Source: a virus. Taken from it: DNA of 46,766 nucleotides. Positions 1 through 46,766 of the stretch are shown one piece after another. A model generated the notes under the pieces. It ran no database searches, was not told the DNA's origin, and was given only the letters and a program-made list of their open reading frames with translations. The stretch spans positions 1 through 46,766 of the IMG/VR virus record IMGVR_UViG_3300036521_000012, one strand, 5' to 3'. The position numbers and the translations under genes were made by a program. Numbering within the stretch: the first letter of the stretch is position 1; the number at the start of each line of letters is the position of its first letter.

Positions 1-447
1 CTATTCCTTTTGCTTGTGGACAACCCCAACTTCGACCCTGAGTCGGCTGTCTTCCGCAAGTTCGCTCTCAACGCGTAAGCATTTGTCCCCGCTATCCTCA
101 GCCGGTCGCGCCTCTAAGCCGAACCGCGCCGCCTTCTCCCGCCGCGCCAGCTCGCGCGCATTGGGCCGGTCGATCCGCAGATAAGTGGGATCTACGGGAA
201 GGTCGACGCGCCGGCCGCCGCAGTCCGCGGCGAAGCCGTCGGCCGCCTCGCGCGTGCAGAAGCACCAGCGCATCATCCGGCGGCCGCCGTCGCGCCGGTG
301 CGTCGTCTCATAGTCGTGGCGCGCCGCCAGGCGCAGCATGATCAGATGCGCGTTGCCGAGCCCGGTCTCGGGCACGAGCATCTCGACCTGGAACGGGTGC
401 GTCTTGTCTCGCATCCGGTCGGTGACCTCGCCCTTTCGCCTGCCCAT
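1..447 (-). CDS. Hypothetical protein, 148 aa
   Basis: This complete ORF starts at ATG 447 and ends with TAG at the very edge of the window. It encodes a soluble protein with a basic N-terminus and a motif near residues 25-32 (VPETGLGN). A Trp-Cys-Phe-Cys stretch follows near residues 61-64, and the C-terminal tail is charged. From memory it resembles a widespread Rhizobiales family of unknown function that opens with a 'FQVE..VP..GLGN' motif. It is divergent from the gene at 564 and lies on the repressor side of the early region, where Mu-like phages keep accessory genes. It could be a phage accessory gene near attL. No function is proposed. Confidence 0.6.
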   Translation of the reverse strand: MGRRKGEVTDRMRDKTHPFQVEMLVPETGLGNAHLIMLRLAARHDYETTHRRDGGRRMMRWCFCTREAADGFAADCGGRRVDLPVDPTYLRIDRPNARELARREKAARFGLEARPAEDSGDKCLRVESELAEDSRLRVEVGVVHKQKE

Positions 448-563
448 GAGTCACGGCCTCCTGACTCCCCGCGTCAGGCATGTTCTTTTTTCGTTCTCAT
501 CACGGCGTCAATCTGGGAGCAGCCCCGGCAAGAGGATCGGGGCGTCAACAGGAGAGCGTCGTC

Positions 564-908
564 ATGAGTAAGACCCGCCCGCAGCGCGAGACCGTCAAGC
601 ACCTGACCTATTTCGTCGTCCAGACCTTCAGCGCCGTAAAGGGTGCCAGGGGCAAGATCAGCGCGGATACGCCGATGGAGGCGAACGACGAGGACCATGC
701 CCGGCGCCTGTTCGAACGCTACAAGCCGATCCGGGCCGGCGTCGTCGCCTTCCGGCGCACGGGCGATCCGAAGACGGGCGACTGGGAGGACGCGGTGGTC
801 ATCGCGCGCCATGGCCAGGTCTCGGCCGATGTCGACCAGCTCGAGGCAGCGGATGACACCGCGGCCGATTCCTGGGATCTCGGCCCGGCCGATTTGAAGG
901 TCGCTTGA
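564..908 (+). CDS. Hypothetical protein, 114 aa
   Basis: The start at 564 is chosen because AGGAGA lies about 9 bases upstream; longer in-frame starts lack a ribosome binding site. The product is small, acidic and soluble. The sequence (HLTYFVVQTF near residue 14, and RRLFERYKPIRAGVVAF in the middle) suggests a compact alpha/beta fold. No catalytic motif or membrane segment is visible. It is isolated between a divergent gene and a convergent operon and ends just before a strong hairpin. It is not recognised. A phage or plasmid accessory role is possible but unsupported. Confidence 0.6.
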   Translation: MSKTRPQRETVKHLTYFVVQTFSAVKGARGKISADTPMEANDEDHARRLFERYKPIRAGVVAFRRTGDPKTGDWEDAVVIARHGQVSADVDQLEAADDTAADSWDLGPADLKVA

Positions 909-913
909 ACCAA

Positions 914-936
914 GGCGGCGGCCGCAAGGCCGCCGC
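914..936. terminator. Bidirectional hairpin between convergent genes
   Basis: A perfect 9-bp GC stem (GCGGCGGCC / GGCCGCCGC) with a GCAA loop lies 6 bases after the stop of the rightward gene and 4 bases from the stop of the leftward operon. Its position between converging genes supports termination in both directions. The U-run is weak, as is common in high-GC alphaproteobacteria. Confidence 0.65.
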
Positions 937-939
937 GTC

Positions 940-1272
940 TCACCTGGTGAAGCCGTAACTCTTCGCGACGCGTCTGATTTGCGTGCAATGGGCGGTCTTC
1001 GACGAGGCGCTCATGCCTCTCAGCTGGAATTCGTTGCCGGCCGTCATCGTCTTCAGGTTGGAAGCGAAGCTGAGATCGTCGGGTCGGATCCGTTTTTCCA
1101 CGAAAGCGGCAATAGCGCTCTGCTCGAAAGCCAGTCCGCACAGCTCCTCAGAGGCGAGGACCGATCCCAGTTCATTAGCGAGCGCGATCGATTTCAAGTC
1201 CTGCGCCTGGACGACGGGCGCAGCCAGCGACAGCGACAGAAACACGAGCAGCTTTATTGTCAGGGCTTTCAT
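940..1272 (-). CDS. Small exported two-cysteine protein (immunity operon gene 3)
   Basis: The start at 1272 overlaps the upstream stop as ATGA and leads directly into a typical signal peptide (MKALTIK, a hydrophobic core, then VVQAQ as a likely signal peptidase I site near residue 22). The mature part is about 88 aa with two cysteines, one near the middle (EELCG) and one near the C-terminus (TAHC), which could form a periplasmic disulfide. It looks like a paralogue of the gene just upstream: both have the same length class, similar Cys spacing and a short helical body. It is co-transcribed with the repressor, so it should be made in lysogens. Superinfection exclusion or another lysogenic-conversion role is an inference only. 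Confidence 0.72.
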   Translation of the reverse strand: MKALTIKLLVFLSLSLAAPVVQAQDLKSIALANELGSVLASEELCGLAFEQSAIAAFVEKRIRPDDLSFASNLKTMTAGNEFQLRGMSASSKTAHCTQIRRVAKSYGFTR

Positions 1273-1637
1273 TTCAGGTCGCGGAGAAACACCGGGATCG
1301 ACCTGTTCGGATTGAGAGGGTCGGCGATCATCTGGCCCGCAAGGTCGTTGCATTGGGAAGACTCCATCAGAGACGTCTTCTTGGCCTGTTCGGCTAGTGC
1401 AGACACTTCCGCTTCTGTGACGGCATCGAGCTGGGCTCGCTGGCCTGCGAGGCCCACCGCCATGACGGCGAGTGCGATCACCTCCTGATTGAGCGACCAG
1501 CCAGGGCATTTGGCTCCGACAACTTGCTGCGCGACGCCCAGCTCGACCACCTTCGACACCAGCGGCGAGCGCTCCTGGCTCCGAACTGCTTGCGGTATCG
1601 CGAGCGTTAGGACGGCCGCGATCATCAACACCCTCAT
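1269..1637 (-). CDS. Small exported two-cysteine protein (immunity operon gene 2)
   Basis: The start at 1637 overlaps the repressor stop as ATGA and begins a clean signal peptide (MRVLMIAAVLTLAIP, cleavage near AVRSQ). The mature protein is about 100 aa with one cysteine in GAKCPGW and one in SSQCND, and the middle is hydrophobic (VIALAVMAVGLAG). The two-cysteine pattern resembles the next gene, suggesting tandem duplication and divergence. It sits between the repressor and the second exported protein, with 4-base overlaps on both sides. No family is recognised. A periplasmic location is well supported by the signal peptide; any role in blocking phage entry is a guess from context. Confidence 0.74.
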   Translation of the reverse strand: MRVLMIAAVLTLAIPQAVRSQERSPLVSKVVELGVAQQVVGAKCPGWSLNQEVIALAVMAVGLAGQRAQLDAVTEAEVSALAEQAKKTSLMESSQCNDLAGQMIADPLNPNRSIPVFLRDLK

Positions 1638-2317
1638 ATCTCGCCTCCAGCCCACACCACTTTGCCTGCGACTCTCAATGCTTCGGCATCTGGCGGCGAC
1701 AGCGTCTCCGAGGCATATCTCTCATTGTCGCTGATCAGCACGATCGAGTTCTGAAAGCCGACTGCAATGCGCTTGATCCTGACATTGTTGCCGTCGACCA
1801 GTACGTAGATCCCGTTCACGTTGGCCTGCTGGAACCGCGTATCGGCCAGCACGATCGCGCCCTCGGCGATCGTCGGCTCCATGCTGTCGCCGCGGCTGTC
1901 GAGAAAGCGGGCGTATTTCTCGGGCACCCCGAGGCGCCGCAGCCAGCTTGTTGGAAACGGCAGCCGGCTGATCTCGTAGGGCCGCGAATTCTCGACGCCT
2001 GAACCTGCGCTGGCGATGACATCCAGGAGCGGGATCATGGTGACGCCCGCTCGCTCCTCGGTTTGATCATGGCCCGTCTGAACGGCCGTTCCGGCCGGCG
2101 CGGCCCGTCCAAAGACCAGCCAGTCGAGCGATGTCGCGCTCGCCTCGCACAGATTCGCGATGGGCCGGAGCGGCGCCTTGGCCCTGCCTTCTCGCCATTT
2201 GGCGAGTTGCTCCGCCGAAACGCCGGCAATCTCGGCAGCCGCTTTCATCGTCGAAAATCGACTTAACAACACAATGAATCGCTCTTTGAATGCGTCGTCT
2301 AGCTCTTCGTCGATCAT
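1634..2317 (-). CDS. Prophage repressor, HTH plus S24 (LexA/CI-type) peptidase
   Basis: The 227-aa protein has an N-terminal helix-turn-helix (about residues 22-70, with MKAAAEIAGVSAEQLAKWREG) and a C-terminal S24 peptidase domain. The catalytic serine is Ser145 in RGDSMEPT and the likely catalytic lysine is Lys182 in VRIKRI. An Ala-Gly bond at residues 104-105 (IASAGSG) is the expected self-cleavage site, so induction by RecA during SOS is likely. The start at 2317 was chosen because the HTH begins soon after and longer forms run into the early promoter region. The gene is divergent from ner and heads the leftward lysogenic operon. Mu's own repressor lacks S24, so this control is lambda-like. 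Confidence 0.9.
   Translation of the reverse strand: MIDEELDDAFKERFIVLLSRFSTMKAAAEIAGVSAEQLAKWREGRAKAPLRPIANLCEASATSLDWLVFGRAAPAGTAVQTGHDQTEERAGVTMIPLLDVIASAGSGVENSRPYEISRLPFPTSWLRRLGVPEKYARFLDSRGDSMEPTIAEGAIVLADTRFQQANVNGIYVLVDGNNVRIKRIAVGFQNSIVLISDNERYASETLSPPDAEALRVAGKVVWAGGEI
2250..2262. promoter_or_regulatory. Operator-like palindrome (copy 1)
   Basis: GTCGAAAATCGAC is an inverted repeat with two 5-bp arms around AAA. It lies inside the first codons of the repressor gene and matches the copy at 2329, which has a TTA centre. It probably binds the repressor or Ner and would allow feedback on the leftward transcript. Confidence 0.55.
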
Positions 2318-2328
2318 TGTCGCTATTC

Positions 2329-2341
2329 GTCGATTATCGAC
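2329..2341. promoter_or_regulatory. Operator-like palindrome (copy 2)
   Basis: GTCGATTATCGAC is a perfect inverted repeat in the divergent region just upstream of the repressor start. An imperfect relative (GTCGATCATTGTC) begins at 2309. A candidate rightward promoter with TTGCGT near 2344 follows immediately, so occupancy here could control both directions. The binding protein is inferred, not shown. Confidence 0.6.
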
Positions 2342-2431
2342 CTTGCGTATCGCTAAAAGTCGAGCTACGGTATCGTTCGTTACTCGCAAGGTTAACAGAC
2401 GGCGGCCATTCCCGCCAATCGTCGAGGCCCC

Positions 2432-2683
2432 ATGCACGAAGCTGACATCATCGCCGCGGTTCGGAAGTCGCAGTTCCGCTTTCTGCCGGCCATCGCCGAG
2501 CGCTACGGCGTCTCCGACGTCGCGCTGCGCGCCGCCCTTCGCCGGCCGCAGCTCGGCGCGGAGAAGGTGATCTCCAAGGCGCTGAAGATCCCGCTTCACA
2601 TCCTCTGGCCGGACCGCTGGTCGGCCTCGGGGGAGCGCCTGGTCCGGCGCGGCCGTCCGCGGGCGATGAAGAGGGCCGCCTGA
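2432..2683 (+). CDS. ner: Ner-like early DNA-binding regulator
   Basis: The 83-aa protein matches the Ner/Nlp family in size and layout. An N-terminal 'HEADIIAAVRKS' helix leads into a helix-turn-helix (FLPAIAERYGVSDVALRAAL), followed by the family-typical 'EKVISKAL..P..ILWPDRW'. Ner in Mu binds between the divergent early promoters and damps repressor and early transcription at the start of lytic growth. It is the first gene of the rightward early operon and overlaps the next start by a single base. The basic C-terminal tail is longer than in Mu Ner. Confidence 0.85.
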   Translation: MHEADIIAAVRKSQFRFLPAIAERYGVSDVALRAALRRPQLGAEKVISKALKIPLHILWPDRWSASGERLVRRGRPRAMKRAA

Positions 2684-3561
2684 TGTCCCTGCTCGCCAAC
2701 CTGACTGCCGGCTCGCCGATGTTCCTGGCCGAACTGGCCACAATCGACGTCTCCGACCGGCTCCGCCCCGTCACAGAGGCCAATGCCCAGCTCACAGCAG
2801 CCTCGATCAGCGAGCTGGGACAGCTGCAGCCCATCATCGTCCGCGTTCATCCCACAGGGAACGGCCTGAAGCTGATTGCCGGTGGCCGGCGCTGTGCGGC
2901 GACGGCGCTTCTTGGGCGCAAAGAGATCCTGGCCGTCCTCGTCGAATGCAACGACGACGAAGCGCGCATGATCGAGATCGACGAGAACCTCGCCCGCGAG
3001 GAACTCAACCCTCTCGATCGCGCCTTCTTCCTCGCCGAACGCAAGCGCGTCTACGAGGTGCTGAACCCGCAGGCGGCTCACGGCAAAGCGAAGAAGCCGA
3101 AGACCGATGCCGGGAAAGTCGCAAACATTGCGACTTTTGCTCGCTTCTCCAAAGATGCAGCCAAGGCGACCGGGCTGAGTGAACGCTCCGTCCAGCTGGC
3201 ATGTGCGCTTGCCGCCGCTCTCTCCCCCGATGCCGTCGCCCTCATCCGCGGCACAAAGCTCGCCGACAACCAGGCGCAGCTGCAGGCGCTCGCGGCGCTC
3301 GATCCAGCCGAGCAGGTCACGGCCGCCCGCGAGGTCGCCGAGGGGCGTGCCAGCAACGTCGCCAAGGCCCGCGTCAGCGCCGGCCTCGTGCCCGCCGGCG
3401 CGGTGCGGCCTGAGGATGGGCCGCTCGTCAAGCTGGAGGCGCTGCTGGCGCGGATGACGCCCGGCCAGCTCCGCGACGCGCTCGCCATGGTCCAGGCCAA
3501 GGTCGCGGCGGCGGATGCGGCGCAGAAGCCCAAGGCATCCAGGCGCGGAGCGGCAGCGTGA
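2683..3561 (+). CDS. ParB/Spo0J-like nuclease-fold DNA-binding protein
   Basis: The N-terminal ParB-type domain (about residues 15-120) carries the characteristic 'LGQLQPIIVR', 'LIAGGRRCAATALLG' and 'DENLAREELNPLDRA' segments. A helix-turn-helix-like region follows (KATGLSERSVQLACALA, about residues 158-175). The C-terminal part is Ala-rich and may mediate self-association. The gene sits between ner and A, overlapping both, so it is an early co-expressed gene. ParB-like genes at this place occur in other alphaproteobacterial Mu-like phages but not in Mu. No partner ParA is encoded nearby, so a role in transposition control or target DNA handling is more likely than partition. Confidence 0.82.
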   Translation: MSLLANLTAGSPMFLAELATIDVSDRLRPVTEANAQLTAASISELGQLQPIIVRVHPTGNGLKLIAGGRRCAATALLGRKEILAVLVECNDDEARMIEIDENLAREELNPLDRAFFLAERKRVYEVLNPQAAHGKAKKPKTDAGKVANIATFARFSKDAAKATGLSERSVQLACALAAALSPDAVALIRGTKLADNQAQLQALAALDPAEQVTAAREVAEGRASNVAKARVSAGLVPAGAVRPEDGPLVKLEALLARMTPGQLRDALAMVQAKVAAADAAQKPKASRRGAAA

Positions 3562-5750
3562 AGCTCTGGCTGAACCCCGCCGAGATCGCGGAGCTGGCCC
3601 TGCCGGGCCTGCCGACGACCAAGCGCAACGTCAATCTGCTCGCCGAGCGCGAGGATTGGTCGCGCTTCTCCGGTCTGTGCCGGCCGCGCGCCGGCCGCGG
3701 CGGCGGCGTCGAGTATCACGTCAATCTGCTGCCCGTGGCGGCCCGCACGGCCTATTTCGGCGCCCATGTGCCGGTCGAGGCCGCAGCGACAGGCGCGGCC
3801 GAGGCGCTCCAGGCGGCCCCGGAGCCGGCTGCGGGCACGGTCCGGGCGGCGACGCTTCAGCTCGATGCGAGGCTCGCCGTGCTCGGCGCGCTCAAGGCCT
3901 TCACCCGCTCGTCGGGCCTCAGGCAGACGGTCGCGATCGGCCATTTCGTCGATCTCTACAATCTCGGCCGGGTCGACCTGCCCGATTGGGCGGGGAAGGT
4001 GCTGCCGCGGCTCTCGGCGCGTACCGTCCGGCGCTGGCTGGAGAGCGCCCGCGAGGGCGAGACGGAGCGCCTGGCGGTCGACAAGGGCGCCGCGCGCCGG
4101 GGCCAAGGCGTGCTCGATGCCGCCTTCGACGGCGAGATCAAGCATTTCGCGCTCGCGGTCCATTCCTTCAACGAACTCTACACCGCCCGCCAGATCTACG
4201 AGACGGTCCGGGCCGAGTTCGGCGCAAGGCTGGCGGCCGAGGGGCTGGCGCTGCCGGTCCAGCGCGCCTTCGAGATCCGCTTCAAGGCCTGGAAGCAGGA
4301 GCACGCCGCCGGCCTGCTCCGGATGATGGACCCGGACGGCTTCCGCTCGAAGATGCGGACCTCGGGCTCCTGCGCCCATCTCGTGCCGCATCTCAACGCG
4401 CTCTGGCAGATCGACGCCTCGCCGGTCGACGCGCTCTGCGTCGATGGCCGCCACTCGATCTATGTCTGCATCGACATCTGGTCGCGGCGGCTGTGCCTCT
4501 TCGTCTCGAAGACGCCGCGCTCGGAAGCCGTGCAGATGCTGATGCGCAAGGCGATCCTCGCCTGGGGCGTGCCGGATGCTGTGAAGACGGACAACGGCTC
4601 CGACTTCGTCGCCCGCGCCACGGTCCGCCTCTTCGGCAAGCTGCAGATCGAGGCGATCCGCTCGGACGCCTTCTCGCCCTGGCAGAAGGGCGTGGTCGAG
4701 CGCAACATCCGCACCTTTCAGACCGATTGCGCCCGCATGCTGGAGGGCTTCGTCGGCCACAGCGTCGCCCATCGCAAGACAATCGAGGGGCGCAAGGCCT
4801 TCGCGGCCCGTCTCGGCCAGAGCGACAGCGACGCCTTCAACGTCACCATGACGGGCGAGGCCCTGCAGGCGATCGTCGATCGCTGGGCGAGCGAGATCTA
4901 TGCCCATCGCGGGCATGGCGGCATCGGCATGGTGTCGCCCTTCGCCCGCGCCGCCGCCTCGACACGGGCCATCCGCACGGTTGATGCCGATGCGCTGGCG
5001 ACGCTGCTGATGCCGGCTCCCGATGCCGAGGGCATCCGCACCGTTGGCAAGAGCGGCGTGCGCATTGGCGGCTTCCACTATCTCGCGCCCGATTGCCTGC
5101 CGGGCGACCGCGTCTTCGTGCGGCTCGACCCGCATGACGCCGGCACCGTCTGGCTCTTCGACGAGACTGGCGACCGCTTCATCGGCCGCGCTCTGAACCC
5201 CGAGCGCGCCGGTGTCGACCCGGCCGAGCTGCTGGCCCAGACCCGCGCCGCGCAGAAAGCGGCGATCGACGCGCAGACGGCCGAGATCACCCGCCAGGTC
5301 AAGAAAGGCGTCACCCAGCGCACCGTGCTGGAGGGCCGCCTCAAGGATGCCGCCGCGGCTGCGGGCAACCTCGTCGCCTTCCCGCCGCGCTCCGAGATCC
5401 ACACCACGCCCGCGCTCGATGCGGGGCTGGAGATCGCCGCAATGCGCAGAGGCGAGGCGCCGGCTGCCGCCCCGCTCTCCGAGGCCGCCTCCAGGGTCCA
5501 CGCGCAGCTGCTGGCGGAGCTTCAGGACGCGGCCCCTGCGGCCCGGCGCGCCTCCAATGTCCGCCCGCTGCGCGACCACGAGACCCCGCAGCAGCGCTAC
5601 CGGCGCTGGCTCGATCTGCATGCCCTGCTGGAGGCCGGCGAGCCGATCTCGCCCGAGCAGGCGGCCTTCTACGGCGGCTTCGCCAACAGCAGCGAGAAGC
5701 GCGGCCTGGACGGTCTCTACGAGGAATTTGGCGAGGCGGCGTTGCGTTAG
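3558..5750 (+). CDS. A: MuA-like DDE transposase
   Basis: The 730-aa transposase integrates and replicates the phage by transposition. N-terminal DNA-binding segments (about residues 1-70, with PTTKRNVNLLAERE) precede a second DNA-binding region and the RNase H-like core. The catalytic triad is visible: Asp286 in WQIDASPVD, Asp345 in TDNGSDF and Glu381 in GVVERN, giving D-58-D-35-E spacing. A beta-barrel-like region and a C-terminal regulatory tail follow; in Mu that tail contacts MuB. The start overlaps the ParB stop by 4 bases. The paired repeats at 42342-42382 are its expected binding sites. The product is full length and apparently active. Confidence 0.95.
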   Translation: MKLWLNPAEIAELALPGLPTTKRNVNLLAEREDWSRFSGLCRPRAGRGGGVEYHVNLLPVAARTAYFGAHVPVEAAATGAAEALQAAPEPAAGTVRAATLQLDARLAVLGALKAFTRSSGLRQTVAIGHFVDLYNLGRVDLPDWAGKVLPRLSARTVRRWLESAREGETERLAVDKGAARRGQGVLDAAFDGEIKHFALAVHSFNELYTARQIYETVRAEFGARLAAEGLALPVQRAFEIRFKAWKQEHAAGLLRMMDPDGFRSKMRTSGSCAHLVPHLNALWQIDASPVDALCVDGRHSIYVCIDIWSRRLCLFVSKTPRSEAVQMLMRKAILAWGVPDAVKTDNGSDFVARATVRLFGKLQIEAIRSDAFSPWQKGVVERNIRTFQTDCARMLEGFVGHSVAHRKTIEGRKAFAARLGQSDSDAFNVTMTGEALQAIVDRWASEIYAHRGHGGIGMVSPFARAAASTRAIRTVDADALATLLMPAPDAEGIRTVGKSGVRIGGFHYLAPDCLPGDRVFVRLDPHDAGTVWLFDETGDRFIGRALNPERAGVDPAELLAQTRAAQKAAIDAQTAEITRQVKKGVTQRTVLEGRLKDAAAAAGNLVAFPPRSEIHTTPALDAGLEIAAMRRGEAPAAAPLSEAASRVHAQLLAELQDAAPAARRASNVRPLRDHETPQQRYRRWLDLHALLEAGEPISPEQAAFYGGFANSSEKRGLDGLYEEFGEAALR

Positions 5751-5764
5751 CCGACCAAAAAAGA

Positions 5765-5782
5765 GCCCCGCCGAAGCGGGGC
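5765..5782 (+). terminator. Hairpin between A and B genes
   Basis: GCCCCGC pairs with GCGGGGC around a CGAA loop, 15 bases after the A stop codon and preceded by a run of A. It could attenuate B expression relative to A or stabilise the A message. There is no U-run on the + strand, so full termination is doubtful. Confidence 0.5.
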
Positions 5783-5806
5783 CGATCAAGTCATCACGAG
5801 GAACAG

Positions 5807-6580
5807 ATGAACGCTATGACACCTGAAATCAAGACGGACGGCTTTCAGCGCCCGGCCTCGCTCGCCCTGCTGAAGAACGTCGTCCACATGGTCGGGCTGG
5901 TCCAGCGCCTCAATGATCGCGGCGCGCATATGCCGGGCTTCGGCGTCGTCCATGGCTACAGCGGCTACGGCAAGACCTATTCCGCCGTCTTCGCCCAGAA
6001 CAAGACCGGCGGCCCGCGCATCGAGATCGGCGACAGCTGGACCAAGAAGACGCTGGTCCGCGCCATCCTCAAGGAACTCGGAGTGCGCGAGCCCAAGGGC
6101 ACGGTCGCCGATCTGACGGAGCAGGCGATCATCCGCCTGGCCGAGCCCAACCACCCGCCGCTCTTCATCGACGAGGCCGACAAGCTGGTCGACAAGGGCA
6201 TGATCGAGCTGGTGCGCGAGATCCAGGAGGGCGCGCAGATCCCGATCGTGCTGATCGGCGAGGAGCTGCTGCCGCAGAAGCTGATGAAGATCGAGCGCGT
6301 CCACAACCGCGTGCTCGACTGGGTCGCCGCCCAGCCCTGCGACCTGGAGGACACCCGCAAGCTCGCGCAGATGTTCTGCCCGCAGCTCTCGATCGACGAT
6401 CCGATGCTGGAGGCGATGCGCAACGCCTCCGAGGGGCGCGCCCGGCGCATCGTCACCAACCTCTACCGCGCCCGCGAATTCGCAGCGACGCGAGGCCTGA
6501 AGGCGATCGAAGCCGGCGGCCTCGTCCCCGAGTTTTTCACCGGCAACCCGCCGGCGCGCACCTCCCGCAGGAGCGCGTGA
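5807..6580 (+). CDS. B: MuB-like AAA+ ATPase, target selector
   Basis: The 257-aa protein has a Walker A motif GYSGYGKT (residues 50-57) and Walker B LFIDEAD (residues 119-125), as in MuB and related AAA+ target-binding ATPases. In Mu, MuB coats target DNA, activates MuA and gives target immunity. The start has GAGG about 7 bases upstream. It is shorter than Mu B (about 312 aa), mainly at the N-terminus, which lacks a clear separate HTH domain. It directly follows A and overlaps the next gene. Confidence 0.93.
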   Translation: MNAMTPEIKTDGFQRPASLALLKNVVHMVGLVQRLNDRGAHMPGFGVVHGYSGYGKTYSAVFAQNKTGGPRIEIGDSWTKKTLVRAILKELGVREPKGTVADLTEQAIIRLAEPNHPPLFIDEADKLVDKGMIELVREIQEGAQIPIVLIGEELLPQKLMKIERVHNRVLDWVAAQPCDLEDTRKLAQMFCPQLSIDDPMLEAMRNASEGRARRIVTNLYRAREFAATRGLKAIEAGGLVPEFFTGNPPARTSRRSA

Positions 6581-7185
6581 TGAAGCAGGGACAGTCCTCG
6601 CCACTCAGCGGCGGCAAGCATTACTGGGCCACGATCCGCAAGGTCGCGGGCGAGCGTGGCGGGCTCTTCACCGTCAACGACGTCTTCGGCCTGACCGGCG
6701 GCGTCACCCGCCCGGCCGTGACCAACTATGTCCTCGCGCTGCTCGCCGACGGCCATGTCGAGGTCGCCGCGACCCGGCACTGGGGCGGCCGCTGCGAGAA
6801 AACCTATCGCCTGCTGCGCCGGGAAGCGGTGGAGCCGGAACTCGGCAGGCTGCACAACCGCCAGGCCGTTCGTCGCCAGCAGCTCTGGCGGGCGATGCGC
6901 GCGCTGCAGAGCTTCACCATCCGCGAGCTTGCCTGCGCCGCCTCGACCGAGGAGGCGCCGATCAGCGACGGTGTCGCCCAAAACTATCTCTGGTGGCTGC
7001 GCCGGGCGGGCTATGTCGCCCTCCTAGGCCGCAAGGGCACGGTCGGCCATTACCAGCTGCTGCGGCGCAAGAACACCGGCCCCTTCGCCCCGATCGTGAG
7101 GCATCGCGAGCAGACCATCGTCGATCGCAACAACGGCGAGTCCGTTAACCTTAACGGTCTCCAGACCAAGGGATGGGCGGCATGA
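6580..7185 (+). CDS. Early-operon protein with winged-helix-like repeats
   Basis: The ATG at 6580 overlaps the B stop and has CAGGAG upstream; a GTG three bases earlier is an alternative. The 201-aa protein shows two similar helical modules: residues 12-75 (GGLFTVNDVFGLTGGVTRPAVTNYVLALLADGHVEV) and residues 104-160 (SFTIRELACAASTEEAPISDGVAQNYLWWLRRAGYVALL). Each looks like a winged-helix domain, and the second ends in a wing-like basic strand. A DNA-binding regulator role in early or middle transcription is inferred. Such genes follow B in many alphaproteobacterial Mu-like phages. Confidence 0.7.
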   Translation: MKQGQSSPLSGGKHYWATIRKVAGERGGLFTVNDVFGLTGGVTRPAVTNYVLALLADGHVEVAATRHWGGRCEKTYRLLRREAVEPELGRLHNRQAVRRQQLWRAMRALQSFTIRELACAASTEEAPISDGVAQNYLWWLRRAGYVALLGRKGTVGHYQLLRRKNTGPFAPIVRHREQTIVDRNNGESVNLNGLQTKGWAA

Positions 7186-7580
7186 ACCGCGGACCCGTCC
7201 CCGGCTCGGCCGGCAAGCTCGACGCCGTCGCCAAGGCCCGCCTCGCCTGGGGGGAGACGGTGCCCGCCGAGATCCTCGTCCTGGCGGAAGCCTGCAAGGC
7301 GCAGACCTCGCGCGCGCTTGCCAGGCGCCTCGGCTACTCCGACGCCGTGATCAGCCACGTGTTGGGCAACAAGTATCCCGGCGACGTCGCCAGGGTGCTG
7401 GCCACCGTCCGCGGCGCCCTGATGGGCGAGACGGTGCTCTGCCCGATCCTCGGCGACATCGGCCGCGACCGCTGCTTCCGCGAACAGGCCACGCCCTTCG
7501 CCGCGACGAACTCGACGCGCGCCCGGCTCTCCCACGCCTGCAAGACCTGCCCCAACCGCCAGCAGAAGGACACCGCCTGA
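7182..7580 (+). CDS. Small HTH protein of the early operon
   Basis: The start at 7182 gives an ATGA overlap with the upstream stop. The 132-aa protein contains a helix-turn-helix (about residues 42-62, TSRALARRLGYSDAVISHVLGNKYPGDVARV), much like Cro/XRE-type repeats. Four cysteines occur in the second half (LCPILG, DRCF, HACKTCPN), which could form a small metal site. It is in the replication/early block, downstream of A-B. This arrangement of an HTH plus a Cys-rich tail is frequent in Mu-like phages of alphaproteobacteria, but the function is unknown. Confidence 0.72.
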   Translation: MNRGPVPGSAGKLDAVAKARLAWGETVPAEILVLAEACKAQTSRALARRLGYSDAVISHVLGNKYPGDVARVLATVRGALMGETVLCPILGDIGRDRCFREQATPFAATNSTRARLSHACKTCPNRQQKDTA

Positions 7581-7795
7581 TGATCGCCTCCGGCTTGAAA
7601 CTGATCTTCGCGGCGATGGCGATGCTCGGGCCCTTCGGCGCCGGCGCCATGCGGCCCTATGTCGTCGTCACCGAGGTCTATTTCTGCTTCCTGGTCGCCG
7701 GCGTGCTGCTCGGCCTGGTCGGGCTGTTCGGCTTCGCCTCGATGGAGCGCGACGAGCAGGCCGCGCACCGGCGCAACCTCCGCGGCGAGGGCTGA
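7580..7795 (+). CDS. Small membrane protein, 71 aa
   Basis: Two hydrophobic stretches (about residues 5-23 and 30-52, the latter CFLVAGVLLGLVGLFGF) predict two transmembrane helices. A short charged C-terminal tail (SMERDEQAAHRRN) follows. The start abuts the previous stop (TGATG). It is embedded in the early operon, far from the lysis genes, so a holin role is unlikely. A membrane role during early infection is possible but not established. Confidence 0.62.
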   Translation: MIASGLKLIFAAMAMLGPFGAGAMRPYVVVTEVYFCFLVAGVLLGLVGLFGFASMERDEQAAHRRNLRGEG

Positions 7796-7798
7796 GCC

Positions 7799-8236
7799 GT
7801 GCAGCCCAGCACCGCCCAGCCCAAACCCCTCTCCGGCGATCTGCGCGAGATCCGCGACCTCTTCCGCCGCTATGTCGGGTCGCATCAGCGCCCGACGATC
7901 GACGCCTGCCGCGAACTCTATGTCGCGCTCAACGTCATGGCCGAGAAAGCCGACGTGCTGGAGGAGCGCGCCGCCGTCGCCGACGAACTCGAGGCGGTGG
8001 CGCGCGATCTCGACCTGGTCGCGAGCGCCCATGCCTCCCCCTCGCTTCAAGAGGCGTTGAAGCGCGACCAGCGCGCTCTGCAGGACCAGCTCGACCGCGG
8101 GGACGACGGGCGCGATCGCGGCCTCGCCCAGCTCTCGGCGCCGATCGGCGAGAGCAACGTCGTAACCTTCCCGGTGGTGCCGCGCCCGGCGATCTCGCGG
8201 GTCGACTGCCAGGGCGAAGGCGGGGACGCGGCATGA
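7799..8236 (+). CDS. Hypothetical early protein, 145 aa
   Basis: The GTG start lies 3 bases after the previous stop, and the end overlaps the next start by 4 bases. The middle is helical with heptad-like spacing (REIRDLFRRYV, AEKADVLEERAAVADELEAVARDLDLV, residues 15-80), so a coiled coil is likely. The C-terminal third is low in structure. No enzymatic motif is visible. It is part of the translationally coupled early gene train between B and Gam. Not recognised. Confidence 0.65.
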   Translation: MQPSTAQPKPLSGDLREIRDLFRRYVGSHQRPTIDACRELYVALNVMAEKADVLEERAAVADELEAVARDLDLVASAHASPSLQEALKRDQRALQDQLDRGDDGRDRGLAQLSAPIGESNVVTFPVVPRPAISRVDCQGEGGDAA

Positions 8237-8520
8237 GCCTCCTCCTCGACCAGCAGCGCCTTCTGGCGGCCAGCCCGAGCCTGCGCCGCGCTCTCGACGG
8301 CCCGACGCTCGACGAGCGCGCCGACGCCATTCTCGCCGCCACCGAAGGACCGACCGGCTTCGGCCTCGACATGGACCTGCGCCACCTGGCCGCCCAGGTG
8401 AGGCGCCAGAGCGCCCTGCCGCGCGATGGCGTCCGCGACGGCCGCTTCCTGCTCAATCTGGAGCATGCCCTGCGCGATCTCGCGGTGCGGGCGCCGCTGC
8501 TGCCGGGAGCAGCGTTATGA
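8233..8520 (+). CDS. Hypothetical early protein, 95 aa
   Basis: It is coupled to its neighbours by 4-base overlaps at both ends. The sequence is helical and Leu/Arg-rich (SLLLDQQRLLAASPSLRRAL, LRHLAAQVRRQSALPRDG) without cysteines, membrane segments or a known motif. The operon position immediately before the DnaA-like gene might mean it acts in DNA metabolism, but nothing in the sequence proves this. Confidence 0.6.
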   Translation: MSLLLDQQRLLAASPSLRRALDGPTLDERADAILAATEGPTGFGLDMDLRHLAAQVRRQSALPRDGVRDGRFLLNLEHALRDLAVRAPLLPGAAL

Positions 8521-9020
8521 GCGAGCGGCTGACCTCGCTGGCGCAGATCGTCGCCGCCGTCGAACTCGCCACCACGGTGACCCGGCGCGAGATGCTGTCG
8601 GACCGTCGCCAGCCCGACGTGGTCGAGGCGCGCTGCACCGTCTGGTGGCTGGCGTCGAAACTGACGCTGCTCAGCCTCCCCGCGATCGCCGCGGCGACCC
8701 GGCGCAACCATACCACCGTGGGCCACGGCATCCGCCAGGCCGAGGCGCAGCGCGCCCACGACCCCGATTACTGCGCCGCGACCGACGCCCTGCTGGCGAC
8801 GCTCCATGCCGCCGAGGACAACGCTGCAATCAGGCTGGCGCAGCCGGTCGATCCGCTCGCCACCGCGCGCCGGATCCTCTGGGCGCCCCAGCGCGAGGCC
8901 GTGCGCATCTCCGTCAGCGAGGTCATCGCCATGGCCCAGCTCGTCGTCTCGGTCAGCGCCCCGCCGGATCCGCAGACCCTTTCAGACCTCATCCAGGAGA
9001 TCCATCATGAGCAGGCTTAA
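8517..9020 (+). CDS. Protein with a DnaA domain IV-like DNA-binding region
   Basis: Residues 28-85 match the DnaA C-terminal domain: a helix with RRQPDVVEARCTVWWLASKLT, then LSLPAIAAATRRNHTTVGHGIRQ. The HTTVxH signature that contacts DnaA boxes is at residues 65-70. There is no AAA+ domain; the other half (residues 100-167) is of unknown structure. It could bind DnaA boxes in the host genome or in the phage and compete with or recruit the replication initiator. Stand-alone DnaA-IV proteins occur in some Mu-like phages of this group. The 14-base overlap with gam shows it is in the early/replication operon. Confidence 0.8.
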   Translation: MSERLTSLAQIVAAVELATTVTRREMLSDRRQPDVVEARCTVWWLASKLTLLSLPAIAAATRRNHTTVGHGIRQAEAQRAHDPDYCAATDALLATLHAAEDNAAIRLAQPVDPLATARRILWAPQREAVRISVSEVIAMAQLVVSVSAPPDPQTLSDLIQEIHHEQA

Positions 9021-9540
9021 ATCCAAAACCCTTGGTGCCAATTTGCCGGTTCCTCAGAACCGCGACGATGCCGCTCGCGCCGTCCGCGAGATCGGCGACG
9101 ATCGCCGCAGGCTGGCCCGCCTCGAGGCGGACATGAACGACCGCATCGCCAAGCTGAAGCAGGACTACGAGGAGAAGGCCGAGCCTTTCCGCGAGCGCGT
9201 TGCGGCCAGCACCGAAGGCCTGAAGATGTGGGCGGAGGCAAACCGCACGGCGCTGACGGGCGGTGACAAGACCAAGACGGTCGATCTCGGCACAGGCGAG
9301 GTGAAGTGGCGCCTGCGGCCGCCGAGCGTCCGCATCACTAAGGTCGAGGACGTGCTCTCGCGCCTGCGGGATCTTGGCCTCAGCCGCTTCATCCGCGTCA
9401 AGGAGGAGCCGAACAAGGAGGCCATCCTGGCCGATGCCGAAACCGCCCGCACTGTCACCGGCATCGCGATCGGTACGGCGGGGGAGGACTTCATCGTCGA
9501 ACCCTTCGAGGCCGCGCTGGCTTCGGCGCCCACCACGTGA
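9007..9540 (+). CDS. gam: Gam-like host-nuclease inhibitor
   Basis: The 177-aa protein fits Mu Gam (about 174 aa), a Ku-like dimer that binds double-stranded DNA ends and protects them from exonuclease. The N-terminal coiled coil (about residues 28-62, IGDDRRRLARLEADMNDRIAKLKQDYEE) and the later 'GEVKWRLRPPSV' strand region are family-typical. The ATG at 9007 overlaps the upstream gene by 14 bases. It lies in the expected position after the replication genes. Confidence 0.92.
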   Translation: MSRLKSKTLGANLPVPQNRDDAARAVREIGDDRRRLARLEADMNDRIAKLKQDYEEKAEPFRERVAASTEGLKMWAEANRTALTGGDKTKTVDLGTGEVKWRLRPPSVRITKVEDVLSRLRDLGLSRFIRVKEEPNKEAILADAETARTVTGIAIGTAGEDFIVEPFEAALASAPTT

Positions 9541-9547
9541 GGGCGCC

Positions 9548-9781
9548 ATGACCCATGAGGAATCCACCAACACCATTATCGAGGTCGCCTCGCTCGCCGC
9601 CAATGCGGTCAGCCAGGCAATCGGCGGCTGCTCGCCCGGCTTCGAGCCGGATCCCGAGATGGTCGAGGATCTGCTCGCCCAGGCGTTGAAGCGGTCACTC
9701 GAAGGCTTCGACGGGCCGGTCGGAGACGACGGCTCGCGCAACCAGCTGCACGGCGCCCTCGTGCGCTTCCTGGAGGGCTGA
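9548..9781 (+). CDS. Hypothetical protein, 77 aa
   Basis: A short acidic, mainly helical protein (IIEVASLAANAVSQAIGG, EMVEDLLAQALKRSLEG) with no recognisable motif. It starts 7 bases after gam and ends just before the next start codon, so it belongs to the same operon. Not recognised. Confidence 0.6.
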   Translation: MTHEESTNTIIEVASLAANAVSQAIGGCSPGFEPDPEMVEDLLAQALKRSLEGFDGPVGDDGSRNQLHGALVRFLEG

Positions 9782-9782
9782 C

Positions 9783-10043
9783 ATGAGCGTCCTCCTCTCC
9801 AAGGCCCGCGCCGGGCAGTGCCGCTGGATCGTCTGCGACGACGCCGGTGATCGGCGCGACCTCTTCGGCGGCCGCCGCGTCTGCGGCGCCGCGGTCAGCG
9901 TCCCGACGAGCTACTGCCTCGACCACCGCCTGCGCGTCTACGACCGCACGCCCCGCGCCTTCGCCCCGCCGCAGGACGCGTCGGTGCGCCGCCACGCCCC
10001 CGAGCCCGAGACCCAACCCGAGCTGACGGAGATCTTCGGATGA
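9783..10043 (+). CDS. GcrA C-terminal-like (sigma-interaction) protein, 86 aa
   Basis: Residues 10-50 match the C-terminal part of the alphaproteobacterial cell-cycle regulator GcrA: 'GQCRW....D' followed by cysteines at 34 and 45 and His48 in 'SYCLDHRLRVY'. In Caulobacter GcrA this domain contacts sigma-70 domain 2, while an N-terminal HTH binds methylated GANTC promoters. Here the HTH is missing and the protein begins almost directly with the domain. It could bind host sigma-70 and redirect or compete with GcrA. Cys13, Cys18, Cys34, Cys45 and His48 might also coordinate metal. The stop overlaps an ATG at 10040 that leads nowhere now. Confidence 0.68.
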   Translation: MSVLLSKARAGQCRWIVCDDAGDRRDLFGGRRVCGAAVSVPTSYCLDHRLRVYDRTPRAFAPPQDASVRRHAPEPETQPELTEIFG

Positions 10044-10048
10044 GCGCG

Positions 10049-10609
10049 TCACCCGTTGGGTGGATGGTTAACTCGGCGGGTGAGCTGGAGGCGCTCCAGC
10101 TCACCCGCCCAAAAGTCAATCACAGTATCAATCACCGCGATGGCGGAATGCTCTCCAGCCGCATCTCGAATTCGAGGGTCGAAGACCAGGGCCAAGTGAA
10201 CCGGCGGACCTGCATAATCTTCGCGACGGCGGAGCACGCTGCGAACCATAGAGCGGGCGATAATGCCAGGGTCGTTCCCTCGAAGCCTCTGGCGATGCTT
10301 CACCGTATTGGCCACCTGATCACAGAAACGCAACTCCGGGCAGCGACGAACGACGTCGGCGCGATATTCGCCAAGCCCGCCCGTTGCAATGCTGGTCGGA
10401 TCGACCGCGTAGGATGTCCACTCAGCAAGGTGCCAGGCGGTTGTGAAGGCGTTCACCAGAGCAAATATGGCTTCCAGCGTGTTCGTCGATCCCAAATTGA
10501 CGGCAAGATCTCGCTCCCATTTCAGCTTCGAAAGCATGTCGGCCGGGCTCCGCAGCCCGAAAGTCTTTTGAACACCCGCATCGTCACGCTCGCTGCTAGG
10601 GCATCGCAT
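10049..10609 (-). CDS. Cargo gene: possible HEPN-like protein, 186 aa
   Basis: The gene faces left in a rightward operon. It encodes a mostly helical protein, with a helix at residues 42-66 (TNTLEAIFALVNAFTTAWHLAEW) and a later segment 'CPELRFCDQVANTVKHR' (residues 90-106). The latter resembles the R...N..KH active-site helix of some HEPN-like families (Arg94, Asn101, His105). TGAGGA precedes the start; an alternative start is Met25. Its codon use looks less GC-biased than the flanking genes. It replaced most of a core gene, whose start (ATG 10040) and stop (10727) survive. A defence or toxin role is inferred from family and context only. Confidence 0.62.
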   Translation of the reverse strand: MRCPSSERDDAGVQKTFGLRSPADMLSKLKWERDLAVNLGSTNTLEAIFALVNAFTTAWHLAEWTSYAVDPTSIATGGLGEYRADVVRRCPELRFCDQVANTVKHRQRLRGNDPGIIARSMVRSVLRRREDYAGPPVHLALVFDPRIRDAAGEHSAIAVIDTVIDFWAGELERLQLTRRVNHPPNG

Positions 10610-10728
10610 GACTCAATCCTCAGCTCGCTTGCACGGGTAGTACATCCCGAACGGTCTCCGCACCCGCCTGCAATGTCCACACATCTGGCCGCTGCCGGCA
10701 ATCCGCTCCGCTTCTGGGGGGCGGGCTG
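10610..10728 (+). other. Non-coding stretch with probable gene remnant
   Basis: This stretch of about 120 bases between the leftward cargo gene and the ASCH gene contains the cargo promoter and the tail of an interrupted + strand frame ending at TGA 10727-10729, which overlaps the next start as TGATG. The same frame contains ATG 10040, overlapping the upstream stop. The simplest reading is that a core gene once ran from 10040 to 10729. Confidence 0.4.
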
Positions 10729-11142
10729 ATGGTCGCCTATTCCTTCAACGAGCGCTTCGCTGAGCCGATCGCCAGCGGCCACCCGGCGACGGGCATCGTC
10801 AAGCGCCAGACCATCCGCTCGCTGCGCAAGCGTCATGCGAGGCCCGGCGAGCTGCTGCAGCTCTACCAGGGCATGCGGACGAAGCACTGCCGCCGGATCG
10901 TCCCCGACCAGCTCTGCACGGCCGTGCGGCCGATCCGGCTGTGGATCGCCCGCGGCTATGTCCAGCTGCTCGACACCGGCGAAGCATTCGGCACGGCCAC
11001 GAAGCTGGACGACTTCGCACGCGCCGACGGCTTCCTGCATTGGAACGACCTTCAGGCCTTCTGGAAGGCCGCCCACGAGCAGGCGGCGGACCCAGACATG
11101 GCCTTCGAGGGCGTCATGATCAGCTGGTGTCCGCGCTCATGA
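10729..11142 (+). CDS. ASCH-domain protein
   Basis: The 137-aa protein has the compact ASCH layout: an N-terminal strand with 'YSFNERFAEPIASG', 'KRQTIRSLRKRHARPGELLQLYQGMR', then a C-terminal 'FARADGF..WNDLQAFWKAAHE' element. ASCH domains form a beta barrel that binds RNA or modified nucleotides. ASCH genes are common in the middle region of alphaproteobacterial Mu-like phages. The start overlaps an upstream stop (TGATG). A role in phage gene regulation or nucleotide editing is possible. Confidence 0.8.
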   Translation: MVAYSFNERFAEPIASGHPATGIVKRQTIRSLRKRHARPGELLQLYQGMRTKHCRRIVPDQLCTAVRPIRLWIARGYVQLLDTGEAFGTATKLDDFARADGFLHWNDLQAFWKAAHEQAADPDMAFEGVMISWCPRS

Positions 11143-11192
11143 AAAGCGCAGCCATCCCCCAGCGGCCCCCGATGCAGACAAGCGAGAGCGTG

Positions 11193-11432
11193 CTAACGCT
11201 TCGCCTCCCACACCAAGATGCCGACGCCCCCAACGATCATCAGCGCGCCGAACATCACGAGCGGCCCGAAATCCGTCAGGGTCTGCAGCAAATTCTGGAG
11301 ATGACTGCTCGCCTGCAGGGCATGACCGGCGGGGTCGCGAACGACCGCGGGCGGCTTTGCCGCGTCCAAGTTACGCCAGTAACCGATGCCGACGAGCACC
11401 ACTCCAACCAGGAAAACAGCAAGGCCTACCAT
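11193..11432 (-). CDS. Cargo gene: small membrane protein, 79 aa
   Basis: A leftward gene between two rightward ones. The N-terminal helix (about residues 2-18, VGLAVFLVGVVLVGIGY) and the C-terminal helix (about residues 54-74, FGPLVMFGALMIVGGVGILVW) give a two-helix hairpin with a soluble loop. No known motif. Its inverted orientation and isolation indicate an independently expressed lysogeny gene. A superinfection-exclusion or membrane-stress role is only a suggestion. Confidence 0.6.
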   Translation of the reverse strand: MVGLAVFLVGVVLVGIGYWRNLDAAKPPAVVRDPAGHALQASSHLQNLLQTLTDFGPLVMFGALMIVGGVGILVWEAKR

Positions 11433-11521
11433 CTAAGCTACCCCATCTCGGGTTTCAGGAAGGCATCCTGTAGTCGAACCGCCAGCAAGGCACCAATCGC
11501 TTCAGTAGTCGGGGGGATGGC

Positions 11522-11809
11522 ATGACCGCCCCCGCCATCCCACTCCCGCTCCAGATCGACGCCGTTCGCTTCGCCGAGACGCGCCAGCGCGCCCTGCTCG
11601 GCGGCAAGGCGATCAAGGAGCTGCGCGGCGACCAGTTCGGCCAGCGCGACCTGGAGCGGCTCAATGCGGCCGCCCGCTCGCTTGAGACGCTGCGCAGGAA
11701 CGCCGACGAGATCCGCGCCTTCCTGAAGCTCCCGGCCGAGCTGCGCCTGGCCGCGCTGGCATGGGCTCAGGCCCAGCTCGCCGCCGCGCCTGGCGAGGTC
11801 GTGCCATGA
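11522..11809 (+). CDS. Hypothetical protein, 95 aa
   Basis: A mostly helical protein (FAETRQRALLGGKAIKELRG; LNAAARSLETLRRNADEIRAFLKLP; LRLAALAWAQAQLAAA), likely forming a helical bundle. It resumes the rightward middle operon after the cargo gene. The stop overlaps the next start by 4 bases (ATGA), so the two proteins may be made together. Not recognised. Confidence 0.6.
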   Translation: MTAPAIPLPLQIDAVRFAETRQRALLGGKAIKELRGDQFGQRDLERLNAAARSLETLRRNADEIRAFLKLPAELRLAALAWAQAQLAAAPGEVVP

Positions 11810-12150
11810 TGGGTCTCACGCCCCGCCAGGCCGACTGCCTGCGCGTCATCCGCGAGCGGCTGGCGCAGTCGGGCGTGCCGCCGACCTATGACGAGATGTG
11901 CCTGCAGCTGGGCATTGCCTCCAAGAGCGGCGTCCACCGGCTGGTCGACGCCCTGGTCGAGCGCGGCCATCTGCGCCGGATCCCAAACCACGCCCGCGGC
12001 CTGGCGCTGGCCGGCGAGTTCAGCGCTAAGGCCGAAGCCGGCCTCGCCCGCCTGGAGAAGCGCACCGGCGCCACGCGCGCCGAGCTGATCCGCCGCGCCG
12101 TCGAGGAGTTCGTCGCCAGGGAGAGTGCAGCATGGGGGAGTTCGGCATGA
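11806..12150 (+). CDS. LexA-type winged-helix regulator with a short RHH-like tail
   Basis: Residues 2-68 closely follow the LexA N-terminal DNA-binding domain (LTPRQADCLRVIRERLAQSG.PPTYDEMCLQLGI.SKSGVHRLVDALVERGHLRRIPNHARGL). The C-terminal peptidase of LexA is absent. Instead residues 80-106 (RLEKRTGATRAELIRRAVEEFVARE) look like a ribbon-helix-helix segment. It may bind SOS-box-like or phage sites. A LexA-like phage regulator could tie middle gene expression to DNA damage, but this is inference. The start at 11806 overlaps the previous stop; ATG 11809 is an alternative. Confidence 0.76.
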   Translation: MMGLTPRQADCLRVIRERLAQSGVPPTYDEMCLQLGIASKSGVHRLVDALVERGHLRRIPNHARGLALAGEFSAKAEAGLARLEKRTGATRAELIRRAVEEFVARESAAWGSSA

Positions 12151-12194
12151 GCCGGCCCAGACTTGCTAGTTTACGTCCTCAAGCAGCGGGCAAT

Positions 12195-12836
12195 TCACTC
12201 CGCCGTTCTCGCCGCTTTCGACATCTGCTCGACGCGCGTCGCAGCACGCAACGCGATTTCCAGCTTGTCAGTGCGAAAAACAGCTTTCAGACCTTCGTTT
12301 CGGTCGACCATGAGCGGCTGCATGTGCATGGCCGCTGTAAGGCGGTCCATTGCCAATATCGTGAGCTTCAAAGCATCACGGCTGATCAGAACCTCGTTTC
12401 GCGGTCGTTTACGTGCTTCGCCCCGCCATTTGAGGTTGGCGGTTGTTGTGCTGCCGAGGGCAACACCTACAGGATAGCCGTGAGCGAGGGCATTGCGATA
12501 TGCCAACACTTTCCGAGAAGTCTCGTAGAACATACCTATTCCGTCATCCAGCGCGCCCTCGAAGTGCTGCGACGCAACCTCTTTCAGACGATCCAGTCGG
12601 GCGGTCATGTCCATTTGATCGGTCCGAGGTCGCTGCCCAGCGTTCGGCAGCCCGTCGAATTCCCAGATCAAATGCTCGACCTGGTGCTCAAAAGTAGCCC
12701 AGGCCAGGACAATGATGCCGATCATCTCCAGCATCTCGGAGCCGTACGCAAAGCGGTCGCGATAGAGCTCGATGAAGAACTGATCTTCTTGCAGCTCAGG
12801 AAACTCACTCGCAATTGGGGTGGGCGCGATGCTCAT
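12195..12836 (-). CDS. Cargo gene: HEPN-like protein, 213 aa
   Basis: A leftward helical protein with an Arg-x4-His motif, RNALAH, at Arg114-His119, embedded in 'RKVLAYRNALAHGYP', a pattern typical of HEPN RNases and HEPN-like proteins. An upstream helix (residues 36-60, EMLEMIGIIVLAWATFEHQVEHLIWEF) would form the dimer core. The gene has visibly lower GC than its neighbours. A 14-bp palindrome lies 17 bases before the start. HEPN proteins act in abortive infection and toxin systems by cutting RNA; no partner antitoxin is clearly adjacent. The similarity is by motif only. Confidence 0.68.
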   Translation of the reverse strand: MSIAPTPIASEFPELQEDQFFIELYRDRFAYGSEMLEMIGIIVLAWATFEHQVEHLIWEFDGLPNAGQRPRTDQMDMTARLDRLKEVASQHFEGALDDGIGMFYETSRKVLAYRNALAHGYPVGVALGSTTTANLKWRGEARKRPRNEVLISRDALKLTILAMDRLTAAMHMQPLMVDRNEGLKAVFRTDKLEIALRAATRVEQMSKAARTAE

Positions 12837-12852
12837 GGCAAGTCGAATAACA

Positions 12853-12866
12853 TAAGCGTGCGCTTA
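12853..12866. promoter_or_regulatory. Palindrome upstream of the HEPN-like cargo gene
   Basis: TAAGCG TG CGCTTA is a perfect 14-bp palindrome. It lies just upstream of the leftward gene that starts at 12836 and near a possible -10 (TATGTT on the minus strand). It is probably an operator for that gene. It might be autoregulatory, since no separate regulator is linked. Confidence 0.5.
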
Positions 12867-12886
12867 CTTACGAGAGCGGGCTACCC

Positions 12887-13114
12887 ATGACACGCCCGTT
12901 CCGCCAGCCCGCAAGAGCCCCGTCCGACGCCGCCGGCATCTCGGCGCTGCTGGCGCGCGACGAGCTGGCGAAGCTGGACGCGGAGCGCGAGCGGCTAAAG
13001 GCCGTCATCGCCAGCATCGCGCCGCGCCGTTCGACCATCGTTGAAAACCGCTTGAAGCAGCTCACCCGCCAGCGGCTCGGGCTCGTCGCGGGCGTGCGGA
13101 GGGCGATGCGATGA
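12887..13114 (+). CDS. Hypothetical protein, 75 aa
   Basis: A short basic protein with a central helix of heptad type (about residues 22-45, LLARDELAKLDAERERLKAVIASI) and a C-terminal basic helix (ENRLKQLTRQRLGLVAGVRRAMR). It could be a small coiled-coil DNA-associated protein. It overlaps gp16 by 4 bases, so the pair is coupled. Not recognised. Confidence 0.6.
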   Translation: MTRPFRQPARAPSDAAGISALLARDELAKLDAERERLKAVIASIAPRRSTIVENRLKQLTRQRLGLVAGVRRAMR

Positions 13115-13500
13115 GCCATCCCGCCATGCTCGCGAAGATCCACATCGCCCGCAAGGAACTCGGGCTCGAGGAGGCGGAGTATCGCGCGCTGCTGCAGCGC
13201 GTCGGCAAGGTCGAGAGCGCGAAGGATCTCTCGGACCGGGCGGCGGCCGCCGTGATCGCCGAGTTCAGGCGGCTGGGCTGGGAGCCGCGCGAGTCGAAGC
13301 GCTCGCCGGCCGAGCGCGCCGACATCCGCAAGATCTACGCGCTCTGGGGCGCGCTGCAGGCGGGGCCGCTGGACCGGGAGGCGCTGCGGGCCTGGGTCAA
13401 GCGCCGCTTCCAGGTCTCGGCCCCGGAATTCCTGAAGCCGCCCCAGGCGCGCGAGGCGATCGAACAGCTCAAGGCCTGGCAGAAGAGGGTGTCAGCATGA
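13111..13500 (+). CDS. Mu gp16-like protein (DUF1018)
   Basis: The 129-aa protein has the gp16 opening (MLAKIHIARKELGLEEAEYRALLQRVGKVESAKDLSDRAAAAVIAEFRRLGW) followed by the usual 'IRKIYALWGAL' and 'LRAWVKRRFQV' segments. The family is of unknown function and found in the Mu semi-early region. It is flanked by 4-base overlaps on both sides, upstream of the Mor-like regulator, the same order as in Mu. Confidence 0.9.
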   Translation: MSHPAMLAKIHIARKELGLEEAEYRALLQRVGKVESAKDLSDRAAAAVIAEFRRLGWEPRESKRSPAERADIRKIYALWGALQAGPLDREALRAWVKRRFQVSAPEFLKPPQAREAIEQLKAWQKRVSA

Positions 13501-13739
13501 TCAAGGTCACCGACCACGCGCTCGTCCGCTTCCTGGAGCGCTCCGGCTCGGCCGATTTCGAGCCGGTGCGCGCGGCGCTGGTCGCCGGGCTGGAGCGCGG
13601 CCGCGCCGCCGCCGCGCAGATCGGCGTGAGGGCCTATGTCATCAACGCCGAGGGCCATCAGTTCGTCGTCGAGGACGAGGTGCTGATCACGGTCCTCGAA
13701 CCCGGCATGCGGCCGCATTTCCGCAACCGGCGGCGATGA
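13497..13739 (+). CDS. Hypothetical protein with HALVRFLER motif, 80 aa
   Basis: A short alpha/beta protein that opens with 'VTDHALVRFLERSG' and ends with 'AYVINAEGHQFVVEDEVLITVLEPG'. The His...Arg...Glu-Arg opening and the terminal beta strands recall small RelE/DUF4258-like folds, but assignment is uncertain. It overlaps gp16 and the Mor-like gene by 4 bases each. No toxin or antitoxin pairing is visible. Confidence 0.62.
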   Translation: MIKVTDHALVRFLERSGSADFEPVRAALVAGLERGRAAAAQIGVRAYVINAEGHQFVVEDEVLITVLEPGMRPHFRNRRR

Positions 13740-14107
13740 CCGGCCTCCCGCCCCCGACCGAGGACGTGGCTCCGCTCGTCGAGCTGATCGGCGAGAAGGC
13801 GGCCCTGCGCCTGCTGGAGGAGCGGGGCGGCACGCGGGTCTATGTCTCCGACGCCAAGGAAGGCCGCGCGCTCGTCGAGATCGTGGGGCTTGACGCGGCC
13901 GCCGCGATGCGCAGGAAATACGGCGCGACCCGGGTGAAGCTGCCCATCGGCCGTCAGTGGCGCGTCCTCTGCTACAAGGCGATGGGGATCTCCCGCCCCA
14001 AGATCGCCCGGCGGGTCGGCTGCTCGGAGACGACGGTGGACGACATCGTCAAGCGCCACGGGCGCCCGGACACCACCCAGCTTGATCTCTTCGCCCGGCA
14101 GCCCTGA
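13736..14107 (+). CDS. Mor/C-like middle transcription activator
   Basis: The 123-aa size and position (last gene before the lysis block) fit Mu Mor, which activates the middle promoter. The N-terminal half (residues 8-60, VAPLVELIGEKAALRLLEERGGTRVYVSD) is the Mor dimerisation type. The C-terminal HTH is 'VLCYKAMGISRPKIARRVGCSETTVDDIVKRHG' (residues 80-110). A hairpin follows its stop immediately. Only one such regulator is seen, so it may drive all late operons here. Confidence 0.82.
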   Translation: MTGLPPPTEDVAPLVELIGEKAALRLLEERGGTRVYVSDAKEGRALVEIVGLDAAAAMRRKYGATRVKLPIGRQWRVLCYKAMGISRPKIARRVGCSETTVDDIVKRHGRPDTTQLDLFARQP

Positions 14108-14126
14108 GGCCCCGATCTCGGGGCCT
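14107..14126 (+). terminator. Late-boundary hairpin 1
   Basis: AGGCCCCGA and TCGGGGCCT pair around a 2-base centre, starting at the last base of the regulator's stop codon and followed by CTGTCT. The same element occurs at 21768 and, slightly altered, at 34795. It probably ends the middle operon before a late promoter for the lysis genes. Confidence 0.7.
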
Positions 14127-14203
14127 GTCTGCTCCAACCCCATCCGCGCATCTTCGGCGAAAGCTCCGGACCACGGGTCCGGCGTCCTCCCCGGAGATCC
14201 GCC

Positions 14204-14758
14204 ATGCTCCCCGCCCGCTTCGCCTTCATCGCCTCCATGACGCCGGTCGTCTGGCTCGCCAGGGCCATCGCCGAGCTGGGCGTTGCCGAGGTCTCCGGCG
14301 CCAAATCGAACCCGCGCATCATCGACTATCGCAAGCTCGGCAAGACGCCGCTGGGCGGCGACGATGGCGCGGTCCCGTGGTGCGCGATCTTCGTCAACGC
14401 GATGCTGGAGCGGGCCGGCGTGCCCGGCTCCGCCAGTGCCATGGCGCGCTCCTATGTGAAGCATCCCGCCTTCACGCGCCTCGCCGCGCCGATGATCGGC
14501 TGCATCGCCGTGAAGTCGTCCAACCGCGGCCCGGCCTCGGGCCATGTCGGTTTCTATGTCGGCGAGGACGGGCTCTTCGTCTATCTGCTCGGCGGCAACC
14601 AGAACGATTCCGTCAACATCTCGGCGTTCAAGAAGTCGGAGTTCGTCGGCTATTTCTGGCCGAAGGGCCAGGCCAACCCGGCGCCCCCCGGCGACAAGCC
14701 CTACCGCCTGCCCATGCCGACGCGTGCCGCCAAGGCCGCGTCCGTGCGCGAGGCCTGA
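14204..14758 (+). CDS. Endolysin, TIGR02594-type (NlpC/P60- or CHAP-like)
   Basis: The 184-aa protein has a papain-like peptidase pattern: 'GAVPWCAIFVNAML' with catalytic Cys60, and 'ASGHVGFYVGE' with His114. The C-terminus is 'GYFWPKGQ'. It should cut peptidoglycan peptide or amide bonds at lysis. There is no signal peptide of standard type, although the N-terminus (MLPARFAFIASMTPVVWLARAI) is hydrophobic and could be a weak anchor. It is the first gene of the lysis cassette, after hairpin 1, with GGAG upstream of the ATG. Confidence 0.85.
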   Translation: MLPARFAFIASMTPVVWLARAIAELGVAEVSGAKSNPRIIDYRKLGKTPLGGDDGAVPWCAIFVNAMLERAGVPGSASAMARSYVKHPAFTRLAAPMIGCIAVKSSNRGPASGHVGFYVGEDGLFVYLLGGNQNDSVNISAFKKSEFVGYFWPKGQANPAPPGDKPYRLPMPTRAAKAASVREA

Positions 14759-14761
14759 GCG

Positions 14762-14941
14762 ATGGGCGAGGCGAAGCGCCGGCGCTCCTTCCTGTCGGAC
14801 GCGCTGCGGGACGCGGCGGCCGACGATCGCCACGAGGGCCGCATCCTCCTGCCCTGGTGGCTGGTCGCGGTCCTGGTCGTCGCGGCGGGCCTCGCCATCT
14901 GGCTGTCGCCGGCCCGCGCGGCCTGGCTGACGGGCGGGTGA
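14762..14941 (+). CDS. Small single-span membrane protein (holin candidate), 59 aa
   Basis: The ORF begins 3 bases after the endolysin stop. A charged N-terminus (GEAKRRRSFLSDALRDAAADDRHEGR) is followed by one transmembrane helix (about residues 31-50, PWWLVAVLVVAAGLAIW). It lies between the endolysin and another membrane protein. Holin, antiholin or pinholin are all possible. Small size and a position in the cassette are the only support. Confidence 0.68.
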   Translation: MGEAKRRRSFLSDALRDAAADDRHEGRILLPWWLVAVLVVAAGLAIWLSPARAAWLTGG

Positions 14942-14945
14942 GCCG

Positions 14946-15203
14946 ATGGAGCTGATCAAGCCCAAGCGCAGCTTCTCGCGCAGCACTGTCATCGGCACGC
15001 TTGCACCGGCCTGGGCCGCGATCGCCTGGTCGATCCATGAGGGCGTCGCCATGGCGCAGGTGGTGGTGCCGCTGATGGTGGTGCTGATCGCCTCGGTCAT
15101 CGGCGTCTATCAGGGCATCGGCCATTTCGACCTGCGCAGCCAGCTCGGCGCCGGCGCCAGGCCCCGCCGCGCCCCGCGCGCGCCGCGGGCGGAGGGCGCC
15201 TGA
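14946..15203 (+). CDS. Holin-like membrane protein, 85 aa
   Basis: Two hydrophobic helices (about residues 14-30 and 36-55, VVVPLMVVLIASVIGVYQGIG) are followed by a basic tail rich in Arg and Pro. This fits the holin family seen in Mu-like phages of alphaproteobacteria. It starts 4 bases after the previous stop and its stop shares a base with the Rz start. It would form the pore that lets the endolysin reach the wall or depolarises the membrane. Confidence 0.72.
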   Translation: MELIKPKRSFSRSTVIGTLAPAWAAIAWSIHEGVAMAQVVVPLMVVLIASVIGVYQGIGHFDLRSQLGAGARPRRAPRAPRAEGA

Positions 15204-15580
15204 TGCTGGACCTGGCGACCCGTCACGGGAAGCCGCTCGCCGTCCTCTTCGCCGGCCTGGCGCTGCTGGCGCTGGCCGCCTTCGGCTTCTGGCGCGGCAT
15301 GGCCGCCATCGACGCCCTGGAGGCGCGCGCGGCGGCCGCGGCCAAAGCCGAGCGCGACGCGCATTGGCGCGCCGAGATCGCCGCCTCCAATGCGGCCGTG
15401 GCCGAGGCGAAGGCTGCGCAGGCGGTGGCCGCGATGACGGCCGAGGCCGCGATCCGCGCCGCCGAGGCGCAGTTTCAAACCGAGTTGAACGAGCTGGAGA
15501 CCCGCAATGCAGCGCTTCCTGACGGCGATCGCCGGGGTCTTGGGCGCGATCGCGTCCGGCTGCTCAACGGCGCCCGGTGA
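15203..15580 (+). CDS. Rz-like i-spanin
   Basis: An N-terminal transmembrane helix (about residues 12-30, AVLFAGLALLALAAFGFW) precedes a long alanine-rich periplasmic coiled coil (about residues 37-105, LEARAAAAAKAERDAHW to ELNELETRN). This is the usual i-spanin layout. With Rz1, whose gene starts inside it in another frame, it would fuse inner and outer membranes at the last step of lysis. Confidence 0.82.
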   Translation: MLDLATRHGKPLAVLFAGLALLALAAFGFWRGMAAIDALEARAAAAAKAERDAHWRAEIAASNAAVAEAKAAQAVAAMTAEAAIRAAEAQFQTELNELETRNAALPDGDRRGLGRDRVRLLNGAR

Positions 15581-15788
15581 GCCGGAGCCGACCGTGCGCA
15601 CGGAACTGATCTTGCCCGTGGCACCGGCCACGGCCCGCCAGCCCTGTCCGGCGCCGGTGACGCTGCCCGACCGGGACATCACCGAAGCCGAAGCCACCGG
15701 GTTCTGGGGCCGCGACCGCGCGGCCTTGCGCCAATGCGAGAGCCGCCGCGCCGCTGCGATCGCCGCCATCGATGGGACGACGCCGTGA
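15507..15788 (+). CDS. Rz1-like o-spanin lipoprotein
   Basis: The gene overlaps Rz by 74 bases in a different frame and then extends past it. The N-terminus is a lipoprotein signal with lipobox 'AIASGC' (Cys at about residue 19), followed by a Pro-rich stretch (APGEPEPTVRTELILPVAP). The C-terminal part (WGRDRAALRQCESRRAA) resembles the extension seen in several Rz1-type proteins. It is much longer than lambda Rz1. Together with Rz it completes the spanin pair. Confidence 0.82.
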   Translation: MQRFLTAIAGVLGAIASGCSTAPGEPEPTVRTELILPVAPATARQPCPAPVTLPDRDITEAEATGFWGRDRAALRQCESRRAAAIAAIDGTTP

Positions 15789-16141
15789 CGGATGTGATGG
15801 GATTTCTGCAGCAGTACGGCACCATCCTCGTGCTGGTGAGCCAGGTCGCCGTCGTGCTGATCGGCACGAAGTTCGTCACGCGGACGGATCATCAGAGCGC
15901 GGTCGCCTCGCTCGACGGCAAGTTCAACCGCGCCATGGAGAAGATCGACAGGGTCGAGGACCGCGTGGCGCAGCTGGAGAGCGAGTTCCGGCATCTGCCC
16001 GACCGCAGCTCCGTCCACACCATCCAGCTCTCGCTCTCGGATCTGAAGGGCGAGCTGAAGGCCATGGGCGAGCAGCTCAAGCCCGTGGCCGCGATCTCCG
16101 AGCGGCTGCAGGAATTCCTTCTGGAGCAGGCCCGCAAATGA
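15785..16141 (+). CDS. DUF2730 protein (Mu gp25-like)
   Basis: The GTG start at 15785 overlaps the Rz1 stop. The 118-aa protein has one N-terminal transmembrane helix (about residues 8-27, QYGTILVLVSQVAVVLIGTKF), followed by a coiled coil (about residues 39-100, LDGKFNRAMEKIDRVEDRVAQLESEF). This is the DUF2730 pattern, located between lysis and packaging genes in Mu-like phages. Function unknown; it may be a membrane-linked packaging accessory. Confidence 0.85.
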   Translation: MTDVMGFLQQYGTILVLVSQVAVVLIGTKFVTRTDHQSAVASLDGKFNRAMEKIDRVEDRVAQLESEFRHLPDRSSVHTIQLSLSDLKGELKAMGEQLKPVAAISERLQEFLLEQARK

Positions 16142-16437
16142 GCTTCGACCGCATCATCCGAGAGGAGGCCCGCCTCGTCATCCTGCGGGCGCTGGAGGAG
16201 CAGCCCGACGGGCGGCTCAATTCCGAGCTGCTGCGCCTGACGCTGGAAAGCTACGGCATCACCAAGTCGCGCGACTGGGTCCATGACGAGCTGTCCTGGC
16301 TGCGCGAGATGGGGGCGGTCACGGTCCTGGTCGCCGGCACGGTGCGCGTCGCCGCGATCACCGCCAAGGGCGCGGATCATGTCGGCCGCCGCACGATCGT
16401 CGAGGGCATCAAGCGTCCGTCCCGGCCGGAGGCGTGA
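16138..16437 (+). CDS. Mu gp26-like winged-helix protein, VpaChn25-type
   Basis: The 99-aa protein reads as a winged helix: 'IIREEARLVILRALEEQPDGRLNSELLRLTLESYGITKSRDWVHDELSWLREMGAVTVL', with a wing (VRVAAITAKG) near the end. It sits between gp25 and gp27 homologues, as in Mu. It overlaps the upstream stop by 4 bases. It may be the small terminase-related DNA-binding component; the exact role is not established. Confidence 0.8.
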   Translation: MSFDRIIREEARLVILRALEEQPDGRLNSELLRLTLESYGITKSRDWVHDELSWLREMGAVTVLVAGTVRVAAITAKGADHVGRRTIVEGIKRPSRPEA

Positions 16438-16440
16438 GCG

Positions 16441-17019
16441 ATGGCACCGGGCAAGCGCGGCAGGCTCTCCTCGCTCGATCTCCTCCCGCCCGAGGCCGAG
16501 GACGATGTGGCCTGGGCCTTCGAGCAGCTGCGCGCGCGCAAGCAGACGCAGGAAGACATCCGCGAGCAGTTCAATCTCCGGCTGCGGATGAAGGGGCTGG
16601 AGCCGATCTCGCCCTCGGCCTTCAACCGCGCCGCGGTGCGCACCGCCCGCACCGCCCACCGGCTGGGCGAGGTCGGGCAGATCGCGGCCGCACTCGCCGC
16701 CAAGAACGAGGACCAGGGCAACAACGACCTGACCATCCTGGTCTCCGACACGCTGAAGACGATCATCTTCGAGATGACCGAGAACGCCGGCCAGCTGAAG
16801 GCGACGCCGCTGATGGCGGAGATGGTCGCCAATCTCAGCACCGCACTCGCCGGCGCCGAGCGGGCCAAGAAGATCTCCTTCGACAACCGCGTCATGGCGC
16901 ACAAGCACTTCCAGAAGCAGGTCGAGGCGGCGATCGAGAAGGTCGAGGCCCTGAAGGGGCTGTCGCGCGAGGCCAAGGAAGCCTTCAAGCGCGAGCTGTT
17001 CGGGGTGCGCGATGGCTGA
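16441..17019 (+). CDS. DUF3486 protein (Mu gp27-like, small-terminase candidate)
   Basis: The 192-aa protein begins 'KRGRLSSLDLLPPEAEDDVAWAFEQLRARKQTQEDI', the common DUF3486 opening with an HTH-like segment, and ends with a helical region. The family is placed next to the large terminase in Mu-like phages and is considered the small terminase subunit. It overlaps the terminase start by 8 bases. Confidence 0.88.
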   Translation: MAPGKRGRLSSLDLLPPEAEDDVAWAFEQLRARKQTQEDIREQFNLRLRMKGLEPISPSAFNRAAVRTARTAHRLGEVGQIAAALAAKNEDQGNNDLTILVSDTLKTIIFEMTENAGQLKATPLMAEMVANLSTALAGAERAKKISFDNRVMAHKHFQKQVEAAIEKVEALKGLSREAKEAFKRELFGVRDG

Positions 17020-18655
17020 GGCTGCGGCCACCGATCGGCCGACGCGGGACCGCTGGGTCGAACTGCGCCGCGCGAGCGGGCGAGCCACCCCGGCCGACTG
17101 GCGCGAGACGCCGGCGCTGCTCGCCTACCAGGCCGAGATCGCCCGGCAATGCGAGCGTCACGACGTCGTCGTGGTCGAGAAGAGCCGGCGCACCGGCGCC
17201 ACCTGGGGCGCGGCGGCCGACGCCGTCCTGCGCTCGGCCTCCGCCCGCAACAATGGCGGCATGGACACGCTCTACATGGGCACCAGCCACGACATGGCGA
17301 AGGAGTTCATCGACGCCGCCGCCATGTGGGCCAAGCTCTTCGAGAAGGTGGTGGTCGCGACCGGCGACATCATCTTCGACGACGGCTCGGAGAAGGGCAT
17401 CCAGGCGCTGAAGATCGACTTCGCCTCGGGCTTCTCGATCGTGGCGCTCTCGTCGAAGCCGCGCAGCTTACGCGGCCGGCAGGGGTTCGCCATCCTCGAC
17501 GAGGCCGCCTTCGTCGACAATCTCGCCGAGCTGATCAAGGCCGCCATGGCCTTCCTGATCTGGGGCGGCAAGGTGCTGGTGATCTCGACGCATAACGGCG
17601 CCGACAACCCCTTCAACGGCCTGGTCACCGACATCCGCGCCGGGCGCCTGCGCTACGGCCTGGTCCGCTTCGACCTGGACGACGCGCTGCGCGACGGGCT
17701 GTTCGAGCGCATCTGCCTGATCAACGCCCACAAGCACGGCGACTGGTCGCCGGAGAAGGAGGCCGACTGGCGCGAGGATCTGATCGGGAAGTACGGCGAC
17801 GGCGCCGACGAGGAGCTCTACTGCATCCCGAGCCAGGGCTCCGGCGCCTGGCTGCCCGGCCCGCTGATCGAGGCGCGCATGCACGACGCGCCGGTGCTGC
17901 GCCTCGCCTTCCCGCCGAGCTTCACGATGGAGCCGGAAGCGCGCCGGCGCGACGAGGTCCGGCGCTGGATCGAGGACGCGCTGGCGCCGGTGATGGAGGC
18001 GACGATCGACGCCGCCCTTCAGTCGGGCTTCGGCATGGACGTCGGCCGCTATCGCGACCTCTCGGTGCTGTGCCCGATGCAGATGACGCGGACGCTGCGC
18101 CGCGTCGTGCCCTTCCTGGTCGAGCTGGCGCGCGTGCCCTTCCAGCAGCAGGAGCAGATCCGCGACGCGATCGTCCGCGGCCTGCCGCGCTTCATCGGCG
18201 GCCGGATCGACGCCACCGGCCTCGGCGCCAGCCTCGCGGAATCGGGCACCCAGCGATTCGGCGAGGCGATGGTCGGCGTAAAGTTCTCGACCGAATGGTA
18301 CCGGGTCGAGATGCCGCCGCTGAAGGCCGCCTTCGAGGACGACATGATCTCGATCCCGCGCGACGCCGAGGTCGCCGCGGATCTGCGCGCCTTCAAGGTG
18401 GTCAAGGGCATCGCGACCCTGCCGGCCCTGCGCACTTCCAGCGCCACTGGGGGCACCCGACACGGCGATGCCGGGATCGCGATCGCGCTGGCCTACTCCG
18501 CCACGCGGATGCCCTTCGTGCCCTACAGCTACGAGGCCGTCACCGGTGCCGGCCCCGGCGACGCGATCGACGGCCCGCGCGGCTTCGGTTCCCGCGACCA
18601 TGACGACGACGCCGGCGGGCGATCCGCAGCCGGCCTGCGCGGAGGAATCTTCTGA
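17012..18655 (+). CDS. Terminase large subunit (Mu gp28-like)
   Basis: The 547-aa packaging motor shows a Walker A-like motif SRRTGATW (residues 58-65) and Walker B FAILDEAA (residues 159-166), followed by a 'VLVISTHNG' coupling motif. The C-terminal nuclease region includes 'GFGMDVGRYRDLSVL'. It pumps DNA into the capsid and cuts host-flanked phage DNA by a headful mechanism, as in Mu. The stop overlaps the portal start. Confidence 0.93.
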   Translation: MAEAAATDRPTRDRWVELRRASGRATPADWRETPALLAYQAEIARQCERHDVVVVEKSRRTGATWGAAADAVLRSASARNNGGMDTLYMGTSHDMAKEFIDAAAMWAKLFEKVVVATGDIIFDDGSEKGIQALKIDFASGFSIVALSSKPRSLRGRQGFAILDEAAFVDNLAELIKAAMAFLIWGGKVLVISTHNGADNPFNGLVTDIRAGRLRYGLVRFDLDDALRDGLFERICLINAHKHGDWSPEKEADWREDLIGKYGDGADEELYCIPSQGSGAWLPGPLIEARMHDAPVLRLAFPPSFTMEPEARRRDEVRRWIEDALAPVMEATIDAALQSGFGMDVGRYRDLSVLCPMQMTRTLRRVVPFLVELARVPFQQQEQIRDAIVRGLPRFIGGRIDATGLGASLAESGTQRFGEAMVGVKFSTEWYRVEMPPLKAAFEDDMISIPRDAEVAADLRAFKVVKGIATLPALRTSSATGGTRHGDAGIAIALAYSATRMPFVPYSYEAVTGAGPGDAIDGPRGFGSRDHDDDAGGRSAAGLRGGIF

Positions 18656-20295
18656 TGGCCAGGCTGTCGCGCATTCTCGGCCCCGATGGCGAGCGCATCG
18701 ATCTCGACGAGCTGTTCGGCGAGCCCAAGGCCGGGCCGACGCTGACCGGCGTCCGCTCGCCGCTTTCGGGCTTCCCGGCCGACGGCCTGACGCCGGCGCG
18801 GCTCGCCGCGATCCACCGCGCCGCCGCCCAGGGCGACCCGCTCGCCTGGCTGGAGCTGGCCGAGGACATCGAGGAGCGCGACGCCCATTACACCGCCGTG
18901 CTCGGCACCCGCCGCCGCCAGGTCGCGCAGCTGCCGGTGACGATCGAATCGGCGAGCGACGATGCCGAGCATGTCCGCCATGCCGACTTCCTGCGCGACT
19001 GGCTGAAGGAGGGCGTGCTCGACGAGGCGCTGTTCGATCTGCTCGACGCGATCGGCAAGGGCTTCTCCGTGATGGAGATCATGTGGGATCCGACGCCCGA
19101 GGCGGTGCTGCCCCGATGCCTGGAGTTCCGGCCGCAGCGCTGGTTCACCTTCGATCCGATCGACGGCGAGACGGTGGTGCTGCAGGAGGGCGTGACGCGC
19201 GAGCCGCTGTCGAACCATAAATTCGTCGTCCACAAGCACCGGGCCAAGTCCGGCCTGACCATTCGGTCGGGCCTGTCGCGCATCGCCTCCTGGGCCTGGA
19301 TGATGAAGGCCTTCACCAGCCGGGACTGGGCGATCTTCACCCAGAACTACGGCATGCCGACCCGCGTCGGGAAATTCGATCGCGCGGCCTCCGATGCCGA
19401 CAAGGCCGTGCTCTGGCGCGCGGTCGCCAACATCGCCGGCGACTGCGCCGCCATCATCCCCAAGGAGATGGAGATCGAGTTCATCTCGGTCGACAAGGGC
19501 ACGGGCTCGCCCGGCCAGCTCTACGAGATGCGTTGCGACTGGCTCGACCGCCAGATCTCCAAGGCCGTGCTCGGGCAGACCACGACGACCGACGCCGTCT
19601 CCGGCGGCCATGCGGTGGCCCAGGAGCACCGCCTCGTCCAGGAGGACATCGAGCGCGCCGATGCCAAGCTGGTCTCGACGACGCTGACCCGCCAGCTCGT
19701 GCCGCTGCTGATCGCGCTCAACTTCGGGCCCCAGGCCAAATATCCCCGCCTGATGATCGGCCGGCCCGACGAGGTGCCGCTGAAGGACGTCGTCGACGCG
19801 CTGGACAAGCTCGGGCAGCAGGGCCTCTCGATCGAGACCAGCGAGCTGCGCGACCGGCTGGGCTTCTCCGAACCCGCGCCCGATGCGGACGTCATCGGCG
19901 GCCGCCCGCCGCCGCCCGCGCCCCCTGTCGTGTCGCCGGCCGGCCTGCCGACGCTGCCGGGCCGGTCCGCGCTGCCGGCCGCCGGCGGGCTCGACCAGCT
20001 GCGCCACCTCGTCTCGCGCCATGCCAGCGCGCCGGAGCCCGACCTGGTCGAGGGCTTGACGGAGGCTTTGGCGCTGGACGCCGCCGGCGCGATGGCCGGA
20101 ATGACCGCGCAGATCCGCGCCGCGTTCGATGCGGCCTCCGACCTCGCCGACCTGGCCGACCGGCTTTCGCGGATGAGCCTGGATCCGAAGGCCCTGGCGG
20201 AGGCGATGGGCCGCGGTCTCGCGCTCGCCCATCTCAGCGGCCGGGCGGCCCTTCTCGGCGAGATCGGCGGCGGTGGCGATGATCGGCGCAGCTAG
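18655..20295 (+). CDS. Portal protein, DUF935 family (Mu gp29-like)
   Basis: The 546-aa protein has the DUF935 hallmarks: 'DIEERDAHYTAVLGTRRRQVAQLPVTI', 'VMEIMWD', 'HKHRAKSGLTIRSGLSRIASWAWMMKAFTSRDWAIFTQNYGMPTRVGKFD' (split over about residues 195-245) and 'GQTTTTDA..GGHAVAQEH'. It forms the dodecameric DNA entry ring. The C-terminal region after residue 420 is Pro- and Ala-rich. The frame stops at 20295, slightly before the usual junction with gp30; see the next entry. Confidence 0.92.
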   Translation: MARLSRILGPDGERIDLDELFGEPKAGPTLTGVRSPLSGFPADGLTPARLAAIHRAAAQGDPLAWLELAEDIEERDAHYTAVLGTRRRQVAQLPVTIESASDDAEHVRHADFLRDWLKEGVLDEALFDLLDAIGKGFSVMEIMWDPTPEAVLPRCLEFRPQRWFTFDPIDGETVVLQEGVTREPLSNHKFVVHKHRAKSGLTIRSGLSRIASWAWMMKAFTSRDWAIFTQNYGMPTRVGKFDRAASDADKAVLWRAVANIAGDCAAIIPKEMEIEFISVDKGTGSPGQLYEMRCDWLDRQISKAVLGQTTTTDAVSGGHAVAQEHRLVQEDIERADAKLVSTTLTRQLVPLLIALNFGPQAKYPRLMIGRPDEVPLKDVVDALDKLGQQGLSIETSELRDRLGFSEPAPDADVIGGRPPPPAPPVVSPAGLPTLPGRSALPAAGGLDQLRHLVSRHASAPEPDLVEGLTEALALDAAGAMAGMTAQIRAAFDAASDLADLADRLSRMSLDPKALAEAMGRGLALAHLSGRAALLGEIGGGGDDRRS

Positions 20296-20451
20296 CAGGA
20301 GAGCAACGGGTCGACATCGCCTCGCTGGCGCGCTCCCGCCGTTTGAAAAACGGTTTCAAGGAATTTTCCGGGGCACAGGGGCCGCCGCCGTTGCCGGGCC
20401 TGTACGGGCATCTGTGGGCCTCGGCCGACAGCCGCGATCGGGAGCGCCCGC
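20296..20451 (+). other. Gap between portal and minor head gene, coding-like
   Basis: No complete gene of normal size fills these 156 bases. One frame reads open through into the next gene with 'EQRVDIASLARSRRLKNG', which looks like a portal-type C-terminal segment. A different frame gives 'PPFEKRFQGIFRG', resembling the start of gp30-type proteins. This may be a frameshifted remnant of a longer portal or a partial duplication of gp30's N-terminus. Confidence 0.35.
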
Positions 20452-21180
20452 ATGAGCGATTTCGCGACCGTCACCCGCGCGCTCGATCTGCCCTTCGATG
20501 AGGCGATCGCCTTTCTGCGCGACAAGCTCTCGGTCACCTCCACGGGCTGGACCGACATCTGGCAGAAGGCCAACGCCAAGGCCTTCACCGTCGCCGGCGC
20601 CACGACCGATGCGCTGGTCGAGGATTTCCGGCGCGAGGTGATGCGGGCGCTCGAGTCCGGCACCACCCTGGCCGAGTTCCGCCAGGGCTTCGACGAGATC
20701 GTCCGCAAACATGGCTGGGAGCATGTCGGCAAGCCGGGCTGGCGCGCGCGAGTGATCTACGAGACCAACCTCTCCATGGCCTATTCGGCCGGGCGCTATG
20801 TCCAGCAGACCGAACCCGAGACGCTGCTCGCCTTCCCCTACTGGCAATATGTCCATTCGGGCGCCCGCCACCCGCGCAAGCAGCACCTCGCCTGGAACGG
20901 CCTGGTGCTGCGGGCCGACGACCCGTTCTGGGACTGGGCCTATCCGCCCAATGGCTGGGGCTGCGGCTGCCGCGTCCGGCCGGTCTCGGAAAGCGGGATG
21001 CGCCGCCAGGGCCGAGCTGCGACGGATGTGGCCCCAGAGCGGATCGAGACGACGACGGTCAACAAGCGCACTGGCGAGGTGCTGAAAGGAAGCGAGGGCG
21101 TCGATCCCGGCTTCGACTACAATCCCGGCAAGGCCTGGCGCGAGCAGCCGGCGGCCTCCGTGCCCGGCCTCGAGTCGTGA
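20452..21180 (+). CDS. Minor head protein (Mu gp30-like, SPP1 gp7 family)
   Basis: The 242-aa protein carries the head morphogenesis domain with 'WRARVIYETNLSMAYSAGRYVQ' and 'PYWQYVHSGARHPRKQHLAWNGLVLRADDPFWDWAYPPNGWGCGCRV', the conserved Cys-rich motif of the family (spread over about residues 137-185). The N-terminus 'LDLPFDEAIAFLRDKLSVTSTGWTDIWQ' matches gp30 starts. It is a minor capsid or injected protein. GGGAGCG precedes the start. Confidence 0.9.
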   Translation: MSDFATVTRALDLPFDEAIAFLRDKLSVTSTGWTDIWQKANAKAFTVAGATTDALVEDFRREVMRALESGTTLAEFRQGFDEIVRKHGWEHVGKPGWRARVIYETNLSMAYSAGRYVQQTEPETLLAFPYWQYVHSGARHPRKQHLAWNGLVLRADDPFWDWAYPPNGWGCGCRVRPVSESGMRRQGRAATDVAPERIETTTVNKRTGEVLKGSEGVDPGFDYNPGKAWREQPAASVPGLES

Positions 21181-21184
21181 CCGC

Positions 21185-21724
21185 ATGAGCGGCGCCGTCC
21201 TGATCACCCGCATGGACTGGAGCGAGGCGCTGGCCGCCTTCGGCCGGCTGGAGCAGGCGATCGCCGACCCGACGCCGGTGATGCGCGCGGTCGGCACCGG
21301 CCTCGTCGCCTCGACGCAGGACCGGATGGATGCCGGCCAGGACCCGGACGGCGCGGCCTGGGCGGCGCTCAACCCGGCCTATGCCGCGGGCAAACGCGGC
21401 CCTGGCATCCTGCGCGAAAGCGGCATGCGCGGCGGCCTGCAGGGCTCGATCACGCATCGGGCCGCGCGCGACCAGGTCGAGGTCGGCACCAACAAGATCT
21501 ACGGCGCCATCCACCAGTTCGGCGGCGTCATCCGCGCCAAGGCCGGCGGCAAGCTCGCCTTCAGGATGGGCGGCCGGCTGATCCGGACATCCTCGGTCAC
21601 CATTCCGGCGCGGCCCTATCTCGGGATCTCGGCCGATGACAGGGTGATGATCCTGGAGGTGGTCGAGGGCGCCCTTGATCGGGCGCTGGGTTCCGGGGCA
21701 TCATCGGTCACCCGCCCGCGCTGA
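21185..21724 (+). CDS. Virion morphogenesis protein (Mu gpG-like)
   Basis: The 179-aa protein has family landmarks: 'TQDRMDAGQDPDGAAWAALNPAYAAGK', 'ILRESGMRGGLQGSITH', 'IYGAIHQFGGVIRAK' and 'IPARPYLGISADD'. gpG-type proteins act in head-tail joining or tail completion in Mu. It starts 4 bases after gp30. It is followed by hairpin 2, so it is the last gene of the first late block. Confidence 0.9.
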   Translation: MSGAVLITRMDWSEALAAFGRLEQAIADPTPVMRAVGTGLVASTQDRMDAGQDPDGAAWAALNPAYAAGKRGPGILRESGMRGGLQGSITHRAARDQVEVGTNKIYGAIHQFGGVIRAKAGGKLAFRMGGRLIRTSSVTIPARPYLGISADDRVMILEVVEGALDRALGSGASSVTRPR

Positions 21725-21767
21725 TCCGCGCCGCCGGCGCTTCCCTCCCGACGCATTCCCGCAGCTG

Positions 21768-21787
21768 AGGCCCCGAGTTCGGGGCCT
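21768..21787 (+). terminator. Late-boundary hairpin 2
   Basis: AGGCCCCGA and TCGGGGCCT around GT form the same stem as at 14107, again after TG and followed by CTGTCT. It lies 36 bases upstream of the gene I start. A second small stem (CCCGCC/GGCGGG) follows right before the ATG. The position matches the Mu late-promoter site for gene I. Confidence 0.7.
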
Positions 21788-21822
21788 GTCTCGTCGTGGC
21801 CGCTCCCGCCAGATTGGCGGGG

Positions 21823-22917
21823 ATGACGACGTATTCCTCCCTTCACTTCCAGATCCCGGCCGGCGGTGTTCCCGAGTGGATCCACCTGACGCCGGCCGGG
21901 ACTTTTTCCGGAGCGGACGGGCGCGGGCCCTTCACGCTGAAGGATGCGGGCGACGTCATCAAAGCCTCGATGGAGGCCGGTCGCCTGGCGATCGACGAGA
22001 ACCACGCCATCGACGTCGCCGGGCCGAAGGGCCAGCCCTCGCCGGCGCGCGGCTGGATCGTCGAGATCCAGGCCCGCGACGACGGCCTCTGGGGCCGCGT
22101 CGAATGGACGACCTCGGGCCGCGCCCTGATCGAGGACAAGGCCTATCGCGGGATCTCGCCCGTCTTCGTCTCCACCAAGGAAGGCGGCCAGGTCGTCAAG
22201 CTGCTGCGCGCGGCGCTGACCAACGACCCCAACCTCACCCTCACCACGCTGCACAACCGGAGCGATGTCATGGATTTCAACGCCAAGCTGCGCCAGGCGC
22301 TCGGCCTCCCTGTCGATGCCGCCGAGGACGCGGTGCTGACCTCGGTTTCGGCGCACGCGCTCGCCGGCGGCACGCTGGGCAAGGTCTCGGCCGCGCTCGG
22401 CCTGGCCGCGGACGCCAAGGCCGACGACATCGTCACCGGCGCCACCGCCAAGGCCGCCGACGCCGGCAAGCTCACCGCCATCACCGCGCATTTCCAGAAG
22501 GCCGGGCTCGATCTCGCCAAGCTGACGCCCTCCGAGCTGGAGACCCATCTCCAGGCCCGCGGCACCAGCGAAACCGAGCTGCGCCAGACCGTCGTCTCGC
22601 TGCAGTCGCGGCTCGACACGCTGACGCTGGCCCAGGCGAAGGAGAAGGCGGAGGCCTTCGTCGATGGCGCCATCCGCGCCGGCAAGCCGATCCGAGCGCT
22701 GCGCGACCACTACATCGGTCAGCACCAGAAGGACGCGACCCGCGTCGAGACCGAGATCAACGCCATGGTCTCGGTCAATGCCGGCGGCATCGTCCGGCCG
22801 CCCAAGGCCGATGGCCAGGCGCTCGATGCCGACGAGATCGCCGTCGTCGAGGCCATGGGCCTCGATCCCAAGAAGTTCGCCGAAACCAAGGCCGGGCTGG
22901 AGAAGGTCCAGGGCTGA
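21823..22917 (+). CDS. I: Protease/scaffold protein (Mu gpI-like)
   Basis: The start at 21823 follows GGCGGGG; a start 27 bases earlier is possible. The 364-aa protein has an N-terminal protease region with 'AIDENHAIDVAGPKG' (catalytic-type His/Asp context), 'ARGWIVEI', 'GLWGRVEWT' and 'YRGISPVF'. The C-terminal half is helical scaffold. In Mu the C-terminal part is also made separately from an internal start as scaffold Z; the internal ATG at codon 150 (MDFNAKLRQALGL, near 22270) would give such a product. It guides head assembly and then cleaves the scaffold. Confidence 0.9.
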   Translation: MTTYSSLHFQIPAGGVPEWIHLTPAGTFSGADGRGPFTLKDAGDVIKASMEAGRLAIDENHAIDVAGPKGQPSPARGWIVEIQARDDGLWGRVEWTTSGRALIEDKAYRGISPVFVSTKEGGQVVKLLRAALTNDPNLTLTTLHNRSDVMDFNAKLRQALGLPVDAAEDAVLTSVSAHALAGGTLGKVSAALGLAADAKADDIVTGATAKAADAGKLTAITAHFQKAGLDLAKLTPSELETHLQARGTSETELRQTVVSLQSRLDTLTLAQAKEKAEAFVDGAIRAGKPIRALRDHYIGQHQKDATRVETEINAMVSVNAGGIVRPPKADGQALDADEIAVVEAMGLDPKKFAETKAGLEKVQG

Positions 22918-22959
22918 GGCCCGTCGACCGACCCACCGCGCCGCAACGGAGATCCGACC

Positions 22960-23373
22960 ATGGTTGCCCTGACCGCCGACCGCGCCACGCCCGACCGCAA
23001 GGGGGAAGTCCTCGAGCTGCCGGCGGCCGCCGCCAAGAAGTTCTTCGCCGGCGCGCTCGGCGCGCTGGACGCCGCCGGCCGGGCCACGCCGGGCGCGGTT
23101 GCGACCACGCTCAAGGGCCTGGGCCGGATCGAGGCTTACGTCGACAACAGCGCCGGCGCCGCCGGCGCGGTCAGCGTCCGCATCCGCATGGGCTGCTTCC
23201 GGTGGATGAACTCCGCCTCGGGCGACCTGATCACCGCCGCCGATATCGGCGCCGACTGCTTCATCGTCGACGACCAGACCGTCGCCAAGACCAACGGGTC
23301 GAGCACCCGCTCGGTCGCCGGCAAGGTCGTCGACGTAGACGCGCTCGGCGTCTGGGTCCGTTCCGGCTTTTAG
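22960..23373 (+). CDS. Capsid decoration-like structural protein, 137 aa
   Basis: The protein lies between protease/scaffold and major head genes, where Mu-like phages often encode a small decoration or stabilising protein (DUF2190-like). The sequence is Ala/Gly/Val-rich with beta character (EAYVDNSAGAAGAVSVRIRMGCFRWMNSASGDLITAADIGADCFIVDDQTVAKT), ending 'VVDVDALGVWVRSGF'. That end resembles capsid decoration domains. The ribosome binding site is ACGGAGA. Assignment is by position and composition. Confidence 0.72.
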   Translation: MVALTADRATPDRKGEVLELPAAAAKKFFAGALGALDAAGRATPGAVATTLKGLGRIEAYVDNSAGAAGAVSVRIRMGCFRWMNSASGDLITAADIGADCFIVDDQTVAKTNGSSTRSVAGKVVDVDALGVWVRSGF

Positions 23374-23405
23374 ACGCCGCATCCCCTTCGCAGGAACCTC
23401 AGCTC

Positions 23406-24305
23406 ATGGTCGTCAACCAGAACTCTCTCCGGACGCTGTTCATCGGCTTCAACACCGCCTTCAAGGACGGGCTCGCGTCCCAGGCGGCGTCCCAGCACGG
23501 CCGGATTTCCACCGTCGTCACCTCGACGACCAAGGAAAACGACTATGGCTGGCTCGGCAAGGTGCCGAATGTCCGCAAGTGGATCGGCGATCGCGTCGTC
23601 AATTCGATCGGGCAGGCCAGCTATACGATCAAGAACGAATCCTATGAGGTGACCGTCGGCGTCTCGCGCGACGACATCGAGGACGACAATCTCGGCATCT
23701 ACACGCCCCTCTTCAGCGAGATGGGCTCGGCCTCGGGCGCGCATTACGACCAGCTCGTCTTCGCTCTGCTCAAGGCCGGCTTCACCACCGCCTGCTACGA
23801 CAAGCAGTTCTTCTTCGACACCGACCATCCGGTCCTCGCCGCAGACGGCCAGACCGTGCTCTCCGTCGCCAACACCGATGGCGGCTCGGGCACGCCCTGG
23901 TTCCTGATCGACGACACGCGCACGCTGAAGCCGATCATCCTGCAGAAGCGCAAGGACTGGAACCTCGTCCGGAAGGATCAGGAGAACGACGACAACGTCT
24001 TCGACCGCAAGGAATTCGTCTACGGCGTCGATGCCCGCCACAACGTCGGCTACGGCTTCTGGCAGTTCGCCTGGGGCTCGAAGCAGACCCTCAACAAGGC
24101 GAACTACAAGATCGCCCGCGAGGCCATGATGGGCATGAAGGGCGACATGGACCGCCCGCTCGGCGTGCGTCCCCGCCTCCTGGTCGTGCCGCCCAGCCTC
24201 GAAGGCCAGGCGCTGGAGATCATCAACGCCGAGCGCGACGCCGCCGGCGCCAGCAACGTCTACAAGGGCACCGCCGAGATCCTCGTCTGCCCCTGGCTCG
24301 CCTGA
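23406..24305 (+). CDS. T: Major head subunit (Mu gpT-like)
   Basis: The 299-aa protein is a clear gpT homologue: 'LRTLFIGFNTAFKDGL', 'YGWLGKVPNVRKWIGDR', 'YTIKNESYEVTVGVSRDDIEDDNLGIYTPLF' and 'LLVVPPSLEGQALEIINAE' are spread along the chain. It forms the icosahedral shell with an HK97-like fold. The length is close to Mu T (305 aa). GGAAC precedes the ATG at 23406. Confidence 0.95.
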   Translation: MVVNQNSLRTLFIGFNTAFKDGLASQAASQHGRISTVVTSTTKENDYGWLGKVPNVRKWIGDRVVNSIGQASYTIKNESYEVTVGVSRDDIEDDNLGIYTPLFSEMGSASGAHYDQLVFALLKAGFTTACYDKQFFFDTDHPVLAADGQTVLSVANTDGGSGTPWFLIDDTRTLKPIILQKRKDWNLVRKDQENDDNVFDRKEFVYGVDARHNVGYGFWQFAWGSKQTLNKANYKIAREAMMGMKGDMDRPLGVRPRLLVVPPSLEGQALEIINAERDAAGASNVYKGTAEILVCPWLA

Positions 24306-24379
24306 CGCCAGGCGGGCTCTCCCGAGCCGTCGGCGCCGCCGGCGGCTCCAGAGAGGCCGTCACCCATCCGGAGACCACC

Positions 24380-24613
24380 ATGTCCGACACCGAAACCAAG
24401 CCCGAGAAGGCCGCCGAGAAGGCTCCCGGCATCCGCATCGTCAGCCGGGCGCATGAGGGGTTCCGCCGCGGCGGCCACGCCCATCCGGCCGACGCGACCT
24501 ATCCGGCCGACTATTTCACGGCCGAGCAGCTCGCGCTGATCGAGAACGAGCCGCTGCTCACCGTCATCGTCGAGGACGGCGCCCAGGTGCCGAAGACCTC
24601 GCGCAAGAAATAA
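24380..24613 (+). CDS. HI1506-like hypothetical protein, 77 aa
   Basis: A small protein with a charged N-terminal tail (SDTETKPEKAAEK) and a compact core 'IRIVSRAHEGFRRGGHAHPADATYPADYFTAEQLALIENEPLLTVIVED'. This matches the Mu-like HI1506-related group found after the major head gene. It is of unknown function, probably structural. GGAGA lies upstream. Confidence 0.75.
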   Translation: MSDTETKPEKAAEKAPGIRIVSRAHEGFRRGGHAHPADATYPADYFTAEQLALIENEPLLTVIVEDGAQVPKTSRKK

Positions 24614-24701
24614 CCCCGGAGAGGGCCCGGTCTCCGCTCGCACGCTGCGGATCCCGGTTGGGCAGGCTGCTCCGGCCGGCTGCCTCGACAACCCTGGACA
24701 T

Positions 24702-24730
24702 GACGGCCGCTGGCGTGCGTGGCGGCCGTC
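24702..24730 (+). terminator. Hairpin upstream of the gp36-like gene
   Basis: GACGGCCGC and GCGGCCGTC form a perfect 9-bp stem around an 11-base loop, 16 bases before the GTG start of the next gene. It may attenuate or process the head-gene transcript before the connector genes. Confidence 0.5.
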
Positions 24731-24746
24731 GCTTTGGGAGCTTGCT

Positions 24747-25169
24747 GTGTACGCCACCGTCCAGGACATGATCGGCCGCTTCGGCGAGACGGAGATGCTG
24801 CGGCTCTCCTCCGTCGACGGCGACCTGCCCGAGACGGTGAACGCCGCCCCGGTCGAGCAGGCGATCGGCGATGCCGACGCCATCATCGACAGCTATCTGC
24901 GCAAGCGCCACGACGTGCCGCTCTCGCCCGTGCCCCAGGTCATCACCCGCGCCTCCTGCATGCTCGCCCGCTACGAGCTGAGCGTCGGCGGCGATCGCGA
25001 GCCCGCCGACCAGGTCAAGGAAGGCCGCAAGGACACGCTGGCCTGGCTGAAGCAGATTGCCGACGGCACCGTCACCCTGGAGGGCACGACGCCGATCGTG
25101 GCCACCTCGGCCGCGATGACGCAGGACCGCGAGCGCATGTTCGGCCGCTTCGGGGAGAACGGGCTGTGA
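24747..25169 (+). CDS. DUF1320 protein (Mu gp36-like)
   Basis: The GTG start gives the family opening 'YATVQDMIGRFGETEMLRLS', followed by 'VEQAIGDADAIIDSYLRKRHDVPL' and 'ITRASCMLARYEL', and ends 'REPADQVKEGRKDTLAWLKQIADGTVTL'. At 140 aa it fits the family, which acts as a head-tail connector. It overlaps the next gene by 4 bases (GTGA). Confidence 0.9.
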   Translation: MYATVQDMIGRFGETEMLRLSSVDGDLPETVNAAPVEQAIGDADAIIDSYLRKRHDVPLSPVPQVITRASCMLARYELSVGGDREPADQVKEGRKDTLAWLKQIADGTVTLEGTTPIVATSAAMTQDRERMFGRFGENGL

Positions 25170-25750
25170 CCGTCGCGCTCGATCCCGTCAGCGCGGCTTT
25201 CGCGGCCGTCGAGGCCCGTCTGCGGACCTTCTTCCTGCCCGCGAAGTGGGATTTCCATGTCGTCGCCGACCCGATGTCGGAGGACGAGTTCAAGGCGATC
25301 GTGCGCCGCACGCCGCTGCTCGCGCTCGGCTGGCGCCAGTTCAACCCCACGGACCAGAAGGTCGGCCGGCGGTTCCAGGGCAATCTCGGCCTGCGGCTGA
25401 CCATCGTGGTCAAGCACCCGCTCGACGCTGCCCAGCGCTTCCTCGGCGACGCCCGCGGGCCCGGCCTGTTTCCGGCCATGAGCGGCGCGATCGCGCTGCT
25501 CAACGGCCACACGGCGCCCGATCTCGGCACCTTCTGGATCACCGCCTGCGCCCAGGCCTATGCCGAGGGCTACAAGGACGCCAACATCGCGATCGCCACG
25601 CTCGACATCGCCTCGACGATCGTCGTCGGCGACGTCACCGGCGATTTCGCCGCCGCCCCCGACTTCCTCTCCATGCTCTCGACCTTCGAGCCCTGGCCCG
25701 ATCCCGCGGTCCAGCCCGTCGACGGTCCCTACGATGTGAGGCCCGCATGA
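25166..25750 (+). CDS. DUF1834 protein (Mu gp37-like)
   Basis: The 194-aa protein is placed between gp36 and gp38 homologues and begins with GTG overlapping the previous stop. Core segments 'VEARLRTFFL', 'RFQGNLGLRLTIVVKHP' and 'GLFPAMSGAIALLNGHT' fit the gp37 or tail terminator type. It is likely to join head and tail. It is 4-base coupled to the next gene. Confidence 0.82.
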   Translation: MTVALDPVSAAFAAVEARLRTFFLPAKWDFHVVADPMSEDEFKAIVRRTPLLALGWRQFNPTDQKVGRRFQGNLGLRLTIVVKHPLDAAQRFLGDARGPGLFPAMSGAIALLNGHTAPDLGTFWITACAQAYAEGYKDANIAIATLDIASTIVVGDVTGDFAAAPDFLSMLSTFEPWPDPAVQPVDGPYDVRPA

Positions 25751-25941
25751 GCGACCGCAAATTTCTGAAGGCCGCCGAGGGCCGCACCGTCCGCCTCGAG
25801 GAGACCGGCGAGCCCTGGCCGGCTGACGGCGACTGGGCCGAGAACACGCGCTTCGTGCGCCGGCGCCTTGCCGATGGCGACCTGGTCGAAGCCGCGCCGC
25901 CCAAGCCCGCCAAGCCCGCCGCCGACGGCGACAAGAAGTAA
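25747..25941 (+). CDS. DUF2635 protein (Mu gp38-like)
   Basis: A 64-aa protein with the usual content 'FLKAAEGRTVRLEETGEPWPADGDWAENTRFVRRRLADGDLVEA' and a basic Ala/Lys tail. DUF2635 members lie directly before the sheath gene in Mu-like phages. The role is unknown, probably tail assembly. Confidence 0.88.
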   Translation: MSDRKFLKAAEGRTVRLEETGEPWPADGDWAENTRFVRRRLADGDLVEAAPPKPAKPAADGDKK

Positions 25942-25953
25942 GGAGCGGCCCCG

Positions 25954-27417
25954 ATGACGATCAACTTCAACGAGATCCCCTATGACTGGCGGGTGCCCGG
26001 CACCTATGTCGAGGTGCGGCCGAACTATGTCCGGCGCGGGCTGATTCCGTTCCCGGCCAAGGGTATCCTGATCGTCCAGAAGCTCGCCGCAGGCACGGCC
26101 GTTCCCGGCCAGAAATACGAGATCACCCGGCCGGAGGACGGCACCGCCCTGTTCGGCGCCGGCTCGGTCGGCCAGCAGATGGTCCGCGCCTTCAAGAAGG
26201 CGAACAAGACGAACCAGGTCTTCGCGATCGCGCTCGCCGATGACGGCACCGGCGTGAAGGCGACGAAGACGCTGACCTTCTCGGGCTCCGGCGCCGGCAC
26301 GATTTCGATCTACATCCAGAACCGCCGCGTCCGCTACAAGGCGACCTCGGGGATGACGCCGACGCAGCACGCCACGGCCGCCGCAGCAGCCGTCAACGCC
26401 GATGCCGACATGTCCGTGGTCGCGGCCGCCGCGGCTGCGGTGGTCACGCTGACGGCCAAGCATGCCGGCGAGGTCGGCAACCACATCGACGTCCGCACCC
26501 GCAAGACGGCCGAGGACGTGCTGCCCGGCACGCTGGCGATCGCGATCGCCGACGGCACCGCCGGCAGCGGCAACCCGGACATCCAGGATGCGCTCGACGC
26601 GATCGTCAACGACTGGTTCACCGACTTCGTCGTCGCCTGGGACGATGCCGCCAATCTGGAGATCCTGCAGGGCGAGCTGGCGACGCGCTTCACCGCGATG
26701 GGCAAGAAGGACGGGCGCGCCTTCGCCGGCTCGCGCGGCACCTATGGCCAGCTCGGCACCAAGGGCGCGCTGACCAACACCCAGCTGATCACGATGATCG
26801 GCGCCAAGCGCGCCTATGACGCGCCCTGGGAATGGGCGGCGAACGCCGGCGGCATCGCCATTTTCCACCTGACCAACGATCCCGCCCGCCAGCTGCGCTC
26901 GCTGGAGCTGCCGGGCCTGACGGCGCCCGACGAGATCGACTGCTTCACCGAGACCGAGCGCGACCTGCTGCTGCGCCAGGGCATCTCGACCTGGACGCGC
27001 ACGGTCGACGGCCGCGTCGTCCTGGAGCGCGTCATCACCACCTACAAGCAGACCAATCTCGGGGTCGCCGACGACGCCTGGCTCGACATCACGATCCCCG
27101 CCACGATGACGCGGATCCGCTACGACTGGTCGGCCTATGTCACCCAGGTCTATCCGCGCCACAAGCTCGCGGACGACGACAGCGTCGCCGCCAACAACAA
27201 CGATGCGGTGGCGACGCAGCGCCGGCTGCACGGCTCCTGGGGCGCGCGCTGCAAGCTCTACGAGCGCCAGGCCTGGATCGAGAAGGCGAGCGAGACGGTC
27301 GGCCGCAGCGTCTTCGAGCGCGATGCCAGCAACCGTAACCGCGTCAACAGCCAGCAGCCCGTCATCGTCATCGGCAACCTGATGAACCTGATGTCGGCGC
27401 TCGAATTCGAGGTCTGA
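25954..27417 (+). CDS. L: Contractile tail sheath (Mu gpL-like)
   Basis: The 487-aa protein has the sheath opening 'INFNEIPYDWRVPGTYVEVRPNYVRRGL' and the conserved C-terminal domain with 'VDGRVVLERVITTYKQTNLGVADDAWLDITIPATMTRIRYDWSAYV' (spread over about residues 350-400). The middle is Ala/Thr-rich and may be surface exposed. It forms the contractile outer tube, so the phage is a myovirus. AAGGAG precedes the start. Confidence 0.95.
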   Translation: MTINFNEIPYDWRVPGTYVEVRPNYVRRGLIPFPAKGILIVQKLAAGTAVPGQKYEITRPEDGTALFGAGSVGQQMVRAFKKANKTNQVFAIALADDGTGVKATKTLTFSGSGAGTISIYIQNRRVRYKATSGMTPTQHATAAAAAVNADADMSVVAAAAAAVVTLTAKHAGEVGNHIDVRTRKTAEDVLPGTLAIAIADGTAGSGNPDIQDALDAIVNDWFTDFVVAWDDAANLEILQGELATRFTAMGKKDGRAFAGSRGTYGQLGTKGALTNTQLITMIGAKRAYDAPWEWAANAGGIAIFHLTNDPARQLRSLELPGLTAPDEIDCFTETERDLLLRQGISTWTRTVDGRVVLERVITTYKQTNLGVADDAWLDITIPATMTRIRYDWSAYVTQVYPRHKLADDDSVAANNNDAVATQRRLHGSWGARCKLYERQAWIEKASETVGRSVFERDASNRNRVNSQQPVIVIGNLMNLMSALEFEV

Positions 27418-27465
27418 TCGACCCGCCCGCAACCGCGCTTCAAAGCGCCTTGAAAGGAGCCCGCG

Positions 27466-27828
27466 ATGACGCAGACGCTCGGTGTCGTCGACATCGTCTG
27501 GAAAGGACGAAACATCCCGGTCGAGAAGGGCGCCAAGCTCAAGCTCGGCGGGATGAAGAACAACGGCGTGGTCTATGGCCGAAAGGTCGGCCGCGCCCAG
27601 GAGTTCGAGGGCTCGGAGATCGAGGCGGTCACCGCGCTCGAACGCGGCCAGCGCATGTCCGAGCTCTACACCGCCGAGGAGGGCGAATTGCAGGTCCAGT
27701 GCGACACCGGCCAGACCTACACCTTCCCCGACGCCTTCCTCACCGACAACCGCGAGATGACCGGCGGCGAGGGCGGCAAGATCCCGCTGAAGTGGATGGC
27801 CGGCGACTACGAGGAGATCGTCTCGTGA
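27466..27828 (+). CDS. M: Tail tube protein (Mu gpM-like)
   Basis: The 120-aa protein is of the Mu tube family (TLGVVDIVWKGRNIPVEKGAKLKLGGMKNNGVVYGRKVGRAQEFEGSEIEAVTALERG, read in segments), ending 'PLKWMAGDYEEIVS'. It forms the inner tube within the sheath. AAAGGAG precedes the start. It overlaps the chaperone gene as GTGA. Confidence 0.93.
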   Translation: MTQTLGVVDIVWKGRNIPVEKGAKLKLGGMKNNGVVYGRKVGRAQEFEGSEIEAVTALERGQRMSELYTAEEGELQVQCDTGQTYTFPDAFLTDNREMTGGEGGKIPLKWMAGDYEEIVS

Positions 27829-28247
27829 AGACGCAGGGCAGCACGATCGTCATCGACGAGAGCGAGGACGAGGGGACCGGCGCCCAGCTGGCGACCGGCG
27901 CGGCCATCGTCATCGAGGACGAGGGCGAGGACAAGAGGACGAAGCTGCCGGCCCGCGCCGTCCGCAATGACGACGGCACCATCACGCTGCCGCTGCTCGC
28001 TCCGGTCACGCTGACGGTCAAGAACGCGCGCGGAACCAAGGAAGAGCGCTACGACGAGATCGTCTTTCACGAGATGACCGGGCTCGACCTGCGCCTCGTC
28101 GCGCAGGCGCCGGCCGAGAAGCAGACGATCGTGGCGATGGCGCGCGCCGCCAGGATCTCGACGCAGCGCATGGACGCGCTGTTCGACCAGCTCAAGGCAA
28201 AGGACGTCACGGCCGCCACCGCCGTGATCTCGTTTCTCAACGAGTGA
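27825..28247 (+). CDS. Tail assembly chaperone (Mu gp41-like)
   Basis: The 140-aa protein has an acidic low-complexity N-terminus (VIDESEDEGTG...DEGEDKRTK, about residues 8-45). The core is 'LPLLAPVTLTVKNARGTKEERYDEIVFHEMTGLDLRLVAQAP', the P2 E/Mu gp41-like domain. The start is GTG. The stop codon overlaps a second open frame that lacks a start of its own, so a longer frameshift product is expected. Chaperones of this type bind the tape measure during tail assembly. Confidence 0.88.
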   Translation: MKTQGSTIVIDESEDEGTGAQLATGAAIVIEDEGEDKRTKLPARAVRNDDGTITLPLLAPVTLTVKNARGTKEERYDEIVFHEMTGLDLRLVAQAPAEKQTIVAMARAARISTQRMDALFDQLKAKDVTAATAVISFLNE

Positions 28248-28413
28248 GTGGCCGGACGACTGGCATCTGATCGTCGGCTCCGTCGCCCGCTACTACGGCG
28301 GCGGCTTCGACCGGGCGGAGGCCCTGACGCTGCCCGAGCTGCGCTGGTGGTTCAACATCGCCGCCGAGCTGGAGCGCCGGGCGAAAGAGGCCGCCGAGGC
28401 CGAGAGGAGCTGA
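28228..28413 (+). CDS. Frameshift extension of the tail chaperone (gp42-like)
   Basis: This frame is open from a stop at 28225-28227 to TGA 28411-28413. It encodes 'EWPDDWHLIVGSVARYYGG' and 'LPELRWWFNIAAELERRAKE', a GpE-like tail segment, but contains no ATG, GTG or TTG near its beginning. Reading it requires a +1 or -2 shift from gp41 inside 28228-28247. Mu and relatives are known to use a -2 shift here. The exact slip site is not clear: no textbook heptamer is present. Confidence 0.72.
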   Translation, partial: SRFSTSEWPDDWHLIVGSVARYYGGGFDRAEALTLPELRWWFNIAAELERRAKEAAEAERS

Positions 28414-28417
28414 GACC

Positions 28418-30430
28418 GTGGCCAATCGCGACATGAAGGTCTCGGTCCTCGTCCAGCTGGTCGACCGGCTGACGGCGCCGCTGCGGGGTATGATGCGGGG
28501 CATCGCCGGCGTCGCCAACCGCATCGGGGATCTCGGCCGGCGCATCGGGCTGATCGGCTCTGCGCTCGCCGCCCTGTCCTTCATGGCGCCGATCCAGCAG
28601 GCCGCCGCCTGGGATTCGCAGCTGCGCGACATCGCCATCACGGCCGGCAAGACGGGCGGCGCGGTCGAGACGATGATCGGCGACATCGGCAAGCGCTATG
28701 AGAAGCTCGCCCTGAAAACCGGCCAGCGCTCGATGGACCTCGCCAAGGGTGCGCAGACGCTGGTCGCATCGGGCATGGATGCCGGGCTGATCGACAAGAT
28801 GATGCCGACGATCGGCCGGGTCGCGACGGCCGCCAACGCCACGATCGAGGACACCGCCAAGACCGCCTTCGCCTTGAGCGACACGCTGAAGGTGGCCCCC
28901 GAGCAGATGGAGGCGGCGCTCGCCAAGCTGGTGACGGCCGGCAAGCTCGGCCGGTTCGAGTTCAAGAACATGGCCAGCGAATTCCCCGGCCTGACCGCCC
29001 AGATGGCGAAGTTCGGCATCACCGGCATGGAGGCGGTCGAATCGCTCGGCGCGAGCCTGCAGATCGCCATGCTGGGCACCGCCAACCCTTCCGAGGCCGC
29101 CACCAACCTCACGAACTTCCTGACCAAGATCAACGCGCCCGAGGCGATCAAGAAGTTCGAGAAGGAGCTGAAGGTCGACGTCACCGGCGTGATGACCGAC
29201 GCCGCGGCCAAGGGCATCAACCCGATCGAGGCCGTGCTGGAGAAGATGACCAGCAAGCTCGCCCCGCAGCAGGCCGAGATCGACAAGATCATGAAAAAGG
29301 CCGGCATCACCGACAAGGAACGCGAGAAGCAGATCAAGACGCTGCTCGCCGGCACGAAGGTCGGCAAGCTCTATGCCGACATGCAGGTGCTGGGCTTCGT
29401 TCTGCCCTTCCTGCAGAACCGCGAGAAGTACCTCGCCTTCCGGAAGGAGATCGCGGCGTCGGGCGTCGACGTCATCGCGGCCGACTTCGCCAGCCGAATG
29501 CGCGGGCTCTCCCAGAGCCTGGCGATGTTCGGCGAACTCGGAACGCAGGCGATGCGCCGGATCGGGATCGCCTTCGCCTCGAACCTGCCTGCGGCCAACC
29601 GGGCGCTGACCTCGCTGCTGCGCTGGGTCTCGGCGATCGACGCCAAATGGCCGGGCCTGATCGACGGCGTGCTCTCCTGGACCGGCGGGCTCCTGGCGCT
29701 CGGCGCCGGCATCGCGGTGCTCACTCCCGTACTCTCCGCCCTGGTCGGCACGCTCGGCCTGCTCCTGTCGCCGCTGCTCCTGCTCGCCACGCCGATCGGC
29801 GCCGCGGTCGCCGGCTTCGCGGCGCTGGCGGCCGCGGCGACCGCGCTCTGGCTGAACTGGTCGACGGTCGGCCCGCAGATCACGGCGCTGTGGGACAGCC
29901 TGACGGCGACCGTCGCCGCCAAGCTCGCGGAGATCGTGACCTCCTTCCAGCAGTTCCCGGCCTATATCGTTGCGACCTTCGCGCCGCTCGCGACGATGCT
30001 GCAGCAGGCCGGCATGGCTGCGATGCAGGGCCTGTGGGACGGCATGACGACGAAGTTCGGCGAACTCCTCACCTGGATCCAGGGCATTCCGGCGCGCATC
30101 GTCGCGGCGATCGGCAGCATAGACCTGTCCAACGTCATCAAATGGCCGACGCTGCCGAGCTGGCTCGGCGGCGGCAAGCCCGCGCCCCCCGGCGGTTCCC
30201 CTGTTCCCGGCACCATGGACGGCTTCAACCCGACCTCGGCACCGGGCGGGCTGGGCGGCCAGTCCGGTTTCACCCGCACCGCCGGCGGCCCGGCCGCCAA
30301 CAGCAATGTCCAGGTCGGCGGGCGCATCGTCGTCGAGGCGGCCGAGGGCACGCGCATCGTCAATGTCCAGTCGGAGAACCCGGCCGTGCCGGTGACGCCG
30401 AACCGCGGCACCATGCTGGGGCGCGCATGA
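28418..30430 (+). CDS. Tail tape measure protein
   Basis: The 670-aa protein begins with GTG. The N-terminal helical region is of TP901/P2 type (residues 1-340, e.g. 'VQLVDRLTAPLRGMMRGIAGVANRIGDLGRRIGLIGSAL' and 'NMASEFPGLTAQMAKFGITGMEAVESLG'). Hydrophobic segments lie at about residues 420-480 (LLALGAGIAVLTPVLSALVGTLGLLLSPLLLLATP). It sets tail length and is ejected with the DNA, so the hydrophobic part may insert in the inner membrane. The C-terminus is Gly/Pro-rich. Confidence 0.92.
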   Translation: MANRDMKVSVLVQLVDRLTAPLRGMMRGIAGVANRIGDLGRRIGLIGSALAALSFMAPIQQAAAWDSQLRDIAITAGKTGGAVETMIGDIGKRYEKLALKTGQRSMDLAKGAQTLVASGMDAGLIDKMMPTIGRVATAANATIEDTAKTAFALSDTLKVAPEQMEAALAKLVTAGKLGRFEFKNMASEFPGLTAQMAKFGITGMEAVESLGASLQIAMLGTANPSEAATNLTNFLTKINAPEAIKKFEKELKVDVTGVMTDAAAKGINPIEAVLEKMTSKLAPQQAEIDKIMKKAGITDKEREKQIKTLLAGTKVGKLYADMQVLGFVLPFLQNREKYLAFRKEIAASGVDVIAADFASRMRGLSQSLAMFGELGTQAMRRIGIAFASNLPAANRALTSLLRWVSAIDAKWPGLIDGVLSWTGGLLALGAGIAVLTPVLSALVGTLGLLLSPLLLLATPIGAAVAGFAALAAAATALWLNWSTVGPQITALWDSLTATVAAKLAEIVTSFQQFPAYIVATFAPLATMLQQAGMAAMQGLWDGMTTKFGELLTWIQGIPARIVAAIGSIDLSNVIKWPTLPSWLGGGKPAPPGGSPVPGTMDGFNPTSAPGGLGGQSGFTRTAGGPAANSNVQVGGRIVVEAAEGTRIVNVQSENPAVPVTPNRGTMLGRA

Positions 30431-31758
30431 GCCTGTTCGACGACATCGACGGCCTGCTGCCGGGGCTGCTGCCTTCCGCCTGGCGCAACCAGCGCTTCTG
30501 GGTGATCAACGCCCAGCATTCGGTCGGCCGGCGCATCCAGCAGGTGCTCTATCCCGGCCTCGACCTGAAGACGCATGACGATGCCGGCCCGCTCGACGGG
30601 CCGATCCGGATCTCCGGCCTGGTCATCGGCGACGACTATGTCGAGCAGGCCCAGGCGTTGCACGCCGCCTTCCGCCAGGCCGGGCCGGGCACCCTGATCC
30701 ATCCCTGGCGCGGACCGATCACTTGCGTCCTGTTCCGGCCGGCCACGATCGAGTTCGACGTCAAGGAACTGCGCGTCGCCCGGATCGATGCCGAGTTCGA
30801 TCCGGTCGGCCCCAAGGCCAGCATTGTCACCAGCCTGTCGGCGGCGCTCGCGGCGCTGACGGGTCTCGGCGGCACGGCGACGGCGCTGGCGCGCTTCGTC
30901 CTCCAGGCGCAGCCGGTCGCGGCGGCGATCAGGGGCCGGGCGATCGCGGCCGTCGCAACCGGCCTCGACGTCGCCGGCGACTGGAGCGGCCGGTCGACCC
31001 GCGCGGCCTCGCTGCTGCCGGCGATCGCCAATGCTCGCCAGAACTTCGCGCTGGCAGCCGGGCTTGCTGACCGCGCCACCGGCGCCGCCGCGCTCGCGGG
31101 AATCGTCCCCGCCACGGTCGCCACGCTCGGCCAGGTCTACCGGCCACAGCCGGCGTCGGGGCTCGGCGCCGGCGATGCCGCCGCCACCCCGGCAATCGCC
31201 GATCCCCGCGCCGGTACCGGGCTGATGCGGGCGCTCGCGGCCGATCTCGGCCGGCGCCTGCGCCCCGCCGAGGCGGCCGTCGCCGGGCTTTCGGTGCTGG
31301 CGCCCGAGGCCTATCCGACCTCGGTTCCCGAGCGGGCGGTGCTGCTGGCGGCCGAGGTCGCGGCGCTGACGGAAGCCGCCGGGCTCACCCTGCTGATCCC
31401 CTTCGAGAGCCGCCAGGAGGCGCAAACCCGCAGCGGTGCGCTCGACCTCGCCTTGCGCCGGGCCCAGACCAGCGCGGCCGCCCTGGCGCAGGAGCTGGCG
31501 GCGCCCGCCTCGGCGCTCTGGCGCGGCCTTGGGGACACCCGCGCCCGGCTCTCGCTCGACCTGTCCGAGATCGCCGGCCGGCTGCCGGCGGCGCAGCGGC
31601 TCGAGCCGCCGGCGCGCGCCTCGGCCTTCCTGCTGGCGCAGCACCTGGCGGGCGACGATCCCGGCGCCGTCATCGCCTTCGCGCAGGACATCGTGCGCCG
31701 CAACCGGCTGCGCCATCCGGCCACGCTCGGCGGCGGCCCGATCGAGGTGCTGCTGTGA
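30427..31758 (+). CDS. N: DNA circularisation/baseplate protein (Mu gpN-like)
   Basis: The N-terminal domain (residues 1-130) contains 'LLPSAWRNQRFWVINAQHSVGRRIQQVLYP' and 'YVEQAQALHAAFRQAGPGTLIHPWRGP', as in the Mu N family (Phage_DNA_circ_N). The C-terminal part is a long Ala-rich helical region. The length of 443 aa is close to the family norm. In Mu, gpN is a baseplate hub component and also binds and circularises infecting DNA. It overlaps the tape measure gene by 4 bases. Confidence 0.9.
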   Translation: MSLFDDIDGLLPGLLPSAWRNQRFWVINAQHSVGRRIQQVLYPGLDLKTHDDAGPLDGPIRISGLVIGDDYVEQAQALHAAFRQAGPGTLIHPWRGPITCVLFRPATIEFDVKELRVARIDAEFDPVGPKASIVTSLSAALAALTGLGGTATALARFVLQAQPVAAAIRGRAIAAVATGLDVAGDWSGRSTRAASLLPAIANARQNFALAAGLADRATGAAALAGIVPATVATLGQVYRPQPASGLGAGDAAATPAIADPRAGTGLMRALAADLGRRLRPAEAAVAGLSVLAPEAYPTSVPERAVLLAAEVAALTEAAGLTLLIPFESRQEAQTRSGALDLALRRAQTSAAALAQELAAPASALWRGLGDTRARLSLDLSEIAGRLPAAQRLEPPARASAFLLAQHLAGDDPGAVIAFAQDIVRRNRLRHPATLGGGPIEVLL

Positions 31759-33002
31759 CGGTCGCCGGGCAGCCGACACGGCGGATCCGGCTCTCGATCG
31801 ACGGGCGCAACTTCGACCAGTTCGTGCGCGCGGATCTCGCCCATGATCTGAGCGAGCTGTCCGCCTCCTTCGACCTGACCTGCCGGGACGAGTTCCGCGC
31901 CGCGCAGAGCTGGGACTACGCCACGCCGGTCGACGGCACCGGCCCGCTCGACTGGGGCAAGCGGTGCGAGATCTTCGTCGACGGCGAACTCTGGCTGATC
32001 GGCCATGTCGACGAGGTCATGCCCGAGGCCTCGAACGGCCAGAGTTTCACCGTCATCAGCGGCCGCGATCTCACTGGCGACCTCGTCGATTGCCCGCCCG
32101 ATCCGCGCGGCAAGCACGAATATCGCGACCTCACTTTGACGGAGTTCGCCGAGAAGCTCTGCAAGCCCTTCTCGATCAAGGTCCGGGCCGAGACGGATGT
32201 TCTGCCGACATTCGACAAGATGACGGTCGAGGCCGGCGAGACGGTGCTCTCGGCAATCGCGAAATACGCCAAGCAGCGCGGCGTCCTCGTCACCACCGAC
32301 CGCGTCGGCACGCTCGTCATCACCCGCTCCGGCCAGGAGCGCGCCGCCGACGACATCGCCTTCCCCGGCAACGTCACCCGCTCGCGCGGCTCCTTTTCGG
32401 CCCGCGAGCGCTTCAGCGACTATTTCGTCAAGGGCCAGGGCGAGAAGAACGGCGGCAAGCGCGGCAAGACGCCGGCGCTGGACGCCACCGCCGAGCCGCT
32501 CGACACCGCGCCGACAAAGCCTGCGCCGGCGACCGACGACCCCGAGGATCTGCCCGAGGGTGCCGGCACGCTGGTCATGGGCCATGCGCGAGATCCGGAG
32601 GTGACGCGCTGGCGCCCCTTTATCGCCATGGCCCGCACGAAGGCGACCGCCTTCGACGCGCAGCGCCAAGCCGAATGGGAGATGCGCACCCGCCGCGGCA
32701 AGGGCGACAAGGAGGATTACACCTATCCCGGATACAGCGCGGCGGGCGCCCTGTGGAAGCCGAACACGCTGGCGCGGGTGACCGATACTTACGCCAATAT
32801 CGACCGCGACATGCTGCTCGCCGGCGTCCGGCTCACCTATGGCGAGCGCGGCGAGCGGACCGCGCTGCGCATGACCGGGCCTGAAGCCTACGACCTCCTT
32901 CCCGAGAACGACCGGCGCGCGGCCAAGGGCTCCGGCAAAAGCGCGGGCAAGAGCAGTTCGGCGAAGGGCGGCAAGCTCGACGGGACCGCGAGGCCGCTGT
33001 GA
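31755..33002 (+). CDS. P: Baseplate hub protein (Mu gpP/gp44-like)
   Basis: The 415-aa protein belongs to the tail protein D/gp27 hub fold: 'IDGRNFDQFVRADLAHDLSELSASFDLTCRDEFR', 'WLIGHVDEVMPEASNGQSFTVISGRDLTGDLVD' and the 'AIAKYAKQRGVLVTTDRVGTLVITRSG' segment. The C-terminus is basic (GSGKSAGKSSSAKGGK). GTG start, 4-base overlap with gpN. Confidence 0.92.
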   Translation: MTVAGQPTRRIRLSIDGRNFDQFVRADLAHDLSELSASFDLTCRDEFRAAQSWDYATPVDGTGPLDWGKRCEIFVDGELWLIGHVDEVMPEASNGQSFTVISGRDLTGDLVDCPPDPRGKHEYRDLTLTEFAEKLCKPFSIKVRAETDVLPTFDKMTVEAGETVLSAIAKYAKQRGVLVTTDRVGTLVITRSGQERAADDIAFPGNVTRSRGSFSARERFSDYFVKGQGEKNGGKRGKTPALDATAEPLDTAPTKPAPATDDPEDLPEGAGTLVMGHARDPEVTRWRPFIAMARTKATAFDAQRQAEWEMRTRRGKGDKEDYTYPGYSAAGALWKPNTLARVTDTYANIDRDMLLAGVRLTYGERGERTALRMTGPEAYDLLPENDRRAAKGSGKSAGKSSSAKGGKLDGTARPL

Positions 33003-33556
33003 TGGATCTGAAGGAGATCGTCCACGCCTTCCGCGGCATCGTCAGCCGCGCCGTCGTGCGCTCGACCAATGACGGCGGCGAGACGCAGACCGCGAGCGTC
33101 ACCACCCATCGCCATGTCGATCGCACCGATGTCGAGATCGCCCAGCCCTTCGGCCTGGCCTCGCGGGCTCCCAGCGGCGGGCTGATGGTCGTCTTCGCGA
33201 TCGGCGGCGACCAGGGCGATCTCGTCGGCCTGCCGGTGGCGGCGCCGGGCTCGCGCCTGGGCAACCTCGCCGAGGGCGAGACGGCGATCTACAACGCCAA
33301 GGGCGATCGCGTTCATCTCAAGGCCGACGGCACGATCGAGGTGCTCTCGGCCAACAAGGTGCTGGTGAAGGTGAAGGAAGCGACGGTGACGGTCGAGGAG
33401 GACCGCATCGTCGCGAAGATCGACGATTCCCGCCACGTCGTCCGGCCAACCTACGCCAAGACGCGCAAGGGCGACCATTGGGTCGTTGTGAACGACGCCG
33501 GAATCTGGTGCTCTGTCGCGCCGCTCGTGGGGCCGGATCCGGAGCCCAGTGCGTGA
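33002..33556 (+). CDS. Baseplate assembly protein V/spike (Mu gp45-like)
   Basis: The 184-aa protein has an OB-like domain and the strand-rich region of the spike: 'HRHVDRTDVEIAQPFGLASRAPSGGLMVVFAIGGDQGDLVGLPVAAP' and repeats such as 'AIYNAKGDRVHLKADGTIEVLSANKVLVKVKEATVTVEEDRI', the beta-helix tip. The last part is short and may carry a His-binding metal tip (RHVV). It pierces the outer membrane. It is followed by a cargo gene. Confidence 0.92.
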   Translation: MDLKEIVHAFRGIVSRAVVRSTNDGGETQTASVTTHRHVDRTDVEIAQPFGLASRAPSGGLMVVFAIGGDQGDLVGLPVAAPGSRLGNLAEGETAIYNAKGDRVHLKADGTIEVLSANKVLVKVKEATVTVEEDRIVAKIDDSRHVVRPTYAKTRKGDHWVVVNDAGIWCSVAPLVGPDPEPSA

Positions 33557-33596
33557 ACTTGCCTGGTTTCCGGCTCGTGAGATCGAAGGAGAACTG

Positions 33597-34748
33597 ATGC
33601 CTCCTGTTACAACGAGGACGTTGGGGCCTCTTCATCTTGAAGATCTGGAGCCGCACAGATTTGAAGATTTAGTCCGCCAGCTGCTCTACGACTTTCGGAA
33701 TTGGGGCCAGATAGAAGCTACAGGCAGGTCGGGTGGTGACGACGGTTTTGACGCACGTGCTTGGGAAATCACAGAAGCCGGTGGTACTCCAGAGATCGTC
33801 AGTGACGAACCTGAAGGCGAGCTAGTTCCGCTTCCGCTGCCCGCTCGCCAATGGCTGATCCAGTGCAAACGTGAGAGGACGATCGGTCCGTCGCAGCTAG
33901 TCAAGTACCTCGCTTCTTTGCCAGCCGATGGCTCTCTCGCGGGCCTGATATTCGTTGCGGCTTGCGACTTCTCCAAACGGGCTCGAGACGCCTTTAGAGA
34001 TCGCGTGCGCGAGTTGGGGATCGGCGAAGCCCATCTTTGGGGTAAAGGTGAACTGGAAGATCAGCTTTTCCAGCCCAAAAACGACCATCTGCTCTTCGCT
34101 TACTTCGGGATCTCGCTGCAGGTTCGGCGCAGGAGCCTGCGGGCGACCACGCGAAGCACCGTAACGATCAAGCGTAAGGTCAAACGCCTCCTTTTCCCTG
34201 GCATGGAGTATCTGGTTCGCGACGTCACAGACGTTAGGTACCCGTGGCGCGATGAAGCCAAGGGCAGAGATTTTGCCTATGGCCGATGGCGGGTGATCAA
34301 ATACGCAGGGATGCAGCATGATGGTCTCCGTTTCGAGGCCCGCCGCCATTACGCTTACCTGTCAGATGACGGTCAAAGTTGGGATTGGTCGGAGCTTTTC
34401 AATCTCGCGGCGCCTCATCAATCTGGAGACCCTTGGGCTCCTGACCGGGAGAAAATCCAAAAGGGGCGGGACCAAGCTTTCGAAGAGTGGTCTGCACTCC
34501 CGGAGGCGAATAGAGGGTACGGCGTGATCGAGGTTGTATTGCCTTTCGATGCAATCCTGGAGGTCGATGACATCGGTGATGATTGGTTTGAGCAGCCCCA
34601 CGTGTTGGTCGATCAGTGCGACGCTTTGATGGGGCCGTTTCGCAGCGACTTTAGTTTTTGGATCGAGCGGTACATCACGTCGGCTGAATCATTAGCGTAC
34701 CCCGCATTCGACGCGCGAGTATCAAAATTCTCTACCAAACAGCCCTAG
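33597..34748 (+). CDS. Cargo gene: Mrr-like PD-(D/E)xK nuclease, 383 aa
   Basis: The start at 33597 has GAAGGAG upstream; an ORF extension to 33549 overlaps gp45 and lacks one. The N-terminal domain has restriction-endonuclease-fold signs: Glu23 in FEDLV, GDDGFD at residues 47-52, and QCK at 89-91. A 'KYLASLPADGSLAGLIFVAAC' helix and strand and a 'GEAHLWGKGELEDQL' segment follow. The C-terminal 200 residues are unrecognised and may be the target-sensing part. It breaks the conserved gp45-gp46 order in a region of lower GC. A defence nuclease against other phages or modified DNA is likely but not proven. Confidence 0.8.
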   Translation: MPPVTTRTLGPLHLEDLEPHRFEDLVRQLLYDFRNWGQIEATGRSGGDDGFDARAWEITEAGGTPEIVSDEPEGELVPLPLPARQWLIQCKRERTIGPSQLVKYLASLPADGSLAGLIFVAACDFSKRARDAFRDRVRELGIGEAHLWGKGELEDQLFQPKNDHLLFAYFGISLQVRRRSLRATTRSTVTIKRKVKRLLFPGMEYLVRDVTDVRYPWRDEAKGRDFAYGRWRVIKYAGMQHDGLRFEARRHYAYLSDDGQSWDWSELFNLAAPHQSGDPWAPDREKIQKGRDQAFEEWSALPEANRGYGVIEVVLPFDAILEVDDIGDDWFEQPHVLVDQCDALMGPFRSDFSFWIERYITSAESLAYPAFDARVSKFSTKQP

Positions 34749-34794
34749 TGCAGCCCGCCGGCGCTGGTTCGGTTGATGTTCCATCATCTAACAG

Positions 34795-34814
34795 AGGCCC
34801 TGACCTCGGGGCCT
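34795..34814 (+). terminator. Late-boundary hairpin 3
   Basis: AGGCCCTGA and TCGGGGCCT, around CC, form a slightly mismatched version of the stems at 14107 and 21768 and are again followed by CTGTC. It lies 34 bases before gp46 and just after the cargo nuclease gene. Another GC palindrome-like stretch sits between it and the ATG. Confidence 0.6.
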
Positions 34815-34848
34815 GTCCGGGCTCGCGCGCGCGCGTCAATTTCGCGCC

Positions 34849-35310
34849 ATGTCCTTCCTCGACGCCGCTCTGGTCTTTGACCCTGCGACCCGCCGCGCCG
34901 ATCTGGTGCTGGGCGAGGATGGCGACCTCCTGCTCGACGAGACCCCGGCGACGCCGATGCTGATCTCGCTCGGCACCGACCGCCGCGCCGAGCCCGACGA
35001 TGAGCTGCCGTCGGGCATCGACGCACTCAACGCCTCGACCTCTTTCGTGGCCCGCCGTGGCTGGGTCGGCGACGCGCTCGACCCTCGCGGGCGCCGCATC
35101 GGCTGCCGGATCTGGCTGCTCGATCGCGCCAAGCAGACCGAGACGACGCGGCGTTTCTGCATCCTGTGGGCCGAGGAGGCGCTGGCCTGGGCGGGTGAGG
35201 AACTGGCACAGCCGGCGCAGGTCACCGCCGAATGGATCCGCCGCGGCACGCTGGCCCTGCGCTGCGTCGTCGACGGTACGGCGGTCGAGCGCCGGCTGCA
35301 GGTGCTCTGA
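34849..35310 (+). CDS. Baseplate wedge protein (Mu gp46-like)
   Basis: The 153-aa protein has the gp46 (DUF1973-type) features 'MLISLGTDRRAEPDDELP', 'RGWVGDAL' and 'RRIGCRIWLLDRAKQTETT'. It forms a wedge with gp47 and gp48. The upstream neighbour should be gp45, but a cargo gene intervenes. It overlaps the gp47 start by one base. Confidence 0.9.
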   Translation: MSFLDAALVFDPATRRADLVLGEDGDLLLDETPATPMLISLGTDRRAEPDDELPSGIDALNASTSFVARRGWVGDALDPRGRRIGCRIWLLDRAKQTETTRRFCILWAEEALAWAGEELAQPAQVTAEWIRRGTLALRCVVDGTAVERRLQVL

Positions 35311-36413
35311 TGCCGTTTCCGCTGTCGAGTCCGGAGGAGCTGGCCGAGAGCCAGGCCGTCGAGATGGCCGCCGCGCTGAAGGCGCTGCGGCCCGATGTCG
35401 AGCCGCTGGCGATCGACCGCGCCGTGCGCTCTGAGAAGGGGCTCGTCGCCGCCCATGTCCGCACCGACGCCATTGGACTTTACGAGACCCATCTGCATCT
35501 GCGCTGGTGGGGCGACCAGTACATGCCCGACACGGCCGAGCTGGAGGCACTGATCCGGCACGGCTCGATCTGGGGCGTCTATCAGCGCGCGGCGACCAAG
35601 GCCGTGGGCTTCGCCGCCTTCACCGGCACGCCCGGGCTCGCCATTCCCCTCGGCCTGCAGCTGCGCACGCCGGGCGGCGCGCTGGTCGAGACCTCCGAGG
35701 CCGGCGTCGTCGGCGACGGCGGCAGCGTCACGCTCGCGCTCGTCGCGACCGAAGGCGGAACCGCCGGCAACACGGCCGGGGGCGCGACGCTGCCGATCGT
35801 GACCGCGCTCGCCGGGCTCGACCCGCAGGCCGCGACGCTCGATGGGGACGGGCTCAAGGGCGGCGCGGCCGAGGAGACGCCGGCCTCGCTGCTGGAGCGC
35901 CTGCTCGCCGTCATCCGCGAGCCCGGCCATGGCGGCGCCGACTTCGACTATCCGAACTGGGTGCGCTCGGCCTTCGCGGCCTCGAAGGTGAAGACGATCG
36001 CCAACTGGGTCGGGCCCGGCTCGGTCGGCGTGGCGGTGGCGATGGGCACGGCGCTGGCGCCCGAGGAACCGTCGCCGGCCGAGATCGCGGCGATCGCCAC
36101 CCATCTCGAAGGGCTGCGCCCGGTGACGGCCGAGCTTCATGTCCTGGCCTATCTCCCGCTGGTCGTGCCCTTCACGCTCGCGATCACGCCCGACACGCTC
36201 GCCAACCGCGCCGCCGCGCAGGCCGCGCTCGCCGACCATTTCGCGCGGGAGGCGACGATCGGCGGGCGCATGGAGCTGTCGCGGATCTCGGAAGCCGTCT
36301 CGGCCGCCAATGGCGAATACGCCCATCGCATCGAGAGCCCGGCCGCGGCGATCGCGCCCGCGCCGCGCGAGCTGCCGCTGCTGGGCGCCATCACCTGGGA
36401 GGCCTGGTCGTGA
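35310..36413 (+). CDS. Baseplate J protein (Mu gp47-like)
   Basis: The 367-aa protein belongs to the Baseplate J family: 'VAAHVRTDAIGLYETHLHLRWWGDQYMPDTAELEALIRHGSIWGVYQRAATKAVGFAAFTG', the 'GTAGNTAGGATLPIVTALAGLDPQAATLDGDGLKGGAAEETPASLLERLL' beta domain and a C-terminal helical domain. It joins the wedges to the central hub. Confidence 0.95.
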   Translation: MPFPLSSPEELAESQAVEMAAALKALRPDVEPLAIDRAVRSEKGLVAAHVRTDAIGLYETHLHLRWWGDQYMPDTAELEALIRHGSIWGVYQRAATKAVGFAAFTGTPGLAIPLGLQLRTPGGALVETSEAGVVGDGGSVTLALVATEGGTAGNTAGGATLPIVTALAGLDPQAATLDGDGLKGGAAEETPASLLERLLAVIREPGHGGADFDYPNWVRSAFAASKVKTIANWVGPGSVGVAVAMGTALAPEEPSPAEIAAIATHLEGLRPVTAELHVLAYLPLVVPFTLAITPDTLANRAAAQAALADHFAREATIGGRMELSRISEAVSAANGEYAHRIESPAAAIAPAPRELPLLGAITWEAWS

Positions 36414-37018
36414 GCCGCAGTCCCGACCAGGTCCAGGCCGATCTGTTGGCGCACGCCCCGCAAGGCTGGGTCTGGCCGCATCTCGCTCCAAACGCGCCCG
36501 ACAGCACCTTTGAAACGCTCTTCAAGCCGCTCGCACAGGGCCTCGCCGCAGTTGAGGCGACCGCCGAGGCGATGATGGAGGAGATCGACCCGCGCACGGC
36601 GACGCTCCTCTTGCCGGATTTCGAGCGGGTGCTGGGGCCGGACCCGTGCGGGCGCGATCCCTCGACGATGTCGCTGGAGCAGCGCCGGCAGCTCGCCCAC
36701 CAGCGCTGGACCGCCCGCGGCGGCGCCTCGATCCCTTACTTCGTGGCGCTCGCTGCCAAGCGCGGCGTCGCGATCACGATCAGCGAGAACCGGGTCTCCT
36801 ACGCCGGCGAGATGGTCTGCGGCGACGAGATCGTCGAGCCGCCCGAGCAGTTCATCTGGACCGTCCATCTCGCTTTGATCGGCGAGACGCTGTTCGAGGC
36901 CGGTGCGGGCCAGGCCGGCGACCGGCTCTACGACCTGATCCTGTCGGACGTCGAATGCGACATCCGGCGGGTCAAGCCCGCCCACACCGAAGTCGTCTTC
37001 AACTACGAGGAAGCCTGA
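36410..37018 (+). CDS. Baseplate wedge protein (Mu gp48-like, DUF2313/YmfQ)
   Basis: The 202-aa protein has the DUF2313 landmarks 'LLAHAPQGWVWP', 'LFKPLAQGLAAVEATAEAMMEEIDPRTATLLLPDFERVLG' and 'QRRQLAHQRWTARGGASIPYFVALAAKRG'. The GTG start overlaps the gp47 stop, and its own stop overlaps the fibre start. It is the wedge component that links the fibre region. Confidence 0.92.
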   Translation: MSRSPDQVQADLLAHAPQGWVWPHLAPNAPDSTFETLFKPLAQGLAAVEATAEAMMEEIDPRTATLLLPDFERVLGPDPCGRDPSTMSLEQRRQLAHQRWTARGGASIPYFVALAAKRGVAITISENRVSYAGEMVCGDEIVEPPEQFIWTVHLALIGETLFEAGAGQAGDRLYDLILSDVECDIRRVKPAHTEVVFNYEEA

Positions 37019-38079
37019 TGGATCGCATCATTCATCCGACAGCCGTCGACATCGGCGGCGGCAGGCGCGGCTTCCGCTCGAAGGACACCGTTGCGGGGCT
37101 GCCGGGCACGGTGGTCACCGCCGCCCATATGAACGCCCAGCAGGAAGAAATCTTAGCGCTGATCGAGGCCTGCGGGTTCTCTCCCGACGCCGCCAAACTC
37201 TATCAGCTGCTGCTCGCCGTCCGGTCCCAGCGCCCGAACTTCATCCCGACGATCGGCGGCTCGGCCGATGCCCTGACCGCGACGCTTGACCCGGAACCGG
37301 AGGATTGGGACGAACTGACCGGCACGCCGTTCCGCTTCGTCGTCTCGACCACCAATACCGGTGCCGCAAATCTCGCCATCACGGGACTGCCCGGCACCAA
37401 GGACATCGTCTATCCCGGCGACAACGCGCCGATGCTGGCGGGCGAGCTGATCCAGGGTGCGGTGCGCACCGGCCTCTATGACGGAACGCGGGTGCAACTG
37501 ATCGACGCCGGCTCGCGCGTCCGCGGCGGTGTGTCGTTCCGTGGCATGGTGATGTTTACCGCGTCCGGCACCTTCAACCCAACGGCCTATGGGTTGACCA
37601 TTCACGATCGAATACTGGGCCTCCTCTGGGGAGCGGGGGGTGGTGCGGCCTCCGATGCCGGAACCTATGGTGCTGCCGGCGGCGGTGGTGGATTTTCAAT
37701 GAAGAGCTTTAATTGCCCTCCCACTCCTACAGGCGCGACGGTCGGTGCAGGCGGGGCAGGTGCCACGGGCGGCGGAAATGGCAATACAGGAGGGACGACC
37801 TCCTTCGGAGCGCTCTTCTCCGCGACAGGTGGTGCCGGCGCCACGGCGGGACCAGGCGCGGGCGGCAATGGTGTCGGCGGCGATGTCAACCTGCCCGGCG
37901 GCTATGGCGGCGACATCATCAACTCGGACGTCTCGGCGGCGATCGGCGGCGCTGCACCCTTGATGGGGAACCAGCCGATTGATTCTGGGACGGGCCTTAA
38001 TCCGATCGGCTCCGGCGGCGCGGCCCGTCTGTTCAACGCGCAGAATGGGCAGGCCGGCGCCATTCTGCTGATCTGGTAG
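37018..38079 (+). CDS. Tail fibre with glycine-rich C-terminal tip
   Basis: The 353-aa protein starts with a short attachment region (MDRIIHPTAVDIGGGRRGFRSKDTVAGLPGTVVTAAHMNA). A middle region (about residues 75-185) has the look of a trimeric fibre linker. The last 150 residues are dominated by glycine: 'GAGGGAASDAGTYGAAGGGGG', 'GAGGAGATGGGNGNTGG', 'ATGGAGATAGPGAGGNGVGG'. The end is 'GGAARLFNAQNGQAGAILLIW'. Gly-rich motifs of this sort build polyglycine-II tips in phage adhesins. It is probably the receptor-binding protein. Confidence 0.82.
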   Translation: MDRIIHPTAVDIGGGRRGFRSKDTVAGLPGTVVTAAHMNAQQEEILALIEACGFSPDAAKLYQLLLAVRSQRPNFIPTIGGSADALTATLDPEPEDWDELTGTPFRFVVSTTNTGAANLAITGLPGTKDIVYPGDNAPMLAGELIQGAVRTGLYDGTRVQLIDAGSRVRGGVSFRGMVMFTASGTFNPTAYGLTIHDRILGLLWGAGGGAASDAGTYGAAGGGGGFSMKSFNCPPTPTGATVGAGGAGATGGGNGNTGGTTSFGALFSATGGAGATAGPGAGGNGVGGDVNLPGGYGGDIINSDVSAAIGGAAPLMGNQPIDSGTGLNPIGSGGAARLFNAQNGQAGAILLIW

Positions 38080-38091
38080 GGAGCGGCTTAC

Positions 38092-38640
38092 ATGCAGCGT
38101 TTCGCCCGTATCGCCGACGGCGTTGTCGTCGAGATCATGTCCTCGCCCGATGGCGAGGATTTTGCCGAGCTGTTCCACCCGGAAATTGTCGCGGCCTGCC
38201 GCCCTTGCGGAGCAGAGGTAACACAGGGCTGGCTGCTGAAAGCGGGCGAGCTTGTTGCGCCGCCGCCACCGGCGCCTCCCACTCGAGCTGAGCTGATCAC
38301 CAGGCTGAAAAACCAGCGCTGGCAGCGCGAGATCGCCGGCGTCACGGCCATGATCGGCGGGCAGCCGGTGCTGGTCTCGACCGCGCGGGGTGACGAGCGC
38401 GCGACGCTGCACGCCACGCTGACCGCGATCAGTTTGGGCCTGCGCAGCGATGGCGCAACCTACAACTTCGCCGACGGCGTGCCGCGGGCGGTGAGCAACG
38501 CCGACATGCAAGGAGCCATCATGGCGGCGCTCGCCCATGTCCAGGGCGCCTTCGACCTCGAACTGGCGCTGACGGCCGACATCGAGGCCGGCGAGATCAC
38601 CGCCTTCGCCGACATCGACGCCGCCTTCGCGGCCGCCTGA
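38092..38640 (+). CDS. Fibre-associated protein with DUF4376 domain
   Basis: The 182-aa protein starts 'MQRFARIADGVVVEIMSSPDGEDFAELFHPEI', typical of fibre-linked or fibre assembly proteins. A Pro-rich linker (APPPPAPPT) follows, then a DUF4376-like C-terminal half (LKNQRWQREIAGVTAMIGGQPVLVST to DMQGAIMAALAHVQGAFDLELAL). It may be a fibre chaperone or minor fibre part. Confidence 0.78.
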   Translation: MQRFARIADGVVVEIMSSPDGEDFAELFHPEIVAACRPCGAEVTQGWLLKAGELVAPPPPAPPTRAELITRLKNQRWQREIAGVTAMIGGQPVLVSTARGDERATLHATLTAISLGLRSDGATYNFADGVPRAVSNADMQGAIMAALAHVQGAFDLELALTADIEAGEITAFADIDAAFAAA

Positions 38641-38650
38641 GGAGGGCCCG

Positions 38651-38812
38651 ATGAACACCGCACGCACAGACTTGGCGAGTCTCGACAGGGCCGTCGAAGA
38701 CAAGGTCAAAACCTTGCCGGCGGCATTAGCCATCGGCATTGATCCCACCCGGCGCATTGCCAGCCCAGCGCCGAGCCGGGGAACAACTCCCCGAAAGTGT
38801 GGAGCGACGCAG
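38651..38812 (+). pseudogene. Start of an interrupted phage gene
   Basis: A strong ribosome binding site (GGAGGG) precedes the ATG at 38651, followed by a good coding-like start 'MNTARTDLASLDRAVEDKVKTL'. After about residue 23 the sequence loses sense and leads into the cargo HEPN-like gene. From memory the opening resembles that of some phage peptidoglycan peptidases. The matching rest of the gene is not recognisable here, except possibly in the region 39446-39651. Confidence 0.5.
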
Positions 38813-39445
38813 ATGCCAATCAAGCTTTTCAATTGGTCCCAGGGCCATACCGCATTGGCAGGGGTTCCTGGTGCCCATGATGCGATTGCAATCACGATAT
38901 CGACGGGCTCGGCCATCGAGGTGGACTTCGCGACATTGCTCGCGCTGCTGATGCAGACAGAGATCGACGCCGCGCTCACCGTCTGGGCAAACGTGCGGGG
39001 AGCCGATTCCCAGGAAAAAGCAATTCTCAGTGTGGCTAAGCAAAAGCTCGGTGCTGAGGAGCTCGCCTTGCTGCAGGGGGTCCTGAAGGAGACGAAGTCG
39101 TTCCGAGGAATGCGCGACAACTTCGCTCATGGCATATGGCTTCGGGCTGAAAATCTCCCAGGCCAGGCCGTCCTGCGGAAAGTCAGTGAAGGCGCCAGGT
39201 TTCAATCGGCCATCCTCTCGGGGCGCCCCGGCCTTATTGAAATCACCGTCGAAGAAAAGGACGTGTTCGGCGAGCCTGAGTTTCAGCGTGTTGTAATCAG
39301 TGCAACGCGGGCGAAATCGCTCACAGCCCAGCTCCTTTGGCATTTCCTGCAGAAGCGCCTCCGCCCGGAGGACGAACATCCCAAGCTGCTGGTTGAAACC
39401 CAGGGGAGACTCGAACAGGTGCGGGCCAATTTCCCAGCAGTCTAG
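38813..39445 (+). CDS. Cargo gene: HEPN-like protein, 210 aa
   Basis: The start at 38813 has GGAG 8 bases upstream. The helical N-terminal half includes 'FATLLALLMQTEIDAALTVWANV' (residues 39-61) and 'LKETKSFRGMRDNFAHGIW', with an Arg-x4-His motif at Arg101-His106. This is the HEPN pattern. The C-terminal half has beta strands (IEITVEEKDVF, FQRVVISATR) and may be a separate domain. The lower GC content and the interrupted flanking gene mark it as recently acquired. The role is probably phage defence or toxin-like RNA cleavage, but this is by motif only. Confidence 0.7.
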   Translation: MPIKLFNWSQGHTALAGVPGAHDAIAITISTGSAIEVDFATLLALLMQTEIDAALTVWANVRGADSQEKAILSVAKQKLGAEELALLQGVLKETKSFRGMRDNFAHGIWLRAENLPGQAVLRKVSEGARFQSAILSGRPGLIEITVEEKDVFGEPEFQRVVISATRAKSLTAQLLWHFLQKRLRPEDEHPKLLVETQGRLEQVRANFPAV

Positions 39446-39626
39446 GCGTTCGGCGCGCCGGCCTTCATCCACCAGGCGGGCTAGTTCTGGAAGCGTGACA
39501 GGGGAGCCCAAGGGCTCCGGCGGCTCAACTTGCAGGGAGCGCCGCCCGACGAGAGCAAGATCACATCGCCCGTCACGGCGGCCGAGGCCGCGCCTGATTG
39601 GGCGACGATTCTGGACTGCAGCACAA
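39446..39626 (+). other. Remnant sequence before the methylase
   Basis: The 181 bases contain a coding-like frame that reads 'AFGAPAFIHQAG', an amber stop, then 'FWKRDRGAQGLRRLNLQGAPPDESKITSPVTAAEAAPDWA' (in parts), running on to TAA near 39651 inside the methylase gene. This looks like the tail of a decayed phage gene, perhaps the same one that starts at 38651. No complete gene is present. Confidence 0.4.
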
Positions 39627-40457
39627 ATGGATTCCGTGATCCCGGTTAACCCGCTGGCCGGTTATGTCGGCGGCAAGAAGCAGCTCGCCCGCACGATCAT
39701 CGCCCGCATCAGCGGCATCGAGCACGAACTCTATGCCGAACCCTTCGTCGGCATGGGCGGCGTCTTCCTGCGCCGGCCGAGCCGACCCAAGGTCGAGGCG
39801 ATCAACGACGCCTCGCAGGACGTGGCAACCTTCTTTCGCGTGCTCCAGCGTCACTACCAGGCCTTCCTGGACATGCTGAAATGGCAGGTGACGAGCCGGG
39901 CCGAGTTCGCCCGCCTGGCCGCCCAGGACCCCGCCACGCTCACCGACCTGGAGCGCTCGGCGCCGTTCCTCTATCTCCAGCGCCTCTCCTTCGGCGGCAA
40001 GGTCACCAGCCGCAGCTTCGGCATCGACACGCACTCGCCGGCGCGCTTCGACATCACCCGCCTCGTGCCCATGCTGGAGGCCGTCCACGAGCGCCTCGCC
40101 GGCGTCTGGATCGACAGCCTGGGCTGGGAAGCGTTCATCCAGCGCTGGGACCGGCCGAAGACGCTGTTCTATCTCGACCCGCCCTATTGGGGCACGGAGC
40201 ACTACTATGGCCGGGGATTATTCGAGCGATCCGACTTCGAGCGCCTCAGCACTGCTTTACAGGGCCTTCAAGGCCGCTTCATCCTGTCGTTGAACGACGT
40301 GCCCGAGGTGCGCGAGCTGTTCGCCTGGGCCTCGATCGAGACGGTCGAGCTGAGCTATCAGGCGGGCGGAGGGGGCAACACAAAGCCGGTGCGGGAGGTC
40401 ATTATTGCGGCACGGCCTCATCCGTCGAATCGCTTACGACAACTTGACCAGCCGTGA
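39627..40457 (+). CDS. Dam-type (D12 class) DNA adenine methylase
   Basis: The 276-aa protein has the D12-class motifs: GGKKQL (residues 15-20) and EPFVGMGGVF (38-47) for S-adenosylmethionine binding, and DPPYWG (184-189) as the catalytic motif. The start at 39627 is chosen because it is the first ATG before the first motif; there is no strong ribosome binding site. It probably methylates adenine in phage or host DNA and might protect against restriction, like mom in the same right-end position in Mu, though the chemistry differs. Confidence 0.9.
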   Translation: MDSVIPVNPLAGYVGGKKQLARTIIARISGIEHELYAEPFVGMGGVFLRRPSRPKVEAINDASQDVATFFRVLQRHYQAFLDMLKWQVTSRAEFARLAAQDPATLTDLERSAPFLYLQRLSFGGKVTSRSFGIDTHSPARFDITRLVPMLEAVHERLAGVWIDSLGWEAFIQRWDRPKTLFYLDPPYWGTEHYYGRGLFERSDFERLSTALQGLQGRFILSLNDVPEVRELFAWASIETVELSYQAGGGGNTKPVREVIIAARPHPSNRLRQLDQP

Positions 40458-40609
40458 GCAGGTCCGTGGAAGCCGACATGCCTCGAACGACGACTTGGGA
40501 GCTTCAGTATGGTTGTGTAGACTGCCTCAGAGTGAGTTCCTGCGCGGCTTCTCAGGACGGGAAACGGACTGATCAGGTCTCGGATAAAAAGGCTATCGAG
40601 AGACCCCCA

Positions 40610-42175
40610 ATGCACCGCCTCCGTTTTTCGCCAACTTTAGCAAATGCGCCCGCCAAATCGAAGGTTGCTGACTCTAGTAATCTCTTCCTGTGGCTGGTTT
40701 TCGCCATATTGGTGCTTTCGGCCATTGTTTTGGCGCGGCTGAACTTGTTCAATGAGAACATCTCCGGGCGAATGTATCTTCACGCGCTACCGACCGCGAT
40801 ATCGTATCTTTATCATGGTCATAACGCCGATCACACAGCGCTCTCCGAGATCGCCAACGTGTTCTACGCCTTCGGCGGACATTACCCTCCCGATGGCATT
40901 GACGCCTCCATTCGAAGAGCGCTTCAGGTCAAGGTGCTGGACCGCACAAATCTCTATTTTTGGGGTGCCGACGACCGAGGGTTGGGCGAGTTCGTCGTTG
41001 CGTCCTTCGCGCTGTTTGGGCCGCGCCACGCCGCGCTCATCATGGGATACTTCGTTCTCTTGGGCGCCGGAGCGATGTTGCTGGCCTGCCAGGAAAGGGC
41101 GCGGCCGCAAAATTTCGTGCCGGTCCTTTGTCTCGTGGCAGGGTGCTGCGTCGCCAGCTGGTATCTGGTGTTCCTGACGGCTGATTTTCGGGACGTTCTA
41201 ACGAGCGTGCCCCGCAATCCAGCCGCCAACATCACAGAGAGTCGCGGCTTCGATGTGCTTGCTCTCCTGCCGGCCTGCGGCCTGTTCCTCCTCTTCAAAA
41301 ACAGACGGCGCAACTGGGTATTTTTCGCGGCCGCACACGTTCTCTATCTCTATGCAATCGTACTCATTCGCTCGTCAGCCCTCACAGCGGGACTGGTGGT
41401 TGCGATTGCAATGCTGGTGTCTCTGTCGGTCGATCGCTTTCGGGGGACAGCGGACCGCCAAGCAATGGTCCGGCTTGCCGTGATTTTCGGTTTGCTGATC
41501 GCAGGGCATTTGGCTGGCAAGCTTTACATGCGTGCTACGCACCATCCGGCTTACTTTGCCGAGCAGGGCACCCGTACCGTTTGGCACAATCTGCTGATGG
41601 GGTTGGCGGATACCAAGCTCGGGAAGCGCTATGTGGACGGGCTGACCGACCCTGCCGCTGTCGCGGGCGTCATCAAGTGGATGCGCGAGCGTGACGATCC
41701 GCGTTTGGAGCAGGAATGGGCAAAGCGGTATGTCCCCAACACGTTCGGTTATCCTGGATTCGATGTCACCCAGTATGAAGCGGCCGCCCGCAGCATGTAC
41801 CTGCACCTGCTAACGCGACGCCCTCTCGAAGTAGCTGGCAAGGTCGTCTTCGGCATGAAGTTTGCGGGCGCGTACCTGTTCAGGGCATCGCTACAGCTTG
41901 TAAAACGTCAATGGCTGGCGTTCGTGGCGCTGGCAGCCATCGTATGCATGTTTCGGGTTAGGGGTCCGACCAGGGCCGACTTCGCCGTCTTCCTGTGCAG
42001 TGGGGCGTTGGTTGGCCTCCTGCCGACGGTCGTGTTTTATTTCGTCCCTACCTCTCTCATCATCTCCACCGGGGCGATGATAGCGCTGGTCCTGTTGCTC
42101 ATTTCGATGACCGCCTCGGCGATCGTAGATCGGTATTCAACGTCGCATGAGCCATCCATCCGGGCCGCTATCTGA
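40610..42175 (+). CDS. Cargo gene: large polytopic membrane protein, 521 aa
   Basis: The start at 40610 is chosen because the first transmembrane helix begins shortly after (about residues 25-43). About nine or ten hydrophobic segments follow, including one near residue 150 and a cluster near residues 430-510. A large loop (about residues 290-400) is hydrophilic and contains 'YVDGLTDPAAVAGVIKWMRERDDPRLE'. The overall shape suggests a polysaccharide or O-antigen-type membrane enzyme, but no signature residue was found. It is the last phage gene. Surface alteration that blocks other phages is plausible. Lower GC than its neighbours. Confidence 0.7.
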   Translation: MHRLRFSPTLANAPAKSKVADSSNLFLWLVFAILVLSAIVLARLNLFNENISGRMYLHALPTAISYLYHGHNADHTALSEIANVFYAFGGHYPPDGIDASIRRALQVKVLDRTNLYFWGADDRGLGEFVVASFALFGPRHAALIMGYFVLLGAGAMLLACQERARPQNFVPVLCLVAGCCVASWYLVFLTADFRDVLTSVPRNPAANITESRGFDVLALLPACGLFLLFKNRRRNWVFFAAAHVLYLYAIVLIRSSALTAGLVVAIAMLVSLSVDRFRGTADRQAMVRLAVIFGLLIAGHLAGKLYMRATHHPAYFAEQGTRTVWHNLLMGLADTKLGKRYVDGLTDPAAVAGVIKWMRERDDPRLEQEWAKRYVPNTFGYPGFDVTQYEAAARSMYLHLLTRRPLEVAGKVVFGMKFAGAYLFRASLQLVKRQWLAFVALAAIVCMFRVRGPTRADFAVFLCSGALVGLLPTVVFYFVPTSLIISTGAMIALVLLLISMTASAIVDRYSTSHEPSIRAAI

Positions 42176-42341
42176 TCGATTTGGCATGGTCTCGCGTACA
42201 ACCAAGCGGAGGAGCTTTGAGTGAAAGGCGCCGCTCGGGGGCACAAAGCTCTCTGATCGTCCAGTCGCTGGGTCGACGATCAAAGGGAGTGACGAACTGC
42301 CCTAAAGAGTTGGCCAACGCGGACGACAGCATTTCGATCTG

Positions 42342-42382
42342 TTGCCATTTGATTGTTCGCTGATTGCCATTCGATTGTTCGC
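42342..42382. repeat. Two MuA-type end-binding repeats (R2 and R1)
   Basis: TTGCCATTTGATTGTTCGC (42342-42360) and TTGCCATTCGATTGTTCGC (42364-42382) match at 18 of 19 positions and start exactly 22 bases apart, the size of MuA sites. They end 6 bases before the proposed terminal CA. They should bind the phage transposase at the right end. Confidence 0.8.
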
Positions 42383-42383
42383 G

Positions 42384-43109
42384 CTACATGAAGGGATCGC
42401 CCGGCCTGATCGCCGCCGGCGGCGCCTGCCAGAGTTCGAGGGCGGCATCCGTTCCGGTCGCGGCGTGGCGCTTCACCTCGGTCGCAAAACCGACGGCGTC
42501 TCCGCCGGTGAAGACCAACCGGCCGCCGGTGAGGTATCCGTCCGGGAAGGCGGCCAGCGCCGTCGCCGTCAGGCTCAACCGGCCGTCCGTCGTCATCACG
42601 GCGGCTTCGGCGGGAGCTAGCGCGACACCGCAGCGGGCATCGCCGAGATCGGCTGAGCATGAGCGCAGGTAGAGCCGCCCGCGCTCCTCGTCGAAGGCCT
42701 TGGCCAGCCCCCGCACCTCGGCCGTGAAGGCGCCGTCGCTGCGGCGAACCTCGCCGACGAAGCCGGTTTCGATAAGGAGGCGCTGGGCGGGATCGGCCCA
42801 GTTGACCAGCCAGAGCCTCACCCTGGCATCGTCATAGAGCCCGCGGGCGAGATCGGCCTCGTTCAGTCCGCTCGCCGCGAACGCGCCGGAGACGTCGCCG
42901 CCTCCGACCGCGAAGCCGAGCTCCGCGCTCATCTCCGCCGCCTCGAGCCCGGTCGTCGCCGCGAAGGTGACGCCGTCGAAGACGAGGGGGCCGTCATGGT
43001 CGGTGAAGCCGAGGACGAGACCGTCCCGCCGCGTCAGGCTCCAGCAGCGGCAAAGCGTGGTCGCGCCCTGGGCCAGATGGTCGGCCAGGGCCTCGGGGAT
43101 CGCGCGCAT
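42384..43109 (-). pseudogene. GTA tail hub gene g13 (DUF2163), truncated by prophage
   Basis: The gene starts at 43109 and encodes 241 residues with the DUF2163/TIGR02218 features 'LADHLAQGATTLCRCWSLTRRDGLVLGFTDHD', 'TGLEAAEMSAELGFAVGG', 'FDEERGRLYLRSCSADLGDARCGV' and 'ALELWQAPPAAIRPGDPF'. It then meets Met-stop, the stop lying inside the phage end (42384-42386). Family members normally continue for about 50 more residues with a Cys-rich 'TAGCDKRF..C..KF.N..NFRGFPH'-type segment, here absent. The missing part, with g14 and g15, should lie left of the prophage. The hub would be non-functional. Confidence 0.9.
42387..42393. other. Right prophage-host junction (attR) and predicted target repeat
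   Basis: CA at 42387-42388 is the expected 3' terminal dinucleotide of a Mu-type end. The next five bases, TGAAG (42389-42393), are the predicted target duplication, which should also lie just outside the left end. The GTA g13 frame is intact up to here. Confidence 0.65.
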
Positions 43110-43129
43110 GGGACAGCTCCTGCAGGGCT

Positions 43130-43768
43130 TCAGAACAGGATCTCGACGACCGGAATCCGCGGAATCTCGCCGGCCTCGAAGGCCGAGAGGTCGATCTCGA
43201 TCGCGTCGATGTCGAAGCGCACCGGCACGTCGAACAGGAAGCCCGCCGTAACCACGGCGCCCGGCGCGGGCGCATGGCCGGCTGCGAAGGTCACCAGACC
43301 GTTCGTTGCGTCGCAGGTGACGTGGGCGGGGTCGACGGCCGTTCCATCGACCGCGACCATGACCTCGCCGGGAACCGGTTTGCGGATCGGGCGGCGGTAG
43401 GTCGCCAGGCCCGTGCCGTAATGCTTGCAGAGCTGGAAACTCGCCGTAAGGCCATCGCCGGTGCCGATCGCCAGGTCGGTCGCCGTGGGGCCCTGCGAGG
43501 GCGGGCAGCTCTTCCAGTCGAGGCCATCGCGCCAGCGGAAGCCGTAGAGCCGGCCGCGGCGCTCCTCGAAAAAGGCGACGACCTCCGCCAGCGCATCGAG
43601 GCTGCGGATGCCGAGGCCGGCATCGTAGCGCCGGCGGGAATGGGCCCAGCGGCTGTTGCGCACTTCGCGGCCCGACGCGAGCGCGACGATCTGCGTTAGG
43701 CGCTCGGGCCCGCCACGCGCCCCACGGGCGATGTCGGTCGGAAAGCGGATCTCGTGGAAATCGCTCAT
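43130..43768 (-). CDS. GTA distal tail protein g12 (DUF2460)
   Basis: The 212-aa protein matches the DUF2460/TIGR02217 family: 'FHEIRFPTDIARGARGGPERLTQIVALASGREVRNSRWAHSRRRYDAGLGIRSLDALAEVVAFFEERRGRLYGFRWRDGLDWKSC' (in parts), ending 'FEAGEIPRIPVVEIL'. In RcGTA it is the distal tail ring at the tip of the tube. It is intact and lies between tape measure and hub genes. Confidence 0.93.
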   Translation of the reverse strand: MSDFHEIRFPTDIARGARGGPERLTQIVALASGREVRNSRWAHSRRRYDAGLGIRSLDALAEVVAFFEERRGRLYGFRWRDGLDWKSCPPSQGPTATDLAIGTGDGLTASFQLCKHYGTGLATYRRPIRKPVPGEVMVAVDGTAVDPAHVTCDATNGLVTFAAGHAPAPGAVVTAGFLFDVPVRFDIDAIEIDLSAFEAGEIPRIPVVEILF

Positions 43769-43779
43769 GAGCCCCCCGT

Positions 43780-44370
43780 TTAGAGCGCGCGACCGCCGCG
43801 GGCGACGGCCCGCGCGATCGCGGCCGACACCTGTGCCTCCGAGCGTCGGAAGCTGTCGGCATCCGGTGTGGAGACCTGAACGACGACGTTGAGCGGGCGG
43901 CGCGTCTCGGCCGAGGAGCGGACGCCGAGCTTGCCGTCGGCGCCGCGCGACAGCGGCAGAATCGCTTCGGCCCCGCGCTCGCCCATCAGCCCGAGCCCCC
44001 GCCCGAGCGGGAAATAGGCGGGCGAGGCGATCACCCCGCCTTCGGCGAAGGGGGCGACCGGAGCGGCGCTCCCTCCTCCCAGGCCGACACCGCCGAACAG
44101 GCCGGTCAGCCCCTTGAGCCCCGTCCCCAGCAGGTTGGAGAGGCTGGACTGGAGCGGCTTCAGCGCCGATTTCAGCAGCGTTTCGGTGATCGAGCGACCG
44201 ACGCTGCGCAGCACGTCCTCGAAGCGCTTTCCCTCGACGATGCCCTTGGCGAAGGCGTTGGTGATCGATCTGCCGAAGCTCGCGGCGGATTTGTCGAGGC
44301 TCTGCGTCAGCGAGCCGAGCGCGCGCAGGTCGGAGAGGCGGGAGGACAGGTCGATCTCGTCATCGAGCAT
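43780..44370 (-). CDS. GTA tape measure-like protein g11
   Basis: The 196-aa protein has the GTA tape measure pattern: a short helical N-terminus and 'FAKGIVEGKRFEDVLRSVGRSITETLLKSALKPLQSSLSNLL', then 'APFAEGGVIASPAYFPLGRGLGLMGERGAEAILPLSRGADGKLGVRSS' and a C-terminal 'NVVVQVSTPDADSFRRSEAQVSAAIARAVARG'. It is short, as expected for GTAs with short tails. It overlaps the upstream gene by 11 bases. Confidence 0.92.
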   Translation of the reverse strand: MLDDEIDLSSRLSDLRALGSLTQSLDKSAASFGRSITNAFAKGIVEGKRFEDVLRSVGRSITETLLKSALKPLQSSLSNLLGTGLKGLTGLFGGVGLGGGSAAPVAPFAEGGVIASPAYFPLGRGLGLMGERGAEAILPLSRGADGKLGVRSSAETRRPLNVVVQVSTPDADSFRRSEAQVSAAIARAVARGGRAL

Positions 44371-44572
44371 GGAGCACCTCGGAGATAGGGTTTGAAGCAG
44401 GCCCGGTCGGGTCGTCGGGATGGGCCGCCATCAGGGCCTCGATCACGCTGCGACCGGGCGCCTGCCCCGTTCCGGCAGGCTGGTGCGCCCGCAGCGCCGC
44501 GGCGATCTCGCGCGGGCTGGCGGCCCAGAAGACGGCAGGCGGCCAGCCCAGCCGCCCGAGCCCGAACGCCAT
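44360..44572 (-). CDS. GTA tail assembly chaperone g10.1 (rcc01693-type)
   Basis: The 70-aa protein has the short opening 'MAFGLGRLGWPPAVFWAASPREIAAAL' that marks this family. It lies between g10 and the tape measure gene, the expected site of a tail chaperone. The frame extends a little upstream without a standard start, so the ATG at 44572 is used. In related clusters it is thought to be made partly by overlap or frameshift with g10; the 35-base gap here makes that uncertain. Confidence 0.82.
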   Translation of the reverse strand: MAFGLGRLGWPPAVFWAASPREIAAALRAHQPAGTGQAPGRSVIEALMAAHPDDPTGPASNPISEVLHAR

Positions 44573-44607
44573 GACCTCGCCCCAGGGAAAGGGGGCCGCC
44601 GCCGGCT

Positions 44608-44988
44608 TCAGGCCGACGGCGGCGAGGGAGGGCGCGGCGGCGTCTCCTGCGGGCCGCAGCCGGCGATGGGCTCGGCGGCGGGATCGGAGAAGGTCGCGTC
44701 GAGCAGAGCGATGGCGGCCCTGATGGCGCCGTTGAGGCCGCCATCGAAACCGAGTTCGGCGACCTCGCGATCGTCGATCGTGGCGCCGGCCCCGCGCAGC
44801 CCGGCACCGAGAATGCGCGCGACGTCACGCGCCGATAGCCGGCCGGAGGCGAAGCGCTCGCCCAGCGCCGGCAGGCTGTCGACGCTGAAGGCGTGTTCGA
44901 GTTCGGCGAGCGCGCCCAGTGTCAGCCGCATCGGCAGCGCCTCGCCTTGGACCATCAGCGCGGTGTCGCCACGGTGCCGGTTGATCAT
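44608..44988 (-). CDS. GTA family protein g10
   Basis: The start at 44988 follows GAGGAGACG. The 126-aa protein has 'INRHRGDTALMVQGEALPMRLTLGALAELEHAFSVDSLPALGERFASGRLSARDVARILGAGLRGAG' (in parts), the typical gene transfer agent family core. The C-terminus is Pro-rich. It is a tail assembly chaperone-like protein paired with g10.1. Confidence 0.9.
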   Translation of the reverse strand: MINRHRGDTALMVQGEALPMRLTLGALAELEHAFSVDSLPALGERFASGRLSARDVARILGAGLRGAGATIDDREVAELGFDGGLNGAIRAAIALLDATFSDPAAEPIAGCGPQETPPRPPSPPSA

Positions 44989-44998
44989 CGCCGTCTCC

Positions 44999-45409
44999 TC
45001 AGAGGGCCGTGAAGGCGAGCTGGCCGGCCGATTCCAGGGACAGGTCGAAGGTGACCTCGCCGGCATGGTCGCCGCGATATTCCAGGCTCGAGAGCTGGAA
45101 CGGGCCGGTCACGGTGCCGAAATCGGGCACGATCACCTGCCAGTCGCGGATCACGCCGTCGAAGAATATCTGGCGGACCAGCGCGTCCGAGGCCTCGTCC
45201 TTGAAGATGCCGGCGCCGCTGATCGCGGCGCGGCGCATGCCGGCTCCCGCCAGCAATTCGCGCCAGCGACCGGCGGATTCGGAATGCGTGACATCCACCG
45301 TCTCCGCATTGAAGGCGATCTGGCGCGCCCTCAGCCCGGCGACGGTGACGAACACCCCGCCCGCATCCGCCGCCTTGAGCAGCAGGTCCTTGCCCTTCTG
45401 TGCCGACAT
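44999..45409 (-). CDS. GTA major tail (tube) protein g9, TP901-1 type
   Basis: The 136-aa protein belongs to the TP901-1 major tail family: 'AQKGKDLLLKAADAGGVFVTVAGLRARQIAFNAETVDVTHSESAGRWRELLAGAGMRRAAISGAGIFKD' (in parts), ending 'YRGDHAGEVTFDLSLESAGQLAFTAL'. It forms the GTA tail tube. The frame is intact. Confidence 0.94.
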   Translation of the reverse strand: MSAQKGKDLLLKAADAGGVFVTVAGLRARQIAFNAETVDVTHSESAGRWRELLAGAGMRRAAISGAGIFKDEASDALVRQIFFDGVIRDWQVIVPDFGTVTGPFQLSSLEYRGDHAGEVTFDLSLESAGQLAFTAL

Positions 45410-45441
45410 CCGGCCTCTCCCTCATCACGGTATGCTTGAAA

Positions 45442-45852
45442 TCAGAGCGCTTCCGTCACCGCGCGGAAGCGGATCGCGACGGACGCCAGGCCGGTCACGG
45501 CGTCGCGGGCCAGGCGGTTCGAGCGCCAGCGCAGATTGACCAGCCGGTGGCCCGACAGCGTGAGACCGGCCCCGTCGAGCAGAGCGACGATGCGCGCGGC
45601 GGCTTCCAGCGCCAGCCGCAACGAGCCGCTCTCGCCGGCCCAGACGGTGAGGCCGAACTCCTGCTCGCAGCCGCTGTCGCTGCCGGTCGACCAGTCGCGC
45701 GCCTCGACCTCGCCATGCACGATGTAGGTGCCGCCAGCGCCCCGCGGCGCCTCGTCATGGATGCGGGCGGGGCCGATCAGGGCGGTGAGGCCTGGATCGG
45801 TTTCGAGCCGCGCCTGGATCGCGGCGCGAAGGGCCAGAATGGAGTCGCTCAC
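45442..45852 (-). CDS. GTA tail terminator g8 (DUF3168)
   Basis: The GTG start at 45852 overlaps the g7 stop. The 136-aa protein has DUF3168 features 'LRAAIQARLETDPGLTALIGPARIHDEAP', 'YIVHGEVEARDWSTGSDSGCEQEFGLTVWAG' and 'ALLDGAGLTLSGHRLVNLRW'. It caps the tail and joins it to the head. Intact. Confidence 0.93.
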   Translation of the reverse strand: MSDSILALRAAIQARLETDPGLTALIGPARIHDEAPRGAGGTYIVHGEVEARDWSTGSDSGCEQEFGLTVWAGESGSLRLALEAAARIVALLDGAGLTLSGHRLVNLRWRSNRLARDAVTGLASVAIRFRAVTEAL

Positions 45853-46193
45853 GGTCCGATCTCCTGCACCAGACAGACCAGCCGGCGCCGGCCGCCATCG
45901 GGGTCGGCCACCGCGCGGATGTCGAAGAGGCGGTCGCCCTCGCGCAGGCGCTGGCCGGCATCGACCCCGGCGCGCCAGCGCAGGGTGACGCGGTGCGTCG
46001 CGGCCTGTTCGGGCCGGCCGCGGCGCCAGTGCTCGCCGCCGGCAAGCCATTCGAGCTGGGCCCAGACGGCGGCGACGGTCTAGAAAGCCTGCGTCGTTCC
46101 GCCGAGACCGTCGGGCGTCGCCACCGCCGCCTCCAGCAGAAGCCGCCGCCGCAGCGCCCCGACGGGGGCCCGTTCCTGATTCGAAGGCGCCAT
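45849..46193 (-). pseudogene. GTA head closure gene g7 with in-frame amber stop
   Basis: The frame from ATG 46193 to TGA 45849 spans 115 codons, but codon 38 (46080-46082) is TAG. Upstream it reads 'GALRRRLLLEAAVATPDGLGGTTQAF' and downstream 'TVAAVWAQLEWLAGGEHWRR', then 'VTLRWRAGVDAGQRLREGDRLFDIRAV'. This is a full head-tail adaptor/stopper sequence on both sides of the stop. It is therefore a single-base nonsense mutation in an otherwise intact gene, most likely from a Trp, Gln or Glu codon. Amber suppression cannot be excluded. Confidence 0.86.
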
Positions 46194-46196
46194 GGC

Positions 46197-46766
46197 TCAG
46201 AGCCTCGCGCGGCGGAACGGCGCGATCAGCGCCAGGATCTCGGGCGGCAGCGCCTCCGCATCGCGCCCGACGACATCGCCGCGATGCTCGAACCAGCGCG
46301 CGGCCAGGCGCAGGATCGCCTGTCGCAGCAGGGCCGGAACCGCGGCCGCAGTCGCACCGAAGCCGGCCACGACATCGATCTCGATCGCGCCCTGGGCCCG
46401 GCCGATTTCCGGCACCTCCCCCACCACCTGCAGGAGCGGCGGATCGGCGCTGGTGTCGAGACGCAGCGCGGACGGCTCCACCGGCTGGGCGATGCCGAGT
46501 GCGTCATAAACCCGCGCAGCCGTGATCGCAGAGACGGGTGCGAGCGGCAGCCGCAGCGCGCCGCCCTGCGGCCAGCGATCGATTACGATGCGCCAGCTCT
46601 GATCGACGAGCAGGCGCCCGGACGCGGCTTCCACCATCAGCCGGGCGGCCGTGATCAGCGTGGCCAGCAGATCGTCCTCCGCCGCCTCCTCAAGGCGCAG
46701 GAAGGCGCGCGCCTCGGCCAGCGAGACCGGCTCCTCGGCCGGCGGGGTCAGGGCAAGCGGCGTCAT
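46197..46766 (-). CDS. GTA head-tail adaptor g6
   Basis: The 189-aa protein is complete at the window edge. It begins 'TPPAEEPVSLAEARAFLRLEEAAEDDLLATLITAARLMVEAASGRLLVDQSWRIVIDRWP' (in parts), a typical phage gp6-like head-tail connector. The C-terminal 'PALLRQAILRLAARWFEHRGDV' helices match this family. It is the first of the visible GTA genes; g1-g5 should lie to the right of the window. Confidence 0.94.
   Translation of the reverse strand: MTPLALTPPAEEPVSLAEARAFLRLEEAAEDDLLATLITAARLMVEAASGRLLVDQSWRIVIDRWPQGGALRLPLAPVSAITAARVYDALGIAQPVEPSALRLDTSADPPLLQVVGEVPEIGRAQGAIEIDVVAGFGATAAAVPALLRQAILRLAARWFEHRGDVVGRDAEALPPEILALIAPFRRARL

Follow-up and report, generated by a model that had tools for sequence, protein, structure and literature searches.

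Recurrent, site-preferring integration of a Mu-like phage family into RcGTA-type gene clusters

A family of Mu-like phages integrates recurrently, and with a preference for particular sites, into gene transfer agent (GTA) clusters, which is a stronger finding than the single insertion carried by the DNA described here. Mu-like phages are textbook random integrators. The window, i.e. the whole stretch of 46,766 bases that was analyzed, is an IMG/VR virus record and not a host genome; since both ends of the record coincide with gene boundaries, it is taken to be a trimmed provirus. The prophage in it has the following features.

1–42388, plus strand: Mu-like transposable prophage, recognized from MuA, MuB, Gam and contractile-tail morphogenesis genes; right end placed by comparison with relatives.
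1634–2350, minus strand: S24-peptidase (CI-like) repressor (PF00717, 2e-15).
2432–2683, plus strand: Ner-like winged helix–turn–helix (HTH) protein (PF13693, 1.2e-15).
2683–3561, plus strand: ParB-like protein (PF02195, 3e-9).
3558–5750, plus strand: MuA-type DDE transposase of 730 amino acids (PF02316, PF00665, PF09299; family alignment).
5807–6580, plus strand: MuB/TniB-type AAA ATPase, a candidate for target capture (PF13401, 1.2e-13; PF05621 TniB, 2e-5, above the cut-off).
8517–9020, plus strand: protein with a DnaA C-terminal HTH (PF08299, 5.8e-14).
8806–9540, plus strand: Mu Gam-like protein (PF07352, 1.6e-37).
17012–30430, plus strand: terminase, portal, minor head protein, protease/major head region, tail sheath and tape measure (PHROGs).
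31755–38640, plus strand: baseplate hub, wedge and tail fibre genes (PHROGs).
39300–40457, plus strand: D12-class adenine methyltransferase (PF02086, 2.8e-18).
40454–42175, plus strand: open reading frame of 573 amino acids at the phage right end, without a family match (reading frame and Pfam).

The assignment to the Mu-like phages is based on the transposase, which has the Mu DNA-binding and C-terminal domains (PF02316, PF00665 and PF09299), on the adjacent MuB-type AAA ATPase (PF13401/PF05621) together with Gam (PF07352), on TG...CA termini with a 5-bp duplication (the right terminus being that of the window and the duplications those of the relatives G002, G025 and G037), and on a contractile-tail and head module with sheath, tape measure, baseplate, portal and terminase. 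The left terminus was placed ~1.5 kb beyond the left edge of the window (base 1) by comparison with the relative G023, in which the left end lies 5107 bp from the transposase start, versus 3557 bp for the part contained in the window. The methyltransferase and the 573-residue reading frame (39300–42175) occupy the right end of the phage, a usual position for cargo. A DnaA C-terminal HTH is found in the product of 8517–9020, and GafA, an activator of GTA, also has a DnaA-like HTH (PMC6363796).

The first-pass annotation had placed the right end of the prophage inside the hub gene g13 of an RcGTA-type cluster, and this is where it falls, after codon 240 of g13, which is read on the minus strand. 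The corrected boundary has 42388 as the last phage base and 42389 as the first g13 base, and the junction comprises the following features.

42343–42381, minus strand: right-end repeats resembling transposase sites, CGAACAATCRAATGGCA, at 42343–42359 and 42365–42381; the repeat is common to relatives.
42385–42388, minus strand: right terminus of the phage, which reads 5'-TGTA on this strand (...TACA), from the sequence and relatives.
42389–42393, minus strand: predicted 5-bp target duplication, CTTCA in the sense of g13, from the duplications in G002, G025 and G037.
42389–43109, minus strand: GTA g13 (hub), 5' part, 240 of 293 codons, from the frame, homologue alignment and Pfam.

The phage-end repeat CGAACAATCRAATGGCA thus occurs twice near the right end, with a chance expectation of 0.22 at three or fewer mismatches, and duplications of 5 bp were verified in relatives as GATAC (G002), CGTAG (G025) and GCCGC (G037). 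As described beforehand, the g13 frame runs from 43109 on the minus strand to ...AAIRPGDPF and then reads M and stop. The junction is CCGGGCGATCCCTTCA/TGTAGCGCGAACAATC, to which the host contributes the A and the phage TG and TAG; in the sense of g13 it is ...CCGGGCGATCCCTTCA/TGTAGCGCGAACAATCGAATGGCA, where the host A and the phage TG make up an ATG, followed at once by the phage codon TAG. Pfam recognizes in the remnant the N-terminal domain of the hub (PF09931, 1.8e-60) and PF09356 in truncated form. Intact g13 homologues have 293 amino acids and a C-terminus of the form ...GCDKSFATCR.KFGNG.NFRGFPH.PGNDFIIGG...; GCDKSFATC and the C-terminus belong to the part missing from the window. Because the nearest intact g13 has 293 residues and 240 codons remain, 53 residues are lacking, where about 50 had been estimated.

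From 42389 onwards, the window carries an RcGTA-type cluster on the minus strand, in the order g13 (5' part), g12, g11, g10, g9, g8, g7 and g6.

43130–43768, minus strand: GTA g12 (DUF2460; PF09343, 9.8e-82).
43780–44370, minus strand: GTA g11, 82% identical to the Bosea AAP35 homologue.
44689–44991, minus strand: GTA g10, by GTA protein comparison.
44999–45409, minus strand: GTA g9 (tail protein), 97% identical to the Bosea AAP35 homologue.
45445–45852, minus strand: GTA g8, by GTA protein comparison.
45852–46193, minus strand: GTA g7, with a premature in-frame TAG at codon 38 (46080–46082), by homologue comparison.
46200–46766, minus strand: GTA g6, by GTA protein comparison.

The cluster is RcGTA-like in that ordered homologues of g6–g13, including the distal tail and hub, are 76–97% identical to the Bosea GTA cluster. 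It is not a complete functional cluster within the window, in which g13 is truncated and g7 has a nonsense codon, g1–g5 and g14–g15 lying outside; g7 homologues have no stop at the position of codon 38. The possibility that the GTA genes are the phage's own was rejected, as the two are on opposite strands, the hub is cut short and phage-free intact clusters are common.

IMG/VR and GTDB contigs were searched with g13 and with the transposase. Five related phages, that of the window included, are inserted in g13 within 13 bp, in both orientations and in different Bosea-type hosts. Counted from the first base of a conserved GGC codon, the offsets are 0 (L093), 8 (G002), 10 (G026), 13 (the window) and 13 (G023). 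G023 (IMG/VR 3300048586_000893) is inserted at the same nucleotide as the phage of the window, but it is the left phage end that faces the 5' part of g13; the g13 alleles of the two share 78% amino-acid identity and the transposases 91%. The right ends of L093 (3300048586_000120), G026 (3300035014_000028) and the Bosea MAG G002 lie 13, 3 and 5 bp upstream of this point, respectively. Among the four phages with a known transposase, identity to the enzyme of the window is 73–91%. The five insertions are independent, as they differ in position and orientation and in the g13 allele and the phage sequence involved. In G002, g13 residues 1–242 and 235–293 are found on separate contigs, each adjoining a phage end and both with GATAC, and a search for an intact g13 copy in this genome gave only these two halves. 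As related phages have come to lie at the same few bases of g13 at least five separate times, the site is a preferred landing site and not an accident.

The ends of most family members were located with a scoring matrix of left ends, and their flanks were compared with GTA proteins. Twelve further relatives are inserted in or just upstream of g1, g2, g3, g5 and g15. G025 lies within g1, with CGTAG on both sides, while the insertions of G793 and G250 (the same as G033) precede the start of g1 by 28 and 64 bp, respectively, and that of G037 (the same as G018) precedes the g1/g2 reading frame by ~190 bp, with GCCGC on both sides. G354 is inserted in g2, and L275, L295, L284, L297 and L325 are inserted in g3 at about residues 212, 214, 221, 243 and 340, respectively. 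G117 is inserted in g5, which in this case is 43 kb from g13 on one contig, and L265 in g15. Together with g13, the GTA-linked insertions number 17, all independent. Counts from IMG/VR are inflated for GTA because flanks of this kind look viral and are therefore retained. A second count was made in whole genomes sampled on taxonomic grounds, with the transposase as query; they were not selected for the state of the GTA, and the genus Bosea and its family were chosen for sampling through g13 matches. In these genomes, six insertions (G002, G250, G018, G354, G117 and G793) of the 44 with a readable left flank are in, or no more than ~200 bp upstream of, the GTA cluster; a hand calculation from ~15 kb in ~5 Mb puts the random expectation at ~0.13.

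The GTA cluster is one of several recurrent sites of the family. Five independent insertions (G121, G809, G391, G030 and G101, with flanks including L359, L362, L421 and L430) lie 2–25 nt past the stop codon of a Hydrolase_2 gene, which encodes a SleB-like cell-wall hydrolase. Four (G036, L165, G062 and G131) lie upstream of serC, a label that comes from reading the protein sequence, Pfam having given no match on the fragment; two of these are only 1–2 bp apart with opposite ends facing the gene. G236, G239, G269 and G055 are inserted 72–92 bp upstream of tRNA-Met or tRNA-Phe, L258 lies 26 bp past tRNA-Ser, and some family insertions are at unrelated loci. Targeting specific to clades was considered and found unsupported, the hotspots being scattered over the transposase tree; since separate branches use the same hotspots, the choice of site looks like a property of the family. 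At three further places (L363, L169/L247 and L235) one family phage is inserted right beside another, with facing ends 5 bp (CGTCA, gggcg) or 7 bp apart.

These observations are probably best explained by DDE transposition of a Mu-like phage into g13, splitting the gene, within a family that uses a few recurrent loci in the manner of attTn7. Lysogens would then form non-randomly at a small set of chromosomal loci, as for Tn7 with attTn7, and the RcGTA-type cluster would be one of these, its hotspot being a stretch of 13 bp close to the 3' end of g13. The complex of transposase and ATPase is most likely brought to such loci by a DNA-bound partner or by a local feature or state of the DNA, and would insert at short, slightly variable distances, like Tn7-like systems. 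Tests of k-mers and base composition around the insertion sites gave no shared motif that explains g13. Near some intergenic sites, AGTCAA (the -35-like TTGACT) is over-represented, relative to a background that is mostly coding and among sites that are related, and is therefore treated as a lead. Hexamers of this type (TTGACT/TTGACA) lie ~9–46 bp from intergenic sites and point away from the phage (L165, G036, L361, L367, L258 and others), and hint at promoter-linked targeting. The Mu duplication consensus NYSRN was also tried and is not followed by the duplications of the family.

Random Mu transposition could in principle give a similar picture if hits in a dispensable and costly GTA cluster survived better and so accumulated. 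GTA genes are non-essential in R. capsulatus in culture, some insertions are at unrelated loci, and those in g3 are distributed along the gene; as they scatter over ~400 bp, part of the GTA enrichment could reflect tolerance of disruption. However, selection cannot put five independent insertions into 13 bp of a dispensable 15-kb cluster or five within 25 nt past one hydrolase stop codon, and tolerance alone should distribute hits across all non-essential DNA; as the main explanation it is therefore regarded as unlikely. It is highly improbable that the join of phage and GTA was produced by misassembly or by the provirus caller. Although the record is a trimmed provirus without its left junction and metagenome contigs can be chimeric, the junction is exactly at a phage terminus that is independently defined in many relatives, the five cases span several metagenome records and one MAG, and matching duplications flank the phage in G002 as well as in G025 and G037, each of the latter two a single contig. 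Targeting guided by RNA or homology, through a short phage sequence matching g13, is barely credible: positions 30920–30945 of the window match the end of g13 beside the junction (26 bp, 92%), but there are many comparable chance matches in GC-rich sequence, and no such match links the examined part of the G023 phage with the g13 that it occupies. The guide-like match was accordingly rejected as a composition effect.

Transposition into a few recurrent loci has parallels in known systems. Enterobacteria phage Mu shares with the family the MuA domains, the AAA partner, Gam, the TG..CA ends and the 5-bp duplication; however, Mu integrates nearly at random, whereas the present family has recurrent loci, a 13-bp cluster of insertions in g13 and a different, weak duplication preference. 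The nearest sequenced isolated phages by transposase, Rhodobacter phage RC1 and Rhodovulum phage RS1, are only 36% identical. The Citromicrobium phages phiA and phiB are likewise alphaproteobacterial Mu-like prophages with 5-bp duplications and strong hotspots: phiA lay within one 40-bp zone in 24 of 24 parental and newly lysogenized strains and phiB has six hotspots, but their targets are a hypothetical gene and other sites, unlike the GTA here (PMC12486242). In that study, lytic transposition was chromosome-wide and GTA-like genes were neutral targets (PMC12486242). Tn7 and Tn7-like elements also occupy recurrent fixed places in or beside conserved genes (attTn7, tRNA and comM sites; PMC10293859), as does the present family at g13, the Hydrolase_2 3' end and the region upstream of serC. 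Unlike Tn7, the present element is a phage, and its insertions are scattered by a few to tens of base pairs. The phage genes covered by the Pfam scans gave no match to a TniQ/TnsD target selector.

In the RcGTA hub, the ion-binding domain includes residues 250–263, the clip domain spans residues 264–296, and an iron–sulfur cluster is held by four cysteines (PMC7296036). Loss of GTA function is expected because the missing part of g13 is the ion-binding/clip region and because g14 and g15 are severed from the upstream genes; the truncated hub and blocked g14/g15 expression would abolish GTA transfer. A conflict between a selfish and a domesticated element is a plausible reading. In view of the g7 TAG, the prophage may, in the host of the window, either have silenced a working GTA or have entered one that was already failing. 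The GTA of the window might already have been dead, so that the prophage entered a decaying relic and no conflict between elements took place in this host. This possibility, which is doubtful but deserves consideration, agrees with the TAG at g7 codon 38 and its absence from homologues. Against it, the remaining GTA frames of the window are open, with identities to intact counterparts mostly of 77–97%; the three other checkable g13-inserted clusters have no comparable lesion; and the TAG may stem from an assembly error or from a change after insertion. In G002, G023 and G026, no stop comparable to the g7 TAG was found among the checkable GTA genes of each; the lone stops scored in G002 and G026 are read as lying in antisense or spurious stretches of the query or in stretches before the start. 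The g13 insertion is thus the sole lesion seen in the checkable genes of these three, and prophage silencing of a working GTA is more plausible for them than for the host of the window.

A second type of element has also interrupted g13. In Methylobacterium sp. E-045 (L027, the same as G333; also L438), g13 is interrupted at GCDK by a Tn7-like element (10757–16988 in L027) with TnsA-, TnsB-, TnsC- and TniQ-type genes, flanked on either side by a duplicated ACAAG. Of the 397 genomes in the family sample, g13 was found in 309, and among the matches listed a split g13 was recognized solely in G002 and G333. It may be suggested, tentatively, that unrelated mobile elements, namely a Mu-like phage family and at least one Tn7-like transposon, share RcGTA-type clusters as recurrent attachment sites, and that insertion there is favoured since it silences a host system able to spread or restore element-free DNA. 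If true, this would be the GTA counterpart of prophages inactivating natural transformation. A host gene for horizontal transfer is likewise broken when comM or another competence gene is inactivated by a prophage or a Tn7-like element (PMC12637031, PMC10293859), but those elements hit DNA uptake, whereas the present case hits GTA production.

The gene targeted by this phage family is part of a domesticated phage that serves host DNA sharing. The finding opens to testing how sites are chosen by a MuA/MuB system in which no TniQ was found, as well as the loss of GTA in some lineages, and it provides the split g13 as a marker of GTA inactivation for genomes and metagenomes. It also widens the idea of mobile elements disabling host gene exchange from competence to GTAs.
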